Below are positions 1-64,000 of a stretch of DNA of 64,000 bases, piece after piece. Position 1 is the stretch's first letter. Every line of letters starts with the position of its first letter. The stretch spans positions 1,668,001 through 1,732,000 of the forward strand of contig NC_018870.1 of NCBI RefSeq assembly GCF_000305935.1. Direction: 5' to 3'. Source of the DNA: Thermacetogenium phaeum DSM 12270 (GTDB taxonomy: Bacteria; Bacillota; DSM-12270; Thermacetogeniales; Thermacetogeniaceae). The notes under the pieces are model-generated. The model worked only from the letters and a program-made list of their open reading frames with translations, made no database searches and had not been told where the DNA came from. A program made the translations under genes and the position numbers.

Positions 1-661
1 ACTTGGTCAGGATATTCCCCCCGACAGGCAAAAGGCGGGCAAAACGGATCTCCCCGTCCCGGACGATAACCAGATATGACGTGCTCATCCCGATATCGGC
101 GATGGCGACGGTGCCCTCAACTTCCCTCCCGAAAAGGCGCCAGAGAGCAAAAACCTGCGCATCAACGGCGGTCACCGTCAAGCCGGCACGGGAAAAGATG
201 CCGTAGTACTGGTAAACGGTAGCCGCCGGCACGACAAACAGCAGCACATTCACGATCGGCTCCTGCCCCTCTGCAGCCTCTCCCAATCGCACATAGCGGA
301 TAATCAATTGTTCGAGAGGAGTAGGAACAAACTTTTCCACCTCGAATCTAATGGCCGCCTCCAGTTCTTTATCGCTCATTCGAGGGAAACGCAAAATGCG
401 GCTGATCACTTTTTCCCCACCGATGCAGGTTATCACCTCATTCAGACTGAGATTTCTCAGCTCCCGCAGAGACTCAACAAGCTTCTCCTCATCTACCTCG
501 TCCGACCAAACCCCTTTCGGGGAAGGGATGAACATTAGAGAGGTCACTAGGGGAACCCCGTCATATATTTGCACCTCGGCAGCCTTAATGCTATTGGTGC
601 CCACATCGATCCCGATAAAGTTCGTCTTTTTGGGCAAATACTTTTGAAAGTAATCTTTCAT
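1..661 (-). CDS. pilM: Type IV pilus assembly protein PilM, N-terminal part (cut by window edge)
   Basis: This is the first 220 codons of an actin-fold ATPase that forms the cytoplasmic part of the PilMNO alignment complex of type IV pili. I read it from the ATG at 659-661; no stop occurs before the window edge. Residues 15-22 (FIGIDVGT) are the phosphate-1 loop of the actin/FtsA/PilM fold, and a second loop (VAIADIGMSTS) lies near the truncated end. It is the last gene visible of a minus-strand pilus cluster; pilN and pilO would be expected just outside the window. The family is clear, and only the C-terminal part is missing. Confidence 0.9.
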   Translation of the reverse strand, partial: MKDYFQKYLPKKTNFIGIDVGTNSIKAAEVQIYDGVPLVTSLMFIPSPKGVWSDEVDEEKLVESLRELRNLSLNEVITCIGGEKVISRILRFPRMSDKELEAAIRFEVEKFVPTPLEQLIIRYVRLGEAAEGQEPIVNVLLFVVPAATVYQYYGIFSRAGLTVTAVDAQVFALWRLFGREVEGTVAIADIGMSTSYLVIVRDGEIRFARLLPVGGNILTK

Positions 662-797
662 ATATAAATACCGCCTTTTAGCACCCTCACTTTTAAAATT
701 ACCATCCTGTCGGTGCGAACTCGATCGCTCGAATTTAGAACACCCCTCAGCCACAATAAACTAAGGTCCGGCCTCTAACCTCTACCGAAAACCACAA

Positions 798-2156
798 TCA
801 ACTTATCCACCTAGTAATTTTCAAAAAACTCGTAGCCTCGTTCGAATAATAATAATCAATGGCAATTTCATCATACTCGATTTCTATTGTACAGCCTGAG
901 GAATCGATAAAAGGAGCAGTAATTGCACCGATCAACTTAGTTTTGTTTTTTATCGTAGCCTTTTCCTTTGAATAGAGAAAGGCCTGGATATAAGCCTCTT
1001 TATTGGGGTTTGGATGAGACTTAATTTCGATTTCATTGATCGCCAAAATTGTTAAGCAATCATCATCTTGACTTTTTTCCAAATATTTATTCTTATCTTG
1101 TTTTCCGATGGTCACCTTTCCATTCACTACGATGGTTGCTCTTCCTGAATAAATACCCGCTAGCGACAAATCACCATCAATAAAATAAATCCCCTCTTCA
1201 AAGTTCAAATCATCAGGTATTTCATAAAAATCGGCATTCTTCCTGTACCACTCTAAATTCTCATCGCTGAGAAGGTCGGGAAAAACAGAATCATCGGGTA
1301 TCAACGCAGCCAAATCATCCGGATTCATTTTGATAACATCCCCAGAGAATTCTACATCCTTCCCCCAGGTTACATTTTTATCGTTAGCAATATAGATGTT
1401 ACCAGTCAACTGGGAAAAGTCACCAATATAGACATCCTCCAATGCATAAATATTACCTATAACACTGGTAAATTTACTGTTTCCTTTCTCATCTTTTTTG
1501 TCCTGACTCTTGTTCCCATTTTCGAGATTAACTTTACCTCTGCAAAAAATATCTCCAATCAGTGTTGATCCTGCCGGAATATCTAGGTCATAATCACTTG
1601 TATAAATATCAACATCAAAATCAACTCCATGACCTTGAGGTAATCCTGAAATCTCTTCAGCCCATACACCTCTAAACAACTTCTCCGGGTATGCATATTT
1701 GATCAGAGCATCTACAATCAACGAAGACCTGCTTTGTTGATATCTCCCGATGGACCGAACCCTGACTGTAACTTCATTCGATAAAAAGTTTTCACTTGTC
1801 TTAATAACCCTTACTTCTTCAATGCGCCCTTCATTTGTGCTGCCAACAGGATAACTGACGTTGCTGAACAATACTTCCTTTGAATCATCTTCATCAAAAT
1901 CATCTTTAATCGAAAGTCCTCTTACCCAGGCAGGATCACTCTTGACTTTCGCCAGAGCCCTTTCTACGCCAGCTTCGGCAATGTAATAAGCCTTTTTCTG
2001 ATGAACCTCCTGCACGGCGTTTTTCCGTGCGGTAGAACTTAGCGCAAGGCCCGCCCCGCCGATGATGAAAACAGCCGTCGTCAGAAGCAAAACTATTACT
2101 AACGCCTGGCCTCGCTGTCCGGAAATCACCCCGAGATTTCCCCCTATCGAGATCAT
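798..2156 (-). CDS. PilX-like minor pilus protein with large passenger domain
   Basis: A 452-residue protein with one N-terminal hydrophobic segment (about residues 18-42) after a short positive stretch containing GQRGQALVIVLLL, as in PilX-type pilus assembly proteins, and not the usual GFTLxE prepilin site. A predicted helix with AYYIAEAGVERAL follows, typical of this family. The rest (about residues 160-440) is rich in beta-prone stretches, aspartate and glycine and contains no motif I can name. The start overlaps the stop of the upstream prepilin gene by four bases (ATGA), with GAGGG seven bases ahead. Probably a minor pilin or tip protein; the exact role is unknown. The gene is visibly AT-richer than the pil ATPase genes. 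Confidence 0.7.
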   Translation of the reverse strand: MISIGGNLGVISGQRGQALVIVLLLTTAVFIIGGAGLALSSTARKNAVQEVHQKKAYYIAEAGVERALAKVKSDPAWVRGLSIKDDFDEDDSKEVLFSNVSYPVGSTNEGRIEEVRVIKTSENFLSNEVTVRVRSIGRYQQSRSSLIVDALIKYAYPEKLFRGVWAEEISGLPQGHGVDFDVDIYTSDYDLDIPAGSTLIGDIFCRGKVNLENGNKSQDKKDEKGNSKFTSVIGNIYALEDVYIGDFSQLTGNIYIANDKNVTWGKDVEFSGDVIKMNPDDLAALIPDDSVFPDLLSDENLEWYRKNADFYEIPDDLNFEEGIYFIDGDLSLAGIYSGRATIVVNGKVTIGKQDKNKYLEKSQDDDCLTILAINEIEIKSHPNPNKEAYIQAFLYSKEKATIKNKTKLIGAITAPFIDSSGCTIEIEYDEIAIDYYYSNEATSFLKITRWIS

Positions 2157-2656
2157 TGATAAGCCCTCAAATACAATCTTGTGGTCATCTCAACAGTGCC
2201 GCTTATCCCTTTTTCTCCCTGAATTTTTATCGTGACAATACGCTCTTCCTCATCAAAACTGAATTCCAGGTTCTTTATCTGGCTTGCTATGGGATGAAAT
2301 GTATCATTCTGTCCTCTTTTGACTTCCACCTCATTATCCTTCTCATCGAATCTGTACGCGACAAGATTATCCTCGGAATCCTTGTAGCTAATTTGGGTCC
2401 CTTCTTCACCTTCCTCGACAACTTTCCAAGCCCCGTCAACTTTTCTAGATACATTCAGCTCTCCAGTAGCTTCTCGCAGGTCACGGGCTATTTTATTGAG
2501 GCTAATCCGGAGGTTTTCCTGCACATCCACCAGCTGGCTGTTTCGAGCGTAAGATCTGTTCGCGTTGGCGTAAAGCAAAGCAACGGTAAAAACTATAAAT
2601 GAAAAAACAGTAAGAGCAATGATGGCCTCCACAAGGGTGAATCCCTTCTCTTCCAT
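2153..2656 (-). CDS. Prepilin-type protein, PilW/PulJ-like minor pilin
   Basis: A short protein (about 167 residues) opening with a class III prepilin signal: EEKG, then FTLVEAIIALTVFSF, with cleavage expected after the Gly and the conserved Glu at +5. The hydrophobic alpha-1 segment is followed by LRISLNKIARDLREATG, a stretch characteristic of PulJ/PilW minor pilins. I use the ATG at 2656 because AGAGGTG lies eight bases upstream; a GTG one codon earlier is possible. It sits four bases after the preceding prepilin gene and overlaps the PilX-like gene, so the three are probably translationally coupled as a minor-pilin initiation set. Confidence 0.8.
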   Translation of the reverse strand: MEEKGFTLVEAIIALTVFSFIVFTVALLYANANRSYARNSQLVDVQENLRISLNKIARDLREATGELNVSRKVDGAWKVVEEGEEGTQISYKDSEDNLVAYRFDEKDNEVEVKRGQNDTFHPIASQIKNLEFSFDEEERIVTIKIQGEKGISGTVEMTTRLYLRAYQ

Positions 2657-2663
2657 CACGCTC

Positions 2664-3221
2664 TCACCTCTTAAATTTATCCGTGGTCAGGGATACTTCC
2701 CGCCGGTTTTCCCCGTCCTGGTAAGACACAGTTACAGTTATTTTTTTCAGGTCTTCAAATTCCGTGTCCTCGACGGCAATTTCAAAGGGAAATTTGCTGT
2801 CGATTTTCCTCAGTATCAGGTATGTAGTCTGGTTTTCGATAGGAGTTTGATCCCATGCAGGCGATACAGTAGCTTGACGGTTAGAAGTGTCATAATGAGT
2901 AATCTCCCGTACCTGGCCAGCGCCGGACCCCCCGGTCAAAGCCACCAAAAACCCCTCAAGATCATCCGTTATCTTCGGTTCTAGAACGATTGTATCGTCA
3001 GAGCCCCCTTGCGCTGTGCCCAGATAACTGGCAGGAAGACTTTTTATTTCCTCCATGATCTCCTGCGCGCTGTTGACAGCAGCAACATCATTGCGGGCTA
3101 GTGAGGTTAAGGCGCTCCCCGTAAGGAAAAAGTTCAAGAATGGCACAATTATAATGCCCAAGAGAGAAACGGCTATAACGACTTCGATTAAGGTAATACC
3201 GTTCCTGTTATCTAAGTACAT
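2664..3221 (-). CDS. Prepilin-type protein, PilV/PulI-like minor pilin
   Basis: About 185 residues with an N-terminal class III prepilin motif (NRNG followed by ITLIEVVIAVSLLG), the +5 glutamate and one hydrophobic helix. The following AAVNSAQEIMEEIKSLP stretch resembles PulI/PilV minor pilins. The open frame extends further upstream, but the ATG at 3221 puts the prepilin leader at the usual length and has a GGTG site seven bases before it. First gene of a three-gene minor-pilin set. The N-terminal leader and cleavage site are certain; the PilV/PulI label comes from gene order and length. Confidence 0.75.
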   Translation of the reverse strand: MYLDNRNGITLIEVVIAVSLLGIIIVPFLNFFLTGSALTSLARNDVAAVNSAQEIMEEIKSLPASYLGTAQGGSDDTIVLEPKITDDLEGFLVALTGGSGAGQVREITHYDTSNRQATVSPAWDQTPIENQTTYLILRKIDSKFPFEIAVEDTEFEDLKKITVTVSYQDGENRREVSLTTDKFKR

Positions 3222-3564
3222 TATCGGACACCGCCACTCAAAAAGCACTGACAAAATCTCGATCCTTACGGTCAACTCATTCCGCTCTGACCGCTTTTCT
3301 GAAAGAAAATCAAACCGGGATCACTCCTGATCCGACAGCGCAGTTCAGCATAATACCGATCAATGTTGGAAATATTTCAACAAAATACAGCAATTTTCCT
3401 GCCAGGGATGACAAAGTAATAGTATTTTTCCCCTATCACTAAGGGGACTCCAGCCATTTAGGCAGGAAAAGGATGGGGATGTGTCGAACTTGCTACCCGG
3501 CAGCTCCGGCCGCAGAACACCCCCGCTGCCATATAGCTGCGGGATACATTCAGGTGATAATAAA
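3222..3564. other. Divergent intergenic region between minor pilins and O-antigen-ligase-like gene
   Basis: About 340 bases separating divergent genes. I see an AT-rich centre (3345-3440) with a self-complementary GAAATATTTC and a small TCCCCT/AGGGGA stem near 3429-3447. Promoters for both directions must lie here, but no clear consensus boxes can be assigned by eye. Confidence 0.4.
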
Positions 3565-4809
3565 GTGAAATTTTTGAAGGCTCTCGGAACGAGGCAGCGG
3601 ACAAAAATTAATTGCGATATCAGATACATTCTGCTCTGGTTGATGCTGTCCGTTTATCCCCTGCTGGTAATTCCCCATCCGTTTTACATCATTTCTCCTG
3701 CCGGTGTGGCCCCACCGGGGTACTTTTATGCCCCCAGGTATGTTGTTCTGGTCTGTTTAAGCCTGGTCGCCCTCGCCGTCCTGATCAAAGACAAAAAACC
3801 GCTCAACCATCCGGTACTGCTCCCGCTGCTGCTTTTTTTAACCTGCGCCATGACATCCTCGTTCCTGGCAGCCGTCCCCATGACGGCATGGATCGGCAGC
3901 CCCTTCAGGTTTACCGGTTTCAGCACCTATTTCTGCTGTTTCATCCTGTTTATCCTGGCCCTGCAGAACAATCAAAAAACCACCGAACTGTTAAAGTGGA
4001 TGATTTTCTGCGCCGCCGCCGTTTCCTTTCTGGCCTTGCTGCAGTACTTCGGGATCAACCTCGTTCCCCACGAACCGGGAAGGGAAGCAACCTACCCCTA
4101 CGGAACCCTTGCCAATCCGAACTTTTTAGGCACTTACACGGCATTTGTCCTCCCGGCGGCGCTGTTTTTCTTTCTGCAGCACCAAAAGCCGTCCTGGCTG
4201 TTCTGCTCAGGACTCATTTACGCCGGTCTCCTGGTCAGCCTCTGCAGGGGAGCCTGGCTGGCATCGCTGGCCGGATTCCTCGTCATCGTTTATTTTGCTT
4301 TAAGAGAGCAAGACAAACGGTCTGCGGTTATAAGATTGAGTTTTGTCTTGCTGGCAGTGACCGTCCTGCTCCTGCCGGCCCGGGACGGCCTGCTGTTATC
4401 CAGGATCCTGACCGTACCCGGCGAGATGGGAAAAGCGGCCATGCTCGAGGCAGATGCCGGTTCTTACCGCATCTTCATCTGGGAGAGGGTATCCAGGCTG
4501 TTCCTGCACTACTGGGCGTTCGGGATCGGCCCCGACCACCTCATCTACGCCAAAATAATCACCCCGAACCACGCCCTGGTGGATAAAGCCCATAACGTCT
4601 TCCTGGAGATTGCGGTGACGATGGGGACCTTTGCGCTGCTGTCCTATCTGGCCTTTCTGAGCTTTTTCTTCCGCCGCCCCCGAAACCGGACGGGATTCCT
4701 GCTGCTGGTGATGATCTCCGTCTACCTGGTGCAGGGGCTGTTCAACATCGACGTCGTCATGGTCATGCCGCTGTTCTGGATCGTCTTGGGGTTGGCGGCG
4801 GGAAGATAA
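3565..4809 (+). CDS. O-antigen ligase/polymerase-like membrane protein (Wzy_C family)
   Basis: A polytopic membrane protein of about 414 residues with roughly ten hydrophobic segments. The central GTLANPNFLGTYTAF block and the later CRGAWLASLAG segment are hallmarks of the O-antigen ligase/Wzy_C superfamily, which also includes pilin O-oligosaccharyltransferases. I chose the GTG at 3565 because AGGTGA stands seven bases upstream and the first membrane helix then begins about 17 residues in; the longer open frame from 3481 lacks a good site. It is the only plus-strand gene inside the pilus cluster. A role in glycosylating pilin or in cell-surface polysaccharide assembly is inference from family and location. 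Confidence 0.8.
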   Translation: MKFLKALGTRQRTKINCDIRYILLWLMLSVYPLLVIPHPFYIISPAGVAPPGYFYAPRYVVLVCLSLVALAVLIKDKKPLNHPVLLPLLLFLTCAMTSSFLAAVPMTAWIGSPFRFTGFSTYFCCFILFILALQNNQKTTELLKWMIFCAAAVSFLALLQYFGINLVPHEPGREATYPYGTLANPNFLGTYTAFVLPAALFFFLQHQKPSWLFCSGLIYAGLLVSLCRGAWLASLAGFLVIVYFALREQDKRSAVIRLSFVLLAVTVLLLPARDGLLLSRILTVPGEMGKAAMLEADAGSYRIFIWERVSRLFLHYWAFGIGPDHLIYAKIITPNHALVDKAHNVFLEIAVTMGTFALLSYLAFLSFFFRRPRNRTGFLLLVMISVYLVQGLFNIDVVMVMPLFWIVLGLAAGR

Positions 4810-4817
4810 GCATAATA

Positions 4818-4859
4818 AGAAGGATGCACAGAGTACTTCATTACTCAATACATCCTTCT
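4818..4859. terminator. Bidirectional terminator-like hairpin
   Basis: An interrupted stem between convergent genes: AGAAGGATG (4818-4826) pairs with CATCCTTCT (4851-4859), and inside it GAGTA (4831-4835) pairs with TACTC (4842-4846). It lies nine bases after the O-antigen-ligase-like stop and 22 bases from the pilin stop, so it could serve both. Confidence 0.65.
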
Positions 4860-4881
4860 AGAAAACTAATCATAATAGCAA

Positions 4882-5313
4882 TTATTCACCGGAACCAAAA
4901 TCGGGCTCTGTTGATTTACCATCTTGCCCTTCTCCTACAAGTTTGCCCGCTCTGAATGTTGCTGTTGTTATAATTTTGTAACTATTACCGCCTCCCTCAT
5001 ATATATACTGTATACTGTCGTTACCCTCTGTACTTATACTTATCCTATCCGTTGCAAGCCCCGCTTTAACAAGCTCTCTATCATTTTCGTCATCCGGATA
5101 CTCACCCTTCTCAGCGTAATAACTGTCCAGTGCCGCCTGCATAGTCGTGATCTCACTCTTTGCCTTGGTCACCTTGGCCCTCTCCACGTACCCCAGATAA
5201 AACCTGATGCCTCCTGCGATCAGCACCGCAATGATGATCAGCACGACCATCATTTCGATCATCGTAAAACCCTTATCATTGCCGAAATATTTGCTGAAAT
5301 ACCTTTTCAGCAC
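4882..5313 (-). CDS. Type IV major-pilin-like prepilin
   Basis: About 143 residues. After a positively charged leader the site GNDKG/FTMIEMMVVLIII gives a class III prepilin cleavage site with Glu at +5, then one hydrophobic helix. The downstream stretch AKSEITTMQAALDSYYAEKGEYPDD is the GspG/PilA-type pattern of a pseudopilin or major pilin. The GTG at 5313 is preferred over an upstream TTG because a GGGGAGAGGAG purine tract precedes it. It stands alone behind a 358-base leader, which fits separate strong expression of a major pilin. Confidence 0.85.
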   Translation of the reverse strand: MLKRYFSKYFGNDKGFTMIEMMVVLIIIAVLIAGGIRFYLGYVERAKVTKAKSEITTMQAALDSYYAEKGEYPDDENDRELVKAGLATDRISISTEGNDSIQYIYEGGGNSYKIITTATFRAGKLVGEGQDGKSTEPDFGSGE

Positions 5314-5671
5314 TTCTCCTCTCCCCTTTCTTTCCAAGTCTCAAGCAATAAAAGAGTAATCTAACCATCATTCAACGGTTTACCTTAGGCCCACCCCCTA
5401 CGAAACATCCTCAATTCTGACAAAAAGTTACCGGTGCAACCATATTTCATCAGTATATTATAAACGGTTATTTCTCAGAACAAAATGCGACTTCACAACC
5501 AAAACTTCTGACAATTCAGTTTCGATCTTAATAACTTAATAAATATCTCAAACAATAGACGTCCAAAGCTTGAGGAAGCCGGTTCCGGAGCAGCCCCGAC
5601 CCGCCTCTGCCTGTTTCATCCCTCTGCAACCGCAGAGAGCAGCACGGGCAAGAAGCAGGCCGGGAGGTGTT
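5314..5671 (-). other. Long AT-rich leader/promoter region of the pilin gene
   Basis: A 358-base gap between pilC and the pilin gene on the same strand. It holds a small CTCTGC/GCAGAG hairpin just after pilC (5622-5637), then AT-rich DNA with a TATAAT-like box on the minus strand (5457-5462). The transcript would have a leader of roughly 140 bases. I could not match it to a known riboswitch. Confidence 0.4.
5457..5485 (-). promoter_or_regulatory. Possible sigma-A-type promoter of the pilin gene
   Basis: On the minus strand TATAAT occupies 5462-5457, with TTTTGT 17 bases upstream. The -10 box is perfect and the -35 weak. The position suits the downstream pilin gene, but in AT-rich DNA this may be chance. 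Confidence 0.35.
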
Positions 5672-6895
5672 TTACATGGCGCCCCCCTGAATCGCCCCGG
5701 AGAGGCCGAACATGGGCAGATAAATGGAGATTGCGATAAACCCCACCAGAATCCCGACGAGGGCTATCAACAAAGGCTCGACGATGCTGGAAAGCCGCTC
5801 CACCGTCTCCGCGGTCTCCCGCTCGTAGAAGTCGGACAGCTTCTCCAGCAGGTCGTCCAGGGTGCCCGCCTCTTCCCCAACGGCGATCATATTGACGGCC
5901 ATGGGAGGGAATACCTTGCTCTTAAGCAGCGCTCCGGCCATTCTCTCCCCCTCCTTGACACCCGCCCGGGCGGCTGCCAGTTCCGCAGCAGCAACTGTGT
6001 TGCCGGCGATCCGTTCCACCGTTTCCAGCGACTGCAGCATGGGAACGCCGCTTTGCAGGAGGGCGGCAAAGGTGCGGGCGAATCTGGCGACGACGGTCTT
6101 GCTGACGAGAGGCCCCACAACTGGCATTCGAAGAAGCAGCCGGTCAAGGTAGGCCTTCCCCTTTTTCGTGGCCAGAGCGTACCTCAGCCCGAGAAAGAGT
6201 GCGGCCAAGAGCAGCAGCCAGAGATACCAGTACTGCGTCAGCAGCGTGCTCGCCCCGATGACCATCCTCGTGGGAAGGGGCAGCTCCGCTCCCATCTCGT
6301 TGAAAATATCGACAAACACCGGTACGATGAGGATCAACAGAGCAACGACGGCAGCAACGGCAATGCCAGCCACGAAGAGGGGGTAGGTCATGGCGGACTT
6401 GACCTTCTCCCTGATTTCGTGCTCTTTTTCAAAGTGCACGGCCAGCCGGAGCAGGGTTTGCTCCAGTCTCCCGCTTACCTCGCCGGCAACCAGCATGTTG
6501 ATCAAGATCTCCGGCAGCTGCCGGCGGTGTTGATTAAAGGCATCGCTCAAACCCTTCCCTTTTTCGACGTCCGTTATAACCTCCCTGAGAATCCTCTGCA
6601 GCTGCCTGTTTTGTGCCTGCTTGGCCAGTACATCCAGGCACTTCAAAAGGGGAATGCCCGCACCGACCATGGTGGCAAACTGCCGGCAAAAAACGGCCAG
6701 ATCCCTGACTCCTATCTTAACGGCGAAAAGTTCGCGCCAATCGAGGCCGATGGTACGCACCGGCTCGATGCTGACCACAAAGAGATTTTTTTCACGCAGC
6801 AGAGCAACGGCCGTACCCGTGTTCTCCGCCTCTACCCTCCCGGTGACCAGCCGGCCGGCGAGATTTCGCGCCCTGTAGGCAAAAAGCTGCGGCAT
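5672..6895 (-). CDS. pilC: Type IV pilus inner-membrane platform protein PilC
   Basis: A 407-residue GspF/PilC family protein. Two repeated T2SSF domains are visible (about residues 60-185 and 265-385), each ending in hydrophobic segments; GEVSGRLEQTL and GEEAGTLDDLL are the paired GExxGxL signatures of the two repeats. It anchors the pilus in the membrane and couples the PilB and PilT motors to pilin insertion and removal. The ATG at 6895 follows the pilT stop by one base and has AGGAG nine bases upstream. The frame is open further upstream, but those codons lie inside pilT. Confidence 0.93.
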   Translation of the reverse strand: MPQLFAYRARNLAGRLVTGRVEAENTGTAVALLREKNLFVVSIEPVRTIGLDWRELFAVKIGVRDLAVFCRQFATMVGAGIPLLKCLDVLAKQAQNRQLQRILREVITDVEKGKGLSDAFNQHRRQLPEILINMLVAGEVSGRLEQTLLRLAVHFEKEHEIREKVKSAMTYPLFVAGIAVAAVVALLILIVPVFVDIFNEMGAELPLPTRMVIGASTLLTQYWYLWLLLLAALFLGLRYALATKKGKAYLDRLLLRMPVVGPLVSKTVVARFARTFAALLQSGVPMLQSLETVERIAGNTVAAAELAAARAGVKEGERMAGALLKSKVFPPMAVNMIAVGEEAGTLDDLLEKLSDFYERETAETVERLSSIVEPLLIALVGILVGFIAISIYLPMFGLSGAIQGGAM

Positions 6896-6896
6896 C

Positions 6897-8003
6897 TCAT
6901 TCCTCTCCTTTTCCCAGGATGCTCTCAGGCTCAAGCGCCCTGCTTAAAACCTCTTCTTTGCCGATCATTCCCTTCCGATAAAGCACCCGCAGGGACATGT
7001 CCAGCGTCTGCATACCGTACTTCCCCCCCGTCTGGATCTGCGAAGGTATCTGGTAGGTCTTCCCTTCACGGATCAGATTTCTGATGGCGGGGGTGGCCAC
7101 CAGGATCTCCAGGGCCAGCGCCCGGCCCGGAACGTCTTTTCGGGGTATCAGCTGCTGCGAAATTACTCCCTCGATGGTATTGGCCAGCTGCACCTTCACC
7201 TGCTGCTGCTGGGCAGAGGGAAAGACGTCGATGATCCTGTCGATGGTTTCGGCGGCACTGGAGGTATGCAGGGTTGCCAGAACAAGGTGGCCGGTTTCGG
7301 CAGCGGTAATGGCTGTGGCTATGGTCTCCAGGTCGCGCATCTCGCCCACCAGGATGACGTCAGGGTCCTCACGCAAGGCCGCCCGCAGAGCCGTGGCAAA
7401 GGATTGGGTGTCCTCGCCGATTTCCCGCTGGTTGACGATGCCCAGCTTGTGCCTGTGGAGGTACTCGATGGGGTCTTCCAGAGTGATGATGTGCAGCCTC
7501 TTCTCCTTGTTAATTAAATCGATCATCGCCGCCAGGGTTGTGGATTTACCGCTGCCGGTGGGGCCCGTCACCAAAATGAGGCCGTGCGGCCTTCTGGACA
7601 GGTAGGCAACCACCGGAGGGAGCCCCAGCTCCTCAAAAGAGGGGATCGTCGTGCTCAGCAGGCGCATCACCAGGGTGGTGCTGTTCCTCTGTTTGAAGAC
7701 GTTCGCCCTCACTCGGGTAACCCCGGGGAGCGAATAGGAGAAGTCCAGTTCCCCTTTTTTCGCATATCGCTCGTACTGGTCCTCCCTCATCATTTCCCGC
7801 GCCAGGAGATCTGTATCCTCCGGTGAAAAGATTCCGATCTCCTCCGGTTTGATTACGTCCAGCCGGCCTCTCAGCTGCGGGTCATCAAGGGGGAAAAGGG
7901 CGCCGTTGATCCTGAAGACCGGAGGCCTGCCGACCGTTATGTGGACATCGGAAGCACCGAGCTTAGCAGCCTGGGTGAGAATGGCGTTAATGTCTGCCAT
8001 CAT
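6897..8003 (-). CDS. pilT: Pilus retraction ATPase PilT
   Basis: A hexameric secretion ATPase that depolymerises type IV pili (twitching motility). All motor motifs are intact: Walker A GPTGSGKS near residue 147, Asp box ITLEDPIEYLH near 177, Walker B ILVGEMRD with catalytic Glu near 215, and His box ATLHTSSAAETIDR near 240. The start sits on a GTGATGATG run overlapping the pilB stop; I take the ATG at 8003, seven bases from GGGAGGA. It is translationally coupled to pilB and pilC. Residues 40-60 form a slightly longer linker than usual. Confidence 0.95.
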   Translation of the reverse strand: MMADINAILTQAAKLGASDVHITVGRPPVFRINGALFPLDDPQLRGRLDVIKPEEIGIFSPEDTDLLAREMMREDQYERYAKKGELDFSYSLPGVTRVRANVFKQRNSTTLVMRLLSTTIPSFEELGLPPVVAYLSRRPHGLILVTGPTGSGKSTTLAAMIDLINKEKRLHIITLEDPIEYLHRHKLGIVNQREIGEDTQSFATALRAALREDPDVILVGEMRDLETIATAITAAETGHLVLATLHTSSAAETIDRIIDVFPSAQQQQVKVQLANTIEGVISQQLIPRKDVPGRALALEILVATPAIRNLIREGKTYQIPSQIQTGGKYGMQTLDMSLRVLYRKGMIGKEEVLSRALEPESILGKGEE

Positions 8004-9664
8004 CACTCATCCTCCCTGTAGGCAACGCGCATAACCTCTTTAATAGTGGTTATGCCCTGGAGCACCTTGGCGATACCGTCATCCTTCAAAGAGACCATCC
8101 CCTCCTGTAGAGCCAGCTGCCGCAGCTCTTCGGCAGAAGCTCTCCGCAGAATGAGCTTCTGCAAGGCGGGCGTAACGGGCAGAACCTCCACGACGGCAAT
8201 CCGACCGCGGTACCCCGTATTATTGCATTTTTCACAACCCACCCCGGCATAGAGGGGGGTACCCGGCTCCAACCCGGCAAAGGCCATTTCGGCCTCACCC
8301 GGAGTATACGGCTGCCTGCAATTCTCACAAATGCAGCGCACCAGGCGCTGGGCTACCACACCCAGCACCGAAGAGGCCACCATGAAAGGTTCCACTCCCA
8401 TGTCCAGCAACCGGATGATCGCCCCCGGAGCATCATTGGTATGCATCGTCGAGAGCACGAGGTGCCCTGTATTGGCGCTGCGGACAGCGATCTCGGCGGT
8501 TTCCAGGTCGCGTATCTCTCCGATCAGGATGATATCAGGGTCCTGCCGCAAGATCGCCCTCAGGTAAGTGGCAAAGGTTGCCCCGATCCTGGTGTTGACC
8601 TGAGCCTGATTGACGCCGTCCAGCAGGTATTCCACAGGGTCTTCAACGGTAACGATGTTCTTCTCCTCGGAATCAAGCCCCGCCAATGCCGTGTACAGGG
8701 TGGTGGTCTTCCCACTCCCCGTCGGGCCTGTCACAAGCACCATTCCGTAAGAGCTGGACAGAAAGCGGGAGAAACGCCGCAGGTTGTAATCGGAAAAACC
8801 CAATCCCTCCAGGGTGTAGTTTTTTATGCTGTCTTTATCGAGAATCCTGATAACAACCTTTTCGCCGTAGACGGTCGGCATGGTGGAAATCCTTAAGTCC
8901 AGGTTGCGCTCCGGCAGCTTGAGGGAAATGCGCCCGTCCTGAGGCATGCGCCTTTCGGAGATGTCCATGTTGGCCATGATCTTAATGCGGGAAACCACGG
9001 AATAAATCATCTTCCGGGGGAGATTCATTACGGTATGCATGACTCCGTCGATCCGGTAGCGCACCCTGATCTCCGATTTGAACGGTTCGATATGAATATC
9101 GCTGGCCTCATTCTCGACGGCCCTCATGATCAGAGAATTGACCAGCCTGATCAGAGGTGCGTCGTCGATCAGTGCTTCCTCGACGTCCTCTGCCTCCTCA
9201 TCGGCAGCGTCCTGCCCGGCATACTCCTGCATCGCCTTCTCGACTTCCGGAATCCCAAAATGCCTTTCTATAAGAGAGCTTATCTCCTTTTCATCTGCCT
9301 TTAAGGGTTCAATAATGTGGCCGGTGAGCAGCCTCAGGTCATCCAGGACAACCACATTTTGGGGATCGGCCATCGCCAGATAAAGGCGCTCCCCTTCTTT
9401 CCGGATAGGGAAAACTCTATACTTGCGGATCACCTCTTCCGGCACGATTTCCAGCAGTGCAGTATCGATCTCTTCCTTGAGGTCAAGCTCTTCGACACCG
9501 AGGACCTTCTTCAGTTCCTCCTCATCGAGCAGGTTCATTTCGACCAGAATCTGGCCCAGCAGCTGACCTGTACGGGACTGAATCAACAAAGCCTGATTCA
9601 GCTGTTCCTCTGTAATCAGGCCTTTTTCAATGAGTTTCTCTCCCAGTTTTTTTCTCCCGGCCAC
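8003..9664 (-). CDS. pilB: Pilus assembly ATPase PilB (GspE family)
   Basis: A 553-residue extension motor. The N-terminal MshEN-type domain (about residues 1-150, GEKLIEKGLITEEQLNQAL at the start) is a fold that binds cyclic-di-GMP in some members. The core has Walker A GPTGSGKT at 313-320, the Asp box VTVEDPVEYLL, Walker B IILIGEIRD and the His box STMHTNDAPGA. A zinc tetracysteine site (CENC and CEKC, about residues 445-485) is also present. First gene of a coupled pilB-pilT-pilC unit. A leader with a terminator-like hairpin precedes it. Confidence 0.95.
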   Translation of the reverse strand: MAGRKKLGEKLIEKGLITEEQLNQALLIQSRTGQLLGQILVEMNLLDEEELKKVLGVEELDLKEEIDTALLEIVPEEVIRKYRVFPIRKEGERLYLAMADPQNVVVLDDLRLLTGHIIEPLKADEKEISSLIERHFGIPEVEKAMQEYAGQDAADEEAEDVEEALIDDAPLIRLVNSLIMRAVENEASDIHIEPFKSEIRVRYRIDGVMHTVMNLPRKMIYSVVSRIKIMANMDISERRMPQDGRISLKLPERNLDLRISTMPTVYGEKVVIRILDKDSIKNYTLEGLGFSDYNLRRFSRFLSSSYGMVLVTGPTGSGKTTTLYTALAGLDSEEKNIVTVEDPVEYLLDGVNQAQVNTRIGATFATYLRAILRQDPDIILIGEIRDLETAEIAVRSANTGHLVLSTMHTNDAPGAIIRLLDMGVEPFMVASSVLGVVAQRLVRCICENCRQPYTPGEAEMAFAGLEPGTPLYAGVGCEKCNNTGYRGRIAVVEVLPVTPALQKLILRRASAEELRQLALQEGMVSLKDDGIAKVLQGITTIKEVMRVAYREDE

Positions 9665-9976
9665 AGAATTACCTCACTTCGGTAGTCTAGGGTAAAGACG
9701 ACACTGTAAAACACATTGCATCGGGCTGTTAGCCGTTAAGCCAAAAATCGGCTTCGCAGACTGAAGCCGGATGATCATCCATTTTCTTCGACAGATCTTT
9801 CTTTTTTCCTGCATTTTTAAAAAAGATCGCTTCCGACCCTTCTTGGATGGGCGAAACTTTGGTAGATAAGGATGAGGCGGCGGAAAACAACCGATCCCGG
9901 CTATCGGGACTCTGCGGGGGACCAGCCAAAATACGTACGGGGTAACGGTCAAAATTACCTTGCTAGATAAAAATAA
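9665..9976 (-). other. pilB leader region (312 bases) without a credible gene
   Basis: The gap between the PilT paralogue and pilB, all on the minus strand. The frames running through it encode no recognisable protein. It contains a CCCG/CGGG hairpin near 9897-9909 and a strong terminator-like hairpin at 9743-9769, so it may be an attenuated leader. I looked for the conserved core sequences of cyclic-di-GMP riboswitches and did not find them. Confidence 0.45.
9743..9769 (-). terminator. Terminator-like hairpin upstream of pilB
   Basis: On the minus strand CGGCTTC (9769-9763) pairs perfectly with GAAGCCG (9755-9749) around a seven-base loop, followed at once by ATTTTT. A second small stem GGCT/AGCC follows. 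It could end the aro/pilT-like transcript or attenuate entry into pilB. Confidence 0.6.
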
Positions 9977-11008
9977 TCACCTGCCCTGGGGAAGGGCTTC
10001 AGAACAGGGGACGATCCCCTCTTCACAAAGCCTCTTCAGAGAGGCGGCAAGCGTCTGCATGCCGTACCGTCCCCCTGCCTCGATCGTGGACGGCAGCTGC
10101 CGGAGAGCTCCATCCCGGATCAGGCTTCTCACCGCCGGGGTAGCGATCAGAACCTCCACAGCCGGCACCAGGCCCGTTCCACTGGCCCGCGGGAACAGCC
10201 GCTGGGAAACCACACCCTGCAGCACAGCCGCCAGCCGGACCATCATCTGCTGTCTGCAATCAGGTGGAAAATTTCCGATCAGACGCTCCACAGTTTGGGT
10301 GGCATCGAGGGCAGGGAAACCGGCGATGATCAGGTGCCCCCTTTCGGCCGCCGAGATGGCCGCCCGGACGGCCTCCCCGTCGGGCAGTTCCCCGGCAATG
10401 ATGACGTCGGCTCCCTGTGCGAGGGCGCTACGCAAACCGCAGTAAAAAGAAGGGGTATCCTCACCGACCTCCCGCTGGCTGACGATGCTCATCTGATGGC
10501 GGTGAAGGTACTCGATAGGGTTTTCCAGAGTGATCACCAGGCAGCTGCGCCCCCTGTTGATCAGATCGACCATCGCCGCCAGGGTCGTCGTTTTCCCGCT
10601 TCTGGTAGGGCCTGTCACCAGGATCAGCCCCTGAGAACAGAGCGCCAGATTTTTAACGGCCTCCGGCAGCCCGAGCTCCTCGATAGATGGGACTGCGTCG
10701 GGAATCGGCCGCAGGGAGAGGGCACAGACCCCCTGTTGGCGGTAAACAGCGGCCCGGAACCGCCCGACACCCGGAATTGAGGAAGCGGCAACGATCTCCC
10801 CTGCCCCGGCAAAGCGCTCCCACTGCTCATCTGACAGCAGAAAACGGGCAAAACGCTCGGTGTCCCCGGCGCTCAAAAGGGGGGCATCCATTTTTACCAG
10901 GCGACTGTCGACACGGAGCACAGGAGGAGCTCCGGCGGCTAGGTAGAGGTCGGTTGCCCCTTTCCCAACTGCGGTTAAAAGGATTTCCTTCGCCTCCAGG
11001 CGTTCCAT
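9977..11008 (-). CDS. Degenerate PilT paralogue
   Basis: A 343-residue protein that aligns along its whole length with PilT (for example ENPIEYLHRHQMSIVSQREV and the RYGMQTL segment) but has altered motor motifs. Walker A is GPTRSGKT (residues 133-140, Arg for Gly). The Asp box reads LENPIEY instead of LEDPIEY. The His box near 225-236 is HLIIAGFPALDA, lacking the ATLHT histidine. The Walker B region keeps the glutamate (AGELPD, Glu207) but loses the usual RDLET. It may be a weak or inactive motor subunit, a PilU-like accessory, or a regulator. The ATG at 11008 has GGGAGGG six bases upstream and follows aroB by 15 bases. Confidence 0.85.
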   Translation of the reverse strand: MERLEAKEILLTAVGKGATDLYLAAGAPPVLRVDSRLVKMDAPLLSAGDTERFARFLLSDEQWERFAGAGEIVAASSIPGVGRFRAAVYRQQGVCALSLRPIPDAVPSIEELGLPEAVKNLALCSQGLILVTGPTRSGKTTTLAAMVDLINRGRSCLVITLENPIEYLHRHQMSIVSQREVGEDTPSFYCGLRSALAQGADVIIAGELPDGEAVRAAISAAERGHLIIAGFPALDATQTVERLIGNFPPDCRQQMMVRLAAVLQGVVSQRLFPRASGTGLVPAVEVLIATPAVRSLIRDGALRQLPSTIEAGGRYGMQTLAASLKRLCEEGIVPCSEALPQGR

Positions 11009-11023
11009 CAGTTCCCTCCCCGT

Positions 11024-12106
11024 TTAAGAGCGGCATTCTTCCAGCGCCGCCACCACTTCGTCGTCGCTGACATCGTCGAAGACCTCCACCCGACCCAGAG
11101 TGAGAGGGAGCACGAAGCGCGGCCGGCCGCGGTGCGCCTTTTTGTCCCGGGGCAGAATTCTGACCACATCCTCTGCTTTAAAAGGAGAGGAAACGGGAAG
11201 GCCGGCGCGTCGGAGAAGGCATACGAGCCGCTCCCTTTCCGCCTCTTTCAGCAGACCTCTGGCTGCAGCTATCGCCGAGGCAACCGCCATCCCCACGGCG
11301 ATCGCCTCACCGTGCCTGTACACACGGTAACCGGTCAGGGCTTCCAGGGCGTGTCCTATTGTATGGCCGAAGTTGAGGATCGCCCGCGGCCCCTTTTCCC
11401 GCTCATCCATCTGCACGATTTCCGCTTTGACGGCGCACGATCTTTTGACAACCCTGATCAGGGCCTCCTCCTGCAGCGCCATTACTTCCTCCAGGTTCTC
11501 CTCCAGGTAGCGGAAAAACGCCGCATCCCGGATAACACCGTACTTGATCACCTCGGCCAGGCCGGAGCGCACCTCCCGCGGTTCCAGGGTACGCAGCACC
11601 TGAACATCAGTAAAAGTGAGCCGCGGTTGATAAAAGCAGCCGATGGTGTTTTTTCCCAGCGGATGGTTAACGGCGACCTTCCCTCCGACAGAACTGTCTA
11701 CCTGGGCCAGCAGGGTAGTCGGCACCTGTATGTAAGAAACGCCGCGCATATAGGTGGCGGCCACAAATCCCGCCAGATCGCCGATCACCCCTCCCCCGAG
11801 GGCCACAACGGCGCCTCCCCGTTCCAGCCCACCATCGAGGGCAGCGGTATAAAGGATCTCGGCAGACTGCAGAGATTTATACTGCTCACCAGCAGGTAAT
11901 TCCCGGTATAAAACCTCGAAACCGGCTTTTTTCAGGGAGTTTTTCACCCTCTCCCCGTACAGCGAGCCGACAATTTCATCGGTAACCAAAAAGAGGCGCG
12001 GCCCGCAACCGAGTTGCCCCACGGCCTCGCCAAGGCTGTCGAGGATACCGGATCCAATGACGATAGAATAACTGCGTTCCCCGAGTTCAACCCGCAGAGA
12101 ATCCAC
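11024..12106 (-). CDS. aroB: 3-dehydroquinate synthase
   Basis: Second step of the shikimate pathway: DAHP is cyclised to 3-dehydroquinate using NAD and a divalent metal. Visible signatures are GGGVIGDLAGFVAATYMRG (NAD site), PTTLLAQVDSSVGGK (phosphate binding), GLAEVIKYG with its metal-binding Glu, and NFGHTIGHALE plus YRHGEAIAVGM with metal histidines. Length is normal for the family. I use the GTG at 12106, eight bases after AAGGGAG; a GTG two codons earlier is closer to that site than ideal. It overlaps the end of aroK by 20 bases. Confidence 0.96.
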   Translation of the reverse strand: MDSLRVELGERSYSIVIGSGILDSLGEAVGQLGCGPRLFLVTDEIVGSLYGERVKNSLKKAGFEVLYRELPAGEQYKSLQSAEILYTAALDGGLERGGAVVALGGGVIGDLAGFVAATYMRGVSYIQVPTTLLAQVDSSVGGKVAVNHPLGKNTIGCFYQPRLTFTDVQVLRTLEPREVRSGLAEVIKYGVIRDAAFFRYLEENLEEVMALQEEALIRVVKRSCAVKAEIVQMDEREKGPRAILNFGHTIGHALEALTGYRVYRHGEAIAVGMAVASAIAAARGLLKEAERERLVCLLRRAGLPVSSPFKAEDVVRILPRDKKAHRGRPRFVLPLTLGRVEVFDDVSDDEVVAALEECRS

Positions 12107-12647
12107 AACCACAACTCCCTTCGCAAACCCATCCCTGTTCCTGCAGAAACCGGATTATTCTGGTGACAGTCTCATCAGCTGTAATATCTGATGTGTCGAT
12201 GCGCAGATCGCAGTCTCGGTAATAGGGGGCCCTTGCATCCAAAAGTGCGGCTATTCGCTTCACCAGATCGCCCTTTCCGTTCAAAAGGGGGCGCCCTCCC
12301 GCTCCGCCCACTCTCCCGGCAATCACCTCCGGCCTGGCCTCGAGCAGGACGATGTAACCGTTCTCCCGCAGTCTCTTGACGTTCTCCGGGTTCAGCACAA
12401 CACCACCGCCGGTAGCGATGACGCACTTTCGCGCGGCCGCCGCCCAGGCGACGGCGCGGCGCTCTTCCAGGCGGAACCGCTCTTCCCCAAACTTTCGGAA
12501 GATCTCCGGTATGGTAAGGCCGGTTGCCTCCTCGACCATGTCGTCCGTGTCCAGAAATGCCATTTTTAACCGGGAGGCCAGCCTTCTTCCGACGGCGGTT
12601 TTGCCCGTTCCCATAAAACCTGTCAGCACAACGTTCTCCCTGGCCAT
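12087..12647 (-). CDS. aroK: Shikimate kinase
   Basis: Phosphorylates shikimate at the 3-hydroxyl with ATP. The P-loop GFMGTGKTAVG lies at about residues 10-20, the shikimate-binding DTDDMVE at 33-39, the FRLEE block, the GGGVVL substrate loop and the lid arginine in GGRPLL. Total 186 residues, slightly long because of a Cys/Gly-rich tail (CEGSCGCGF) that overlaps the aroB start and is probably not functional. The ATG at 12647 directly abuts AGGAG, so initiation may be inefficient or use a later GTG. Confidence 0.95.
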   Translation of the reverse strand: MARENVVLTGFMGTGKTAVGRRLASRLKMAFLDTDDMVEEATGLTIPEIFRKFGEERFRLEERRAVAWAAAARKCVIATGGGVVLNPENVKRLRENGYIVLLEARPEVIAGRVGGAGGRPLLNGKGDLVKRIAALLDARAPYYRDCDLRIDTSDITADETVTRIIRFLQEQGWVCEGSCGCGFSAG

Positions 12648-12692
12648 CTCCTAATTTCCACATCCACTCCGCAAGCGGTCTGTAACAACTTA

Positions 12693-13871
12693 TTAAATAC
12701 TCTCCAGGTAAGCAAGGTACTCCTTCCAGCCTCTCCTGATCTCCTCCAGGGTATCGCCACCAAACTTTTCTATAACGGCATCCGCCAGGACCCATGCCAC
12801 CATCGCCTCAGCCACCACGGCCGCCGCGGGGACAATGCAGACGTCGCTTCTTTCCACCGCAGCAGCGGTCTCCCTTTTCGTTCCGATATCCACGCTCGCC
12901 AGAGGTTTACCCAAAGTAGGGATGGGCTTGACTGCCGCCCTCAGCACCAACGGCTCCCCGTTGGTGACCCCACCTTCAAGCCCTCCGGCATTGTTGGTCT
13001 TCCGGAAGAACCCTCTGCCGTCTGCGTAGTAGATCGGGTCATGGTAGCCGGAACCCTCAATTCCGGCTCCGCGAAAACCGAGCCCGATCTCCACCCCCTT
13101 CACCGAAGGAATACCCATCACTGCCGCTGCCAGCCTGGCATCGAGGCGGCGGTCCCAGTGGACGTAACTGCCGATTCCCGGGGGGAGACCGATGCAGACG
13201 ACCTCAAACACCCCACCCAGGGTGTCCTCTCTTTCCCTGGCGGCATCGATCTCCGCCATCATAGCAGCTGCTGCTCTGCCGTCGGCACAACCCACCGGGG
13301 ACCGGGCCGCAGCCTCGGCCAGATCCGTGTAATCCACATCCGGACCATATGCGGGAGCAGCAGCACTCCCGATCTGAACGACATGGCTGAAAATCCAGCA
13401 CCCCAGGGAATCCAGCAGCAGCCTCCCCAGCGTCCCGGCGGCAACCCGGACCGCCGTTTCCCGGGCACTTGCCCTTTCCAGCACATTGCGCAGATCCTGC
13501 TGCCGGTACTTCATACCACCCGCCAGATCGGCATGCCCCGGTCGCGGTCTGGTAACAGCCTTCGCCGTCTCCTTCTCCTCGACAATCTGCTCTGGATCGG
13601 GAGACATCACCTCGATCCAGTTTTCCCAATCCCGATTCCTTATTTGCAGGGTGATCGGGCTCCCCAGGGTTATGCCCTTGCGCACTCCCGAGAGGATCTC
13701 GACACAGTCCCTCTCAATCTTCATGCGCCCACCTCGGCCGTACGTGGACTGCCTTCTTCGAAGCTGAGCGTCGATTGCCTCTTTATCGACAACCACCCCG
13801 GCCGGAAAACCCTCGACTATGGCCGTCAGTACCGGCCCATGTGACTCGCCCGCCGTCAATAAACGCAACAT
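12693..13871 (-). CDS. aroC: Chorismate synthase
   Basis: The last common step of aromatic amino-acid synthesis: EPSP is converted to chorismate with reduced FMN. The N-terminal LTAGESHGP, the [13 protein letters not shown] segment, RPGHADLAG, the ASARETA block ([14 protein letters not shown]) and [11 protein letters not shown] are all chorismate-synthase signatures. The length (392) is normal. It begins 20 bases after aroE and has the ATG at 13871 within a GTGATG start. Part of the aroE-aroC-aroK-aroB operon. Confidence 0.96.
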
Positions 13872-13891
13872 CACACTGCCCCATTTCTTTT

Positions 13892-14797
13892 TTAATTTCC
13901 TGCTTCAATACCTCCGCCCTTGCCGCCCTTATAAGATAAAAGACACTCCTCAACCGCCTCCCTCATGGCGGCGACAGGAGCCTCTATTCCCGTCCACAGC
14001 TCAAACGCCAAGGCGCCCTGGGCAACCAGCATTCCCACCCCGTTCAAGACACGGCAGCCTGCTGCGGCTGCATCAGCAAGCAGCTTCGTCCGGATGGGGT
14101 TGTACACCAGATCACAAACAAGGATCCCGGGGGGAAGCTTTTCGGCAGGTATGGGAGAAGAATGGCAGTCAGGAAACATGCCTACCGGTGTGGCATTGAC
14201 GACCAGGTCGGCGCCCTTAAGTGCCTCTTCTAAAAGGCCATCATGAAAGGATCCCGCCGCCGTGCAGCATCCGGTCTTTCTCTCGAGATCTGCGGCCAGC
14301 GTCCGCGCTCTTCCGGGATCCCTGTTAATAACGGAAAGAGAAACAGCACCGCCGATGGCGAGCGCAAAAGCCACCGCCCGGGCCGCGCCGCCCGCCCCCA
14401 GGACAACGGCCTTTTTACCGGTAGCCTCGAAACCCGCTTCTTCCCGCAGCGAGCGGAGAAAACCGGCAGCATCGGTGTTATACCCGCAAAGGCGATTCTC
14501 CCTACGAACAACGGCGTTGACCGCTCCTATCAACTCCGCCTCCCGGTCGACCTCATCCAGGTACTTTAGAACGCTCTCCTTATGGGGTATAGTTATGTTG
14601 ACCCCACCGAGGCCGAGTGCACGTATCGCCGCAACGGCAGTAGCCAGCCCATCCCTTTTCACGCGCAAAGGGACGTAACAGCAATCCAGTCCGCAGGCCG
14701 CAAACGCCCTGTTCTGCATTACAGGTGACAAAGAATGGCCGACAGGATCGCCGTAAAGAGCGAATACCTTTGTCTGCCCACCGATCGCTATTCCCAT
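13892..14797 (-). CDS. aroE: Shikimate dehydrogenase
   Basis: NADPH-dependent reduction of 3-dehydroshikimate. The substrate-binding half carries [10 protein letters not shown] and NITIPHKES with the catalytic lysine, plus NTDAAGF. The nucleotide-binding half carries GAGGAARAV and the NRD stretch that follows the second beta strand of NADP-specific enzymes. VNATPVGM and a C-terminal [16 protein letters not shown] complete the family pattern. 301 residues, first gene of the aro block. The start faces a small plus-strand gene across a 93-base AT-rich divergent promoter region. Confidence 0.95.
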
Positions 14798-14890
14798 TAG
14801 ATCAGTTCCCCCGCGAAATCCAGGTTAAAAAATACATAACTGTTCTTTTTCCAGTTCATAATAAGTTATAAACGTAAAAGGAGGGCTACG

Positions 14891-15043
14891 ATGTCACACC
14901 ACCTAAATGACCTCGAAATAGCCAGTATTTCTCAAGAGGCGTTGCAAAAATTACAGGAAGCAGAAAAGGAAATCAATCAACTCAAAGGAGGTAACCGCAC
15001 GGAAGAAGTCTATCTGCTGGCTCTCACAAAGCGGGGGCGATAA
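14891..15043 (+). CDS. Small hypothetical protein (50 aa)
   Basis: A short reading frame with an excellent ribosome site (AGGAGG, five bases before the ATG). The product is 50 residues, begins MSHHLNDLEIASISQEALQ, is acidic and helical in the first two thirds and ends in a basic TKRGR tail. There is no signal peptide or membrane segment. It runs straight into a perfect hairpin that overlaps its stop codon, supporting a real monocistronic gene. I do not recognise a function. Confidence 0.7.
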   Translation: MSHHLNDLEIASISQEALQKLQEAEKEINQLKGGNRTEEVYLLALTKRGR

Positions 15044-15057
15044 GGTATTATCGCCCC
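15034..15057. terminator. Perfect hairpin at the end of the small gene
   Basis: GGGGCGATAA (15034-15043) pairs without mismatch with TTATCGCCCC (15048-15057) around a four-base loop. It overlaps the stop of the small plus-strand gene and lies 14 bases from the stop of the convergent receiver gene, so it could work in both directions, although T-runs are weak. Confidence 0.7.
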
Positions 15058-15071
15058 TTATCACTTTGATT

Positions 15072-15440
15072 TCACACCAGCGATAGACACTCCTGCATCC
15101 TCTCAATGAGCTTATTAAAATCCAGCGGCTTGGTCAGATGCAAATCCGACCCGGCCTCTTTTGCCTTTTCCCGAATCATTTCATCCTGATCACCCGAATA
15201 GGTGATCACCACCGTTTCCGGCCACCTCTCTTTGATCAGCCTCGTCGCAGTAATGCCATCCATGACAGGCATACGGACATCCATCAACACCAGTCGGGGA
15301 CGCTCAGCTTCCATCAGCTGCAGGGCCTCCAACCCGTTCTCTGCTTCCCCTATTACCCGAAATGGAGAAAAAACATTTAAATAGTCGACGACGATAGATC
15401 GTAATGCTGAATAATCATCAACAACAAGGACATCCACCAT
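15072..15440 (-). CDS. Stand-alone CheY-like response regulator
   Basis: A 122-residue receiver domain with no output domain. The acidic pair is in LVVDDY (residues 7-8), the phospho-acceptor Asp in LVLMDVRMPVMDG (near 54), the switch Thr/Ser in TYSGD, and the Lys in LTKPLD near 105. It would accept phosphate from a histidine kinase encoded elsewhere and act by protein interaction, for example on motility or on the neighbouring pilus; that link is inference from location only. The start is secure: GGAGAG seven bases before the ATG. Confidence 0.9.
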   Translation of the reverse strand: MVDVLVVDDYSALRSIVVDYLNVFSPFRVIGEAENGLEALQLMEAERPRLVLMDVRMPVMDGITATRLIKERWPETVVITYSGDQDEMIREKAKEAGSDLHLTKPLDFNKLIERMQECLSLV

Positions 15441-15533
15441 AATATAACTCTCCTGTAGTAATATTGTTTATTTTGGAGGTATATACCAGAAAAATCCCTG
15501 CAATATTTTAGCAAAATCTTACTGGAAATATTG

Positions 15534-16028
15534 TCAGAACGCGTCGACTCTTTTTTTTAAAATAAGTTTCTCCAAAAACCGCATAAATCGTGTTCCGATA
15601 AATTCCTCGTTGCTGATAGGAGTTACCAGAATCGTAAACAGGCCCAGCCTGTTGCCTCCCAGCATGTCGGTAAAAAGCTGATCCCCGATCACCGCGGTGG
15701 TCTCCGGCTTCGTCCCCATCAGTTCCATCGCCCGGCGGAAACTGCGACGCCGCGGTTTGCGGGCGCGGGCGATAAAGGGAACGCCGGCCCGTTCCGCCAC
15801 CTCCCGGACCCGGTAATCGGAATTGTTGGAAACGAAACACAGTTTCAAGCCGGTTCGGGCGGCTCGAACTAGCCATTCTGCGGTCTCCTCGGAGAGCCGG
15901 GGATTATTCCATTCGGTAAGAGTATTGTCAAGATCCAAAATAATGCCGCGAATGCCGGAAGCATACAGTTCGGAGAGGGGGATGTCGAAGATCGATTTAT
16001 ACATTTTTTTGGGTTGAAGCAGCTGCAT
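15534..16028 (-). CDS. yqeG: YqeG-family HAD phosphatase
   Basis: A 164-residue HAD subfamily IIIA protein. Motif I is ILDLDNTLTEWN (nucleophile Asp and acid/base Asp), motif II is in CFVSNNS, the motif III lysine or arginine is in the RKPRRR stretch, and motif IV is VIGDQLFTDMLGGNRLG. The family is conserved in Firmicutes, often beside aro or yqeH genes; the substrate is uncertain (phosphatidylglycerophosphate phosphatase activity is reported for related proteins). GGGGGG before the ATG gives a strong start. Confidence 0.9.
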   Translation of the reverse strand: MQLLQPKKMYKSIFDIPLSELYASGIRGIILDLDNTLTEWNNPRLSEETAEWLVRAARTGLKLCFVSNNSDYRVREVAERAGVPFIARARKPRRRSFRRAMELMGTKPETTAVIGDQLFTDMLGGNRLGLFTILVTPISNEEFIGTRFMRFLEKLILKKRVDAF

Positions 16029-16362
16029 TTTTTTACCCCCCGGGCTGACGGAAAGTCCGTATGGTTACCCTTTATTATTCCCACCTAACCTTTCAGGTGG
16101 CTCAGTATACATTTTACCTTAAAAGCAATAATAAACCAGGGGTGCCTTGATATCAAGTAGCAAAACAGACCATCCACAGATATAACCCTGTTGCTTCGGC
16201 TAGAGGACCAACCCACAGATTCGTCATGAACAGGGTCGGCGTCGAATACCCACTTAATGATCACCCGCTAGCTTCCTCTACTCTTGTGGATTTCTCCAAC
16301 CCGTGATATAAAAACAAATGAAGCCGTCTGTGCCCACAATCTGCCAGAAAGGGGAGGAAGTT
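16029..16362. other. Divergent intergenic region, 334 bases
   Basis: Separates yqeG (minus) from the metallophosphoesterase gene (plus). A CCACCT/AGGTGG stem with an eight-base loop lies at 16081-16100 in the yqeG leader. No gene, repeat or promoter with both boxes could be assigned. Confidence 0.35.
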
Positions 16363-17268
16363 ATGCGTATCGGTTTGGTCAGCGACACCCACGGTGAATT
16401 GGAAAACCTGAGAGAAGCTACCCGACAACTGGTCGAGGTGCATAATGTCGACAAGATCGTGCACCTGGGAGATGAATGGGAAGACTGCCAGGTCTTTCAG
16501 GAAGTGCCGGAAACAGAGGCGATGATAATCCCTGGAGTCTACGCCGTTCAGTATAGGGATCCGTCCATTCCCAACCGGATAATATCGACCATCGAAGGCT
16601 GGAAAATACTTTTCACGCATTCACCCGAACCCCACTCCAACGACCTACCCGAAGATCCGGACCCCAAAGAACTGGCCGCAAAACAAGAAATCGATATAGT
16701 AGCCTATGGACACACCCACATCCCTGCAGTCGAAGAAAAGGATTACGTGCTAATGGTCAACCTCGGTCACCTCAAGACAGAAGACAAAAAGGGACATCCA
16801 CCCAGCTATGCCCTCTTGGAGATCCGCCCGAGGGAGGTTAAGGTGAAAATCGTCGAGTTAACAAACCAGAAAACACTGGTCGAACGGACGTTTACCAAAA
16901 AGAAGATTACCGTAACCGCTTCTGACCTCAAACTTAGAGGGCTCCTGAACGACACCGAAACAGCTGAGAAAATCTGGGACGCCCTTCCTATTGAAGGCCA
17001 GGCCAACCTCTGGGGAGAGGAAATTTATTTCCAGATTCCGGTAGACGCAGAGCTGGAAGACGGGCGGGAAACAGTTGAGCTGGGAGATATCGGCTACTGG
17101 CCGCCAGGACCAGCAGTCTGCTTCTTCTTTGGCCCGACACCGGTATCAAAAGGAGATGAGATCCGCCCCTACAGTCCGGTGACGGTCATCGGAAAACTGG
17201 TCGATGACCCCAAATTACTGCGGAAGGTAAAAGAAAAGGAAACCGTGAAAATAACTATTTATTGGTGA
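16363..17268 (+). CDS. Metallophosphoesterase fused to a cyclophilin-like domain
   Basis: The N-terminal half (about residues 1-165) is a YfcE/MJ0936-type calcineurin-like phosphoesterase: metal ligands in GLVSDTHGE, HLGDEWED, FTHSPEPH and the closing YGHTHIP. The C-terminal half (about 200-300) matches the TM1367-like cyclophilin family: a DALPIEGQANLWGEEIYF segment, then VELGDIGYWPPGPAVCFFFG. This pairing is unusual. The ATG at 16363 is chosen because GGGGAGGAAG precedes it and the SDTHG motif then falls at the normal distance from the N-terminus. A cytoplasmic phosphodiesterase or phosphatase is expected; the substrate is unknown. Confidence 0.85.
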   Translation: MRIGLVSDTHGELENLREATRQLVEVHNVDKIVHLGDEWEDCQVFQEVPETEAMIIPGVYAVQYRDPSIPNRIISTIEGWKILFTHSPEPHSNDLPEDPDPKELAAKQEIDIVAYGHTHIPAVEEKDYVLMVNLGHLKTEDKKGHPPSYALLEIRPREVKVKIVELTNQKTLVERTFTKKKITVTASDLKLRGLLNDTETAEKIWDALPIEGQANLWGEEIYFQIPVDAELEDGRETVELGDIGYWPPGPAVCFFFGPTPVSKGDEIRPYSPVTVIGKLVDDPKLLRKVKEKETVKITIYW

Positions 17269-17381
17269 TTTAACCATTTTTTATCCGTCTCCATAGTAGA
17301 AATCTGCGTCGACAATGGTGCTCGCATGGACTGAGTCCCGGACTTTAGAGTTGCCACTCTGGTTGTCGCACTATTGAAAAG

Positions 17382-18717
17382 TTATGAAACAGCGTAAACC
17401 AGCGCACTTTTTCCCAGATATTCCAGCGGAATCTCGCCGAGCGACCATCCGAAGTCAGTGGTCTCAAGGTAGAAGTACTTAACCCCATCCTTGTAGTAAT
17501 AGCTCCCCCAGCAGTCCGGGCACTCCACCCCTACTGCTATGTGGCCGGGGTTGCCGCTGAAGACCAAGAGCGCCGTTCTGTAACCCATAGCTCTGAGAAT
17601 CGCTGCGAGCAGGATGGACTTGTCTTCACAGTCCCCACCCTCCACCAGCGTCTCAACAGGGTACTTAGGATACTCCCCTTTTTCGCTTATATAAGGTATT
17701 GCTTCCTGTACAAAAGCCGCTGCAAACTCTATCCTCTCTCTGGGAGTCCCAGGAGCCTTTTCAGCAATTGCTTCGGCTATCTCTCACCAGCTCGTAATTT
17801 TTCTCTTCCGTCACGTAAGGTACATACCCGTCAAGCATCTGCCGGTACTCCGCTCTTTGAAATAGCTGCTGCAACTTTACGTATTCCGACTGAATCTGGA
17901 GTAGCTTGCGCTGAGCTTCATAGTACGCATTCATATAAGTCTGGTATTTCCGCCAGGCTTGGTAATAAGAATCACCCGGCAAGATCCTGCACTGTTGATA
18001 CCAGAAATCCATGTATCGCTTGAGCTCTTCCAGTTGGTATTTTAGTTCATTGAGCCGCTCCAGGTATTCTTTTAAGATGCGTTCATGGATTCTGAGTTGG
18101 CTTCTATAATACATGTACATATCTTCCGGAATGTGTATTTGCCACGTCCACTCATTACCCTGTTTATCGCGCCATCTGTACTCTTTTACAATTGACTTGT
18201 ATGCTCCATTTGTTTCATTAACATCTGTTTCATTAACATCTTTAACCGTAACAGTTCGTGATACCGGGTCCCATTCTATGCTCACGCTTAGAGCCTGCGC
18301 CAGCCAACTTATCGGCAGCATGATGCGGCCATTGACTACTTCCGGAGCAACATCCATCATCACAACTGTTCCATTTAATAAAAGCGCTTTATTGCCAACG
18401 GTGAGCTGAACGACACGGTCGCCCTTAATAATTGTTACTGTTTTTAAGGCGGGGTCATAAATAATGTTCTCATCAGCTGTTCCTACCGCTTTTGCCGCAA
18501 ACCGCAACGGCAAGAAGGTTCTACCATCCTTAATGTATGGCGCTGCATCCATTACAACGGTATTGCCGTTCAAAACATACGTATTTTTGCCAACTGTAAA
18601 AACCGCAGTATTTCCATCACCGGCCGAAGCGGGCAAGGCACAAATAAAAAGCATTAGTATTGCAACAAGCAAAACGACGTGTCTTCTTTTTACTCTACTT
18701 TTGTGTGTTAGGCTCAT
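17382..18717 (-). pseudogene. Copper-amine-oxidase-N-domain / transglutaminase-like protein, broken by a frameshift
   Basis: The first frame (18717 to 17761) has a signal peptide (VVLLVAILMLFICALPASA), a tandem copper-amine-oxidase N-terminal-like module (KDGRTFLPLRF and VNGRIMLPISW repeats, about residues 40-160) and a coiled-coil region. It stops with TGA at 17761-17763. From 17783 the next frame continues without a stop for 130 codons to 17382 and encodes a transglutaminase-like domain with the conserved GGDCEDKS cysteine, a GHIAVGV histidine and an aspartate near the end. A one-base insertion or two-base deletion in the GTGAGAGATAG stretch explains the break. A strong GGGGG site precedes the ATG at 18717. 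Secreted, wall-associated role inferred. Confidence 0.75.
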
Positions 18718-18839
18718 CCTCGCTACCCCCTTCCTTAAAAAGCCAGAATAGAAAGGGTTCTGACCGATTCGCGGTTTTTCATATATATTCGCTCCCCGAT
18801 AACAATTTCCTGCCCTGAAAATATGTGTTCATCCTTTAC

Positions 18840-19082
18840 GCTTGCTCCCGGACTCCGGTTTAACTCGCCCTAAGACTTGTCGATAGATAAACAGCCGACC
18901 GGCTCCTATGACGGCATCCCTGCCGCAGAGTCGCCTATCTCGACATCCTGTCTCGATTCGGCTGCCGTTTGCTGCTCCTTCGTCAAGGGCGAGTAACAAC
19001 CTCCGTCAGGTCGCTGCGCCGACAAGGATAAACCCTTTTTTCGTTCCTCTGTTGGTGCCGCCCTGGCGGCATGGTGGTCTAC
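18840..19082. repeat. Dispersed structured repeat, copy A
   Basis: About 190 bases (18840-19029) nearly identical to 55911-56098 in the same orientation. A 42-base insertion (19030-19071, containing a TGCCGCC/GGCGGCA stem) then separates it from an 11-base match, TGGTGGTCTAC (19072-19082). ACTCGCCCT (18863-18871) and AGGGCGAGT (18986-18994) can pair and enclose about 115 bases with further small stems such as CGGCA/TGCCG and GACA/TGTC. No protein-coding signal. Lies between the frameshifted minus-strand gene and sigK. Confidence 0.85.
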
Positions 19083-19315
19083 TGTCTTAACTCAAAATGC
19101 CATCTCATTTCCTACTTTGGGGCCCATACCGCATCAAGCACCTACCCCACCGCCAACTGTGGCCACAAAACCGCCCACATCCTCCAGCACACCAGGCCTT
19201 GCCGGAAGGCCTTCTTATGTGATACATTTGGCTTGTGGGCGGAACAGATCCAGTCTTTGCCCTCAGCAGTGCTTTCTTTCAGTGCCACTTTTTTCGGGCA
19301 GGAAAAAAGACAGGC

Positions 19316-19342
19316 ACAATTCTTCCCGGGAAACCATATATT
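19316..19342 (+). promoter_or_regulatory. Sigma-E/sigma-K-like promoter of sigK
   Basis: AC at 19316-19317 is followed 17 bases later by CATATATT (19335-19342). This fits the sigma-K pattern (AC, 15-17 bases, CATAnnnTA) in all but the last base and resembles sigma-E -10 boxes. It lies 31 bases before the GTG of sigK, which is known to be transcribed by sigma-E and then sigma-K RNA polymerase in spore formers. Confidence 0.45.
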
Positions 19343-19373
19343 GAAATGTGACAAACATCCGGAGGGGATCATT

Positions 19374-19787
19374 GTGACCTTGGAGCTGTTCTTGGCAACA
19401 GCTTTATATTTTCTCCAGGGGCTCGTTTTCTTCGCAGGCTATATCAGCAACAACACCTTCCCGCAACCTCTGTCTGAAGAGGACGAGGCGTTTTTCCTGC
19501 AGCGCATGAAGGAGGGAGATGAGGAGGCACGAAACATCCTGATCGAGCATAACTTGAGGCTCGTCGCCCATATTATAAAAAAATTTGATTCCACGGGAGA
19601 GGATCCAGACGACCTTATTTCCATCGGTACAATCGGATTGATCAAAGCCATCAATACATTCAACTCCGAAAAGGGCACTAAACTGGCAACCTATGCAGCC
19701 CGCTGCATTGAAAATGAAATATTGATTACGAGAACGGGCGGTAATAACCGGAAACTTGCCTTGGCATTTCCCCGGTTTTCAGCATAA
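19374..19787 (+). CDS. sigK: Sporulation sigma factor pro-sigma-K, N-terminal part (interrupted gene)
   Basis: The 5' half of the late mother-cell sigma factor. The GTG at 19374 has GGAGGGG six bases upstream. The first ~20 residues are a hydrophobic pro-sequence ([19 protein letters not shown]) of the kind removed by SpoIVFB in Bacillus, followed by [13 protein letters not shown] and the region 2 block [15 protein letters not shown] and [14 protein letters not shown]. True homology ends at ARCIENEI, codon 116 (19719). The remaining codons to 19787 belong to the inserted element and encode an unrelated tail, so this piece alone lacks region 4 and is not a working sigma factor. Excision joins it in frame to 23443-23801. 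Confidence 0.95.
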
Positions 19788-21279
19788 CCGTAACGATCAC
19801 CCCACCCATGCTCTGCTCTGCCTTACCGGGTTGCGGCCTTCCGGCAACGATAATCTGAGAAACCACTGCCCTGATCAGCGCTCTTTTCTCCTCAAAACTT
19901 AGATCATCGATTCTTTCGAGCAATCGAAGCGCCAGGCGCTGCAGCTCTTCAAGCGCCGCAGCGCCATCTCCGGCTGCCAGCAAATGACGCTCCAGCTCCT
20001 TTTTTCTGTTTTCCAGCCTCTCCCAGCGGCTTTTGAGATCGGCCAGTTTGTTTTTAGTTCTTTCGTCCAGCTCCAACAGACCGGACGCCAAAGCGTCCAC
20101 TATTTTTTCCTTTCCCTTTTCAATTGCTTTCAAGCGCCCCTTGATGTTTTCATACTCCCGCTCGGTTGTGCTTTTCTTCGACATACACGCTGCTGCTTCC
20201 CGGGCTATTGCACCCGCATCGCAGAGAAATCCTTTTATCTGCTCCCAAACTGCATTCTCCAAAACGTCGGCCGGTATTGCTTTGAGAGGGCGGCAGCCAA
20301 AACTCCGGGAGACGCATCCCGCCCGGCGGCAGGTGTATCTGCGCCTGCCCGTCCCCCACCACTTAATGAAGGAGCCCCCCATCGTGTTGCTGCAGTCGGC
20401 ACAGACAAGCAGTCCCGAAAGGAGATATTGATGCCTGCCTTTTTTTGACCAGAGCCGCCGGATCCTCTGAAGTTTCTCCTGTGCCCCGCTCCACGTCCGG
20501 TAGTCAACAATGGCCGGGACGGGGATGGTGATCACTTCTTCAGCCGGTCGTGGAGTACGGGTATGCCAGTCCACTTTCCCGTACTTCCACTCCCCTTTGT
20601 AAACGGGATTAACCAGGATTTGCTTCACCACCTGCCGGTGCCAGCATCCGGCACCCCTCTTGGTAGGGATCCCCATTTCGTTGAGGCGGTTCGCCACGCC
20701 GGCAATCCCGATATCCTCTGTAGTGAACCAGTTAAAAATGCAGGAAACGGTTGCCGCCTCTTCTTCATTTATGGAAACTCTCCCGGTAGCAGGGTCATAG
20801 TGGTAGCCGTAGACGTCAAAATTTACCGGTATCCCCCCCTGCCTCGCCTTCTGGAGCTTCCCCCTGGTCATCCGCTCCCGGATCTTCTCCCGCTCATATT
20901 CCGCAATGGCTCCCTTAATCGAATAAAACAACCGACCCTCAGGGGTATCTTTCCACTCAAAGTCGAGAAACTCCAGTTTAACACCCGCTTTTTCAAATTC
21001 TTCGGTAAGCAATAGTTGATGAGCCAATCTTCGTGAAAGGCGGTCCGGGTCCCGCAGTATCAGACAATCTATTTTGCCCTCACGAACTGCCTCCCGGAGG
21101 GCTTCCAGGCCGGGCCTGTTGAGGGTGGCTCCCGAAATTCCTTCATCGGCAAATTCCAGTATCTCCTCTGCTCCTAACTCCACAGCCTTTTTTTTGCAGG
21201 CAGACACCTGTTCCGCCAGGCTGAAACCGTGCACTGCCTGCTCTTCGGTGCTCACTCTGGCATAGATTGCCGCACGCAT
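19726..21279 (-). CDS. Large serine recombinase (SpoIVCA-type skin excisionase)
   Basis: A 517-residue site-specific recombinase. The resolvase domain (about 1-145) has YARVSTEEQ with nucleophile Ser10, the ADEGISG and RDPDRLSRR motifs and the long E helix ([14 protein letters not shown]). A recombinase domain follows (about 155-250). Then come a zinc ribbon (CADC and YTCRRAGC, roughly 285-320) and a coiled coil (about 370-450) typical of large serine integrases. Its stop is only six bases from the left att core. Expected to excise the element in the mother cell during sporulation; control would come from its promoter and possibly a small directionality factor. Confidence 0.95.
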
Positions 21280-21413
21280 CTTTCTCTTCGTTCCCTCTCT
21301 GCAAGCACCTTTTTCGCCAGCAACCGGAAGGCGATTTTCAGGCCATCACCGCCGGTAAAAACAAGCCGCACTTGAGGTCGGCCGTTCACCTCTAAGGGTT
21401 TTCCAAGCGGCAT
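21252..21413 (-). CDS. Small basic protein upstream of and overlapping the recombinase
   Basis: A 53-codon frame from ATG 21413 that overlaps the recombinase start by 28 bases. The product begins MPLGKPLEVNGRPQVRLVF and has a helical, arginine/lysine-rich C-terminus ([16 protein letters not shown]). An in-frame TTG three codons earlier (21422) has a better placed GGAGG. Likely co-transcribed and coupled with the recombinase. A recombination directionality factor or regulator is possible but unproven; I recognise no domain. Confidence 0.5.
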   Translation of the reverse strand: MPLGKPLEVNGRPQVRLVFTGGDGLKIAFRLLAKKVLAERERRERCVRQSMPE

Positions 21414-21864
21414 CTTCTTCAAGGGCCTCTCCTCCTTTTCTCTCTGTGCATTTTACGTTTTTCTTGGATTGTCCTATGACAAATAGAAAAAACAGAAGAA
21501 ACACCTCCTGCGTTAGCCGGCCTCTCGCCGCATTCAAAGCCGCTCGGTGAAGAACCCCTGATGGCACCTGGCTTATGTGTTTATGAAAAACTAAAACGGC
21601 GAACAACTCCCGTGTACACCTTCAACCCTGGGAACAGGCAGGGATCAAGCTAAACATAAAGCAGTGGATTATTAAATAAAATCGGGGGTTGCGCTAATAT
21701 AACGTATCTGATATGCTTTTTTCAAGCAAATACTATAATAGAACCCTCAAACTGCTCTCCCACTGTTACGTATATGGAGACAAAACCTGCCGGGTGCCGG
21801 CTCAATCAGGCGGGGCCACTGGCTGTCGGGGTAGTTTTACTTTTAGCTAGGGAGTGCTGGAATC
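21414..21864. other. Intergenic region inside the skin element (about 450 bases)
   Basis: Divergent region between the recombinase unit and the DUF2225 gene. I see TATAAT at 21734-21739 without a matching -35, and a GCCGG/CCGGC hairpin at 21789-21801. A frame on the minus strand here (21346-21606) looks random. No gene assigned. Confidence 0.4.
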
Positions 21865-22836
21865 GTGCTTGTCGAAGAAGCCCGGGTTATTGCCGTTCCA
21901 CCGAACACTTTGATAACCGTTGCGGAAAATAAATACTGTGTCGTTTTAAAGGGAACCGTTAAAGTAAGAACACCCCATTCCTTACGGGAAATGGGGGCAA
22001 GGAGCATATTTAAAGCAGAAGGAATCATCTGCTCCGGGGAGAAGGGTTGCGAATTCATTATTTTCGACCCCGGGAAACATCAGCTCCCGGACAATATCAT
22101 AAGAAAGATACGGCAACTTGCCGCAGAGGAAGAGGCCACTGATGAAAAAAATGGGCAGGCAGGCACCGGCGCCCATCAGCTGTTGTACGATAAACACTTT
22201 CGCTGCCCTGTGTGCGCAACGGAATTTACGGCTCAGAAGGTCAGAACCACCAAACTCAAGTCGAAGAATCTCGATACGGATTTAAGAATGCATTATGAAG
22301 GGATCAACCCCCTTCTTTACAACGTTATTCTTTGTCCCGGGTGTTTCTATGCAAACTTCAGCGAGGATTTTGAAGACCTTTCTGCGATCGAGAAAACAAA
22401 ACTCTCCTCTGAAAGGAGAACGTTTCGCCAGGACAACTCGTCGGAATTAGAGACGGCGATCGAAAAATATAAGCTCGCTCTGAAGTGCATTCAAACTGTT
22501 AACGGAACACCGGAAAAGCTGGCTAAAGCCTATTTACACCTGGCCTGGCTTTATGAAGACACCGGGGAAAATAACCTCGCCGTTGAAATGCGGCAAAATG
22601 CTCTCACCTGTTACAAACAAGCATTCAGCTCTTCATCTCATTTACAGAAGCCCCAACTGGAGCAGATCACCTACCTGATCGGTGAACTGTCCTTACAACT
22701 GGGGCACCTCAAGGAAGCCTATGATTATTTCCAGCAGCTGATTCAGGATAAAGACACAGCACCCTGGTTGAAGAAACAGACTCGCCAGCGCATCTTAGAT
22801 CTAAGGGCCAGGATGGCCGAGGAATCGCCTGGTTAA
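21865..22836 (+). CDS. DUF2225 protein carried by the skin element
   Basis: A 323-residue protein. After about 110 residues of unfamiliar N-terminus, the DUF2225 core appears: FRCPVCATEFTAQKVRTTKL, then DTDLRMHYEGINPLLYNV and LCPGCFYANFSEDF, giving two CxxC zinc-ribbon pairs. The C-terminal part (about 210-310) is helical with TPR-like repeats (KAYLHLAWLYEDTGENNLAV and KEAYDYFQQLI). The GTG at 21865 has GGAG ten bases ahead. The function of the family is unknown. Sitting between the two att cores, it would be lost from the mother-cell chromosome on excision but kept in the spore. Confidence 0.85.
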   Translation: MLVEEARVIAVPPNTLITVAENKYCVVLKGTVKVRTPHSLREMGARSIFKAEGIICSGEKGCEFIIFDPGKHQLPDNIIRKIRQLAAEEEATDEKNGQAGTGAHQLLYDKHFRCPVCATEFTAQKVRTTKLKSKNLDTDLRMHYEGINPLLYNVILCPGCFYANFSEDFEDLSAIEKTKLSSERRTFRQDNSSELETAIEKYKLALKCIQTVNGTPEKLAKAYLHLAWLYEDTGENNLAVEMRQNALTCYKQAFSSSSHLQKPQLEQITYLIGELSLQLGHLKEAYDYFQQLIQDKDTAPWLKKQTRQRILDLRARMAEESPG

Positions 22837-22852
22837 AGAACTTGCCCGGGCT

Positions 22853-23230
22853 CTAAACCATCCCATCATTTTTTTTGATGATCTGAACCGCTTCTTCTAC
22901 CCGGTCCTCGGTAGTAACCAGTGTTAACAGAAAGGCCCGACCTCCGGCCACCCCGTAATCCCTATTTCCTATACCGCTCGCCGAAGGTTCGGCAGCGAGA
23001 AGGGTGTTTCGGGATTCACCGTCTGCCGAAAACTGCGTCAGCCCGCTCAGGGTATCGGCGTTGTTAATAGGGTTGTCAAAGCTGGCATCGGCGTTAAAAC
23101 CGAAGCGAGAAATCCGGTCGATCTGCATTTCGGTAAACCCGGCCCTCTGCAGTTCCCTTCCGGCCTGCCGGGCTTTGCTTGATGTGGGAAAGTATGCCAA
23201 AATACTCCTTTCACCCTGCTCCAGCTGCAT
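22853..23230 (-). CDS. Hypothetical protein carried by the skin element
   Basis: About 125 residues from the ATG at 23230, which follows a GAGGGGG site; the longer frame upstream has no support. It begins MQLEQGERSILAYFPTSSKA, and the pattern ARQAGRELQRAGFTEMQIDRI resembles the small alpha/beta stress-protein-like fold seen in Firmicute proteins that sense by domain swapping, but I cannot name a family. A C-terminal TTEDRVEEAVQIIKKN helix closes it. Convergent with the DUF2225 gene, with only 16 bases between stops. Confidence 0.6.
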   Translation of the reverse strand: MQLEQGERSILAYFPTSSKARQAGRELQRAGFTEMQIDRISRFGFNADASFDNPINNADTLSGLTQFSADGESRNTLLAAEPSASGIGNRDYGVAGGRAFLLTLVTTEDRVEEAVQIIKKNDGMV

Positions 23231-23411
23231 TGGGCATCCCCCTCTTTCTGTTTTCGGAACATCAAACCTTTTCTTCACAAGAGACCAACCGTTCTCCCTT
23301 TTCAGCCCGGGAGACAAGACCCCCTGTTAAGGTTCTGAGGAGACTACTGCTCCAAATGCCGTTTTCAGCTATTATCCTTCCCGCGGTGCCGTCCGAATAA
23401 AGCGGAAATAA

Positions 23412-23801
23412 ATGCCGCCCGATCTTGTCTTGAGATTTGAAATTTTAATGTTTCTAAGAGCATCAAAAAAGAATAAAAGTGAAGTCTTCCTCTACGACCC
23501 CATCGGAACGGATAAAGAGGGTAACGAAATCACCCTAATCGATGTTCTGGGTACGGAGCCGGAGTCAGTTTCAGATCTGGTTGAAAGGTTTTTCGAGTCC
23601 CAACGCCTTTACGATAAAGTAAAAAAATTAACCAAAAGGGAGCGCAAGGTTTTGGAACTGCGCTACGGCCTTGCCGGAGGGGTGAAAAAGACCCAGCGGG
23701 AAATTGCCCGCATGTTCGGCATTTCCCGAAGTTACGTTTCCCGTATCGAAAAGAAGGCAATTAAAAAGCTGCTCGAAGAATTATCCCATGACACCGGCTG
23801 A
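23412..23801 (+). CDS. sigK: Sporulation sigma factor sigma-K, C-terminal part (interrupted gene)
   Basis: The 3' half of sigK. Genuine homology starts at codon 11 (EILMFLRASKKNK, from 23439); the first ten codons (MPPDLVLRF) come from the element. YDPIGTDKEGNEITLIDVLG and the region 4 helix-turn-helix KTQREIARMFGISRSYVSRI are diagnostic of sigma-K. Alone it lacks region 2 and cannot function. The reconstructed protein (19374-19720 plus 23444-23801) is 234 residues, close to the 241 of Bacillus subtilis pro-sigma-K. An ATG at 23412 exists but has a poor ribosome site, as expected for a fragment. Confidence 0.95.
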   Translation: MPPDLVLRFEILMFLRASKKNKSEVFLYDPIGTDKEGNEITLIDVLGTEPESVSDLVERFFESQRLYDKVKKLTKRERKVLELRYGLAGGVKKTQREIARMFGISRSYVSRIEKKAIKKLLEELSHDTG

Positions 23802-23878
23802 ACCATCCAGCAATTGGCAATATAATAATGATTATTCTGCGGAAAATATAGAACAACTAAACATAAAGGAGTGGTTAT

Positions 23879-24130
23879 ATGGAGCAGAAGCAGCACATCC
23901 ACTGCCTCGTCGATACCTGCCACTATTGGGGTGAGGGAAACAGGTGTCAGGCCAGGGAGATTATGGTAACTTCAGACTCCTTTGGCGCCAGCCAGCCCGA
24001 TGAAGTGGATGCCAGGCAGGCCAAAACACTCGACCCTACACCGGCAGACAGCTGTATGGAAACCTGCTGCAAGACCTTCGTTTCGAAAAAGGGGTACACC
24101 AAGGTTGACGGGGTCCGCAGAATGTCTTAA
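23879..24130 (+). CDS. DUF1540 cysteine-rich small protein
   Basis: 83 residues with the DUF1540 pattern: IHCLVDTCHYWGEGNRCQA near the N-terminus (three Cys) and CMETCCKTFVSKKG near the C-terminus (three Cys), likely binding a metal. A strong AAAGGAG site precedes the ATG. The family is common in spore-forming Clostridia and lies here just behind sigK, but no function is established. Confidence 0.85.
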   Translation: MEQKQHIHCLVDTCHYWGEGNRCQAREIMVTSDSFGASQPDEVDARQAKTLDPTPADSCMETCCKTFVSKKGYTKVDGVRRMS

Positions 24131-24144
24131 AAGGGGAGTCTATA

Positions 24145-24291
24145 TTGGATGAGCAAAAACAGGATTCGAATGCTCCCATGTTCGTTCCGGAAGACCTGGG
24201 GTCGGCCACCGTTATCGCCGCCGACAAAGACCGGCAAATTGGAGAAGGCCGGCGGAAGAAAAGAAACAATTTAAAAAGGAAGAGAGGCTGA
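24145..24291 (+). CDS. Small basic-tailed hypothetical protein (48 aa)
   Basis: A 48-codon frame from TTG 24145, seven bases behind AAGGGGAG and 14 bases after the DUF1540 stop. Acidic first half (DEQKQDSNAP, EDLG), strongly basic end (RRKKRNNLKRKRG). Ends six bases before a terminator hairpin, so it is probably the last gene of the DUF1540 transcript. No recognisable family. Confidence 0.55.
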   Translation: MDEQKQDSNAPMFVPEDLGSATVIAADKDRQIGEGRRKKRNNLKRKRG

Positions 24292-24296
24292 AAGGT

Positions 24297-24319
24297 GCCC
24301 TCGCCGTTTGAGCGAGGGC
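24297..24319. terminator. Terminator-like hairpin between convergent transcripts
   Basis: GCCCTCGC (24297-24304) pairs with GCGAGGGC (24312-24319) around a seven-base loop, followed by ATTACCTTTCT on the plus strand. It lies between the small gene and the convergent penicillin-binding-protein gene. Confidence 0.65.
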
Positions 24320-24329
24320 ATTACCTTTC

Positions 24330-26126
24330 TCAAACCCTGTGCAGGGCATCTATAATCTCCCTGAATATCCGGGCGGCACAGTTGCCGCCGGAACCTCCTC
24401 CTTCAACAAAGACTGCCACCGCCACCTGGGGAACATCCACAGGTGCATAACCGACAAACCAGGCATCAACGATGGGCCGTCCCTGCCGATCCACTTTGCC
24501 CGTCTCTGCTGAACCGGTTTTTCCTGCACATCCTATTCCCGGGAGACTGGCTTCACTACCCGTGCCGGAGTTCACGGCCAGCTCCATCATCCTTTGCAGT
24601 TCCCCGGCTACGGCTTGTGGAAGCACTCTACGGGCAGGTGGTCCCTCGATGGCCTGGAATTCTCCGCCTTTAGAATCGCCAATCCCTTTAACCAGGGAAG
24701 GGCGGATGTAAACCCCGCCCCGCGCCACAGTAGCGGCAAGCGCAGCCAGATTCACCGGAGCTATTCTGACTCCATCCTGCCCGAGGGCGGCATTACCCAG
24801 ATCACCGGGGAAAGATCCGATCCGCACCTCTCCTCCCCGCCAATCACCGGGAGGATAGCCGGCTATTCTTTCCTCCAGGCCGAGGAGGCGGGAGTAGTAT
24901 TCCAGCTTCTGGCGCCCCAGGCGCAGAGCCACCTCGACAAAAACCGGATTGCACGAACAGGCAAAGGCCTCCCTAAAAGAGAGGTTGCCGTGGCCATCTT
25001 GTTTCCAGCAGGAAATCCCTCCCCCTTGTTCAAAGGAATATTCCCCCTTGCAATGAAAAAGCTCTTCAGGCCGCACAACCCCCTCTGCCAGCGCCGCAGC
25101 GGCGACCACTATCTTGAAGACCGATCCGGGGTGTTGAAGGGAAAAGCAGCGGTCAAACTGGTCTCCTACCAGTGTTTTCTGGTCGTAGCCGGGTCGGCTG
25201 GCCGCCGCCAGAATCTCACCGGACCGGACGTCAACCACTGCTACCGCCCCCTTCACAACCCTTTCATCCATGACCCTTTCTACTACCTCCTGGACGCGGC
25301 GGTCCAGGGTCAGGACAACGTCTTTTCCCTTGACGGCAGACCCTCTCTCTCCGCTTATGCACAGATCTCTTCCCGGAATCGGCTTCAGCTTCCCATCGAC
25401 GAGGGCAACCAGATTCAATACCGTCTCAGGAGGAGCCAGCTCCTCATCATAGGCCGCTTCAATACCGGAAAGGCCGTGCTCTACCTCACCACTGAGAACG
25501 GAACCGCCTACAGTCCCGACCAGATGCCGCGCCAGGGAATTAGGCCCGTAGCGCTGAACCAAAGGCACGGCATAAACCCCCGGAATATTACTGCGGGAAA
25601 TCGGAGCAGCCTCCTCCTGCTCGACGGTACCCGGAAGAAAAAATGGCGCACCTTGCTGCAATGCCCGTTGAAAAATGTTAACCATCTCCGGTGTTCTGTA
25701 TTTTGGAGGCAATATTGAAAAAAGTTCTCCGCAGACCACAGCTGCAGCGCCCGACCGGTCGCCGGCCAAGGCAGGTTCTGAATGTCCGGAAGGGGTAAGA
25801 AGGGCGGGGAAGACGGCCACACCATAGCAGATACGGCTATCCAGCAGTGTCCTGCCCATCCGGTCGAGAACCGCTCCCCGCAAAAAATTACCTACAGGCA
25901 GCCTGATCGTCCGTTCCTGAACCGCTGCGGCTGCCAGTTCTCTGCCTTTGTACAACTGCAAGTAGGCGATCTTCCCCATTAAAAAGAGAAAGGCCGCCAG
26001 GACAAAAGAAGAAACAGGCCAGGCGGCGCTCTCGCCGCACCATGAAGGCACCCCCTGAAGAAAAACTTCCCCAGGTGTGGTAGCATGGTGCAGTGCCGGT
26101 ATATTTATACATGCTCTTATCCTCAT
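24330..26126 (-). CDS. Class B penicillin-binding protein (D,D-transpeptidase)
   Basis: A monofunctional peptidoglycan transpeptidase. One N-terminal membrane anchor (VLAAFLFLMGKIAYLQLYKG) is followed by a PBP dimerisation domain (RGAVLDRMGRTLLDS, PNSLARHLVGTVGG). The transpeptidase domain has the SxxK nucleophile in HPGSVFKIV, the SxN motif in CSCNP and the KTG motif in GCAGKTGSAET. Closest to the PBP2/SpoVD/PbpA group. The start is doubtful: in-frame codons before the anchor (26126 to about 26010) read unnaturally, whereas an ATG at 26043 in the next frame gives MVRRERRLACFFF, a typical class B leader, suggesting a one-base frameshift near 26001-26016. Last gene of the alaS-mltG run. Confidence 0.85.
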   Translation of the reverse strand: MRIRACINIPALHHATTPGEVFLQGVPSWCGESAAWPVSSFVLAAFLFLMGKIAYLQLYKGRELAAAAVQERTIRLPVGNFLRGAVLDRMGRTLLDSRICYGVAVFPALLTPSGHSEPALAGDRSGAAAVVCGELFSILPPKYRTPEMVNIFQRALQQGAPFFLPGTVEQEEAAPISRSNIPGVYAVPLVQRYGPNSLARHLVGTVGGSVLSGEVEHGLSGIEAAYDEELAPPETVLNLVALVDGKLKPIPGRDLCISGERGSAVKGKDVVLTLDRRVQEVVERVMDERVVKGAVAVVDVRSGEILAAASRPGYDQKTLVGDQFDRCFSLQHPGSVFKIVVAAAALAEGVVRPEELFHCKGEYSFEQGGGISCWKQDGHGNLSFREAFACSCNPVFVEVALRLGRQKLEYYSRLLGLEERIAGYPPGDWRGGEVRIGSFPGDLGNAALGQDGVRIAPVNLAALAATVARGGVYIRPSLVKGIGDSKGGEFQAIEGPPARRVLPQAVAGELQRMMELAVNSGTGSEASLPGIGCAGKTGSAETGKVDRQGRPIVDAWFVGYAPVDVPQVAVAVFVEGGGSGGNCAARIFREIIDALHRV

Positions 26127-26224
26127 TTCTCGACCGTTGCCATTCGCATCAGGAAAGTGAAAAGCCGGTAAAATAATCTTTTACCGGCCGGGAGAAAATT
26201 ATTGATGGGAGGTGCTTCAATTCA

Positions 26225-26392
26225 ATGAAGGGAACCACCACTAGCTGGATTGTTGCCGGATTAGGTGCTGTGGTCACCGGCGTAGGAATGCTGCTCCCGA
26301 AGGGGCGGACGAGAACAGCGGCCTTAAGCTTCGGTCTGGCACACGTTGCCCTGGGCCTTTCCGACATGCTGAGGCCAAGTGTACGCCGGTAA
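26225..26392 (+). CDS. Small membrane protein (55 aa)
   Basis: A 55-residue frame starting at ATG 26225 with GGGAGGTG ten bases upstream. It begins MKGTTTSWIVAGLGAVVTGV, has a hydrophobic first half, a central PKGRTRTAA loop and a second weakly hydrophobic stretch ending LSDMLRPSVRR. It is a lone plus-strand gene, ended by a perfect 34-base palindrome. Similar tiny proteins occur in Clostridia without known role (from memory). Confidence 0.7.
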   Translation: MKGTTTSWIVAGLGAVVTGVGMLLPKGRTRTAALSFGLAHVALGLSDMLRPSVRR

Positions 26393-26406
26393 GCTTCCTC
26401 CCAACT

Positions 26407-26440
26407 TTGCAGGGGGCACCTTTAAAGGTGCCCCCTGCAA
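26407..26440. terminator. Perfect palindromic bidirectional terminator
   Basis: A 34-base perfect palindrome (17-base arms, TTGCAGGGGGCACCTTT and its complement) lies directly between the small membrane-protein gene and the convergent mltG stop. It forms a very stable GC-rich hairpin. There is no long T-run on either side. Confidence 0.75.
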
Positions 26441-27499
26441 TCAATTCCCCTGGTAACGCCTCGCCGCCATCTGGTGCTCCCCGTATGTGGTGCTGAAATG
26501 ATGCGAGCCGTCACCGCGCGCGACGAAATATAAATAATCAACCTCGGCAGGGTACAAGACCGCCTTCAAAGAAGTCAGCCCAGGGTTGGCAATCGGCCCC
26601 GGCGGCAGCCCTTCATGCAGATAGGTGTTGTAGGGGGAGGGTGTGCGGAGGTCTTCATAAGTCAGGGTTTCCTTCTGTTTATTCAGTACGTATTGAACGG
26701 TGGCGCAGGACTCCAGCCGCATCCCCTGCCGCAGGCGGTTCAAAAAAACGGCGGCGATCAGGGGGCGCTCCTCATCCAGTTTAGCCTCCCGCTCCACAAT
26801 CGACGCCAGCGTTACCACATCCCTAGGCGAGAGTCCCAGCGCTCGCGCCCGTTCCTGCAACTCAGGGGTGAACACAGAAGAGAATCTTTCCAGCATCATC
26901 CCGATGATTTCTTCCGCCCTCATCCCCGGCCTCACTTCATAAGTGTCCGGAAAAAGGTATCCTTCCACGCGGCGGGCGCCTTGAGCGGACTTGTCCAAAA
27001 AGGGAAAAGAAAAATCACCGCGAGCCGCAGCCTCCTCAAAGAGAGCCCGCTCGACAATTCCTTCCCTTTCAAGCAAATCCCCTATCTGAGCCACAGTATA
27101 ACCCTCGGGAATTGTTATGCGATAACTGACAACCTTTCCTCTGCTGAGGCAATCAACAATCTCCCGCACCGACCAGGCATTGCTGATTCTGTAGACCCCC
27201 GCCTGCAGGCTTTTTTCCTTTCCCGTCATACGAACGTAGTAAACAAAAAAGGCGCTGCTTTTTATCAGCCCTTTTTCAGAAAGAGTATCCCCGATCTCTT
27301 TGAGCGTAGCCCCGTTCCTGATAGTAACTGTCTTCAGCAGCTGCTGAGATGGGGATACACAGACCGGAGACATCAGATAAGCCGCGGCAACCTGCAGCGC
27401 AATGCAGATAGTCCCGATTATCAAGATGACGGCACCAAACCGCACAGGATGAAGAAGCGGATTAATAACGGCACTCCATTTCTCCCTAATCTTCTCCAT
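26441..27499 (-). CDS. mltG: Endolytic murein transglycosylase MltG
   Basis: Cleaves nascent peptidoglycan strands at the membrane. One membrane segment near the N-terminus (FGAVILIIGTICIALQVAAAYL), then a LysM-like subdomain (TVTIRNGATLKEIGDTLSEKG). The YceG catalytic region follows, with EGYLFPDTYEV and the signature LASIVEREAKLDEERPLIAAV holding the catalytic glutamate, and a C-terminal YNTYLHEGLPPGPIANPG. The ATG at 27499 is chosen from homologue length; its ribosome site is weak. It is in the conserved Firmicute neighbourhood downstream of ruvX and DUF1292. Confidence 0.93.
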   Translation of the reverse strand: MEKIREKWSAVINPLLHPVRFGAVILIIGTICIALQVAAAYLMSPVCVSPSQQLLKTVTIRNGATLKEIGDTLSEKGLIKSSAFFVYYVRMTGKEKSLQAGVYRISNAWSVREIVDCLSRGKVVSYRITIPEGYTVAQIGDLLEREGIVERALFEEAAARGDFSFPFLDKSAQGARRVEGYLFPDTYEVRPGMRAEEIIGMMLERFSSVFTPELQERARALGLSPRDVVTLASIVEREAKLDEERPLIAAVFLNRLRQGMRLESCATVQYVLNKQKETLTYEDLRTPSPYNTYLHEGLPPGPIANPGLTSLKAVLYPAEVDYLYFVARGDGSHHFSTTYGEHQMAARRYQGN

Positions 27500-27587
27500 A
27501 GAAAATTGCCAGCTCTCTTCTCCCTTTTTAAAAATTATAACAAGCACCGCCGAATGCAACAATGTAATTAATGGAAGAAAAACGGCT

Positions 27588-29081
27588 TTAAAAAGAGGCC
27601 TCCGGTTCAGGCTGGGGCTGCTCGGACTGCGGTGGTTCGGGCGGCGGCTGTTCTGGCCGCGGTTGTTCAGGCGGCTGCTCCTCTTCTTCGATAGGCGGAG
27701 GCAAGACTTCTGAGACGGGCTTTGTGCCGACTCTCACTATTTCATTTACCGGCCTGTACAGGTCCCGTGAGATCAGCTTTCTTTCGTAGCCTGAGGAGCT
27801 TTTAATGGTACGGTAAAGCCGTACCTCGTAGCCTTTAACGCCGGACCTCTCAACGACGCTTTTACCCTCGTAAAGGTCGGGGTCCTCCTTCTTAATCACC
27901 TGTGGTTCAATAACCCTGTCTACGACGGTCTCCAGGGAGACAATCTTCCGGTCCCGCTTATTGCCGAATATTTTCACAGTCAACCTGCCGCCCTGAACAG
28001 ACGTGCGAATGCAGAGATAACTGGTGGTGTTGTTGCGGAACTTGAGATCGCAGCCGCCGTAAACGACGGTTGCATCCCGCCCCAAAGGGACGTAGGCGAC
28101 CGGCAGGGTATGGTTGCTCCTCTCTACTATCTCCAGACCGGCCAGCAAGGCTGTATTGTAGAGCGTCGAAGATACCTGACAGACCCCTCCTCCGAGGCCG
28201 GGCTGATACTGGTCATCAACGATAACCAGCGCTTCCCTGTAACCCTTCTCCTTGCTGCGCGGCCCCACAACCTCATTAAAAGAAAAGACCTCTCCGGGTT
28301 TGATCAAGGTGTTATTTAAGGCATCGGCTGCCACATGGATGTTGTAGGTTCTGTCGGTATTCTTGACGTCAAAATAAGTGCTATAAGATGAAAGCAGCCC
28401 GTTAATCCCCATCGCCGTAATATCGGCGGTACGGAGGCGTGGCTGCTTTTCCTGAAGTCTTACGTTCAGCTCACGGGTAAAAGGCTTCTTAAAAAGACTG
28501 AGGTCGTCCAAGGTGCCCTCGACATCCACGACCTTCCCCGCCTTCCCGGGAACAACAACTACTTCATCCTGATCGTTAATGACGAGGCGCGCGTCCTCTG
28601 GGGAAGAAATCATCTCACCTAACAGAGCTGTCAATTCTTTTTCAGCCCGACGGCGGTCCACCCTAATCTCCAGAGGTATGACCACCTGCGTCCGAAAGCC
28701 CTTCCAGAGCTGGCTGCAGCGCTCCCATACGTTACCAGATCTGCCCAGAAGGTAGGCGCGTCGAACGCTGGCAGCGGTGTCCACCGTAAAACCGAGGTGG
28801 CTTCTGGTTATCTCAAATTTTTTGCTATCGACCAACAGCTGAACAGGAGCTGCCAGGAATTCCCGGCCGAGCCGGGAGATCTGCCGTTCGGCCTCCTTCT
28901 CCGTTAAACCTCCCACCTTGACCCATTCAATCCGAACGCTGGGCAAGATTTTGCCCTGCCAGGTGAAAAAGATAAATAATACCCCACCCAGCAGAACCAG
29001 AAAAAGGATCAGAACACTTCCCCAGATCACCCCGGAATTTATTCTTCTCGGCAAAGGTGCCTTCCTCCTCGCTCCTTCCAA
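27588..29081 (-). CDS. VanW-family protein with peptidoglycan-binding and G5 domains
   Basis: A 497-residue membrane-anchored wall protein. Membrane helix at about residues 18-40, then a YoaR-type peptidoglycan-binding-4 domain (about 50-200). The VanW domain follows (about 210-350: NIHVAADALNNTLIKPGEVFSFN, GGGVCQVSSTLYNTALLAGL and ERSNHTLPVAYVP), then a G5-like domain (about 370-450) and a proline/glutamate-rich tail (PPPIEEEEQPPEQPRPEQPP). The TTG at 29081 follows GAGGGAAG. Function unproven; some relatives are linked to glycopeptide resistance clusters, but most, as here, sit in ordinary cell-wall operons. Confidence 0.9.
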   Translation of the reverse strand: MEGARRKAPLPRRINSGVIWGSVLILFLVLLGGVLFIFFTWQGKILPSVRIEWVKVGGLTEKEAERQISRLGREFLAAPVQLLVDSKKFEITRSHLGFTVDTAASVRRAYLLGRSGNVWERCSQLWKGFRTQVVIPLEIRVDRRRAEKELTALLGEMISSPEDARLVINDQDEVVVVPGKAGKVVDVEGTLDDLSLFKKPFTRELNVRLQEKQPRLRTADITAMGINGLLSSYSTYFDVKNTDRTYNIHVAADALNNTLIKPGEVFSFNEVVGPRSKEKGYREALVIVDDQYQPGLGGGVCQVSSTLYNTALLAGLEIVERSNHTLPVAYVPLGRDATVVYGGCDLKFRNNTTSYLCIRTSVQGGRLTVKIFGNKRDRKIVSLETVVDRVIEPQVIKKEDPDLYEGKSVVERSGVKGYEVRLYRTIKSSSGYERKLISRDLYRPVNEIVRVGTKPVSEVLPPPIEEEEQPPEQPRPEQPPPEPPQSEQPQPEPEASF

Positions 29082-29141
29082 GCTTCCCTCTATCAGCTAT
29101 ACGAGAAAAAACAACCGCGTGTTACAAGGAACTGCTCATTT

Positions 29142-29411
29142 TTAGGCGTCCTTACCAATCATCTCTTCATAGGCATCGGCGACCCGCTCCCACTCCTCAT
29201 CATCCTCGATGTCGCAGAGGATCTCCTCCCCATTTTCGTCCCGATCGTACTTGAGGATGATGGCTTCATCCTCACCCACAGGCTGAAGAACGGCATACTC
29301 TCCACCGTCAAGGGTTATCTTTTCCAGGAAGATGAATTCGTGCTCCTGTCCGTCATCATCTGTAAGCACAAAGATATCCTCTTCGCCGAATTCCCTCTCA
29401 TCAAAATCCAC
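29142..29411 (-). CDS. DUF1292 protein (YrzB-like)
   Basis: 89 residues, strongly acidic. LTDDDGQEHEFIFLEKITLDG and EYAVLQPVGEDEAIILKYDRDENGEE match the DUF1292 family, which follows alaS-ireB-ruvX in many Firmicutes (yrzB in Bacillus). The GTG at 29411 has GGAGGTG eight bases upstream. Function unknown. Confidence 0.9.
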   Translation of the reverse strand: MDFDEREFGEEDIFVLTDDDGQEHEFIFLEKITLDGGEYAVLQPVGEDEAIILKYDRDENGEEILCDIEDDEEWERVADAYEEMIGKDA

Positions 29412-29485
29412 GCTGTTTGCACCTCCATTATTGTTGCTAAATTCATTATTTCCTCTCTCTTGCGAAAATACCCATTCTCTTATTT

Positions 29486-29914
29486 CTAACCTTCCACCCC
29501 CTCAATTCTCCTCCAGTTTAAGTAGGATTCAAGGAGCAGGCAGGCCGCAACCCGATCGATCACCCGGCGCCTGCGGCGCCGCTCCATATTCCCCTCCAGC
29601 AAAGCTTTTTCTGCCGCCACGGTGGTTAGCCGTTCATCCCAGAAGCACACCGGAACCCCGCTTTTCTTCTGCAGCTCCCTGCCAAAAGCGGCGTATTCCT
29701 CCGCGTGCCGTCCCGGAGTGCCGTTGAGATTGCGCGGGTAACCGATGACTATCTCCGTCACCCCATACTCCCGCACCAGGCTGCAGATCGCCTCCAGATC
29801 GGCCTCAGCCCCGATCCGTTCGAGGGTCTTCAGAGCCTGCGCCGTTATCCCCATTTCGTCGCTGATGGCGATACCGATTCTTTTTTGCCCCATATCAATC
29901 CCTAAGACTCTCAT
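29486..29914 (-). CDS. ruvX: Holliday-junction resolvase-like nuclease YqgF/RuvX
   Basis: An RNase H-fold protein of 142 residues implicated in pre-16S rRNA 5'-end maturation in Escherichia coli. Catalytic features: LGIDMGQKRIGIAISD at the start, IVIGYPRNLNGTPG in the middle, and FWDERLTT with the conserved acidic residue, ending in VIDRVAACLLLESYL. It starts 11 bases after the aldo/keto reductase stop; the ATG at 29914 is favoured over one codon earlier. Confidence 0.93.
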   Translation of the reverse strand: MRVLGIDMGQKRIGIAISDEMGITAQALKTLERIGAEADLEAICSLVREYGVTEIVIGYPRNLNGTPGRHAEEYAAFGRELQKKSGVPVCFWDERLTTVAAEKALLEGNMERRRRRRVIDRVAACLLLESYLNWRRIEGVEG

Positions 29915-29925
29915 CAAACACCCTC

Positions 29926-30876
29926 TCAGTAAACTTTAATGTAAAAAAAAGGGCAGGCAGCAGCGCAGTAACCGCAGAGAAGGCATTCATCATCATGAAC
30001 GTGCATCTTTCCGTCGGGTCCCAAGAACAACGCTCCCTGCGGGCAGCAGGAAGCACATTTTCCACACCCTTCACACCAGGGATCGATATGCAGCCGGCGT
30101 TCGGTCGTGCCGGCATTCTTCAAGTCATCCGGAACGGGAAGGCCAGAGGCAAGCCGGACGTTGACGTCGATCTCCCGGAGGGTTCTCATGCCGATGGCCA
30201 CAGATGCCGCAAAGGTTCGGCCAAAAGCAAACCTCAGGGCCTCCTCCGCTTGAGACAAAAGGTGGCCTCCCCCCAGGGCCTTCATCAAGTAAATGCCTTT
30301 CCCGGCGGCCGCAGCTTTGATCAGGGCTTCCTCCATATCCCGCAGGGTTCCATCCTGCAACCCCAAACCACGGATATTGAAGAGGGGATGGATGACCTCT
30401 ATTTCCGGAAATTCAAGGGCCGCCCTGACAGCAGCTACCCTGTGAGTGGAGATGCCTACGGCTCTCACCAGCCCCTTCTCTTTCGCTTCCAAGAGATAAT
30501 CCAGGGCCCCTCTGTGCCCCCTGATAGTAAGAGCCGATTCCTGCTCGTGAAGGAGGAAAACGTCGATATAGTCCCGGTCGATCTCCTTGCGGGCTTTTTC
30601 CAGGCTGGCCGCCATCTCCTCTGCAGTCACCGCATAGGACTTAGTGGCAATAATCAGCTCTTTACCGCCGGCGCTGCGCAGGAGCCGTCTCAAGTAAGGA
30701 TAGGTTTCGTAGATCTCGGCGGTATCAAAAAAATTAACCCCCTGCTCAACGGCATATTCAAGGAGCGATACGCCTTCAGCAAGAGGTAAGTTCGCCTGCA
30801 GCGGCCCAAGTGTGAGAAGGCCAAAGCAAAGCCGCGATACCTTAAGGCCTGTGCTCCCAAGTGTGCAGTACAGCAT
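29926..30876 (-). CDS. Aldo/keto reductase with C-terminal 2[4Fe-4S] ferredoxin domain
   Basis: 316 residues. The barrel part (1-255) has the AKR features DTAEIYETYPYL (catalytic Asp and Tyr), ATKSY (Lys) and LLHEQ (His). The last 55 residues carry two CxxCxxCxxxC clusters: CEGCGKCASCCP and CLLCGYCAAACP, so it can exchange electrons through two iron-sulfur centres. Similar fusions are frequent in anaerobic Clostridia; the substrate is unknown. It directly follows ireB with no gap and is not usually part of the alaS-ireB-ruvX run. Confidence 0.92.
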   Translation of the reverse strand: MLYCTLGSTGLKVSRLCFGLLTLGPLQANLPLAEGVSLLEYAVEQGVNFFDTAEIYETYPYLRRLLRSAGGKELIIATKSYAVTAEEMAASLEKARKEIDRDYIDVFLLHEQESALTIRGHRGALDYLLEAKEKGLVRAVGISTHRVAAVRAALEFPEIEVIHPLFNIRGLGLQDGTLRDMEEALIKAAAAGKGIYLMKALGGGHLLSQAEEALRFAFGRTFAASVAIGMRTLREIDVNVRLASGLPVPDDLKNAGTTERRLHIDPWCEGCGKCASCCPQGALFLGPDGKMHVHDDECLLCGYCAAACPFFYIKVY

Positions 30877-31140
30877 TTAATCGCCTTTCTCAAGGTAGCT
30901 CTTAACGAGCTCCTCTAGGAGTTCGTCCCTCTCGAATTTTCGGATGATGTTCCTGGCATTGCAGTGGCTGGTGATGTAAGCCGGATCGCCTGACAAAAGA
31001 TAACCGACCAGCTGGTCGATGGGATTGTAGCCTTTTTCCTTTAAGGCGGAATACACTACCTTCAAGGCTTCCCGCGCCGAACCGCTCCCCTCTTCGCGGA
31101 CTTTAAAGGCCATTGTTTTATCCAGTTCGTCACCCGGCAT
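30877..31140 (-). CDS. ireB: IreB-family regulatory phosphoprotein (UPF0297)
   Basis: About 87 residues; the block [19 protein letters not shown], then [27 protein letters not shown], is the UPF0297/IreB signature. In Enterococcus IreB is phosphorylated by the PASTA kinase IreK and influences cephalosporin resistance. The ATG at 31140 gives the normal size and has GGGGGTGA eight bases upstream; [11 protein letters not shown] then carries the threonine near the N-terminus, as in homologues. Located immediately after alaS, as in most Firmicutes. Confidence 0.92.
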
Positions 31141-31226
31141 TACGGTCGTCACCCCCGTCGCGTCGGTGTCTTTTTTATTATTATTATTCACTACCCGGCG
31201 CAATCCTTCCGTTTCCAATAACCTTT

Positions 31227-33863
31227 TTAATGCTGAAGCTGCCGGAGCAGAATTTCTCTGCCTTTGGAAAGGGCTTCATTCAGGCGGGCAGTATTCTTCC
31301 CCCCCGCCTGGGCCATTTCTGGCCTGCCCCCGCCCCCTCCGTCGACGATACGGGCGACTTCCTTGATCAACTTGCCGGCATGAAGGCCGCGGCTCTTGAC
31401 AAGATCGCCGGTGACAAAGCTGACAAGACCGACCTTGTTGTCGAACAGGCTGCCCAGGATGGCCACACCCGATCCCAGCCGCTCTTTTAAAATATCCCCC
31501 AGAGAACGAAGGCTTTCCATATCGCTGGCGGGCACCTGCGCAGCCAGCAGCTTAACACCGTCCACTTCGACAACCTTGTCGAGAAGTCCGTCCGCTTCGC
31601 GGAGCATTATCCTTGCGCGCAACTGCTCCAATTCTTTATCCTTTTCATGCAGCTGATGCACCAGCTGCTCGATCTTACCGGTAATGTTATCCGGATCCAC
31701 CTTGAGAAATTCGGAAATATCCCGAACTGTTTTATCCTGCTTTCTCCAGAAGTGGAGAAGCGCTTCCCCGGTGAGGGCTTCAATCCGCCTCACCCCCGTC
31801 CCGATACCACCTTCTGAAGTAATCTTAAAAAGCGCCAGCTCGCTCGTCCGGCGGACATGGGTGCCGCCGCAGAGCTCCTTGCTGAAGTTGCCGATCTCCA
31901 CAACCCTGACGACATCCCCGTACTTTTCCCCAAAAAGAGCTATGGCATCACGAACACGGGGGTCATCGCGCCTGGCCTCAAAGGTATTGACGATGAGATT
32001 ATCCAGGATTTTCTCATTGACAAGTTCCTCAACACGCTCAATTTCCTCCGGAGAAAGGGGCGCAAAATGGGAAAAGTCGAAGCGCAGCCGGTCCGGGGCG
32101 ACCAGCGATCCCATCTGCTGAACGTGATCCCCCAGCACCTCCCTTAAAGCCTTGTGCAGGAGGTGGGTCGCCGTATGGTTACGGGCGGTTGCCAGCCTCA
32201 GCTTTTCATCAACCTGAGCCAGCACCAGGTCGTCCTTACGGATTATCCCCCTGATGACGCGCCCGTAGTGGACGATGACGTCATCCGGTGTCCTTTTTGT
32301 ATCGCTGACTGCAATCTCTCCTGCGGGGCCGGAGATGATCCCCCGGTCACCTACCTGCCCGCCCCCTTCAGGATAAAAAGAAGTCCTTTCGAGTACGATC
32401 TCCACATCTTCCCCTTCGGAAGCCTCTCCCTTCTCCTCTCCCTTACTTAAAAGAGCCTGAATCTGAGAGCTGGTAGACAGGCTGGCATACCCCTGAAAGT
32501 CGGTTTTGCTGCACCGGTACGCCGTACAGACCCCAAAACTGTTGATTGGTGCGGTCTCCAGCCAGGCGGCACGGGCCTTCTGGCGCTGCTTCTCCATAGA
32601 CGACCGGAACCCATCCATATCCACAGAAAGTCCCCGCTCCGCCAGGATCTCCTGGGTCAGCTCCAAAGGAAACCCAAAGGTATCGTAAAGCCGGAAGGCA
32701 ACCCCTCCGGGCAGACTCTTCTCCCCTGTCTTCTCGAACTTTTCCAGGTACTCCTCGAGAATTTGGAGCCCCTGCTCCAGGGTTCCCACAAAGCGCTCCT
32801 CTTCCAGGGCAACTATCTTCTGGATGTAATCGCTGCGCTCGGCCAGCTCACGGTAGTGATCCCCGTAAAGGGAGATTACCCTCCCCGTAATCCGGCTGAA
32901 AAATGCTCCTGTTATTCCCACCAGCCTGCCGTAGCGCACTGCCCGGCGCAGAATGCGCCGTAGCACATATCCCCTTCCTTCATTGGAGGGAAGCACCCCG
33001 TCGCCGATTAAAAATGCCACCGCCCTTGCGTGGTCGGCAATCACTTTTAAAGCGACATCGCTCTTCGGATCGGCTCTGTAGCTGATTCCCGCAATGGCAG
33101 ACACCTCCTTGATCAGGGGGAAGAGGAGGTCGGTCTCAAAGTTATTTGGCACCCCCTGAACGACTGAGGCAATCCGCTCCAGCCCCATACCGGTGTCGAT
33201 GTTCTGGCGCGGCAGTTCGGTGAAGTTCCCTTCCTCGTCACGATTAAACTCCATAAAGACGAGGTTCCACAACTCCAGATACCTGTCGCATTCGCAGTCC
33301 ACACCGCAGTCAGGGGAACCGCAGCCGCGCTCCGGCCCCAGATCGATAAGGATCTCCGAGCAAGGGCCGCAGGGCCCTACAGGGCCTGCCTCCCAGAAGT
33401 TAGTCTCCTTTCCTAAAGGGACAATTCTCTCCCTGGGAACACCTATCGAATCGTGCCAAATATCGGCCGCCTCCTGGTCATCGCGATAAACGGTAATCCA
33501 CAGGTCTTTAGGGGACAGCCCCATTTCCCTGGTAAGGTATTCCCAGGCCCAGGCAATGGCCTCCTTTTTAAAATAGTCTCCGAAGGAGAAGTTCCCCAAC
33601 ATTTCAAAGAAGGTGTGGTGGCGCGCCGTCCTCCCTACAGCCTCCAGATCCTGTGTCCGCAGACACTTCTGAGAAGTCGTCACCCGGGGATGCGGCGGCT
33701 GCGCCTTCCCCAGAAAGTAGGGCTTGAAGGGAACCATCCCGGCAACCACCAGAAGCAGGCTGGGGTCATCCTTCAGCACAAGTGAAGCGCTCGGAAGAAT
33801 CAGATGGTCATGCCCGCTAAAAAATTTGAGAAATTTGTCCCTTAATTCCGCACCGGTTGGCAA
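31227..33863 (-). CDS. alaS: Alanyl-tRNA synthetase
   Basis: An 878-residue class II synthetase. The catalytic core (about 1-360) includes [20 protein letters not shown] and [17 protein letters not shown]. The editing domain has [11 protein letters not shown] and the zinc/editing [11 protein letters not shown]-terminal coiled coil and DHHA1 domain ends in [14 protein letters not shown]. The TTG at 33863 is used, with AGGAGTG seven bases upstream. A consensus promoter is 40 bases upstream. I found no T-box leader, and the short distance leaves no room for one. Confidence 0.97.
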
Positions 33864-33901
33864 AACAGAACACTCCTAAATTATTGCTGATTTTCAGGCT
33901 C

Positions 33902-33931
33902 ATTATAGTATATTGTTTCAGTTATTGTCAA
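33902..33931 (-). promoter_or_regulatory. Consensus sigma-A promoter of alaS
   Basis: On the minus strand TTGACA (33931-33926) and TATAAT (33907-33902) are separated by 18 bases; both boxes are perfect. Transcription would begin about 30 bases before the alaS TTG. Confidence 0.85.
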
Positions 33932-34078
33932 TGAAGCCAAGTCTCCCCTGAAACCTTAACGGCGTTTGCCTTTGAAGGGCCGGGAGAGCTTCACAGCTCC
34001 TTCTATGCAATCTGATCGCGTGATACCTATTGTGCATGAACGAATTTCTGCTGTACTCTGAGACGAAGTAAATAATAT

Positions 34079-37000
34079 TCAATTAACCCTATTAGTTTGC
34101 AACATCGTTATAAACTTGCTAATATAATCCGAGATCTTGCTTAAGAACATTTTTTTATTTTCCTCGGAGAGTTCCCGGAACTTCGCCAGTAAGCCCTCAA
34201 CTTTCAGTTCATCAAGGCGCTTTTCACAGGTTGCAAGGGCATCGCGAACGGTTTTAACCTGATCAGTGGAAAGCAACCGAGGCATTTTCTGTAAGCGATC
34301 TCTCAATTGTATTAACGTCTCGGCGTCCATCCTAGTAATCATCTTAGGATCGGGGATATTATGCTGCATCCACTCCGCTGCCTCTCGTTCTCTTTTAGCT
34401 CTTATCTCTTTGATAAAACTACCATAAATTAATTCGTTATCCAGCGGTGGAGCATCATCTAAAAACTCACTGTCGTTTTCCTCTTTATATCGTTTACAAG
34501 CCTCTTGAAACTCTTCTTCATCAAGATCCTCTCTAGACAAGCGCTGATAATGCAGTTCAACCAGTTCTAGTTGTTTCTGCACCAATTTCAAGTCCTCAAT
34601 ATCCTTCTCCCGTCCTTCATAGATTCGAATCAAAGAATCAATTTCACTCCTCCAGTATGCTAGATCACTTAATGATTTTATTTCCGTTATATTAAAAACA
34701 TTTAAAACCCTTTCCTTGTATAACTGCAGCTGATTCTGGCAGTCTTTTCGGAAATTTTCCAGCTTCTTTGCTGCTTCATCAACATCGTTCAGATTGATAT
34801 CCTTCAATTTCTTTGCTTTTTCCAAACGTATTTCATAATTATTAACTTGTTCTAACCATGCAACCAATACCTGGAAGGGTGTAGTACTCGTGATAATATT
34901 ATTCTTAAGCATGACCTCAATATCAGATACAGTTCTCTTAATATCAGTAATTAAATTTATTTGCTGCTCAACTTTTTCTACATGGGCTTCCAATAACCTT
35001 TTTTCTTCAAAAAGCTCGAGTTTTGATAAATTTTCTCCGATTTTTATAAGCATATCATGTTTAAATTTCCCTAGCTGCTCAATACTGGATACAGTCCTGT
35101 GTGACAACCATCTCCAAAAACGCTGTTGGGTTTGTAAACGGGCATACGCCAGGTGTTTTTTAACCTCTTCCATCTGGTCTTTGGTCCACTTTTCATCTTC
35201 TAACTGCATTTTATCGTAGAGATCAACCAGGTCCGCAGCACCCCAGGATAATAAACCGGCTTCATCCTTTTCAACACCTTTATCTACTTTATTTAGTGCT
35301 TGCTCAATCGTGCTATTATACCAATTCAACTGCTTTACTGCATCATTCGCCTGTTCATACAAATGTTTATATTTATAATAAAGTTGTTGAGGCACAGCAA
35401 CGCGTTTATCTAACTCCAAAGCTTTATTGCGAAAATCGACTTTGCCGCTCAACGTCTTTTCAATACTCCATTCATCTAGCAAGTTTTCCCATTCAGATAT
35501 CTTTTCTTTGGAAACACGTATCACGTACGTTTGATCAAGAATCGACAAATCGAAGAAATTGCCGGGCATGGCCTCAGACAACCATTTTTCAAAACTGATT
35601 GTTTGATCATTTTTGAGCAGATTGACCTCTTTTTTACGGCGGCCAACAAAGAGTGAGAGGATCATACCGGCTGAAGCAATATTACAACCAAAAGGAGGAG
35701 CACACAGAAGCCGCATGGCATCACCTATGTTCATGGACGTAGGGGTTTCAGAATCTGACATTTCGCCTATTTTCGATTCTAAAAGCTCAATGATTTCTCG
35801 TATTACCTTATTTGACGGCTTCAGTCTTATAGAACCATCGTCGTCGATAATGCCCCAAGAACGATCTAACACCTGGTATGCCCGGTTCCTTTGTTGTTCA
35901 CTGCAGGTAGATATCCAGTCACGGTCAAGGTTTCCTAGAAAGAGCTCCTTAGTAAACACCTGACAATCTTTAGCAGCATTCCCCCTTGTAGTATGAAAGC
36001 CATCAAAAGGGAAGGGAATCCGTTTGGGATAGATAACTTCAAACAGCTGTACGAGCATACGCTTAAGTCGCGCTGCGCTAATTTGCCGTTCGGTAGCAAA
36101 AACTATATGCCTTTCCCGTTCCAATACGGTAAACTGGTTCGAAATCTCCTGAAACAGGCCGTTTTTCCTATCAATAATGAAATTCGCGTATTTCTGACAT
36201 TCTACATCACTTAAACCCTCCTCAAGAACCCAGTATTCGGCAATCTTTTGTCCAAAAGTCCCGTCATTATCATAAAGGAAAATTACTGCTATTGGCGCTC
36301 CCGCTTCCCATTCAAGACTGTTCTTTTCCAGGCTAGTCTTCATCATTTTCTGAGCGATTACTTTAATTGTATCTATATTGCTTTCAGGGCCTACATAACA
36401 GTAGATCAATTGACCTTTCTCCTCGTCGACCCCCATTGCATCGCGCCAGGTACGTATGGCGTAATCAATCTGACCTTCCAACATCGTAATATCGGTAAAA
36501 TAAACTTTATAGTTCCACTCTCTTGTAGTGATATTATTTTCAGAACCAAAATCGGTTGGATACATCTCAAACTGCGACCATTTTTTATAATTTTGGCTAA
36601 AGATATTGGCACGTCTTAGGGAATTGATATCCGAAACCTTTTCTTTTAAAAGAGCAACAAATTCTCTTCTGGGAGCAGCATCACCGGTAATCTCATACTG
36701 TCGAAGCAGTTCATTCCATGTGAGAACTGCATATTCGCGTTCAAGTGATTGTACCGCTTTGGTTAACTCATTATTTTCAATACCGCAGAACTCGGCCAGG
36801 GCATCCAGATAATCTTCTTTTGAGTCGACTTTAATCCCAATTTTTGACGATACCAGCACACCCTTTAACACCATTTTTTCAATATCTGAAAGCTCATAAT
36901 AGTATTTCTGCATAACGCTTTCGTAGGAGTGAGCTGCAGCTCCATGCTGTCCATACCGTTCCGAAGCAAGAAATTCGCTGATCATCGCTTCACTACAGAG

Positions 37001-38404
37001 ATCTACCGGTCTTATCGTTCTACCCGTATCAAACTGCATATCTTGAAAGAAAGTATAAATATCGGCCAGAAGGGAAAGCGCCGACCGCTGCTGGAGAGAC
37101 TTGCCTATCGTTGTAAGCTTATATAATACCCAGGTCGAACAAGGATGGAGCGGCCAGCAGCCACGACAAATTACTTGATTAAATTTTTCTGGATCCATCC
37201 AAACAGCATGATTTTTAATATCAGGAAACCAGTTTATCATTCTCGATTGCAGATTGGCTGACAATGTATCCGCATCGGCTAACTGACGCTCAAGCTCACT
37301 AACATTTTTCTTTTCCAACAAATTTGCTATTAGGGTTTCTAAATTAGTAGACAGCCTTACCTTGCGCACAGCGTCATAGCGGGTCACATACCTGCTCAGG
37401 TCATCACGGAGTTCCGGTGCTATTCGAGAGATATATGCCTTCAACTCATACTGGATAAAACACAGCAAAAAAACCCTATCGCTATTTGTTTGAACACACT
37501 CGAAGAGTTGCTGAAGTGCTCCTGGACCTGCAATGTGAGGTTTCTGAACAGCAAATTCCAGATAGCGGCCGAACTCATCGAAAATAATGAGAATACCAGC
37601 AAAAGGTTTGCCTGGACCACAATAATTTTCTTTGGTAATATTGATAAAATCGTTCAGCGATTCCTGCCCGACTGCGTAAATAGGAGAACCCATTTTTTGC
37701 TCATAGATATCACTAACCTTGCGAAAAGTTTCTTCGTCCTGTCTTCTCAAGTTTTCTATAATTTCTTGAACATTACAACCCTTTCCAAAACGCTCTTCAT
37801 AATCTTCTCTCAATGGATCAAAAAAAGATTCGGTGAAATTAATGGCCGATTTGAAACGCGGGCGCAGATTTTCCAGAACAGTTGTATCAAGACCGTTTTG
37901 ATTCAATACAAAGAGTACCTGCCGAATTATTTCGCCGCACAGATCAAAGTCCTGCATCCCATTTATGGAAACCACCAAAAATGGCTGCTTTGATTTCGCA
38001 ATAATATCGTGAACACGCTTGCCTATAGCAGCATCAACCATGGTTATGTTATCAAGAATTTTTCTGGCAGCATGAGAAGTCGGACTATTTAACAGTATTG
38101 CGAGGGTTACCGCAAGATGGGACTTTCCAGTCCCATACCCGGCAATAGCCAAAGCAAACGGTTCGTCGACAATTATACCGTTTATCCGTTCCAGGATATC
38201 TAATGTGAAACTTGCTGTATCAAGAAGTTTATGGCTGCTGCTAGCGAGGTCTTCCTCAACAACACCATGGTAATTCGGGCCATGAAAGACAAAATGTTCA
38301 GCAGCACTCTCAGCCAATACCCTGTCCTTCTCGAACCAGCTTAACTGAACCGCTCCATTAAAAAGCAAGTCTTTTCTAAAAGAAACAATATCTGCTAGCC
38401 TCAT
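34079..38404 (-). CDS. Large AAA-type ATPase of the defence operon (second copy type)
   Basis: A 1441-residue protein. The P-loop AGYGTGKSH is at residues 88-96 and Walker B ILIIFDEFGRYLEF near 271-284, the same DEFG arrangement as in the 1136-residue ATPase of this operon. The middle is helical. The C-terminal third (about 1000-1440) is charged and predicted to form coiled coils (KLELFEEKRLLEAHVEKVEQ and similar). The overall plan recalls large BrxC/PglY or SspC-like ATPases of phage-defence systems, but I cannot assign a subfamily. Starts 12 bases after the DUF4007-like gene and is the last gene of the operon. Confidence 0.8.
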   Translation of the reverse strand: MRLADIVSFRKDLLFNGAVQLSWFEKDRVLAESAAEHFVFHGPNYHGVVEEDLASSSHKLLDTASFTLDILERINGIIVDEPFALAIAGYGTGKSHLAVTLAILLNSPTSHAARKILDNITMVDAAIGKRVHDIIAKSKQPFLVVSINGMQDFDLCGEIIRQVLFVLNQNGLDTTVLENLRPRFKSAINFTESFFDPLREDYEERFGKGCNVQEIIENLRRQDEETFRKVSDIYEQKMGSPIYAVGQESLNDFINITKENYCGPGKPFAGILIIFDEFGRYLEFAVQKPHIAGPGALQQLFECVQTNSDRVFLLCFIQYELKAYISRIAPELRDDLSRYVTRYDAVRKVRLSTNLETLIANLLEKKNVSELERQLADADTLSANLQSRMINWFPDIKNHAVWMDPEKFNQVICRGCWPLHPCSTWVLYKLTTIGKSLQQRSALSLLADIYTFFQDMQFDTGRTIRPVDLCSEAMISEFLASERYGQHGAAAHSYESVMQKYYYELSDIEKMVLKGVLVSSKIGIKVDSKEDYLDALAEFCGIENNELTKAVQSLEREYAVLTWNELLRQYEITGDAAPRREFVALLKEKVSDINSLRRANIFSQNYKKWSQFEMYPTDFGSENNITTREWNYKVYFTDITMLEGQIDYAIRTWRDAMGVDEEKGQLIYCYVGPESNIDTIKVIAQKMMKTSLEKNSLEWEAGAPIAVIFLYDNDGTFGQKIAEYWVLEEGLSDVECQKYANFIIDRKNGLFQEISNQFTVLERERHIVFATERQISAARLKRMLVQLFEVIYPKRIPFPFDGFHTTRGNAAKDCQVFTKELFLGNLDRDWISTCSEQQRNRAYQVLDRSWGIIDDDGSIRLKPSNKVIREIIELLESKIGEMSDSETPTSMNIGDAMRLLCAPPFGCNIASAGMILSLFVGRRKKEVNLLKNDQTISFEKWLSEAMPGNFFDLSILDQTYVIRVSKEKISEWENLLDEWSIEKTLSGKVDFRNKALELDKRVAVPQQLYYKYKHLYEQANDAVKQLNWYNSTIEQALNKVDKGVEKDEAGLLSWGAADLVDLYDKMQLEDEKWTKDQMEEVKKHLAYARLQTQQRFWRWLSHRTVSSIEQLGKFKHDMLIKIGENLSKLELFEEKRLLEAHVEKVEQQINLITDIKRTVSDIEVMLKNNIITSTTPFQVLVAWLEQVNNYEIRLEKAKKLKDINLNDVDEAAKKLENFRKDCQNQLQLYKERVLNVFNITEIKSLSDLAYWRSEIDSLIRIYEGREKDIEDLKLVQKQLELVELHYQRLSREDLDEEEFQEACKRYKEENDSEFLDDAPPLDNELIYGSFIKEIRAKREREAAEWMQHNIPDPKMITRMDAETLIQLRDRLQKMPRLLSTDQVKTVRDALATCEKRLDELKVEGLLAKFRELSEENKKMFLSKISDYISKFITMLQTNRVN

Positions 38405-38416
38405 CCCCGTCCCCCC

Positions 38417-39238
38417 CTATGCCCAATCGTCAAAGAGATGTGGCCATACCTGATCCACACTGGCTTTCCTTTCGATGATCCACGGCTGTATTTGGCGGTC
38501 TATTGAAATGAATCCTTTACGCTCAATTAACGAAAAAACATACTCAATCTCCGACCTATCCCAAAGGCAAATTTCAAACCAGAAAGTCTTGCTGTTAAAT
38601 TCAGAGAAGGTTACCTGATCCCGTCCGGGGAAAAACGCATCCAAAAGGGAAATAATGTATGCGGAATATGGGGTGGCATAAACCTCAAGAACAGGAGCCT
38701 TCTTTCTGGTTACCTTTTCACCTTCCACTGCTAATACCCGCGCTCTTCCAAGGGCTGCCTCTTCAACGTAAGTTAATACAAGCGGCCCCGTTCTGTTGTT
38801 ACCGGGACCAAATATGCTAACCAGGTAATCCTCCAACTGTGGTTTGGTAAAACTGCTTCCGAGAATCCCGCGCCCTTTTGCAAAAATTTCGTGCCAGGCT
38901 TTCGCCCCGATATCGCTACGACACAAGTTCATGTGAACCAGCCATTGCACCATCGGCTCCCCTAGATATTTATCCTCCAAATAAATTATTTTACCAAGGG
39001 ATGTAAGAACCGGCTTTTTGATACCACTTGTTCTATCACTTGCCAGCTCTATCAACCCCATACCCCTAGCATAATCAAGAACGGCCGGCACTTTTCCACT
39101 CGACTCACCCATGGGAATACCGGTGTCTAAAGAGATTTCCTTATAACTGCCCTGTTTACCCAAAGCAGCATATTCAAGGAGAGCAGCAATCAGACGCCTT
39201 TCGGGAATAAATGTTTTGTGAAAATTCACCGGTAACAT
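38417..39238 (-). CDS. DUF4007-like winged-helix protein
   Basis: 273 residues. The N-terminal NFHKTFIPERRLIAALLEYA and the later PVLTSLGKIIYLEDKYLGEP and MVQWLVHMNLCRSDIGAKAW parallel the DUF4007 protein that begins this operon (HETFTPRYGWL, PTKLGHSLLDD, ASLWLLHWQLF). It probably has an N-terminal winged helix (about 20-75) and may bind DNA. As with the first DUF4007 gene it lies immediately upstream of a large AAA ATPase, suggesting a repeated two-gene module. The ATG at 39238 has AAGGGGG ten bases upstream. Assignment by pattern only. Confidence 0.6.
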   Translation of the reverse strand: MLPVNFHKTFIPERRLIAALLEYAALGKQGSYKEISLDTGIPMGESSGKVPAVLDYARGMGLIELASDRTSGIKKPVLTSLGKIIYLEDKYLGEPMVQWLVHMNLCRSDIGAKAWHEIFAKGRGILGSSFTKPQLEDYLVSIFGPGNNRTGPLVLTYVEEAALGRARVLAVEGEKVTRKKAPVLEVYATPYSAYIISLLDAFFPGRDQVTFSEFNSKTFWFEICLWDRSEIEYVFSLIERKGFISIDRQIQPWIIERKASVDQVWPHLFDDWA

Positions 39239-39253
39239 TTCAGAAATGCCCCC

Positions 39254-42200
39254 TTAAAACCTCTGCTCTAGGGGTTTGATCCGAATCTTAAACCATTTAT
39301 TCACTTCTAACCTGCTGGTCGCTTCATTGTAGGCGAAACCCAGTGAGTAACATTCCCCTCGCTTCAACGCAGATAGACGTTCAACCCATTCGTCGAGCCG
39401 CCCGTTAGTGACATCTGCCAGAATCTGGGCAAAAGATCTGATCTCGGTATCTGCAGGCTTAAAAAAAAGTTTATGACTTGCCTGAAAGAGCCTATCTCGC
39501 TGATCCCTATCAAGGTTGCTCAGGGTCTGAGTAGCCAGTATTAAAGAAATACCAAACTTACGACCTTCGGTGAGAAATTGCCCCAGTGGGCTCTCCAAAC
39601 GATGGTCAAGATTCTGAATCTCATCGAGCACTATGATCTTTGGATGATCCTTATTACCCCTCGAGCGGTAGTACCAGTAGAGATCGATGAGAGAAAATTC
39701 CGTTATCAACCTAGCAGTATCTTTCATGAAACCGGCCAACTGGATAATGTGGCACCTTGATACTGGATCCGTAAACAACCTTTCCCAGCTGTCAATATCT
39801 TCTTCACCAAATGGGTTCATATCCACAAACGGCTGGATTTTACTAACCACACTCGCAGCGGAGTTGGCGGTTGGGCCACCAGCACTACGAATTTCATTCA
39901 GCTTATCCAACAACCTGTGAAGATTGAAACTGCTCCCTTCTTGAGCTACTCCATCCCGGATAGCATTGTAAAGTGCCGATTTCTGTTGGTCGCCTAACTG
40001 ATAAACCTCGGCAAATACCCCGCTAACTCGTTGAGCAGTTGCTGCGGGACTTTCTTCTATTTGTACATCGTCGAGGAAGTCCTGCTGCCTGCGAAAAGGA
40101 TTGATAGTCAGGGGTTCTTTGCGAACGAAGTGTTGCTTTGGACTCAGCTTTTCAAGTACTATTGGTTCTAATTGCCTGGTAGTAAATCCATTGGTATAGT
40201 CCACAATCAAGCTATTTTGCCCTGCTTTGCCGAGTTCACAAATTAAAGCTTGAATGGTGTAGGTTTTCCCCGTGCCAGATGCCCCAAATAAAAGAATGTG
40301 CCTGTTTGGTAGGTCTGGATGCCCGAATTCCCAGTAGACATCCCTTCCGCCAGCAGTACCGCTTCCTAAAAGAATTCGCTTGGGAATGTATTTACGTTGC
40401 ACAACAACTGAACTACTGTCCTTCCCGGTTTCCTTCTCAACGGCAACATCCTCCGGTTCATCTGTTACCATCCTCCCTTCATCTGCAGGAGGTATTAAGG
40501 ATTCTTCTAGCCGTTCCCAGGCTTCTTGCTCACCAGGCAAGACGTTACCATTTCCTGCGGTATTTTGTTTCTCATCGCACTTGTTAGACGTATAAATCAG
40601 TTCTGAGCCACTACAGAAAAGACCACTACAGAAAAGATCTGCAGTAACCTCATCATCAAGGCATACCTTTTTAATAAAGTCCTTGCCCGCCGTAGCAACG
40701 GAAATGACCAGGTCCTGCCCTTCTAAACAGAAGTTCCATTGAGGAATAGAGCTGATATTGTCGTTGTTCTGATCGGTCCAAAAGGCTACCGCCGTTGCCT
40801 GCCACGTGATAGAGAAATACCCTTCACTCAAACGTTCCAGAGCGAGGAGAGTTTCCTTGTAGCTAGGCTGTTTCGTCTCGCCCCTGCTGGCAATCAAGCG
40901 ATGCAGTTGCATCCACCAATAGCGTTGGTCGGGCCGGTCATTGATTCCTTGGGGATCATCTTTTGCACGGGGGCGGAAACAAGCTACCAGATGATTCAAG
41001 CCGCTTTCTATCTGCTGGCGGGCTTCCTCCAGATATCCTTCTGACTGTTGAGCCAGCTTACATTCGATGATCTGAGCCTTTATCTGGAAATAACCATCTA
41101 CAATATGAGCCTGCAGCCTCAAAAGGTCAGGGCGCTTACGGTCGGCAGCCTCGTCAAACCAGTGCCGGAAAGCATCCAGGGAAACGATCTCGTCACAAAA
41201 GGCTCCTTTGTCCCTGGGAAGCAACTTTCTGACCATCGCATAAGCAATATAGTCCCGCACGTACTGGGAGGGACCGGTTGCCTTCACTACTGATAGACCG
41301 GCAATATATTCCGTCTCTTTAACAAGACTCTCGGCAATACGATTAGACAAATCAGGCTCTAACGGCCCTAGCAGGGCAGAGATCTGGTCGCTGATTCTCT
41401 TCTTAATGTCTACCATATCAAATCTCTCAGTAGAAACCGTATAGTTATTTTCTCCATGTGGCCCTACACCGGTGCCAAAGCCAATAATTTCCCGGGTCCT
41501 GGCTCCATCCGTCCCTACCCGCCGAAGCAGCTGCTCATCCACAAATGGATCTATACAAACAACCCAAGCGCTGCTCTGATGTGCGGCATCTATTACAGCT
41601 GTCCACGGTCGAAAATCGCTAAAGCTGATAATTGCATGTCTCAGGGCCGGATCACAGTGGCCTTTTTGTATACGAGCCATAACTTCTGCATGTAAAGGTC
41701 CCAGTTTAAAGCGCTGATTACTCAGCACTCTTTCTCGCCTTTTTTCCTTTCCGCCGCCGGTTACCCGGCAGCAGACCTTTTCTAATACCGGGAACTTGCG
41801 GTACCCATCTTCGGAATGATGTTCTTCTCCAAGCAACTCAAAGCGGCTTGCACTTGATTCCATGAAGTTTATAAAGAAAATTACATCCAGGTCCGTGCTC
41901 CTTAACAACTTCTTAAATTGCTCAAAATCGTCTTCCCTTGAAACAACCCGGTAGGAAACAGAAATTCTGCAGTTGTTATAACGCCGGTTGCCGGGCGCCA
42001 ATTCCGCTTCCTGCCACCGGTCCTTCCAGGCATTGATCCACTGCATGACAGCCGAATCATCCCTGGTATCAGAAAAAATAGTCAACTGTAAAGCATATGG
42101 CCTTTCTTCTCGCTCTTTCAGAAGAGCGGCGAGATAAGCATCAATACCGGCGATTACCGGCTGAATCTCCCTCCCGCAATACGCAGCGATACTTATGCCG

Positions 42201-44542
42201 TCGCTGGCGTAAGGATGCAGATCCTGATAATTGAACAAAACCTCCTCAATAAGCCGGGAATCTTGAGTTTCCCGGAAGAGTTCAGCATCGGTTACCTCTT
42301 CGTCTTCAGTGTCATCGTATTCCAAGAGTAACTGGGAAGTAATCGAAGAGGAGGGTTCTTGACATTCACCTATCAAATGAATGTAACCATAACTTCGGAC
42401 ATTAGTATCAAGTTCCCAGCTCAAGTTTTTAAGAGTACCAAAAACCGGCCACTTGATACTGGATAGATCCACGACACGGTCCCAGCGCTTTTCAGTTAAC
42501 GTTCTGTTCCCGGACTCCTCTACCCCCCTCCTGGCATAATAACAAAAGCTTTCGCACAGGTAAGCGTGCTGGTGATGGATCACTTCAAGGAGGGCCGGAT
42601 GCAAAGGTGTGACCACTGCGCATTCTAGGTAATCGTCCCATTCCCAATTCGCTCGTGTGAGACTGCTCCCAGATACAATCGTAAAGGATTTCATAAGAAG
42701 CGGGCCGAAAGCGCTTTTTCCGCTCTTTTGCAGATATTTTTCATAGGCAGCGCAGTAAGCCTTTCGGAGGGAATTATATCTCTTCTTCAATGCGTTAAAG
42801 AATCCCGAGGTCTCAAACTCTCTGAGAAACAGTTGATAACAAATTGACAGTTCGCCCACCAGGGACTTAACCTCGTCCGAACTGTCAATTCCTGCGGCGC
42901 TAAGCAAGTCGGCCATCGTGCACTTGCCGCTCCGAATAGCAGAACTTAATAAACGGTTAACCTCATCCTCATCCCGAGCCATAAAAATCTCTCGCATATA
43001 CGGCACAGCAAAAACGGGGAGAGCGTTACCGCTTCTTTTGTATTCATCCAGTGCCCATCCAAACATATCCGCTAGAAGACGGCATTGGTGGTTTTGGGGA
43101 AGTACCCAGATAAATTCACGCCGGTAGGGCTTACCTGTACGGGTTGTAATTACAACCTCAAATTTTAGGTAGGGTTCACCCGTCGTCGTCTTTGTATACG
43201 CCAGAGTGCTTTTTTCCTCACTCGGGAAGAGAAGAGACTCAAAGCCAACAGCAATTGGATGCTGCTCGTCTCCTAGATATAATCGCAGTTGATCTTCTAA
43301 GTAATCATCGATTCCTCCCAGTATCTGCCTAAGAAAGGCTGTTGCAAGTTGCCTGTCATCACCGTCATCACCGGCATCAAAGTCATGCTTGAACAAGGTG
43401 CTCTTTAAGGTAATACTGTTTAAATTTTCGGCAGCAAGTACCGAGCGCGCTCTCTCTTCTCTTTTAAAATCACCCAATGCAATCCACAGTGCCCGCAAGA
43501 AAACTTCAGGAGGGAGACCAGTCAGCCTTCTCGCTTTGTGCTCCCGTTCAATTCGTCTGCTCCTCTCTTTGTAATTAAGGATCTTGTTGTAAATATAAAT
43601 GAAGTCGGCGGACCACAGTCTCTCGCGGGCTGCCTCCGACCTGTTTTCAATGTAGTCTTTTAGAGCATCCAGTAATTCGTCCATCGACGTAAAACCGCCG
43701 CCGATGTCGTTTTCTAGCTCATTATCCCCAAAACTGGCCCTGAAATTTTCGATCTTTTTAACGGCCTTTTCCCTGGCAGTCGCATCGAGAAACATATGAT
43801 AATTGAAGAACTCTTGTGCAGGGACAACATATTTCGACAATGACCCCCGTAGTGAAGCAAACCTTCCACCTAATCCGCTCATACAAGGCAATTTAAAGAA
43901 TGAGAGGTTACTAAGAATATGTCGATAGGCATCCATACCGCTCATTATGCCTGTAAAGTCCTGCTCCTCCAGATAACAGCTAACGGCTAAAAGATCTGTC
44001 AGGCCGTAATCAAAAAGAACTTTAAACAAATCTGCAATACGTTCAAAATCCTGCTCACTGCCGTCTGGGTTTACATAATCTTTTAAGCAAGCGTATACCC
44101 AGTCTTTAAATGATCTCCTCAGACACAGTGTCCAAACAGCCTGCTGGTCCAGGTGGAAAAAATCTTGCAAACTAGCCCGGTCATCAATATGTTCGTAACC
44201 CGCTAAAAGGATAACAAGGCAATCATAGTCAGGATCCTTTACGCGATTGCGGAGGCTGGTCAGATTATCTCGCTCATTATACCAATTCTTTTGGCGTATT
44301 GCTTCAAAGGTTGACCTGTCAGCAGGTGTACCCTTCTCCCACTCCTTACCCAAACCGTAAGCAATCCCGTATTCAAAAGCAACCCGGCGGTCAACTAACC
44401 TGTTGAACTCTTCACCTAGTTCGTAACCGATTTTCAATAGGAGACTCGATGGATAAGAAGGAAGTACGAACCGGAGCACACCCGAACTCTTAGCAGTTTC
44501 CTCCAGGATATATTTAACTAACGATTCAGCCATATACTTCAT
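39254..44542 (-). CDS. Very large HerA/FtsK-type ATPase (DptH/MAD8-like)
   Basis: 1762 residues. The first ~1300 contain no motif I can name. The C-terminal ~350 form a HerA-type translocase: Walker A LLFGASGTGKTYT near 1420, VDYTNGF, and Walker B IIVLDEIQNLD near 1640, then ILATQTLSNLD as in HerA/VirB4 motors. Size and plan match DptH (DndH) of phosphorothioate-dependent restriction and the terminal ATPase of the MADS defence system (from memory). The DNA-translocating effector of the operon is the likely role. ATG 44542 has GAGGGG eight bases upstream; 15 bases separate its end from the next gene. Confidence 0.8.
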   Translation of the reverse strand: MKYMAESLVKYILEETAKSSGVLRFVLPSYPSSLLLKIGYELGEEFNRLVDRRVAFEYGIAYGLGKEWEKGTPADRSTFEAIRQKNWYNERDNLTSLRNRVKDPDYDCLVILLAGYEHIDDRASLQDFFHLDQQAVWTLCLRRSFKDWVYACLKDYVNPDGSEQDFERIADLFKVLFDYGLTDLLAVSCYLEEQDFTGIMSGMDAYRHILSNLSFFKLPCMSGLGGRFASLRGSLSKYVVPAQEFFNYHMFLDATAREKAVKKIENFRASFGDNELENDIGGGFTSMDELLDALKDYIENRSEAARERLWSADFIYIYNKILNYKERSRRIEREHKARRLTGLPPEVFLRALWIALGDFKREERARSVLAAENLNSITLKSTLFKHDFDAGDDGDDRQLATAFLRQILGGIDDYLEDQLRLYLGDEQHPIAVGFESLLFPSEEKSTLAYTKTTTGEPYLKFEVVITTRTGKPYRREFIWVLPQNHQCRLLADMFGWALDEYKRSGNALPVFAVPYMREIFMARDEDEVNRLLSSAIRSGKCTMADLLSAAGIDSSDEVKSLVGELSICYQLFLREFETSGFFNALKKRYNSLRKAYCAAYEKYLQKSGKSAFGPLLMKSFTIVSGSSLTRANWEWDDYLECAVVTPLHPALLEVIHHQHAYLCESFCYYARRGVEESGNRTLTEKRWDRVVDLSSIKWPVFGTLKNLSWELDTNVRSYGYIHLIGECQEPSSSITSQLLLEYDDTEDEEVTDAELFRETQDSRLIEEVLFNYQDLHPYASDGISIAAYCGREIQPVIAGIDAYLAALLKEREERPYALQLTIFSDTRDDSAVMQWINAWKDRWQEAELAPGNRRYNNCRISVSYRVVSREDDFEQFKKLLRSTDLDVIFFINFMESSASRFELLGEEHHSEDGYRKFPVLEKVCCRVTGGGKEKRRERVLSNQRFKLGPLHAEVMARIQKGHCDPALRHAIISFSDFRPWTAVIDAAHQSSAWVVCIDPFVDEQLLRRVGTDGARTREIIGFGTGVGPHGENNYTVSTERFDMVDIKKRISDQISALLGPLEPDLSNRIAESLVKETEYIAGLSVVKATGPSQYVRDYIAYAMVRKLLPRDKGAFCDEIVSLDAFRHWFDEAADRKRPDLLRLQAHIVDGYFQIKAQIIECKLAQQSEGYLEEARQQIESGLNHLVACFRPRAKDDPQGINDRPDQRYWWMQLHRLIASRGETKQPSYKETLLALERLSEGYFSITWQATAVAFWTDQNNDNISSIPQWNFCLEGQDLVISVATAGKDFIKKVCLDDEVTADLFCSGLFCSGSELIYTSNKCDEKQNTAGNGNVLPGEQEAWERLEESLIPPADEGRMVTDEPEDVAVEKETGKDSSSVVVQRKYIPKRILLGSGTAGGRDVYWEFGHPDLPNRHILLFGASGTGKTYTIQALICELGKAGQNSLIVDYTNGFTTRQLEPIVLEKLSPKQHFVRKEPLTINPFRRQQDFLDDVQIEESPAATAQRVSGVFAEVYQLGDQQKSALYNAIRDGVAQEGSSFNLHRLLDKLNEIRSAGGPTANSAASVVSKIQPFVDMNPFGEEDIDSWERLFTDPVSRCHIIQLAGFMKDTARLITEFSLIDLYWYYRSRGNKDHPKIIVLDEIQNLDHRLESPLGQFLTEGRKFGISLILATQTLSNLDRDQRDRLFQASHKLFFKPADTEIRSFAQILADVTNGRLDEWVERLSALKRGECYSLGFAYNEATSRLEVNKWFKIRIKPLEQRF

Positions 44543-44558
44543 AACGCTTACCCCTCAA

Positions 44559-46175
44559 TCAATTGTTTTTACTAAAAGTGTTGCGCACTATAGAACACGC
44601 ATCCGAAAGCTCGGTCAAAAAACCGCCTGCCCTGAGCATCTCGGCTAACCAGGAACCCTTCGCCGGCAGGACAGAACTGTTGGCAGGTAATCCACTCCAG
44701 TTTAAGGCTCCTATAAGTTCCTTTCCTTCAATAGCAATCCCATAATGGTAATAAAGTCGCCTCAGAAATTCATCATAAGTACACCGTTCACCCGGCCTCA
44801 AAAGTACCAAGACCAGATAGCGCAAAATCTTATCGGTCATAATAAACCTAGCGCCAGGCCCTTTCTTAGGCACGATCATTCCAAGCTTTTTTCCTAGAGA
44901 GAGAAACAGCTTGTGCCCATATTTAGTGTCTGCTTCTTTATAGAGCCTACTCTTCTCTTTACGAGGGTCACGGGCAGCATTCTTCTGTAATGCATCAGAC
45001 CGAAGAGATTTTTGGATAAGTCCCTGAATGAACTGCAAATTCCGCTGAGAAGCCAGGCGCAATTGTCGCGAAGATGAAGCCGGAGGTGAAAAGATCCAGG
45101 CATAGCCAAGAGCAGTATCATTCGTTGCACCGGTAAAGCCTCTTGCATATCGCAAGCTCTGGGCGCACAAACTACGCAGAACATGAAGGGCAAAACCAGT
45201 CATCAAAAGCTCCAGGCGCTCCACTGGGTCTAATACTGCCGCTAAAAGTCGATTGATTTCTACAGCAAACAGATAACCCTCTAGCCAACTCTCCTCAGGA
45301 CACCACTCACAAACCAGAGCTTCAGTCTTCTCGTCGGTCAGTTCATGCGTTTCTCTGTCGAGCAGCTCTAGATAATCAACCAGGCGCTCAAAAGCAGCCG
45401 TGTACCGACCGCTCAGCTCCTTCAGCCCTTCCTGCAGCGACCGGTGCAGCTTAGATAGGTTGGATTCATCAGAACAAAACCCCAATGATTTTGCAATATC
45501 TTCTATTGCCGCTTGCCTGTTTGCAAAAACATTGCACAGCTGCAAGTATAGTAGTTCGCCACCTCTTGAGAGGAAGTCTCGTTTTTTAGTACTGTAAAAT
45601 TTGTTAAAATCTTTTATAGTATCATGCCAACTAAGAACAGATTGTTTTTTTGCAACAGTTTCATTCCATATTGTTTCCTGCGTAAGAAGATGGGCTGATA
45701 CAGGGTAAAAAGTCTGGGCACACCAGGTCCTGTTAAATCCTGCCCCCTGAAAACCACGCAACAAATCCTCTATCCAATCCTTCACCTCTTCAATAGTGCA
45801 ACCGCTTACTTTTATATTTTTTCCCAGCTCATTTATTAAGTTTTCATAGTGTTTCTTGTGAATATAGTGTCTGGAGTCAACCCGGGAAATGCCAAGAAAT
45901 GCCAGAAGTTTCAGGTTCAGCTTTATAGGGGGTTTATAGAACAGTTTAGCATCAGGGGTGTCGTACCATTTCCGAAGTTCTTCAAGCGAAGGAAGAGGAG
46001 ACTCGATTGTTTCGCCGTTACCGATCCGTTTATCCGAAAAGACAACGGCCAGAAATTCGGCCAAGTATTCCACAATTGTTTGTTCATTGGAAAATCGCTT
46101 ACCAAATAACCTGATAGCAGGATTGTAATCACCAGCAACATCTTTGATGTGAGGAAAAGGCACCGGTAAACTCAC
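44559..46175 (-). CDS. Unknown protein between kinase and HerA genes of the defence operon
   Basis: 538 residues, soluble, mostly helical. I recognise no catalytic motif. Its C-terminus (TYDEFLRRLYYHYGIAIEGKE) looks like a small DNA-binding or interaction domain. The GTG start overlaps the kinase stop by four bases (GTGA) with GGAGGTG five bases upstream, so the two proteins are probably made in fixed ratio. The position between a kinase and a HerA ATPase corresponds to DptG in Dnd restriction operons or MAD7 in MADS (gene order only). A partner or adaptor for the HerA protein is the working guess. Confidence 0.7.
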   Translation of the reverse strand: MSLPVPFPHIKDVAGDYNPAIRLFGKRFSNEQTIVEYLAEFLAVVFSDKRIGNGETIESPLPSLEELRKWYDTPDAKLFYKPPIKLNLKLLAFLGISRVDSRHYIHKKHYENLINELGKNIKVSGCTIEEVKDWIEDLLRGFQGAGFNRTWCAQTFYPVSAHLLTQETIWNETVAKKQSVLSWHDTIKDFNKFYSTKKRDFLSRGGELLYLQLCNVFANRQAAIEDIAKSLGFCSDESNLSKLHRSLQEGLKELSGRYTAAFERLVDYLELLDRETHELTDEKTEALVCEWCPEESWLEGYLFAVEINRLLAAVLDPVERLELLMTGFALHVLRSLCAQSLRYARGFTGATNDTALGYAWIFSPPASSSRQLRLASQRNLQFIQGLIQKSLRSDALQKNAARDPRKEKSRLYKEADTKYGHKLFLSLGKKLGMIVPKKGPGARFIMTDKILRYLVLVLLRPGERCTYDEFLRRLYYHYGIAIEGKELIGALNWSGLPANSSVLPAKGSWLAEMLRAGGFLTELSDACSIVRNTFSKNN

Positions 46176-49100
46176 ATGAACACCTCCAGCGAACTGTCAG
46201 AAACAATAATCTTCATCACCCGAAACGTACGGTCGGGGCCAATCCGTAACAATCTCAAATACCGATCCTCATCTTGCTCCGGCCGTTGGCCGGTATGATA
46301 AATATTCATCAGGTCCCCCTTAAACCGCTCTAGACGATCAGTGTAATTAGCAGAGAGTTCTTCCACTACATCACCTTCATATCTACGTGCCACATAATCA
46401 AGGAAAGGCAAGTCAAGGTTCATTTCTGCGAGCCTATCACCTTGCCGGTAACGCAGGCAAAATATTCCGCTGCGGTCTTTCCCTATCTGGTATCTTTGTT
46501 TTACAGCCAGCGCAAAATCTTCTGCTCGCAAAACTGCCAGTATCAGCTGTGTTTTAGAAGATCCTTCGCGCCGTTTTAAAGTTATGTAAATATCCTTTTC
46601 CTGCCAACTCTCCTCCGGCAGACGCGCTCCTATAAAATATTCTTGCAATACTTGGAGGATCCGGTAGCGATAGCTCCGTTCCAATAGCGGCGATATCTCA
46701 TTTCCCGCCGTAAATTCCAGAAATCTCATCAACATCGGTGAACGCAGAAAGTTGGACACATATTTCTTCTCCCCAATTTCATCAAGTTTGGCAAAGAAAT
46801 AGACAAGACGGCGCATCTGTCGGCGCGCAGCAGGACCATCTTTAGCAACTTCATCTGCCAATTTTTGATATATATTTTTAGCTTCCCCCGTGAGGGGTAG
46901 AGGGGGTCCCCCTTCTACCCAGACCTTTCTTTCAAATGAGGGGTCAAGAACAACTCCAAACTCCGCCTCCCGGATCCGCCGCACCGGCAACAGCTGCATA
47001 GCTTCAGGGACTGTATCAATGCCATCATCCCCAAAAAACCTGTTAAAGAAAAGAGAACCTAACAATAGATCCTGGAGAGCGGTGTAAGACATTTCGGCAA
47101 TCCGAGGGCAGTCTATTCCGGTAGTAATGGCGTATGCCAGATGTCCGGTCATCTGCCGCATGGTAAGACGGACATTATATTCATATAGGCGCCTGTAGAG
47201 AAGCATGATCCGTTTGGAAACCACATCAAGATTTTCCTGGAGAAGTTTCACATTTCTGTAGATAGGGCAATAATCTCTATATTGACATGTTTTATTCGGA
47301 AGCCAGTTCCCGGGGTCCAACATGCGCCTAAAAACATCGCACGCAGTATCTATACTGTCCATCCTACCGATGTTTACCACTAAAAAACATCCGTTGAGTA
47401 TATGTTGTGGAACATCTGCTTCTAGAGCCTCTAGAAGCTCGCTTTCATCGATAACCATTCCCTCTATTTTCAGTTTCTTGTAGCTTTCCAGCAAAGTGCC
47501 GGTATTAGAAACGATGAGATAACTGTCCGTCTTGTTTTCCAGGGCCTCTGCCAAAACCCGAGAGCGCTCCTCTTCTGGTAACTCGCTCATATCTTTAACT
47601 ATCATCAGGTTAAGCTCGTCGATTTTTTCTTTCGATTTCAGCTGTTGAAACTTCCCCGTTAGCTTCCAGATGATCGCCCCAGCAGTAGTTGTTTTGCCAT
47701 CACCAGCATTGCCGGTAAGGATAACATTGTTACGCTCGCAAACCAGTTGTTCGTAAATATAATCAATCAGCGGATTATTAACAAATATTCTCTCAAAGTA
47801 AGTATTCCCGAATTGGGATTCTGCAGTAGCATTTTCGTTATAAGCGGACGCATTAGAAAGTGAATTAAGGTAAGCGACAAAGGGGTTTATACTCACGGGC
47901 AGCAATTGTGCTCCGACTTCTTCAGTTTTTTCAACTTCCGGCTTTATTTCTTCCTGCAATTTACTGCATTCAATGAATGCTTCTCTCATTTCTTTTATTG
48001 TGGCAAATCGCTCGCTGGCTTGCGTTGCTACAGCCTTCAACAGCCATGGTATATATCTTTGTATGTCATCTTCTAGAGCCTCAGGTATCTGCGGTTTATC
48101 ACCGATTACCGGATTATTATAAGGCTTTGTACCAAAAAGCCACTCCCATAATGTAACTCCCAGTGCAAAAAGGTCACCGCCTACTGAGAACTCCATATCC
48201 GTCCCTCTTATGCTGTCAGGCGGTACATACCCCACAGTGCCCTGGAAAACATCAACCCTGGGCTCACCGGCAATCCCACAATCTATCAGAACTGCTTTCC
48301 TGTCCTTCGTAATTAATATGTTATCCGGCTTGACGTCACTGTGAAGCAGTGGCTGAGGATTTCCTTCTTCATCTCTATGTTCATGGAAATCCTCCAGAGC
48401 ATCCATCAGGCAAAGTGCAACGGTCCGGAAGGTCTCAATATCCGGCCCTTCATGCCGGTCGATTTTGTTCCGCAGGGATTCCCCTTCAATGTACTCCAAT
48501 ACGATAAAGTAACGATCGTTCTTCCAATGCCCGATTCTGTCGTAACAATGAATAACATAAGCCGAATTGATCGCACTGGAGATCTCAGCTTCCTTAAGAA
48601 TCCTTTCCAGGGGAATTTCCTTGTTAAAAAGCTTCAGCACAACAAGCTGACCGCGAAGAGTCCTCGCTTTGTAAATCTGTGCTTCTGCTCCTATACCAAT
48701 TCGTTCAATGATTTCATAAACATCATACTGGTCACCGCTTTGCAACTCAGGATTAACGTTTCCCGGTTCAGCACTTTTCAGGCCTTCTTCTTTATCTAAA
48801 CTGAATGCGGCAATAATCTTGTCGGCGTCTTTCAAGCGCCCTACCCTGTCGGCAACTATCATACCTTCGATAGTCTCAATGGTCCTAGCCGAAACTCCAG
48901 AATCTGCTAGCTTCTGGAGCAACTGTTTACTTAAAACTCCACCTTGTGCCGCGAACTCCCTCACACTGGCAAAAGGCTTAACACCTGTCAGCATTTCATA
49001 AGCAATAACTCCTAAGCTGAAGTAGTCAGTGCCTTCATCAATGTCTTCGCCTGCAAGTACCTCCGGTGCAATGTAACCATCATCCTTTAGCTTTGAAACA

Positions 49101-50680
49101 TCTGGAATAACAGTAATACGGTTGTCCTCAATTTGATATACAAGATCAAAATTCATCAATTTAGGAATGTCGTTCATCATCAGAATGTTTTCCGGTTTTA
49201 CCGCGCGGTGAATTAGATCAAGCCGGTGCGCCTCACTGAGAGCATGAGCTATGCTGCGGCATATCCCCAACGCCTCATCGATAGGAAAAGGACCTCTGTG
49301 CCTACGAATAAGATCCCGCAGCGTCCCTGTGTTCGACCAATCAGATATTTCGATGATATCCCCGTCCTCGTTTTTAATCACAGAAACTTTAAGGATGTGG
49401 GGATGATCTCCAATTTGAGAAACAGCATTTAAAGTGTTATAAGCCTTTCTAAGAAAACGTTCTTTCCCCTCAGCATTCGCGTATGCGGGTGTACGAAAGA
49501 TGCGAAAACGATGCAAACCCCTTGCAGGTGCGTTAATCGGCCTTGCAACAAGTTCAATGCATTCGGGGCTCTGGGATATATATTCTACGGTTTCATAGCC
49601 GGGAACGGTATACTTTATGCTTTGTCTGGGAGTATTAAGTTTATGAATATAATTAATAATGGCTTCTATTTGTTGGTCTTCAAGTAAGTGACCCTGTAAT
49701 GATTCCCTTCTCTTCAAATAAGAGATAAAGTCGGAAATGGAAGCAAAGGTAAGATTATGTGTGTTTTGTTCAGCAGCAAGTCCTGGAGAGTTAGCACCTT
49801 CAACAGTGCTCTCGGGGTTTGTAAAGACTACAACGGATTCTATCCATAGATCAGGGTAAGTCTTAAAGCGATGCTGGTAAATCCCTTTCAACACTTTGCA
49901 TTTGAAGCTGTTGTTTTTATGTGGATCGGTTCTGTAATGGGTACCGTTGATTTCCCAATTATACGGGGCGATTCGGATATGACCAGACCAGTGTTTGAGC
50001 TCGACAACGTATATACCTGAACGAGAGACCAAAACTATGTCATATTCGTAATAATTATTTGTTTGGTTGTCATATATCCAGATATTATTTAGAAGTTTAC
50101 CAATATTTTGGTTAGTAATTATGCTGTTTATAATGCTAATTGCAGATTGCTCATGCTTAAATAAGCTACTTTGTTCTTTTACTATTATTCCTTTGCCATC
50201 CGTGGTATTAGCTGAACTAATGTGGTATTGATGGCTACTCATTTTACAAATTAAATCAATTAATTTTTCTTTAAAATTTGTTCGTTCCTGTGCAATTAGC
50301 ATCAGCTGATATAACTTTTCATCTAGATACCCATAATCCACAGTTTCTATTAATCTCTTTTTTGTCAGTCTGGTATTTTCGTATATTTTATATATTGACT
50401 CTTTTCCTTCTTTAATTTGTAGGTGCCAAATGCCATCACTTTGCAGATGATAAAAGGGATATTCTAATTTCTTTTTGTACTGTTCCATATCTGGGAAAAA
50501 AATATCAAAGTAAGATAAATAAATTGGTTCTATTTCATCGTAGGTGAACTTATTTTTGTGATTAGGTTTTTTTTCGAAAATAACAGCGATAGTTAAGAGG
50601 AACAGATATTTATGCGGATTCACCTCTGCCCCCCGTTTGTAAACTCTTAATCGATTCAATAGATCTTCTACCTCTAACAT
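46172..50680 (-). CDS. Sulfur-binding-domain / NERD nuclease / pseudokinase-kinase / P-loop ATPase fusion
   Basis: 1502 residues with five parts. Residues 1-150 match the ScoMcrA-type DNA sulfur-binding domain (NPHKYLFLL with His23-Lys24, and EYPFYHLQSDGIWHL with Tyr74-Pro75). Residues 175-325 are a NERD nuclease-like domain (YEYDIVLVSRSGIYVVELKHW; Asp214, Glu227, Lys229). Residues 355-625 are a kinase fold with HRA for HRD and NFD for DFG, so probably inactive. Residues 652-905 are a second kinase with Lys683, HSDVKPDN and IDCG, probably active. From about 960 comes a P-loop ATPase (LTGNAGDGKTTT). This resembles PglW/MAD6 kinases with an added sulfur reader. ATG 50680 has GAGGTG five bases upstream. 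Confidence 0.85.
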   Translation of the reverse strand: MLEVEDLLNRLRVYKRGAEVNPHKYLFLLTIAVIFEKKPNHKNKFTYDEIEPIYLSYFDIFFPDMEQYKKKLEYPFYHLQSDGIWHLQIKEGKESIYKIYENTRLTKKRLIETVDYGYLDEKLYQLMLIAQERTNFKEKLIDLICKMSSHQYHISSANTTDGKGIIVKEQSSLFKHEQSAISIINSIITNQNIGKLLNNIWIYDNQTNNYYEYDIVLVSRSGIYVVELKHWSGHIRIAPYNWEINGTHYRTDPHKNNSFKCKVLKGIYQHRFKTYPDLWIESVVVFTNPESTVEGANSPGLAAEQNTHNLTFASISDFISYLKRRESLQGHLLEDQQIEAIINYIHKLNTPRQSIKYTVPGYETVEYISQSPECIELVARPINAPARGLHRFRIFRTPAYANAEGKERFLRKAYNTLNAVSQIGDHPHILKVSVIKNEDGDIIEISDWSNTGTLRDLIRRHRGPFPIDEALGICRSIAHALSEAHRLDLIHRAVKPENILMMNDIPKLMNFDLVYQIEDNRITVIPDVSKLKDDGYIAPEVLAGEDIDEGTDYFSLGVIAYEMLTGVKPFASVREFAAQGGVLSKQLLQKLADSGVSARTIETIEGMIVADRVGRLKDADKIIAAFSLDKEEGLKSAEPGNVNPELQSGDQYDVYEIIERIGIGAEAQIYKARTLRGQLVVLKLFNKEIPLERILKEAEISSAINSAYVIHCYDRIGHWKNDRYFIVLEYIEGESLRNKIDRHEGPDIETFRTVALCLMDALEDFHEHRDEEGNPQPLLHSDVKPDNILITKDRKAVLIDCGIAGEPRVDVFQGTVGYVPPDSIRGTDMEFSVGGDLFALGVTLWEWLFGTKPYNNPVIGDKPQIPEALEDDIQRYIPWLLKAVATQASERFATIKEMREAFIECSKLQEEIKPEVEKTEEVGAQLLPVSINPFVAYLNSLSNASAYNENATAESQFGNTYFERIFVNNPLIDYIYEQLVCERNNVILTGNAGDGKTTTAGAIIWKLTGKFQQLKSKEKIDELNLMIVKDMSELPEEERSRVLAEALENKTDSYLIVSNTGTLLESYKKLKIEGMVIDESELLEALEADVPQHILNGCFLVVNIGRMDSIDTACDVFRRMLDPGNWLPNKTCQYRDYCPIYRNVKLLQENLDVVSKRIMLLYRRLYEYNVRLTMRQMTGHLAYAITTGIDCPRIAEMSYTALQDLLLGSLFFNRFFGDDGIDTVPEAMQLLPVRRIREAEFGVVLDPSFERKVWVEGGPPLPLTGEAKNIYQKLADEVAKDGPAARRQMRRLVYFFAKLDEIGEKKYVSNFLRSPMLMRFLEFTAGNEISPLLERSYRYRILQVLQEYFIGARLPEESWQEKDIYITLKRREGSSKTQLILAVLRAEDFALAVKQRYQIGKDRSGIFCLRYRQGDRLAEMNLDLPFLDYVARRYEGDVVEELSANYTDRLERFKGDLMNIYHTGQRPEQDEDRYLRLLRIGPDRTFRVMKIIVSDSSLEVFM

Positions 50681-50689
50681 TCTTTCACC

Positions 50690-51511
50690 TCATTTAAAAA
50701 CATCACACGCATTTAAACCGGTAAGAGGTATCTCTTCTATTAGTTGGGATAGTTTCTTAACAGCATTCTTTTCATATTGAGGTTTTTCTTTTAAAACATC
50801 CTCTAAAACATCCTCATCAATATCACGAAGGAATAGAGGTTTACCCCCTTTAATTCCTCTCCAAGTGTAAATCCTACCGTCAGAGTGGTTTTCCTCATAT
50901 TGACAAGCCTTTTCAAATTTATCTGGATGATATTTTTTTAAGGCTCTCCATTCAGCATCAGTTTGATAAAAGCAGAAATAGCATCCAGATCTCTTTCTCC
51001 ATTTACTATAATCTGGTAATCCTAGACCGGAAGTTTGTAATATGTTTAGTACATCTTCCAAAGTAATACTGTCCTCAACAAAGGGAAATCTAGGTTGAAT
51101 GTTTCCTTTTTTGTTACTATACCCTAGTCGATTTTCGTCTGCCCTGAGAGCTACATAACTATAAGTCCAATCATTACCAATATAATCTTCGTATGGTTTA
51201 AGCTTAAGTTGGCGGGTACACCATCTATTCTGTGGTGATGGTAAAACACCCTTATAATACTTTAACCAGTAATCAAAATCTCGCTCGGATCTCAAAACAG
51301 TTATTTCAATATTCAGAACAGCCCGAATTCTTTCTATATACTCGTAAGTCTCCGGGAGTTCACACCCACTATCTGTAAAAACATATTCAATATCTAAATC
51401 CGGATATTTGTCGCGCATATAGACAGCTAATGCCGCGCTATCCTTGCCTCCCGATAGGGCAAGGATATGCCGTTCCTTTTTACCTTTATTCTGGATGCAG
51501 TTATTTGTCAT
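50690..51511 (-). CDS. PAPS-reductase-family (DndC/SspD-like) ATP pyrophosphatase
   Basis: About 273 residues. The PP-loop ILALSGGKDSAAL is near residue 20, then FTDSGCELPETY as in adenylyl-transferring N-type pyrophosphatases. Cysteines in RWCTRQLKLKP, GCYFCFYQ and KACQYEE could hold an iron-sulfur cluster, as in DndC. In Dnd and Ssp systems this protein activates DNA for sulfur insertion. Start chosen at ATG 51511 inside the end of the ATPase gene (coupled; stop of that gene at 51501). Visibly more AT-rich than the flanking genes. No separate DndA, DndD or DndE is present in the window, so the exact product is open. Confidence 0.85.
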   Translation of the reverse strand: MTNNCIQNKGKKERHILALSGGKDSAALAVYMRDKYPDLDIEYVFTDSGCELPETYEYIERIRAVLNIEITVLRSERDFDYWLKYYKGVLPSPQNRWCTRQLKLKPYEDYIGNDWTYSYVALRADENRLGYSNKKGNIQPRFPFVEDSITLEDVLNILQTSGLGLPDYSKWRKRSGCYFCFYQTDAEWRALKKYHPDKFEKACQYEENHSDGRIYTWRGIKGGKPLFLRDIDEDVLEDVLKEKPQYEKNAVKKLSQLIEEIPLTGLNACDVFK

Positions 51512-54500
51512 TTGAATCACTCTCAATAATTTTCTCTGCCAAAGCAGCGAGAATCACCCTAGCCTTTTCTACAGGAAGTGCCAGAATGGCACTCAATGTC
51601 TTCCGAAGCTCTGGATCCTGGCTCTGCCCAATATTAATGACCTCCCTTCTGATTTTACCGCCAGGCCTCATAATGCTGATCAGCCTGGTATTCTCTTTTA
51701 CAAAGTAACCATTAAGAGAAGCCAATGTTTCCAGCTGACAGATGCGGTGGGCATAGTCTCGTAGTTTTGCAGCAAATAGCATGAAATCCTCATCGTTCCA
51801 GGAGTCCATATGCTTTTTTACTACGATCCCAGCAACACCTCTTGCCCATTCGGCAGGATCTTGATAGTCTCTCGCCAGGACTTGGAGGACAGCCTTAAGT
51901 TCAGGCTCATCGCAGATGTCAACAAGTTGCATGGCTCGTTTTCGCTCGTTTTCATACAGATCTTGTAAGTTTTTGCCCCCAAAAACTTTCAGCATCATTT
52001 TCTGAACACGTTCATTAAGGGCCGGATATGCTTTGCCCAATTCCAAAAGTGCTGCTCTCAGTCTTCTTCGCAATTCATCCCGCCAATTGCTGTTATTTTC
52101 GGACTTTTCTTTAAAATCAATTCCAACGGCCCTAGGCAATTCTTCGAACAAGAGCTGCATCGGATCTACTGACCTTTGAATTGCCAAACGGACTTGTTGG
52201 GCTTCACGGGATACTTGCCTGGTGTTTCTAGCATACGCCGTTAGGCTGTTTATGAATTTTATTATGGGACCGACCACACCCAGCATTGTAGTATTGCGCA
52301 GTCCGCGATTCCCCCCGACCTGAGCATCCTTCAAGATGTGTCTATAAATATCAAAGACTTCCCGCTCTACGTTTTTGGAAACAAATCGCTTCAGAGTAAA
52401 TAAATCCGGGCGTTTGACCATCAGAGCCATTTCAGAAGCGGTCATATAGGGCCGATAAGAATTTTCTTGAAAAACGGCGATCTCCTCGGATTTGACAATA
52501 AGATATAAGCAGATATAAATAGGAGCCGGTCCCTGCCTCATACCGAAGGGCGGTTCGTGCAGAATATCGAGAATTTCGGCAACGCTTATCCCTTCGTCAC
52601 CAGCAGCGGCTATACATTCATCCAGCTTATCCCATAAATATTTCAACGAGGGATCGTTACCTTCTAAAGAACAACGCCAACAACCTGTCTCTTCATCCAT
52701 AACATGCAACCCTTTTGCCAAAAGCAGAGATCTGTATACAGCTACCTCAGGGCCATACCCTTCTAATCCAAGCTGCTCTTCCTCGGCACTTGTTACCATT
52801 GCCTCAACAAGTTCCCGCCGGGCCCTTGCAGCAGCGCTTGATAATTTTTCATAACTGATCATCTCATTACCTATATATGGGCATTTCCAATAAAATCGGT
52901 CGCATAGGTCAGAAAGCTTGGAAGAGAGTTCTCTAGCGTCCCGCACCTCCACCCGCTTTCCCTCTGAATACCAGAGCACATTCTCAGAGCCGGGGAGATA
53001 AAGCCTGGCTAGGTGCTCGCGAAACTGCTGCTCTGCAGCCTTGATGCGAAACTTAACCTCTTTTCTCGCCACACCATCGTGAGCGAGTTCATGGCTTTCC
53101 TCCAGCACTAAGCGGGCAGCGATTACTTCCAAAGCAAGCTCATGAAGAGTCGTCCTGGAAGAAACATATGCCATTATAAGCGGCCGACCATCCCGGCATG
53201 TTTTCGGGACAACAGCCGGCTCTTTAAGGGTTCCGAAACAATAGAGAAAGAGCCCATCATAACCATTTTGAGGAGTTAGATCATCCGACAGCGATTCCAC
53301 ATCCAACCAGCGCCGTTCGAAGCGCCTGACGGTTCCAGTTTTGTAAGCATGGCGAGAAGCAACAACCGGAGAAAGTGGTAAATATTCCTGCAGAAGCGCC
53401 TCAAGCGACCCAATAGAAAGCCTTGCCTTCTTTTCCCGAATCGCTCCGTATACATCAAAATCAGAGCCTTCCCAAAGTCGGTACTCCCCAGCGTATTCTC
53501 TGTACAGAAGAATGCCTCTTTTAACCAAATTTTTAATCGACAACGTAACAGCATCTCTATCTGTGCCTTGTGAGTATCTCATAACAGTATAGATAATATG
53601 TAGATCAGCTTTGATGCCAAGGGTTCCCGACAAAAGGTTAAGCACTCCGACGGTTTTTAAAATGGCATGATCCTGTAATGAAAGGTAGCCGGCGTTTTCA
53701 ATTATGTCATAAATCTCTATCCACCTTTGGGATTCAGCGCGGTTGCTATAAACGGTAGTGCTAATACTGAAAAAGTAGTCATAAAGATAGTCAAGTCCTA
53801 AAGCAGGCAATCTTTCCTGAGCGGTGAATTCAGTCTTTTCCAGGTATGCAGGCAACGCATTCGTTTGTCCGCTACACATGAATGAAAGGAGCGTCCGATC
53901 ATTTTGGGCAAAGCGACGGCATAGTTCAATCAAGGCAACGGCAGTTAAAGGATGAAGAGGATACAGGCTTGCAATGGTATCTTCATCAAAATTATTCTTA
54001 TAGGGTATATTAATTTTATTAATAAGCTGAGACGCTTCTCTTGCCCATTGCTTTATGCGATCCTTGACTATCTTGTCATTATTTTGTTTTAATGCCTTGC
54101 GCATCAAGTAAAGCATCTGGGGTGCCGGTTCCACGAAGGAGATATCCTCAAAACGCCCCTGGACCTTGCTCCATTCCTGCCTCTGAGCTGTAGATAATCC
54201 AAAAACATATTCGTCAAAGGCCTGATGCAGGCAGACCCAGATGTAAACCGAATCCGCTTCTGCTAACTGCTGCAAGATGAAAATATCACCTTGATCATGA
54301 TAATGCGACATATAATCCAAATTTTTGCCAAATTCGTCTATCACTATAAGTAAGGGCCTTTTAACAGATTGTTGGATATCCATGAAGGCGGTAAAAAGCT
54401 TATGAGAATCTATAAATCTCTCACTTTGAAACGCTTTCAATTTAGAAAGATGTTCGGCAGTATCAGATATTCCAAAAGCCATTAGCGCCTGCTCCAGCCC

Positions 54501-54911
54501 TCGAGCCAGGGTGTTGTTCACGGGTTCGTAAGCAGCTGTTACAAAAATCTGAAAAAAACCTGCATTCCCAACCGCTTTATTTATGCTATCTAACAGCCTT
54601 TCATACAGCTGAAAATTGGCAGATCTCAGTTTCTCAAGAGCAATTTGCGCTCTTTTGCTGCTTGTCGGACCGGTAAGAGCGAGAAGGTAATTAGCGAAAG
54701 CCGATTTGCCCATCCCGTACGGCCCTGTCAAAGACCAGGCGGAAACCCTCTCTCCTTCTAAAGCACATCTAAAACGGTCAAGAATCTCGAGAGTCTTCGT
54801 AGTTACCTGGTAATCTTCCATTAAAACGGTATCCTTACAATCTCTTTCTATATTTATTGAGCGAACGATGTTCATGTCTACGGTGATAAAGTCTACTAGT
54901 TTCATTTTCAT
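51501..54911 (-). CDS. Large AAA-type ATPase of the defence operon (first copy type)
   Basis: 1136 residues. Walker A SLTGPYGMGKSAF at residues 60-72 and Walker B LLIVIDEFGKNLDYM near 187-201. The YPLHPLTAVALIELCRRFAQNDR segment resembles lid regions of large defence ATPases such as BrxC/PglY. The C-terminal half is helical with a charged end. The ATG at 54911 overlaps the DUF4007 stop (ATGA). It shares the N-terminal P-loop and DEFG Walker B plan with the 1441-residue ATPase at the other end of the operon, suggesting an ancient duplication. DNA processing for modification or sensing is the likely role. Confidence 0.8.
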   Translation of the reverse strand: MKMKLVDFITVDMNIVRSINIERDCKDTVLMEDYQVTTKTLEILDRFRCALEGERVSAWSLTGPYGMGKSAFANYLLALTGPTSSKRAQIALEKLRSANFQLYERLLDSINKAVGNAGFFQIFVTAAYEPVNNTLARGLEQALMAFGISDTAEHLSKLKAFQSERFIDSHKLFTAFMDIQQSVKRPLLIVIDEFGKNLDYMSHYHDQGDIFILQQLAEADSVYIWVCLHQAFDEYVFGLSTAQRQEWSKVQGRFEDISFVEPAPQMLYLMRKALKQNNDKIVKDRIKQWAREASQLINKINIPYKNNFDEDTIASLYPLHPLTAVALIELCRRFAQNDRTLLSFMCSGQTNALPAYLEKTEFTAQERLPALGLDYLYDYFFSISTTVYSNRAESQRWIEIYDIIENAGYLSLQDHAILKTVGVLNLLSGTLGIKADLHIIYTVMRYSQGTDRDAVTLSIKNLVKRGILLYREYAGEYRLWEGSDFDVYGAIREKKARLSIGSLEALLQEYLPLSPVVASRHAYKTGTVRRFERRWLDVESLSDDLTPQNGYDGLFLYCFGTLKEPAVVPKTCRDGRPLIMAYVSSRTTLHELALEVIAARLVLEESHELAHDGVARKEVKFRIKAAEQQFREHLARLYLPGSENVLWYSEGKRVEVRDARELSSKLSDLCDRFYWKCPYIGNEMISYEKLSSAAARARRELVEAMVTSAEEEQLGLEGYGPEVAVYRSLLLAKGLHVMDEETGCWRCSLEGNDPSLKYLWDKLDECIAAAGDEGISVAEILDILHEPPFGMRQGPAPIYICLYLIVKSEEIAVFQENSYRPYMTASEMALMVKRPDLFTLKRFVSKNVEREVFDIYRHILKDAQVGGNRGLRNTTMLGVVGPIIKFINSLTAYARNTRQVSREAQQVRLAIQRSVDPMQLLFEELPRAVGIDFKEKSENNSNWRDELRRRLRAALLELGKAYPALNERVQKMMLKVFGGKNLQDLYENERKRAMQLVDICDEPELKAVLQVLARDYQDPAEWARGVAGIVVKKHMDSWNDEDFMLFAAKLRDYAHRICQLETLASLNGYFVKENTRLISIMRPGGKIRREVINIGQSQDPELRKTLSAILALPVEKARVILAALAEKIIESDSNDK

Positions 54912-55849
54912 TTAGCTCCCAGTATAGTTCTTTTCGAGTTGTAATACCTCTGCAGAGCTTCCCAGTATAGCTCTTCGGGGGCACCACTATAGTGAAGTTG
55001 AATACTGCCCATCGTATCTACCAGGGAAAAGCTCTCAAATTCCTTTCCGGCAGCATATAGACAGGAACCAACCGCACTCTCCGGCACCTTGAAAACTACG
55101 CCAGGAGAATTAAAATCATAGGTTAACCGCTGCAAAGACATGGTTTTTTGTTTTCCTGATGCATATGAGTGAATGTACGAAAAACAAGCAGCAGCAAATA
55201 TCAAAGGTGGCAGGTTAGGTTTTTCAGCAGTATCAAAACTATAATGGTTTTTTTCTTCTGCTCTGCGAATGATCCCCAGCTGAGCAAAAGGGCATTCGAT
55301 TTCATACTCTTTCGTTGACGATACATCGCTATACATCCTGATTATGCAAGAAGCATCCCTTTCAAAAGATTTCTCCGATAGTGAGGCAAAACGCGGGTAC
55401 TTTTGGGCAACACTTTTTATCACACCGGCAAGCTGTTTTATATCAAAACTCCAAAGGTTGCATTTGTTAAAGGCCAGCGGCCAACTAACTGCCTGGAAAG
55501 GCGGTATAAAGAGTTGCCAATGCAGCAACCATAAAGATGCCACATCCTCTAGGTAAGGATCCCATCCTTCATCATCTAGAAGACTGTGGCCTAACTTTGT
55601 CGGCCTTATATAACCATGAGAGTCGGGTTCAATGAGCTTGAATGCTTGACACCAGAACCGTATAGAACTGACCATATTTTTTCCAACGCCAAGACGCTCT
55701 ATTGAGTCGCGTGCTTTGAAAACATCACCATTTTGGAGCACAGCATCATAACCTTTTTTCAACCATCCATACCGCGGGGTGAATGTTTCATGCCTTCCCA
55801 TGCACGCTTGAGCAATATAGTCGTCCTGCTTCAATGTCCCCGTTTGCAT
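54908..55849 (-). CDS. DUF4007 family protein, first gene of the defence operon
   Basis: About 313 residues. GRHETFTPRYGWLKKGYDAV, then LGVGKNMVSSIRFWCQAFKL, TKLGHSLLDDEGWDPYLED and SLWLLHWQLF are the DUF4007 signature, a family that accompanies PAPS-reductase-like genes in defence islands. The central part probably forms a winged helix that could bind DNA. I take the ATG at 55849; an upstream TTG at 55873 is also possible. It lies about 60 bases from repeat copy B, so the operon promoter falls in or beside that repeat. Overlaps the next gene by four bases. Confidence 0.8.
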   Translation of the reverse strand: MQTGTLKQDDYIAQACMGRHETFTPRYGWLKKGYDAVLQNGDVFKARDSIERLGVGKNMVSSIRFWCQAFKLIEPDSHGYIRPTKLGHSLLDDEGWDPYLEDVASLWLLHWQLFIPPFQAVSWPLAFNKCNLWSFDIKQLAGVIKSVAQKYPRFASLSEKSFERDASCIIRMYSDVSSTKEYEIECPFAQLGIIRRAEEKNHYSFDTAEKPNLPPLIFAAACFSYIHSYASGKQKTMSLQRLTYDFNSPGVVFKVPESAVGSCLYAAGKEFESFSLVDTMGSIQLHYSGAPEELYWEALQRYYNSKRTILGAK

Positions 55850-55910
55850 TCCCCTGGTTCCCTTCTTTTCCAAGAAACTGCTATAAAAATACGTTCCGGT
55901 TTATCCTTGA

Positions 55911-56109
55911 GCTTGCTCCCGGACTCCGGTTTAACTCGCCCTAAGACTCATCGCATCAGGTAGCCGACCGGCTCCTATGACGGCATCCCTGTTGCAGAGT
56001 CGCCTATCTCGACATCCTGTCTCGATTCGGCTGCCGTTTGCTGCTCCTTCGTCAAGGGCGAGTAACAACCTCCGTCAGGTCGCTGCGCTGGCAAGGATTG
56101 GTGGTCTAC
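55911..56109. repeat. Dispersed structured repeat, copy B
   Basis: Nearly identical to 18840-19029 plus 19072-19082, without the 42-base insertion present there. ACTCGCCCT (55934-55942) and AGGGCGAGT (56055-56063) are kept. In the small internal hairpin CGGCA/TGCCG, this copy has TGTTG, which still pairs through G-U in plus-strand RNA. Lies immediately upstream of the defence operon. Confidence 0.85.
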
Positions 56110-56237
56110 AGGCAAAAGCTAACCCTATTTCCATATTTCGATATTTTTATCGCAATTTCCTGCCGCTAGAGGGCATGAGTTTCCCACCCAGCAACTCAGC
56201 AGACATGCCAAGCGAGCAGACATGCTGGGCGAAGACA

Positions 56238-56262
56238 TAAAAATCCGGCCGTTTCCGGCCGG
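56238..56262 (-). terminator. Intrinsic terminator of the transporter-peptidase operon
   Basis: On the minus strand CCGGCCG (56262-56256) pairs with CGGCCGG (56251-56245) around GAAA, followed by ATTTTTATG. A classical GC stem plus T-run, 43 bases after the M20 peptidase stop. Confidence 0.85.
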
Positions 56263-56305
56263 CATAAATTTCCCCGCTTTTATCTGATGGCATCCTGGAG
56301 AGGGC

Positions 56306-57538
56306 TTATGCACCATTCTGTGCCATCATCAACGCCAGCATGATCGCCGTATCCTTAACCAGGTTATCTATGACCACATATTCGTTCGGTTGATGCGCAG
56401 TTTCTTCAATAGTAGACCACACCACGGCGGGGATACCTGCCTCTCGCAGGAAGGCGGCACAGGTGCCACCCCCGATTCCTCCTATCCTGGAAGACACCCC
56501 AAACTCCTTTAAGATGCCGGACAGCTTCTTGACTATAGGTGCAGCAACCGGTGTGGGTTTTGGCGCATCCAGCCTTTGGAGAGTTTCGTATTTGATCCTC
56601 ACACCATACTCGTATTCATATTTACTCAAAAGTCTTTCGATATCCTCGATTATTTCGGCAAGGCCGATGGATGGCAAGACCCTGAAATCCACTACAAAGA
56701 CGTCCTCGCCGGGAATAACATTCGGGCTTCCCACATTACCGAACTTTTGGGTGAGTTCAAAAGTCGAAAAAGGAGGATTAAAAAGAGCATCCCGGTGACA
56801 GTATTTACCTCGAAGGAACTTGATCATATCAACCGCCAGTAAAGAGCCGATCCACCCGGCATTGATTCCCGCCAGTGGGTTGGAAGCATGGCACTCTTTC
56901 CCTTGGACATTAAACTTGCACCACAGGATCGACTTTTCCGCTATTTCCAAAAACCCTCCATCGGGGGTGCCGGAATCCGGGACCAGGGCTTCATCCCCGG
57001 GCTTGAAAAGGCCTTCCCGAACCAGGTGCTTTAATCCCTTATCACTGCCGGCCTCCTCATCGCTGACGAACAGAAGCCCTACCTTTCTTTCCGGCACCAA
57101 GCCGAGCTGTTTAAGCATTTTGACTGCAAAGGTGATACAGGCAACCGCCTGCCCGTTGTCTTCTACACCACGTCCGTATATCCGCTCTCCCTTGACAACG
57201 GGTGTAAAAGGGTCGCTTGCCCAGCTGCTTTTATCTCCGGGGGCAACCGTATCCAGGTGCGCCACCAACCATAAGGTTGGCGCTGAAGCTTCCCGGCCGG
57301 AAATGTACGCGATGAGATTGAGGCGCCTTCCCTCGGGGACCGCTTCATCGGGCACCTCTTTGATTTCCACAGGTATTCCCTGGTTATTGAGATAATCCGC
57401 CAGCCAGACCGCTCTTTTGAACTCCCCTGTCCCCCCGAAAGAGGGGTTAACTGCAGGTATCGCACAGAATTCCAGAAGGAAATTAACTATTTCACTTTGA
57501 AAACTTTCCGCCGTCCTCATTATTTCCTGTAGATTCAT
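56306..57538 (-). CDS. M20-family metallopeptidase/deacylase
   Basis: About 410 residues of the ArgE/DapE/CPG2 superfamily. Zinc ligands and catalytic residues: VAHLDTVAPGD (His, Asp), YGRGVEDNGQ (bridging Asp), VSDEEAGSDKG (catalytic Glu and ligand Glu), VPDSGTPDG and, near the end, EETAHQPNEY (His). The middle (about 190-310) is the dimerisation insert. The ATG at 57538 follows GGGAGAG. Together with the upstream M29-type gene and the opp transporter it probably degrades imported peptides or acylated amino acids. The exact substrate cannot be told. Confidence 0.88.
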   Translation of the reverse strand: MNLQEIMRTAESFQSEIVNFLLEFCAIPAVNPSFGGTGEFKRAVWLADYLNNQGIPVEIKEVPDEAVPEGRRLNLIAYISGREASAPTLWLVAHLDTVAPGDKSSWASDPFTPVVKGERIYGRGVEDNGQAVACITFAVKMLKQLGLVPERKVGLLFVSDEEAGSDKGLKHLVREGLFKPGDEALVPDSGTPDGGFLEIAEKSILWCKFNVQGKECHASNPLAGINAGWIGSLLAVDMIKFLRGKYCHRDALFNPPFSTFELTQKFGNVGSPNVIPGEDVFVVDFRVLPSIGLAEIIEDIERLLSKYEYEYGVRIKYETLQRLDAPKPTPVAAPIVKKLSGILKEFGVSSRIGGIGGGTCAAFLREAGIPAVVWSTIEETAHQPNEYVVIDNLVKDTAIMLALMMAQNGA

Positions 57539-57578
57539 GGTCAACTCTCCCTGCGAAACGGTACTTCTCCCAATACCG

Positions 57579-58622
57579 TTATTTTCCCAATTCTCTGGCC
57601 AACGGGAGCAGTTCATGGTGCACCACGACCCCTTCATCCAGCAGCATCTCCTGGTCCAGCCATACCGACGAATTCAGGCAGACGCCGTCGGCATGAGAAG
57701 CAGCCTCTCCCTGGGTCCCCTTGAAATAAGCACCTTGAAAACCGATCCCCCACTCCGTTGCCCCCCATACCCGCTCGTCCTCGGTACAAAGCCCGGTCAG
57801 TTGAGCTCCCGGGTTGAACCCGTAGCAAACATGAGCAAGGTTGAACATCTTCGGATCATCCAGCTTCTCCAGCCAGCGCTCCAGCTTCCTGGCCTCTTCA
57901 TCCCCGTTAATGGCGACGATCCGGCCTTGTTTGATAATCAGTTCAATGGGGTGAGCCAGGATACCCAGTTCCGCTTCTCCCCCTCCCGAGAAGGAACCGT
58001 CAAAGACTATTTTTCCGTTAATACTGTCCTCTACAGGAGCCCAGGCAATCTGCCCCAACAAAAAGTGTGCCCCAGGAGTATCGGCGCGCAGCTCGCTGAA
58101 AACAGGGCGGTCGGGGCTGTTTTCAAAGGAAATATCCGTTCCTTTCGGCGTCGTTATCCGCATTTTTTTCGCCTTTCTTGTCAGTTCAACAACTTTGTTC
58201 TGAAAAGCCTCCTGCTTATTAATATTAATCCTGCCGATACAGCGGACGATACGCTCCCTGTCAAGGCCTCCTAAGAAAAGATACCTGGTTCTGCCGTTGG
58301 ACACGGCCTTCGTCCAGGGGGTCGAATAGAGAAGCCATTGGGTATTGAATTCAATCCAGACATCAGCAGCGGGAATGGCTTCTTTAAGTGGCTCAGGCAG
58401 CATGGAGTCGGTGACCTTTCCATATCCCATAGGAGTGGAATGCCATGCCATTATCACCCTGGCTCCCGCCGCTTCTGCGGCCTTTGCCGTCTCCTCCGCC
58501 GGCTTGCAATCGGTGCAGGAGTCGATTGTAATGAGTACTGATTCCCCCTCCCAGACACGGCATAGGTCGTCAATAATGACACGTCCTGCTCGCGCCAGTT
58601 CCAGATCATAAATATCCGGCAT
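57579..58622 (-). CDS. M29-like aminopeptidase (AmpT/NicX superfamily)
   Basis: About 347 residues. The N-terminal domain has VLITIDSCTDCKPAEE; the C-terminal metal domain shows the pattern GGGEAELGILAHPIEL, LAHVCYGFNPGAQL and TEDERVWGATEWGIGF of COG2309 proteins, which include aminopeptidase T and 2,5-dihydroxypyridine dioxygenase. Given its place beside an M20 peptidase and oligopeptide transporter, an aminopeptidase is more likely. The ATG at 58622 lies seven bases after AGGAGG (a second ATG is one codon earlier). Confidence 0.8.
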   Translation of the reverse strand: MPDIYDLELARAGRVIIDDLCRVWEGESVLITIDSCTDCKPAEETAKAAEAAGARVIMAWHSTPMGYGKVTDSMLPEPLKEAIPAADVWIEFNTQWLLYSTPWTKAVSNGRTRYLFLGGLDRERIVRCIGRININKQEAFQNKVVELTRKAKKMRITTPKGTDISFENSPDRPVFSELRADTPGAHFLLGQIAWAPVEDSINGKIVFDGSFSGGGEAELGILAHPIELIIKQGRIVAINGDEEARKLERWLEKLDDPKMFNLAHVCYGFNPGAQLTGLCTEDERVWGATEWGIGFQGAYFKGTQGEAASHADGVCLNSSVWLDQEMLLDEGVVVHHELLPLARELGK

Positions 58623-58639
58623 CATTATACCTCCTAATA

Positions 58640-58930
58640 TTATTTCTCGGTGAGCGCTCTGGCAATACGGGCTACAGTCCGGTCGAGTTCTTCTTGAAAG
58701 CTCTTTTCGTCGTACATGCACAGCATAAGATATCCTTCGATATTTTTCCTTTCCTCCAGAAAAACGGCAGGGATGTTACCTTCATTCAAAGCATCGATCA
58801 GCATTGCGTATGCTTCCAGAAGCCGCAGCGGCCCATAGCCCGGAGGTTCGTCCAAACACCCCCGGGCACTCGTTACCATAAAACACAAAAGATCCAGCAA
58901 CTTATTTTTACTGACGATTGCCTTATCCAT
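58640..58930 (-). CDS. Small hypothetical protein (DUF6092-like)
   Basis: 96 residues, helical: KLLDLLCFMVTSARGCLDEP then YGPLRLLEAYAMLIDAL. It resembles a family I recall as DUF6092, of unknown function. It starts at the base next to the nitroreductase stop and precedes the M29 gene by 17 bases, so it belongs to the peptide-transport operon. Confidence 0.65.
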   Translation of the reverse strand: MDKAIVSKNKLLDLLCFMVTSARGCLDEPPGYGPLRLLEAYAMLIDALNEGNIPAVFLEERKNIEGYLMLCMYDEKSFQEELDRTVARIARALTEK

Positions 58931-59449
58931 TTATCCATACCCCTCCCAGCTCAAGACCTCCGCAACGTCCCTTCGCCTGGGCCTAACAGGTATTTTCTTC
59001 GGATAACCAACAGAGATGATCAACTGGGGAACAAGATGCCGCGGTAACCTTAAAACCTCCTGAACGGCCGCTTGATTGAAGGATCTGATGACACAGGTGC
59101 CCAGGCCGAGTTCGACTGCCATTAAGTTAATGTTCTCAGCAGCAAAGGCTGCATCCATTAAACTTAAAACATCCCGTCCCAAGCGGCCGCCTTTCCGCTC
59201 ACACAAATCCATGTCGGTACAGATAACCAGCATTGCCGGAGGAAGCACGGTCAATCCCGGCGCAAAAGCTTTGACTCTGGCCTTCTGCTCCTCACAGCTG
59301 ACGGCGATAAAATGCCATGGTTGAATATTGCTCCCGCTCGGTGCCCAGATCGCCGCCTCAACCAGTTTGATCAGCAGCTCCTTATCAACCGGCCTGTCAT
59401 GAAAAGATCTGATACTGCGTCTCTCAAAAATGGCCCGCCGCACATCCAT
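58931..59449 (-). CDS. Nitroreductase-family flavoprotein
   Basis: 172 residues. RRSIRSFHDRPVDKELL and AAIWAPSGSNIQPWHFIAV carry FMN-phosphate contacts, and AAENINLMAVELGLGTC plus ISVGYPKK complete the NfsA/FrxA-like pattern. An FMN-dependent oxidoreductase in the cytoplasm; the substrate is unknown. Positioned between the opp ABC genes and the peptidase genes and co-directional with them. Confidence 0.9.
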   Translation of the reverse strand: MDVRRAIFERRSIRSFHDRPVDKELLIKLVEAAIWAPSGSNIQPWHFIAVSCEEQKARVKAFAPGLTVLPPAMLVICTDMDLCERKGGRLGRDVLSLMDAAFAAENINLMAVELGLGTCVIRSFNQAAVQEVLRLPRHLVPQLIISVGYPKKIPVRPRRRDVAEVLSWEGYG

Positions 59450-59486
59450 CTATCCGATCCTTCCTTTACAGGTGTAATGGGTTAAA

Positions 59487-60461
59487 TTAAGTGAAAAGGT
59501 TACAGCGCACAAAGTGATCAGGCCCAACCTGAACCATAACCGGATCCCTTTCATAACATTCCGGTTTTACGAACGGGCAGCGGGTGTTGAAACTGCATCC
59601 CGGGGGAACATTAACAGGACTGGGTATTTCACCCTGGGATTTGATCTTTTTCGGTTTGAGATCCTCTTCCTGCTGGGTGACTACAGGTATTGACGACAGA
59701 AGCATTTGAGTGTAAGGGTGTTGCGGAGACCGGAAGAAGATTTCCGTAGGAGCCATCTCGGCTATCTTCCCCAGGTACATGATCACCACCCGTGTTGCCA
59801 CATTTCGCATCAGGCTTAAGTCATGCGTTATGAACAGATAGGAAAGGTTATACTCCTTTTGCAACCGCAACAGCATGTTGATTATTTTCGCCTGCACAGA
59901 AACATCGAGTGATGAAGTCGGCTCGTCAAGAATCATAAAAGAAGGGTTTGTTGCCAGTGCTCTGGCTATGGCCACCATCTGTCTTTCTCCCCCACCGATC
60001 ATGCGGGGGTATTTATAGAGATAACTTTCGGGAAGCTCCACCGACTCCAACAGCTGGACGATCCGATCGTGCAGCTCATGCCCTTTCGCCAGGCCGTGAA
60101 CCTTCAGCGGCAGTTCGAGAATCTTGTAAATAGTGTGTTGCGGGTTTAACGATGTCCCCGGATCCTGGAAAACGATCTGCATATCTCGCTTCAGCTCCAG
60201 CGGCCTCTGGGCAGAAGCGCAACTAATATCCTTACCCTTAAAAACAATGGTCCCGTCGGTCACACTGTACATCCCGATTACACAGTAGGCGGTAGTGCTT
60301 TTCCCCGATCCGGATTCACCCACCAACCCAACCGTTTCCCCTTCGCGTACCTCAAAGTCAATACCGTCTATTGCTTTAACAAACAGGGTCTTATCCCCTC
60401 TATGGACGGGGAAATACTTTTTCAGACCCTTGACTTCCAGTATTACTCTACTTTCAGACAC
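59487..60461 (-). CDS. oppF: Oligopeptide ABC transporter ATP-binding protein (OppF/DppF-like)
   Basis: About 324 residues. Walker A GLVGESGSGKSTT, Q-loop IVFQDP, signature in the unusual form IGGGERQMVA (MIGGGERQ instead of LSGGQ), Walker B FMILDEPTSSLD, H-loop FITHDLS. The C-terminal oligopeptide-transporter domain contains PPGCSFNTRCPFVKPEC with cysteines that can bind an iron-sulfur cluster. The GTG at 60461 behind GAGGGTG is chosen over the extended frame upstream. Partner of OppD. Confidence 0.93.
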   Translation of the reverse strand: MSESRVILEVKGLKKYFPVHRGDKTLFVKAIDGIDFEVREGETVGLVGESGSGKSTTAYCVIGMYSVTDGTIVFKGKDISCASAQRPLELKRDMQIVFQDPGTSLNPQHTIYKILELPLKVHGLAKGHELHDRIVQLLESVELPESYLYKYPRMIGGGERQMVAIARALATNPSFMILDEPTSSLDVSVQAKIINMLLRLQKEYNLSYLFITHDLSLMRNVATRVVIMYLGKIAEMAPTEIFFRSPQHPYTQMLLSSIPVVTQQEEDLKPKKIKSQGEIPSPVNVPPGCSFNTRCPFVKPECYERDPVMVQVGPDHFVRCNLFT

Positions 60462-60489
60462 AGCGGCACCCTCTTCTTCTGAATTGTAT

Positions 60490-61455
60490 TTAATCGTATT
60501 TAAAACAGGCGACCTTATGTCCGTTTCCCATATCGAAGAAATCCGGTTTCTCCTCCCGGCAGCGCTTAAACGCATAGGGGCAACGCGGCTCAAAACGACA
60601 TCCCGGCGGCGGGTTCAAATAATCCGGAATCCTGCCGGGTATGCCTTCGGCAATACCCCCACCGGAAAGCTTCGGAACACAGCTGAGCAGCATCTCGGTG
60701 TAGGGGTGCAGCGGATTGGAAAACAATTCTTCATTGTCCGAGACTTCCACCATGTTGCCCGCATACATAACGTAAATGCGATCGGCATTCTCCCTGGCTA
60801 TTCCCATTGAATGGGTAATCAGTATTAAAGAGTTGCCCCTTTTTGCAACCATCTCCCTTAACAGGGCGAGAATCTGATCCTGGATCGTCACATCCAGATT
60901 GGTGGTAGGTTCATCGGCTATGATCAGCGCTCTCTCAGTTGCCAGAGCCATAGCGATACAAATCCTCTGCCTCATACCCCCGCTCATCTGAAAAGGGTAA
61001 CTGCCCAGGATGCGGTCCGGATCCGGTAGTTTGACTTCTTTCAAGGCGTTTATTGACAGCTGCCTGATCTTCTCTTTGTCAAGGTCGCGAATTCCCGAAT
61101 TAGATATTACCGCTGCCAACTGATCGCCAATAGTGAATACAGGGTTCAGCGATGCCATTGGATCCTGAAAAATCATGGCCGCCCCCCTACCCCGCAGCCT
61201 TTTGATTTCACTCTCCTTCATTTTTAAAACATCTTTTCCCTCAAACAATACCTCGCCCTTCGGTATGTACGCCTGACTGGAGAGTATCCATAAGATCGTC
61301 TTCATGGTAGTGGTTTTGCCGCAGCCCGTTTCCCCTACAATGCTGACTTTTTCTCCTTTTCCTAGAGAAAAATTGACACCGTTCAGCACCTTCATGTATC
61401 CGCCGTATACCTTAAACCATACATACAGGTCCTGTATCTTAACCAAATCATCCAA
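60490..61455 (-). CDS. oppD: Oligopeptide ABC transporter ATP-binding protein (OppD/DppD-like)
   Basis: 321 residues. Walker A SIVGETGCGKTTT, Q-loop MIFQDPM, signature QMSGGMRQR, Walker B LIIADEPTTNLD, H-loop LITHSMG. The C-terminal peptide-transporter extension includes PPPGCRFEPRCPYAFKRC. Pairs with OppF to drive the OppB/OppC permease. It starts six bases after oppC. Confidence 0.94.
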   Translation of the reverse strand: MDDLVKIQDLYVWFKVYGGYMKVLNGVNFSLGKGEKVSIVGETGCGKTTTMKTILWILSSQAYIPKGEVLFEGKDVLKMKESEIKRLRGRGAAMIFQDPMASLNPVFTIGDQLAAVISNSGIRDLDKEKIRQLSINALKEVKLPDPDRILGSYPFQMSGGMRQRICIAMALATERALIIADEPTTNLDVTIQDQILALLREMVAKRGNSLILITHSMGIARENADRIYVMYAGNMVEVSDNEELFSNPLHPYTEMLLSCVPKLSGGGIAEGIPGRIPDYLNPPPGCRFEPRCPYAFKRCREEKPDFFDMGNGHKVACFKYD

Positions 61456-61461
61456 AAGATT

Positions 61462-62352
61462 TCACTCCTCGGTTGATAACATATCTTTTACACCATCACC
61501 AAGTAAGTTGAATGCCAATACGATAATCATAATAGCAATGGCCGGAAATATAGAAATCCACCAGTAATCTGGCAGATATTTTGCTCCGTCGGAAACCATC
61601 GTTCCTAAAGCAGGAGTCGGCGGCTGCTCTCCCAAACCGACGAAACTCAACGAGGCGCCAGTCAAGATCACCCATCCCATATCCAGCATCATTTTGGTAA
61701 ATATAGGTGCGAGACAGTTCGGCAGTATTTCCCTGAAGATAATGTGGAATCTGCTCGCTCCTATCAATTCTGCTGCCCGGACATAAACCTCATTGCGCAG
61801 AGAAGTAGCCATTCCATAGACAAGACGCGCATACCACGGCCACCAGGAAATGCAAACTGCCATCATGGAATTAAAGAGGGTCGGGCGCATAACCGCACAC
61901 ACTGCCAGGGCCAGGATCAACGGTGGAAGGGCCAGAAAAACATCGGTGATTCTCATCAAAACAGTTTCTATCAGCGTGCCCTTCATATATCCGGCGATGA
62001 GCCCAATAATCGTTCCGATGGGAACCACTACCACCAAAACCCCAATCCCCATAGTCAATGCCCCACGAAAGGCATAGATAATTCTGCTGAGTATGTCTCG
62101 ACCGAAGACATCGGTGCCAAGCAAATGATCCCATGAGGGAGCAAGATTCGCTTCCGCGTAATTGACAAATGCCCCTGCATGATGGGGGTAAGGTGCCACA
62201 AAATGCGCAAAAACTGCGCTTAAAATGATAAGTACCACAATCACAAGACCTACTACCGACATCTTATTGCGGGAAAATTTATACCAGGCCTTTTTGAAAT
62301 TCTCCAGATACCTGTTTACCGCACTATTATCTGAGGCCTTTTGAGCAATCAT
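61462..62352 (-). CDS. oppC: Oligopeptide ABC transporter permease (OppC/DppC-like)
   Basis: 296 residues. N-terminal cytoplasmic extension, first helix VVGLVIVVLIILSAVFAHFV, periplasmic-type loop with HLLGTDVFGRDILSRIIYA, then five more helices with the coupling EAA-like loop AAELIGASRFHIIFREILPN and the C-terminal NLLGDGVKDMLS. It starts nine bases after oppB and ends six bases before oppD. Confidence 0.94.
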   Translation of the reverse strand: MIAQKASDNSAVNRYLENFKKAWYKFSRNKMSVVGLVIVVLIILSAVFAHFVAPYPHHAGAFVNYAEANLAPSWDHLLGTDVFGRDILSRIIYAFRGALTMGIGVLVVVVPIGTIIGLIAGYMKGTLIETVLMRITDVFLALPPLILALAVCAVMRPTLFNSMMAVCISWWPWYARLVYGMATSLRNEVYVRAAELIGASRFHIIFREILPNCLAPIFTKMMLDMGWVILTGASLSFVGLGEQPPTPALGTMVSDGAKYLPDYWWISIFPAIAIMIIVLAFNLLGDGVKDMLSTEE

Positions 62353-62361
62353 TACCCATAA

Positions 62362-63375
62362 TTACCTCCCTGCCAGACCGATTCTTGGGTCGAGATAAGC
62401 AACGATGAAATCGATGATGATATTGATCGTAACGAAAATAATACCGAGGATCATAATGACACCGGCGATGGCATTCAGGTCTTTGTTCAACATGGCAGTT
62501 ATGCCGTAGCGAGAAAAGCCCGGATAGTTGAAAATCAGCTCTACCAGGAATGCATTCCCAAACAGCGCAGCAATATCCAGCGAGGCCACCGATACAGTTG
62601 GAATTAAAGACGGTTTTAGTAAATACTTCACAAAGACAAGGCCCTCCGGAATGCCGTAGGCTTTCTCAGCCGCAATGTAGTCTTTCCCCATGTTATCCAG
62701 CATGCTGGAGCGGGTTATGCGCGCGGCCTGTGCCATACCGCCCATCGCCAGAGCAATGGCCGGTAACACCAGATGCTTAAAGGCGTCGACGAACGTGCTC
62801 ATATCCCCGGCCAGCAAACTATCGACTGTATACATTCCCGTAACCGTCGGCGGTGCCGTTACACCCGGGCTTAGCCGTTCCATGGTCGGAAATATCGGCA
62901 GGGCGTAGCCGAAGATCAATACAAAAATAATCGCCCAGACAAAAGCCGGAGATACGATGCCTAAATACGAAATAATGCGTATCAACCCGTCCAACCACGT
63001 ATTGGTAAATTTAGCCGATATGATTCCGAGAAAGACTCCTCCAACAAGCAGGACTATTGCCGACAGAATAACAATTTCCAGAGTCGCTGGTAGAAATTCT
63101 TTGATGTCAGTAGTCACCGGACGCCGTGTGACCAGGGACTTGCCCAAGTCTCCATGGACAAACCCGTTGAGCCAGAGAGCATACTGGACATATAACGGTT
63201 TATCAAGGTGCATCTCCTGCCGCAGATTCTCAACAGCCCACTCCGGAGCCCGGGGGCCCAATGCCAGTCGCGCCGGATCGCCCGGAACAACCCTGCTGAT
63301 AAAAAAGATTAATATCGATAATCCGAATAAAACAAAGATCGATAATCCGATACGCTTGAGCAGATTGATCCCCAT
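62362..63375 (-). CDS. oppB: Oligopeptide ABC transporter permease (OppB/DppB-like)
   Basis: 337 residues. First helix LSIFVLFGLSILIFFI followed by RVVPGDPARLALGP, the conserved N-terminal pattern of DppB, then YVQYALWLNGFVHGDLGKSL. Six helices; the coupling loop is in EKAYGIPEGLVFVKYLLKPS and the end is DPRIGLAGR. Begins after a hairpin that separates it from the binding-protein gene. Confidence 0.94.
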   Translation of the reverse strand: MGINLLKRIGLSIFVLFGLSILIFFISRVVPGDPARLALGPRAPEWAVENLRQEMHLDKPLYVQYALWLNGFVHGDLGKSLVTRRPVTTDIKEFLPATLEIVILSAIVLLVGGVFLGIISAKFTNTWLDGLIRIISYLGIVSPAFVWAIIFVLIFGYALPIFPTMERLSPGVTAPPTVTGMYTVDSLLAGDMSTFVDAFKHLVLPAIALAMGGMAQAARITRSSMLDNMGKDYIAAEKAYGIPEGLVFVKYLLKPSLIPTVSVASLDIAALFGNAFLVELIFNYPGFSRYGITAMLNKDLNAIAGVIMILGIIFVTINIIIDFIVAYLDPRIGLAGR

Positions 63376-63441
63376 TTACCTCACCCTTTTTAAGGAAATA
63401 CCAGCGGCTTGATAGCAGAAACGATTCACTGAATGGATGGA

Positions 63442-63470
63442 GGAGGGGACCATCCCTCGTGGCCCCCTCC
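63442..63470 (-). terminator. Hairpin between binding protein and permease genes
   Basis: On the minus strand GGAGGGGGCCA (63470-63460) pairs with TGGTCCCCTCC (63452-63442) with one mismatch and a short loop. No T-run follows. Such structures often stabilise or partly terminate transcripts so that the binding protein exceeds the permease. Confidence 0.55.
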
Positions 63471-63484
63471 TTAAAAACAGGATT

Positions 63485-64000
63485 TTACAGTAGAGCTAAC
63501 CGTTTCTCGGGGTAAACCTTCATATCGTGGACGTACTGATCGTAGCCCATTGGCAGACAACCTGTTTCCTTCTTCAATGCCCTCTCTGCGGTCGGCCAAT
63601 AGATGTAAGCGCTCTGGTAGGCCCGTTTCTCGGCCTGGTCAAAGAGCCAGATGGTCGGGCAGAGGTCGAATATGGCCTTCTGCGCCTTCGCATATTTTTC
63701 AAAGCGCTCATTAATGTCTACTGTCGCCAAAGCATCTTCGATTAATCTATCGATATTTTCATCTTGCAGCCATTCCATCTGCTCCCAGGTACCGCAGGAA
63801 CTGGAATGATATCTGGACATCAGCATGGATCCTGCTTCATTATAGTGCGGTGCGACAAAAACCAGAGAGGCATTGGGCGTCGTTTCCATCTTTTGAGCAT
63901 CTGCCATCATCGAACCGAACGGCTTCTTGGTTATTTCGATCTTGATCCCCAATTCGGCAGCATTCGCCTGAATTAACAAGGCTAATTTCTCTTCTTCGGG
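63485..64000 (-). CDS. oppA: Oligopeptide ABC transporter substrate-binding protein, C-terminal part (cut by window edge)
   Basis: The last 172 residues of an SBP_bac_5 family extracellular lipoprotein-type binding protein; the frame is open to the window edge. IQANAAELGIKIEITKKPFG and the later ERFEKYAKAQKAIFDLCPTIWL are typical of the C-terminal lobe of peptide-binding proteins. The N-terminal signal lies outside the window. First visible gene of the opp operon. Confidence 0.9.
   Translation of the reverse strand, partial: PEEEKLALLIQANAAELGIKIEITKKPFGSMMADAQKMETTPNASLVFVAPHYNEAGSMLMSRYHSSSCGTWEQMEWLQDENIDRLIEDALATVDINERFEKYAKAQKAIFDLCPTIWLFDQAEKRAYQSAYIYWPTAERALKKETGCLPMGYDQYVHDMKVYPEKRLALL

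What the first reader, a model, noticed from the sequence alone, without database searches (positions are those of the whole stretch)
18840..19082. Dispersed ~190-base repeat with conserved long-range pairing (copy A)
Copy A and copy B (55911-56109) are nearly identical over ~190 bases, non-coding, and both keep ACTCGCCCT/AGGGCGAGT arms about 115 bases apart. Changes such as TGCCG to TGTTG keep pairing by G-U on the plus strand. Both copies also lie just upstream of a minus-strand gene (frameshifted wall gene; defence operon). It may be a structured RNA, a small non-autonomous mobile element, or a shared leader.
Basis: seen in the sequence. Interest (0 to 1): 0.62.

Follow-up and report, generated by a model that had tools for sequence, protein, structure and literature searches.

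The report
Mobile CsrA-type RNA on IS110 ends
The repeat is one of about thirty copies of a folded RNA, of a known type thought to soak up the regulator CsrA, that in this genome sits between the ends of a transposon that has lost its own transposase and so seems to have been spread as its passenger.

Summary
The repeat is real and is read on the minus strand. It has two nested layers. (1) The inner ~160 nt is a divergent TwoAYGGAY RNA (Rfam RF01731, same Rfam clan as CsrB): two GGA hairpins on a multi-stem scaffold with heavy compensatory change, plus an outer stem that the Rfam model leaves out. The genome holds 32 copies at E<=1e-3; three pass Rfam's cut-off, window copy A does not (38.1 against 43). 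(2) That unit sits between the two ends of IS110-family elements (core AG/CT; left end with a GCCGCC hairpin; right end TATTTTCAGGGC-AG). The same ends bound two autonomous IS110 elements and a second repeat family; a CRISPR repeat interrupted by these relatives shows a precise insertion. Best reading: a transposase-less IS110-type element carrying a CsrA-binding-type RNA as cargo. It is not the IS110 bridge RNA: sister genomes carry the unit between such ends in the opposite orientation, and others lack those ends. In other families the same RNA lies in different ends next to duplicated hairpins. CsrA co-occurs with it (47 of 49 against 245 of 349 genomes). Movement, transcription and CsrA binding are inferred. 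The plus-strand reading is not supported; the non-autonomous-element reading is.

The parts
18810..19080 (-). copy A: whole non-autonomous IS110-type element (RNA sense = minus), core dinucleotide CT/AG at 18810-18811 and 19079-19080
   Evidence: ends shared with other copies, with type-2 repeats and with autonomous IS110
18810..18823 (-). copy A right end (RE): TATTTTCAGGGC-AG on the minus strand
   Evidence: matches the RE of two autonomous IS110 elements (TTTTCAGGGC-AG; TATTTTCAGGGT-AG)
19035..19080 (-). copy A left end (LE): AG-ACCACCATG, GCCGCC...GGCGGC hairpin (19057-19070), CACCAACAGAG, A-run
18850..19008 (-). copy A TwoAYGGAY core RNA
   Evidence: RF01731 38.1 bits, E 2.6e-4, cut-off 43; own model R1 163.9 bits
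18827..18836 (-). outer stem P1, 3' strand (pairs with 19024-19033)
   Evidence: fold; P1 tested across genomes
19024..19033 (-). outer stem P1, 5' strand
   Evidence: fold
18942..18952 (-). first GGA hairpin GACAGGATGTC
18913..18924 (-). second GGA hairpin GGCAGGGATGCC
55878..56107 (-). copy B: same element, with the LE hairpin and A-run deleted; core CT/AG at 55878-55879 and 56106-56107
55921..56077 (-). copy B TwoAYGGAY core RNA
   Evidence: R1 158.5 bits; fold z -3.1

Best explanation
Each copy is a transposase-less IS110-family element of about 270 bp. Its ends are those of resident autonomous IS110 elements, so a DEDD transposase acting in trans probably moved it, by exchange at an AG (CT) core. 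Its cargo is a TwoAYGGAY RNA read from the minus strand of the window: a long outer stem, a multi-stem scaffold and two hairpins that each show GGA. The most likely action of the RNA is to bind CsrA with both hairpins, so that many dispersed copies together buffer free CsrA. Shown here: the RNA homology and structure, the strand, the ends, the precise insertion of relatives with the same ends, copy number, and co-occurrence with csrA. Inferred: movement in trans, transcription, CsrA binding, any net effect on the host.
For: RNA: RF01731 match on the minus strand; three G000 copies above Rfam's cut-off at 48.6, 46.2 and 45.3 bits; 26 of 33 pairs with change on both sides; sense strand favoured; outer stem median -43.8 kcal/mol for own flanks against -21.3 for flanks swapped between genomes, 37 genomes; exactly two GGA hairpins on average and at least two in 40 of 40 genomes' representatives, spaced 27-39 nt; RF01731 and CsrB share Rfam clan CL00106. 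Vehicle: identical ends on type-1 and type-2 repeats and on autonomous IS110 elements whose protein hits PF01548 (1.3e-38) and PF02371 (8.1e-23); type-2 and IS110 copies sit exactly inside the CRISPR repeat GTTTCAATTCCTCAT-AG-GTACGCTGAAAAC; target consensus TATTTYANRGY-AG resembles the element's own right end. CsrA: 47 of 49 against 245 of 349 genomes, Fisher p 4.2e-5.
Against: Copy A itself scores below the RF01731 cut-off. No empty site was found for a type-1 copy; the precise-insertion evidence comes from type-2 and IS110 copies. The csrA co-occurrence is not corrected for phylogeny or motility and has two misses (G182, G377); within the window's own family it is 9 of 10 against 4 of 10, p 0.057. 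The GGA loops are part of what the Rfam model selects for, so 40 of 40 is partly circular. Some G000 copies have lost a GGA (L015, L016, L017). Two sites per RNA is few beside CsrB. No expression data.
Confidence: 0.68

Rival explanations
1. The dispersed RNA is the IS110 bridge RNA of a minimal IS110 element and guides its own insertion.
For: It lies between IS110 ends, and bridge RNAs are structured left-end RNAs with two prominent internal loops (PMC11208160, sections 6, 7 and 12 read).
Against: In G002 and G014 the unit lies between such ends in the opposite orientation; in G012, G017, G019, G036, G022 and G030 no such ends are present. The autonomous elements have their own, different noncoding left-end RNA, with nine nucleotides equal to the right-end junction (CAGGGCAGA, 23 of 1000 donor shuffles reach that length); in the second IS110 both the right end and this stretch change to CAGGGTAGA (by eye).
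Confidence: 0.06
2. A purely selfish repeat: the RNA structure serves transposition or DNA folding (for example a hairpin), and CsrA is irrelevant.
For: Outer-stem complementarity would also suit a DNA hairpin or inverted ends; tandem copies and decayed copies are common; in other genomes the copies are flanked by duplicated hairpins.
Against: Asymmetry between strands, near-invariant GGA loops on stems that keep changing, conservation of the inner RNA while ends and outer stem differ between families, and csrA co-occurrence.
Confidence: 0.22
3. A shared 5' leader or cis-regulator of the genes downstream.
For: 17 of 23 copies have the nearest downstream ORF on the RNA's strand; RF01731 carries the Rfam type Cis-reg.
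Against: Downstream genes are unrelated (a Cu_amine_oxidN1 protein; sspB/sspC); distances vary from about 0 to 824 bp; Weinberg 2010 marks the motif 'n' for cis-regulatory (PMC2864571, one passage seen).
Confidence: 0.08

Closest known systems
TwoAYGGAY RNA, Rfam RF01731 (Weinberg 2010)
   Same: homologous by covariance model; same two-hairpin GGA architecture; same strand
   Different: window copy scores below the gathering cut-off; the outer stem here is much longer than the Rfam model; multi-copy and bounded by transposon ends, which the passages I saw do not describe
CsrB/RsmB-type CsrA-sequestering sRNAs (Rfam clan CL00106)
   Same: GGA in hairpin loops; same Rfam clan; the CsrA link was proposed by motif match (PMC4333381, section 9 read)
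   Different: two sites per RNA instead of about 22 in CsrB (PMC10729762, passages seen); many dispersed copies instead of one gene; no binding data
IS110-family insertion sequences (IS621, ISEc21)
   Same: DEDD transposase in the autonomous relatives, a core dinucleotide and no other target duplication, noncoding left-end RNA
   Different: no transposase in the element; carries an unrelated RNA cargo
bacterial MITEs
   Same: short, non-autonomous, multi-copy, ends shared with an autonomous IS
   Different: in this genome the outer ends show no terminal inverted repeat and no target duplication beyond AG

Membership tests
TwoAYGGAY RNA (RF01731) | covariance-model score at or above the gathering cut-off of 43 bits | tested here: inconclusive
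   copy A 38.1; 3 of 9 listed G000 matches exceed it; the 18 best copies are 89-96% identical to copy A
TwoAYGGAY RNA (RF01731) | two hairpins with A-N-GGA-Y type loops on a closed multi-stem scaffold | tested here: met
IS110-family non-autonomous element | ends identical or near-identical to those of an autonomous IS110 in the same genome | tested here: met
IS110-family non-autonomous element | precise insertion with only a core dinucleotide shared | tested here: met
   CRISPR-repeat insertions of type-2 and IS110 copies; not shown for a type-1 copy
IS110-family non-autonomous element | mobilised in trans by the IS110 transposase | not testable with these tools
   needs an excision or circle assay
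IS110 bridge RNA | lies in the noncoding end of the element in a fixed orientation and pairs with donor and target | tested here: not met
   opposite orientation in G002/G014, ends absent elsewhere
CsrA-binding sRNA (Csr/Rsm) | GGA in hairpin loops, more than one per RNA | tested here: met
   40 of 40 genomes; partly circular because the model selects for it
CsrA-binding sRNA (Csr/Rsm) | host encodes CsrA | tested here: met
   G000 has one CsrA; 47 of 49 carriers
CsrA-binding sRNA (Csr/Rsm) | binds and titrates CsrA | not testable with these tools
   no binding or expression data
TIR-type MITE (in G000) | terminal inverted repeats and a target-site duplication | tested here: not met
   ends differ (LE ACCACCATG, RE TATTTTCAGGGC), only AG shared

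The most novel reading that the evidence does not exclude
TwoAYGGAY is a mobile CsrA sponge: an RNA cargo taken up by unrelated non-autonomous transposons (IS110-type ends in the window's family; elements with CAGACTGTAGACAAA-type ends, next to duplicated terminator-like hairpins, in three other genera) and thereby amplified to tens of copies that jointly tune, or parasitise, the host's CsrA regulon.
Probability: 0.35. Interest if true: 0.8.

Novelty: new variant of a known kind. Interest (0 to 1): 0.6.

Why it matters
In the papers seen here TwoAYGGAY has had no assigned role since 2010 beyond a motif-based CsrA guess. Showing that it is carried by transposon ends and that its carriers nearly always have csrA turns two open questions (what it does, why it is multi-copy) into direct tests. 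If the CsrA part holds, it would be a case of a global regulator's sponge being copied around a genome by mobile DNA.

Tried and rejected
Rfam at gathering thresholds found nothing in the window; the relaxed search found the family. Exact 32-mer in genome contigs: none; the second scan with another 28-mer found 102 stretches, 80 listed, in relatives titled Clostridia bacterium isolates 25 and 27 and Syntrophomonadaceae bacterium AS04akNAM_112 (read from titles only). Phages and plasmids: no match. My first alignment mixed strands because genome-search loci are not turned to the match; it was redone. Bridge-RNA reading of TwoAYGGAY: considered after the IS110 ends appeared, rejected. IS1182-type transposase (a recalled lead) as partner of the CAGACTGTAGACAAA ends: PF13751 genes were found in G128 and G250, but none carries those ends in its locus. 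Right-donor and target guides in the IS110 left-end RNA: short matches only; the seven-base match of the first IS110 is not mirrored in the second, so I do not claim them. Literature: TwoAYGGAY is in 7 papers, 5 listed; IS110 + bridge RNA + non-autonomous: 0 papers; IS110 + non-autonomous + MITE: 8, none on this by its listing; RNA motif/mobile element/terminator hairpin/CsrA: 14, 8 listed, none on this by its listing; CsrA/sponge/Firmicutes/GGA/sRNA: 3, none on this by its listing. Only the held open library was searched.

Full report
What is there. Copies A and B are two of many. blastn finds 43 places in the window's 2.94 Mb genome, called G000. A covariance model built here finds 36 at E<=0.1, 32 of them at E<=1e-3. 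On the minus strand A reads AG-ACCACCATG, a GCCGCC/GGCGGC hairpin, CACCAACAGAG, an A-run, the RNA unit, and TATTTTCAGGGC-AG. B has lost the hairpin and A-run.

The RNA. A relaxed Rfam search gives TwoAYGGAY, RF01731, on the minus strand with 38.1 bits, below the cut-off of 43. In the whole genome 9 places were listed at E<=0.001, three above the cut-off, so membership rests on the paralogs. In an alignment of 28 sequences from nine same-family genomes and three others, 26 of 33 predicted pairs show change on both sides. On the predicted pairs of the Rfam strand there are 25 G-U against 6 A-C cells; folding the reverse complement gives 15 against 9 for its own structure; the Rfam strand folds better in 28 of 28, and has 5.1 against 0.8 GGA per sequence. 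Single-sequence folds agree.

An outer stem not in the Rfam model. Beyond the model, the flanks of each copy pair with each other, with a sequence that differs from genus to genus. One copy per genome, 37 genomes of 61 usable copies from 68 fetched (copies with short or N-containing flanks or short cores were dropped): median duplex -43.8 kcal/mol for own flanks against -21.3 for flanks of different genomes; 24 of 37 lie beyond the 1st percentile of the mismatched ones. [quoted passage not shown] it is not conserved in sequence but is in pairing.

The vehicle. A search for the left end found further elements with the same two ends but another body ('type 2', about 300 bp), and three places with that left end of which two lead into an intact IS110 gene and one into a chimeric copy. 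The gene hits DEDD_Tnp_IS110 and Transposase_20. A second IS110, at 2.035 Mb, has left end AG-ACCTCCATG and right end TATTTTCAGGGT-AG, closer still to type 1. Of 17 Transposase_20 places in G000, four carry such an end: three have both, and one (L196) shows only the right end in its locus. Two type-2 copies and two IS110 left ends lie inside the CRISPR repeat GTTTCAATTCCTCAT-AG-GTACGCTGAAAAC, with intact repeats alongside; the junctions are precise and share only AG. No such empty site is at hand for a type-1 copy. Among 46 left boundaries, 11 abut another element's right end or a close likeness of it; over 30 others the sequence upstream of AG is T-rich at -9 and -8 (19 of 30 each, p 2e-6) and G at -2 (23 of 30), like the element's own right end. 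The 46 are those of the type-1/type-2 left ends that passed the boundary pattern; 5 of the 46 were left out of both groups because the core did not read AG.

Cargo, not guide. In G002 seven of ten fetched copies, and in G014 four of four, have the RNA unit between IS110-type ends in the opposite orientation to G000; in G012, G017, G019, G036, G022 and G030 no such ends flank the copies fetched. The autonomous IS110 elements have a different left-end RNA, in which nine bases equal the right-end junction; the base that differs between the two elements' right ends differs in that stretch too. So TwoAYGGAY is not the bridge RNA described for IS110 (PMC11208160, sections 6, 7, 12 read; PMC11187229, outline and abstract only).

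Other vehicles. In G128 the motif CAGACTGNAGACAAA occurs at 172 places (13 for the reversed control); of seven exact ones read, five are TwoAYGGAY elements and two are deleted or truncated relatives. Of 18 elements picked by pattern among loci of G128, G250, G121 and G049, 12 have flanks more alike than the 95th percentile of swapped flanks, the repeated stretch being a terminator-like hairpin in most; in two of the other six the right boundary was misplaced by my pattern. I did not find the transposase.

CsrA. RF01731 shares its Rfam clan with CsrB. One representative from each of 40 genomes has at least two GGA hairpins (mean 2.0), 27 to 39 nt apart; shuffled sequences have two or more in 8.5%. 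In 398 genomes of the phylum, drawn at 90% completeness or more, 49 have TwoAYGGAY; 47 of these and 245 of the other 349 have csrA (Fisher p 4.2e-5). In the 41 nearest genomes it is 12 of 13 against 16 of 28. This is not corrected for shared descent or motility. GGA as the key of CsrA binding and CsrB's 22 copies are from PMC10729762 (passages).

Verdict. New variant of a known kind: a known RNA family, whose CsrA link was proposed before, shown here to be carried by IS110-type ends in this genome and by other ends elsewhere.

Noticed in passing
window 19071-19787 (+), 23412-23801 (+), 19726-21279 (-): A sigK-type sporulation sigma gene is split: N-part matches SigK profile positions 5-118 and C-part 113-231 (NF004471), with a large serine recombinase gene between them, like a skin-type element. 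Copy A lies just upstream of the N-part.
   Followed up: partly
G000:C1 e.g. 2741822 (L050), 65368 (L054), 2463474 (L048): A second dispersed ~300 bp repeat family with the same IS110 ends and a different, apparently structured body with no Rfam match.
   Followed up: partly
G000:C1 2.438-2.465 Mb (L048, L049, L106, L107, L115, L116): CRISPR direct repeats interrupted four times by IS110 elements or their non-autonomous relatives; one IS110 copy is itself interrupted by another IS110-type transposase gene.
   Followed up: partly
window 51501-55873 (-): Copy B ends a few tens of bases 5' of an sspB/sspC pair (Ssp-type defence; PADLOC E-values 1e-102 and 0).
   Followed up: no
L212-L216 (G074): In L214 the RNA unit is inverted relative to the outer flanks of L212, as if the long outer stem allowed inversion.
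   Followed up: no

Follow-up and report, generated by a model that had tools for sequence, protein, structure and literature searches.

The DNA sulfur-binding domain (SBD) of ScoMcrA holds the phosphorothioate (PT) sulfur in a pocket formed by H116, R117, Y164, P165 and A168, of which P165 and R117 are essential according to mutagenesis (R117K being tolerated) and Y164 is poorly conserved across homologues (PMC6224610). The published SspFGH complex damages DNA that lacks PT and is toxic in PT-free cells, and SspBCD calms it (PMC8092258); the part of the complex that reads PT is not named in the open-access literature examined. Iyer, Burroughs and Aravind (2024) described a succession of wHTH, NERD, and inactive and active kinase domains fused to the core of DndF, a homologue of SspF, and treated the SBD of ScoMcrA as equivalent to a wHTH (PMC10853773). 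The locus presented here lies in a stretch of 64,000 nt from Thermacetogenium phaeum DSM 12270 (NC_018870.1, 1,668,001–1,732,000), hereafter the window, whose positions are used as coordinates throughout. Eight minus-strand genes, separated by intergenic gaps of −26 to +16 bp, form an operon in which a large fusion protein is encoded by the fourth gene. In gene order, they are:

54908–55873, minus strand: SspB (DUF4007), phosphorothioation gene (PADLOC E = 1e-102; Pfam DUF4007 E = 5.7e-93)
51501–54911, minus strand: SspC, AAA+ ATPase of the modification module (PADLOC SspC, 1252.7 bits)
50690–51526, minus strand: SspD, PAPS-reductase-like PP-loop enzyme (PADLOC SspD E = 9.5e-97, DndC 3e-4)
46172–50680, minus strand: SBD-NERD-pseudokinase-kinase-SspF fusion ORF, 1502 aa
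44559–46175, minus strand: SspG (PADLOC SspG E = 1.2e-22)
39254–44542, minus strand: SspH/DndH-like protein, HerA/FtsK-type ATPase at its C-terminus (PADLOC DndH 9e-58, SspH 2.9e-20; PDB DptH 7es4, E = 1.9e-5)
38417–39238, minus strand: second DUF4007 (SspB-like) protein, which accompanies SspFGH in 52 of the 59 loci where the sequence extends far enough beyond SspH on its downstream side
34079–38404, minus strand: second SspC-like AAA+ protein, 1441 aa (PADLOC SspC E = 4.5e-17), which accompanies SspFGH in 50 of the same 59 loci

With this gene content, the operon can therefore be assigned to the SspBCD-SspFGH phosphorothioate defence systems. The initial annotation had called the gene just upstream of the fusion DndC-like; it is a phosphorothioation gene, but SspD rather than DndC, and part of a complete sspBCD set. 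A DndABCDE-DndFGH system was rejected on the same grounds, since the modification genes are sspBCD and the PP-loop protein matches SspD at 9.5e-97 against 3e-4 for DndC. The operon is flanked by alaS on one side and by an M20 peptidase/peptide-transporter cluster on the other, and its G+C content is 43.8%, compared with 49.5% for the window. No cysteine desulfurase (SspA or IscS) is found inside the operon; four near-full-length class-V aminotransferases are encoded elsewhere in the genome. The possibility that the two downstream genes are recent duplicates of SspB and SspC was rejected because their pairwise similarity to these is weak, which is also why they are labelled only “SspB-like” and “SspC-like” here. 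Given their recurrence among the loci, what was published as a three-gene SspFGH module often has the look of a five-gene one. Sequence searches gave no significant match to solved structures for either SspF or SspG. From its genes, the locus is a variant SspBCD-SspFGH system with a genuine predicted SBD.

According to Pfam and PADLOC searches of the 1502-aa protein, the SBD is followed by a NERD domain, two kinase domains and an SspF core. The features of the fusion protein are as follows:

50231–50680, minus strand: SBD with a winged-helix fold, residues 1–150 (sequence, profile and structure matches)
50594–50620, minus strand: NPHKYLFLL, residues 21–29; H23 and K24 correspond to H116 and R117 of the ScoMcrA sulfur pocket
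50420–50464, minus strand: EYPFYHLQSDGIWHL, residues 73–87; Y74 and P75 correspond to ScoMcrA Y164 and P165 (pocket lid and floor)
49496–50227, minus strand: NERD nuclease-related domain, residues 152–395 (D214, E227, K229)
48767–49489, minus strand: kinase domain 1, a pseudokinase, residues 398–638 (HRA in place of HRD)
47906–48754, minus strand: kinase domain 2, residues 643–925 (K683, E697, D782, N787, D800)
46172–47890, minus strand: SspF core, residues 931–1502 (P-loop LTGNAGDGKT, Walker A present; PADLOC SspF E = 2.1e-32)

What had initially been described as the ATPase part of a kinase-ATPase protein is thus SspF, followed in the operon by SspG and SspH, so the protein belongs as a subunit to a restriction complex already known. 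The Pfam matches of the 1502-aa protein do not include an HNH nuclease domain, and classification as an SBD-HNH type IV restriction enzyme was rejected for this reason.

Residues 1–150 are a DNA sulfur-binding domain, as had been proposed from the sequence. When searched as a single sequence against all PDB sequences (phmmer), they match SBDHga1 (8h0l) with an E-value of 4.6e-11. The NCBIfam model NF045808 (“phosphorothioated DNA-binding restriction endonuclease”) covers residues 5–128 (E = 2.5e-13), with a score of 49.8 bits against a cut-off of 180 that is set for the whole protein, including the HNH domain. With an SBD profile from which the window sequence had been left out, the window SBD reaches 141 bits, and none of the roughly 1,900 shuffles scored exceeds 12.5 bits. 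When a profile of 42 relatives is compared with the PDB, the entries with an E-value up to 1 are all known SBDs (8h0l, 5zmo/5zmn/5zmm and 7cc9/7ccj/7ccd), with values of 6.6e-36 for 8h0l, 4.1e-9 for 5zmo and 7.5e-5 for 7cc9. A Pfam search of the SBD region returned no significant match.

The structural comparison leads to the same domain family. The AlphaFold2 model, obtained from an alignment of 42 SBDs (from the window and the fetched loci), has a mean pLDDT of 94.6, and Foldseek places 8h0l on top (E = 1.8e-8), with the SBDs of SprMcrA and ScoMcrA next. The model superposes best on the SBDs of SBDHga (8h0l), ScoMcrA (5zmo) and SprMcrA (7ccd), with VIA-align Z-scores of 18.8, 13.7 and 13.1, respectively. 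The best structural matches are SBDs throughout, from Z 18.8 to 12.9, and the next unrelated one is at 9.6. These next-best neighbours in VIA-align (Z 9.6) are Orc/Cdc6 winged helices. Published work places SspC among the ATPases of the Orc/Cdc6 clade, and judging from these resemblances a common origin of the SBD and SspC is possible.

The residues of the window SBD equivalent to the ScoMcrA pocket are H23, K24, Y74, P75 and H78, so that the His/Lys(Arg) and Tyr-Pro pairs that the initial annotation had picked out in NPHKYLFLL and in the second motif are present at the expected positions. Among 54 aligned SBDs, counting only sequences with a residue at the column considered, K24 is kept in 50/50, H23 in 47/50 and P75 in 50/53, and position 74 is variable. 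This is the pattern that would be expected of sulfur readers, and the predicted sulfur pocket (H23, K24, P75) is intact. In a profile alignment with gaps nearby, basic residues around 102–109 align opposite the base-contacting SRGRR loop of ScoMcrA. With regard to sequence context, SBDHga has reportedly been found to be relaxed. The SprMcrA SBD does not bind CpsCA, the context made by the characterised SspBCD (PMC7470945), which counts against an SBD as reader of the SspBCD mark.

The NERD and kinase domains were examined in 25 aligned NERD-kinase-kinase proteins. Each residue of the NERD nuclease triad (D214, E227 and K229) is kept in 24/24 relatives with residues at those columns. The HRD aspartate of kinase 1 is gone in 22 of 24 relatives, and this domain is regarded as a pseudokinase because of this loss. 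Kinase 2 keeps K683, E697, D782, N787 and D800 in all 25 relatives and is active-looking, with a complete predicted catalytic set. The joining of NERD and kinase domains to the SBD in one chain, as first noted, therefore stands, except that the first of the two kinases is a pseudokinase. The NERD-kinase layout scores 349.7 bits with the MADS kinase MAD6 model NF047741 (curated cut-off 460) and 172.9 bits with the BREX PglW model NF033442 (curated cut-off 990), and membership of either family was rejected since both scores are below the curated cut-offs. On the SspF tree, the kinase insertion was gained or lost several times, and the NERD-kinase block is an optional insert, or co-effector, between the SBD and SspF.

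The SspF core used as bait gave 80 loci from many phyla. A contig scan with the SBD alone as query and a scan of viral contigs found no relatives, a search with the whole protein was dominated by the kinase (mostly kinase-only matches), and plasmids searched with the SspF core yielded a single weak match, too little for a plasmid link. Together with the window and the fetched genomes, the bait-found loci contain 83 non-redundant SspF genes. The SBD is directly N-terminal in 51 of these, 19 with NERD-kinase-kinase and 32 without it. Seven genes have NERD-kinase-kinase but no detected SBD, three of them starting at or near a contig end, and the remaining ones are bare or cut. In three loci (L045, L047 and L097), the SBD is encoded nearby by an ORF of its own or belongs to a split gene. 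The SBD thus tracks SspF and not the kinase, since 32 of the 51 SBD-bearing proteins are kinase-less and NERD-kinase-SspF proteins without an SBD occur (for example L050, L078 and L080). Among the 61 loci with at least 5.6 kb upstream, sspB/C/D genes are present in 35/35 SBD-bearing and 15/26 SBD-less loci (Fisher p = 1.8e-5, with shared ancestry ignored). Four phylogenetically independent pairs go in the same direction wherever they differ, which is not significant, there being too few contrasts. Some SBD-less SspF loci have sspBCD nonetheless (L059, L064 and L091).

Several of the loci have arrangements of their own. At L031:9674-12172, L046:6201-8444 and L048:9269-11713, SBD and SspF share a protein that has no NERD-kinase block, which makes these proteins small targets for biochemistry. 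At L033:6641-7510 (G110), SspF is replaced: the gene after sspBCD codes for a protein with an SBD and an HNH match that stays below threshold (E = 0.0015), and its SBD nests among those of SspF, though SBD-HNH enzymes normally avoid PT-making loci. An SBD-HNH gene adjoining a gene annotated dndB is found on a Chlorohelix plasmid (L119:2394-3357). A divergent Clostridia clade (L105, L107, L108, L112, L114 and L115) has an SspD-like gene of 570–590 aa, a divergent SspC and a bare SspF, without SBD; in L105 the SspD-like gene combines PAPS reductase with a ferredoxin-like domain, and a NifS-like gene lies between SspC and SspF. A class-V aminotransferase (SspA-like) precedes a bare SspF at L081:8509-9621 and L106:8846-9943, Pfam-confirmed in L106, and neither locus has sspBCD within 10 kb upstream. 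In L077 and L089, where SspF is also bare, sspBCD is divergent from sspFGH, with a further NifS-like gene beyond.

The SBDs found on SspF are of two subtypes. In gammaproteobacterial SspF proteins, the SBD is of another kind, which resembles the EcoWI-like and ScoMcrA SBDs more than SBDHga; a profile of this second kind matches 5zmo at 1.5e-15, one of its members (L093) matches NF045808 with an E-value of 2.9e-24, and its model gives Z 17.0 with ScoMcrA. In SBD trees including HNH-attached SBDs, a branch with a support of 100 sets gammaproteobacterial SspF SBDs together with EcoWI-like HNH SBDs apart from the rest, and a single clade of all SspF SBDs is rejected (AU p = 1.8e-5 and 2.1e-5). The SBD has therefore joined SspF, or been swapped with HNH enzymes, more than once. 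Both subtypes are joined at the same place on SspF.

We consider it likely that residues 1–150 act as a PT reader on SspF, signalling self or non-self to SspFGH as well as to the NERD and kinase domains, most likely as a brake. SspBCD, with a cysteine desulfurase encoded elsewhere, would introduce sulfur into the host DNA, and the hydrophobic pocket of the SBD (H23, K24 and P75) would grip this sulfur. Through SspF, the SBD would then tell the SspFGH complex whether the DNA is self, and the NERD nuclease and the pseudokinase-kinase pair located between the SBD and SspF would be informed likewise. PT binding would most probably amount to self-recognition, and unmarked phage DNA would lead to the release of the SspFGH, nuclease and kinase activities. 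The mark being read is probably the host's own because SBD-bearing loci carry ssp modification genes. A role like that of Type IV enzymes, with the SBD detecting PT on incoming foreign DNA, is known for SBD-HNH endonucleases (PMC7461809), but seems very improbable for an operon which itself supplies the PT mark, ssp modification genes being found at each of the 35 testable SBD-SspF loci; SBD-HNH genes, for their part, adjoin dnd clusters in less than 3.6% of cases (PMC7461809). It is also quite unlikely that the domain is by now a plain DNA-binding winged helix which docks SspF on DNA and has lost sulfur discrimination. The fold is indeed a winged helix, with Orc/Cdc6 next at Z 9.6, and Iyer et al. 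count the SBD among the wHTH domains and regard what lies N-terminal in DndF as co-effector domains (PMC10853773). The most constrained positions, however, include those of the pocket (K24 50/50, H23 47/50 and P75 50/53), Y74 varies as it does in true SBDs, ssp modification genes are found at every testable SBD-bearing locus, and two subtypes have been fused.

As for the direction of the signal, a brake is preferred over a trigger because the published SspFGH does its damage to DNA without PT and SspBCD calms it. Host PT bound at the SBD could instead switch on SspFGH, the nuclease or the kinase, phage DNA being then attacked: PT stimulates SspE (PMC8092258), it activates SBD-HNH endonucleases instead of inhibiting them (PMC7461809), and SBDs of the kind found in the window occur in both SspF and HNH proteins. 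We regard such an activator as fairly unlikely given that the published SspFGH is toxic in PT-free cells and restrained by PT, the opposite of SspE (PMC8092258). The initial annotation had described a reader wired to a signalling kinase, which would make kinase signalling the main output and the ATPase part secondary. An intact kinase 2 does share a chain with the SBD, with its catalytic residues kept in 25/25. This arrangement is only one variant of the reader on SspF, however: 32 of the 51 SBD-bearing SspF proteins are kinase-less, L050, L078 and L080 have the kinases without the SBD, and the insertion has come or gone several times on the SspF tree, so kinase signalling is unlikely to be the main output. 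Returning to the preferred reading, of a PT reader acting as a brake, SspFGH systems across the family cannot all rely on the SBD as their reader. About 40% of SspF proteins are without SBD, and the PADLOC SspF models (525–600 aa) begin at the same point as the SspF core of the window, from which it follows that the published SspFGH probably discriminates PT without an SBD; another reader must then exist, to which the SBD could be auxiliary. More tentatively, kinase 2 and NERD may be switched on directly, within the same polypeptide, when the SBD finds no self mark (or finds one), as a second layer of defence against unmarked phage DNA met by SspFGH, and, more generally, the SBDs joined to SspF at least twice may be the self/non-self readers of many SspFGH systems.

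The SBD recurs on SspF at many loci with sspBCD, where it comes in two subtypes and retains its pocket, which makes it a candidate PT reader. In the window protein, it also physically connects the reading of a mark on the DNA backbone with a kinase of the Ser/Thr type. It has its whole-domain fold, sequence homology and His/Lys(Arg)/Pro pocket in common with SBDHga (8h0l), ScoMcrA (5zmo) and SprMcrA (7cc9), but unlike them it has no HNH or SRA partner, being carried by SspF with NERD and kinases in between, and its operon makes the PT mark itself. Its location beside mark-making genes is the reverse of that of the SBD-HNH enzymes, which avoid dnd clusters. SspE, the PT-sensing effector that is paired with SspABCD, senses the SspBCD mark via a hydrophobic cavity (PMC11662687); it is a different protein, and PT stimulates it, whereas PT restrains the published SspFGH. 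MAD6 of MADS and PglW of BREX share the layout of NERD and kinase with the window protein, which differs from them in its fused SBD and SspF and in an operon for PT and not methylation. The SspABCD-SspFGH system of Vibrio anguillarum FF-93 likewise has SspB, SspC, SspD, the SspF core, SspG and SspH (PMC8092258). Compared with it, the SspF of the window is extended at its N-terminus by about 930 residues (SBD, NERD, pseudokinase and kinase), and the operon has the additional SspB-like and SspC-like genes and is without sspA; for FF-93, sspFGH is presented as a cassette of three genes, and neither a kinase nor an SBD is mentioned (PMC8092258). The multidomain DndF of Iyer et al. very probably has the same architecture as the window protein, in which the succession of a pseudokinase and an active-looking kinase is as they noted for fused kinases (PMC10853773). 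Since wHTH-NERD-kinase-kinase-DndF has already been reported, the architecture is not new. In the accessible part of that article, the DndF wHTH is not called a PT reader, co-effectors are proposed, and SspF or SspFGH are not named (PMC10853773); what is added here is that the domain is identified as an intact SBD, tied to sspBCD and repeatedly fused.
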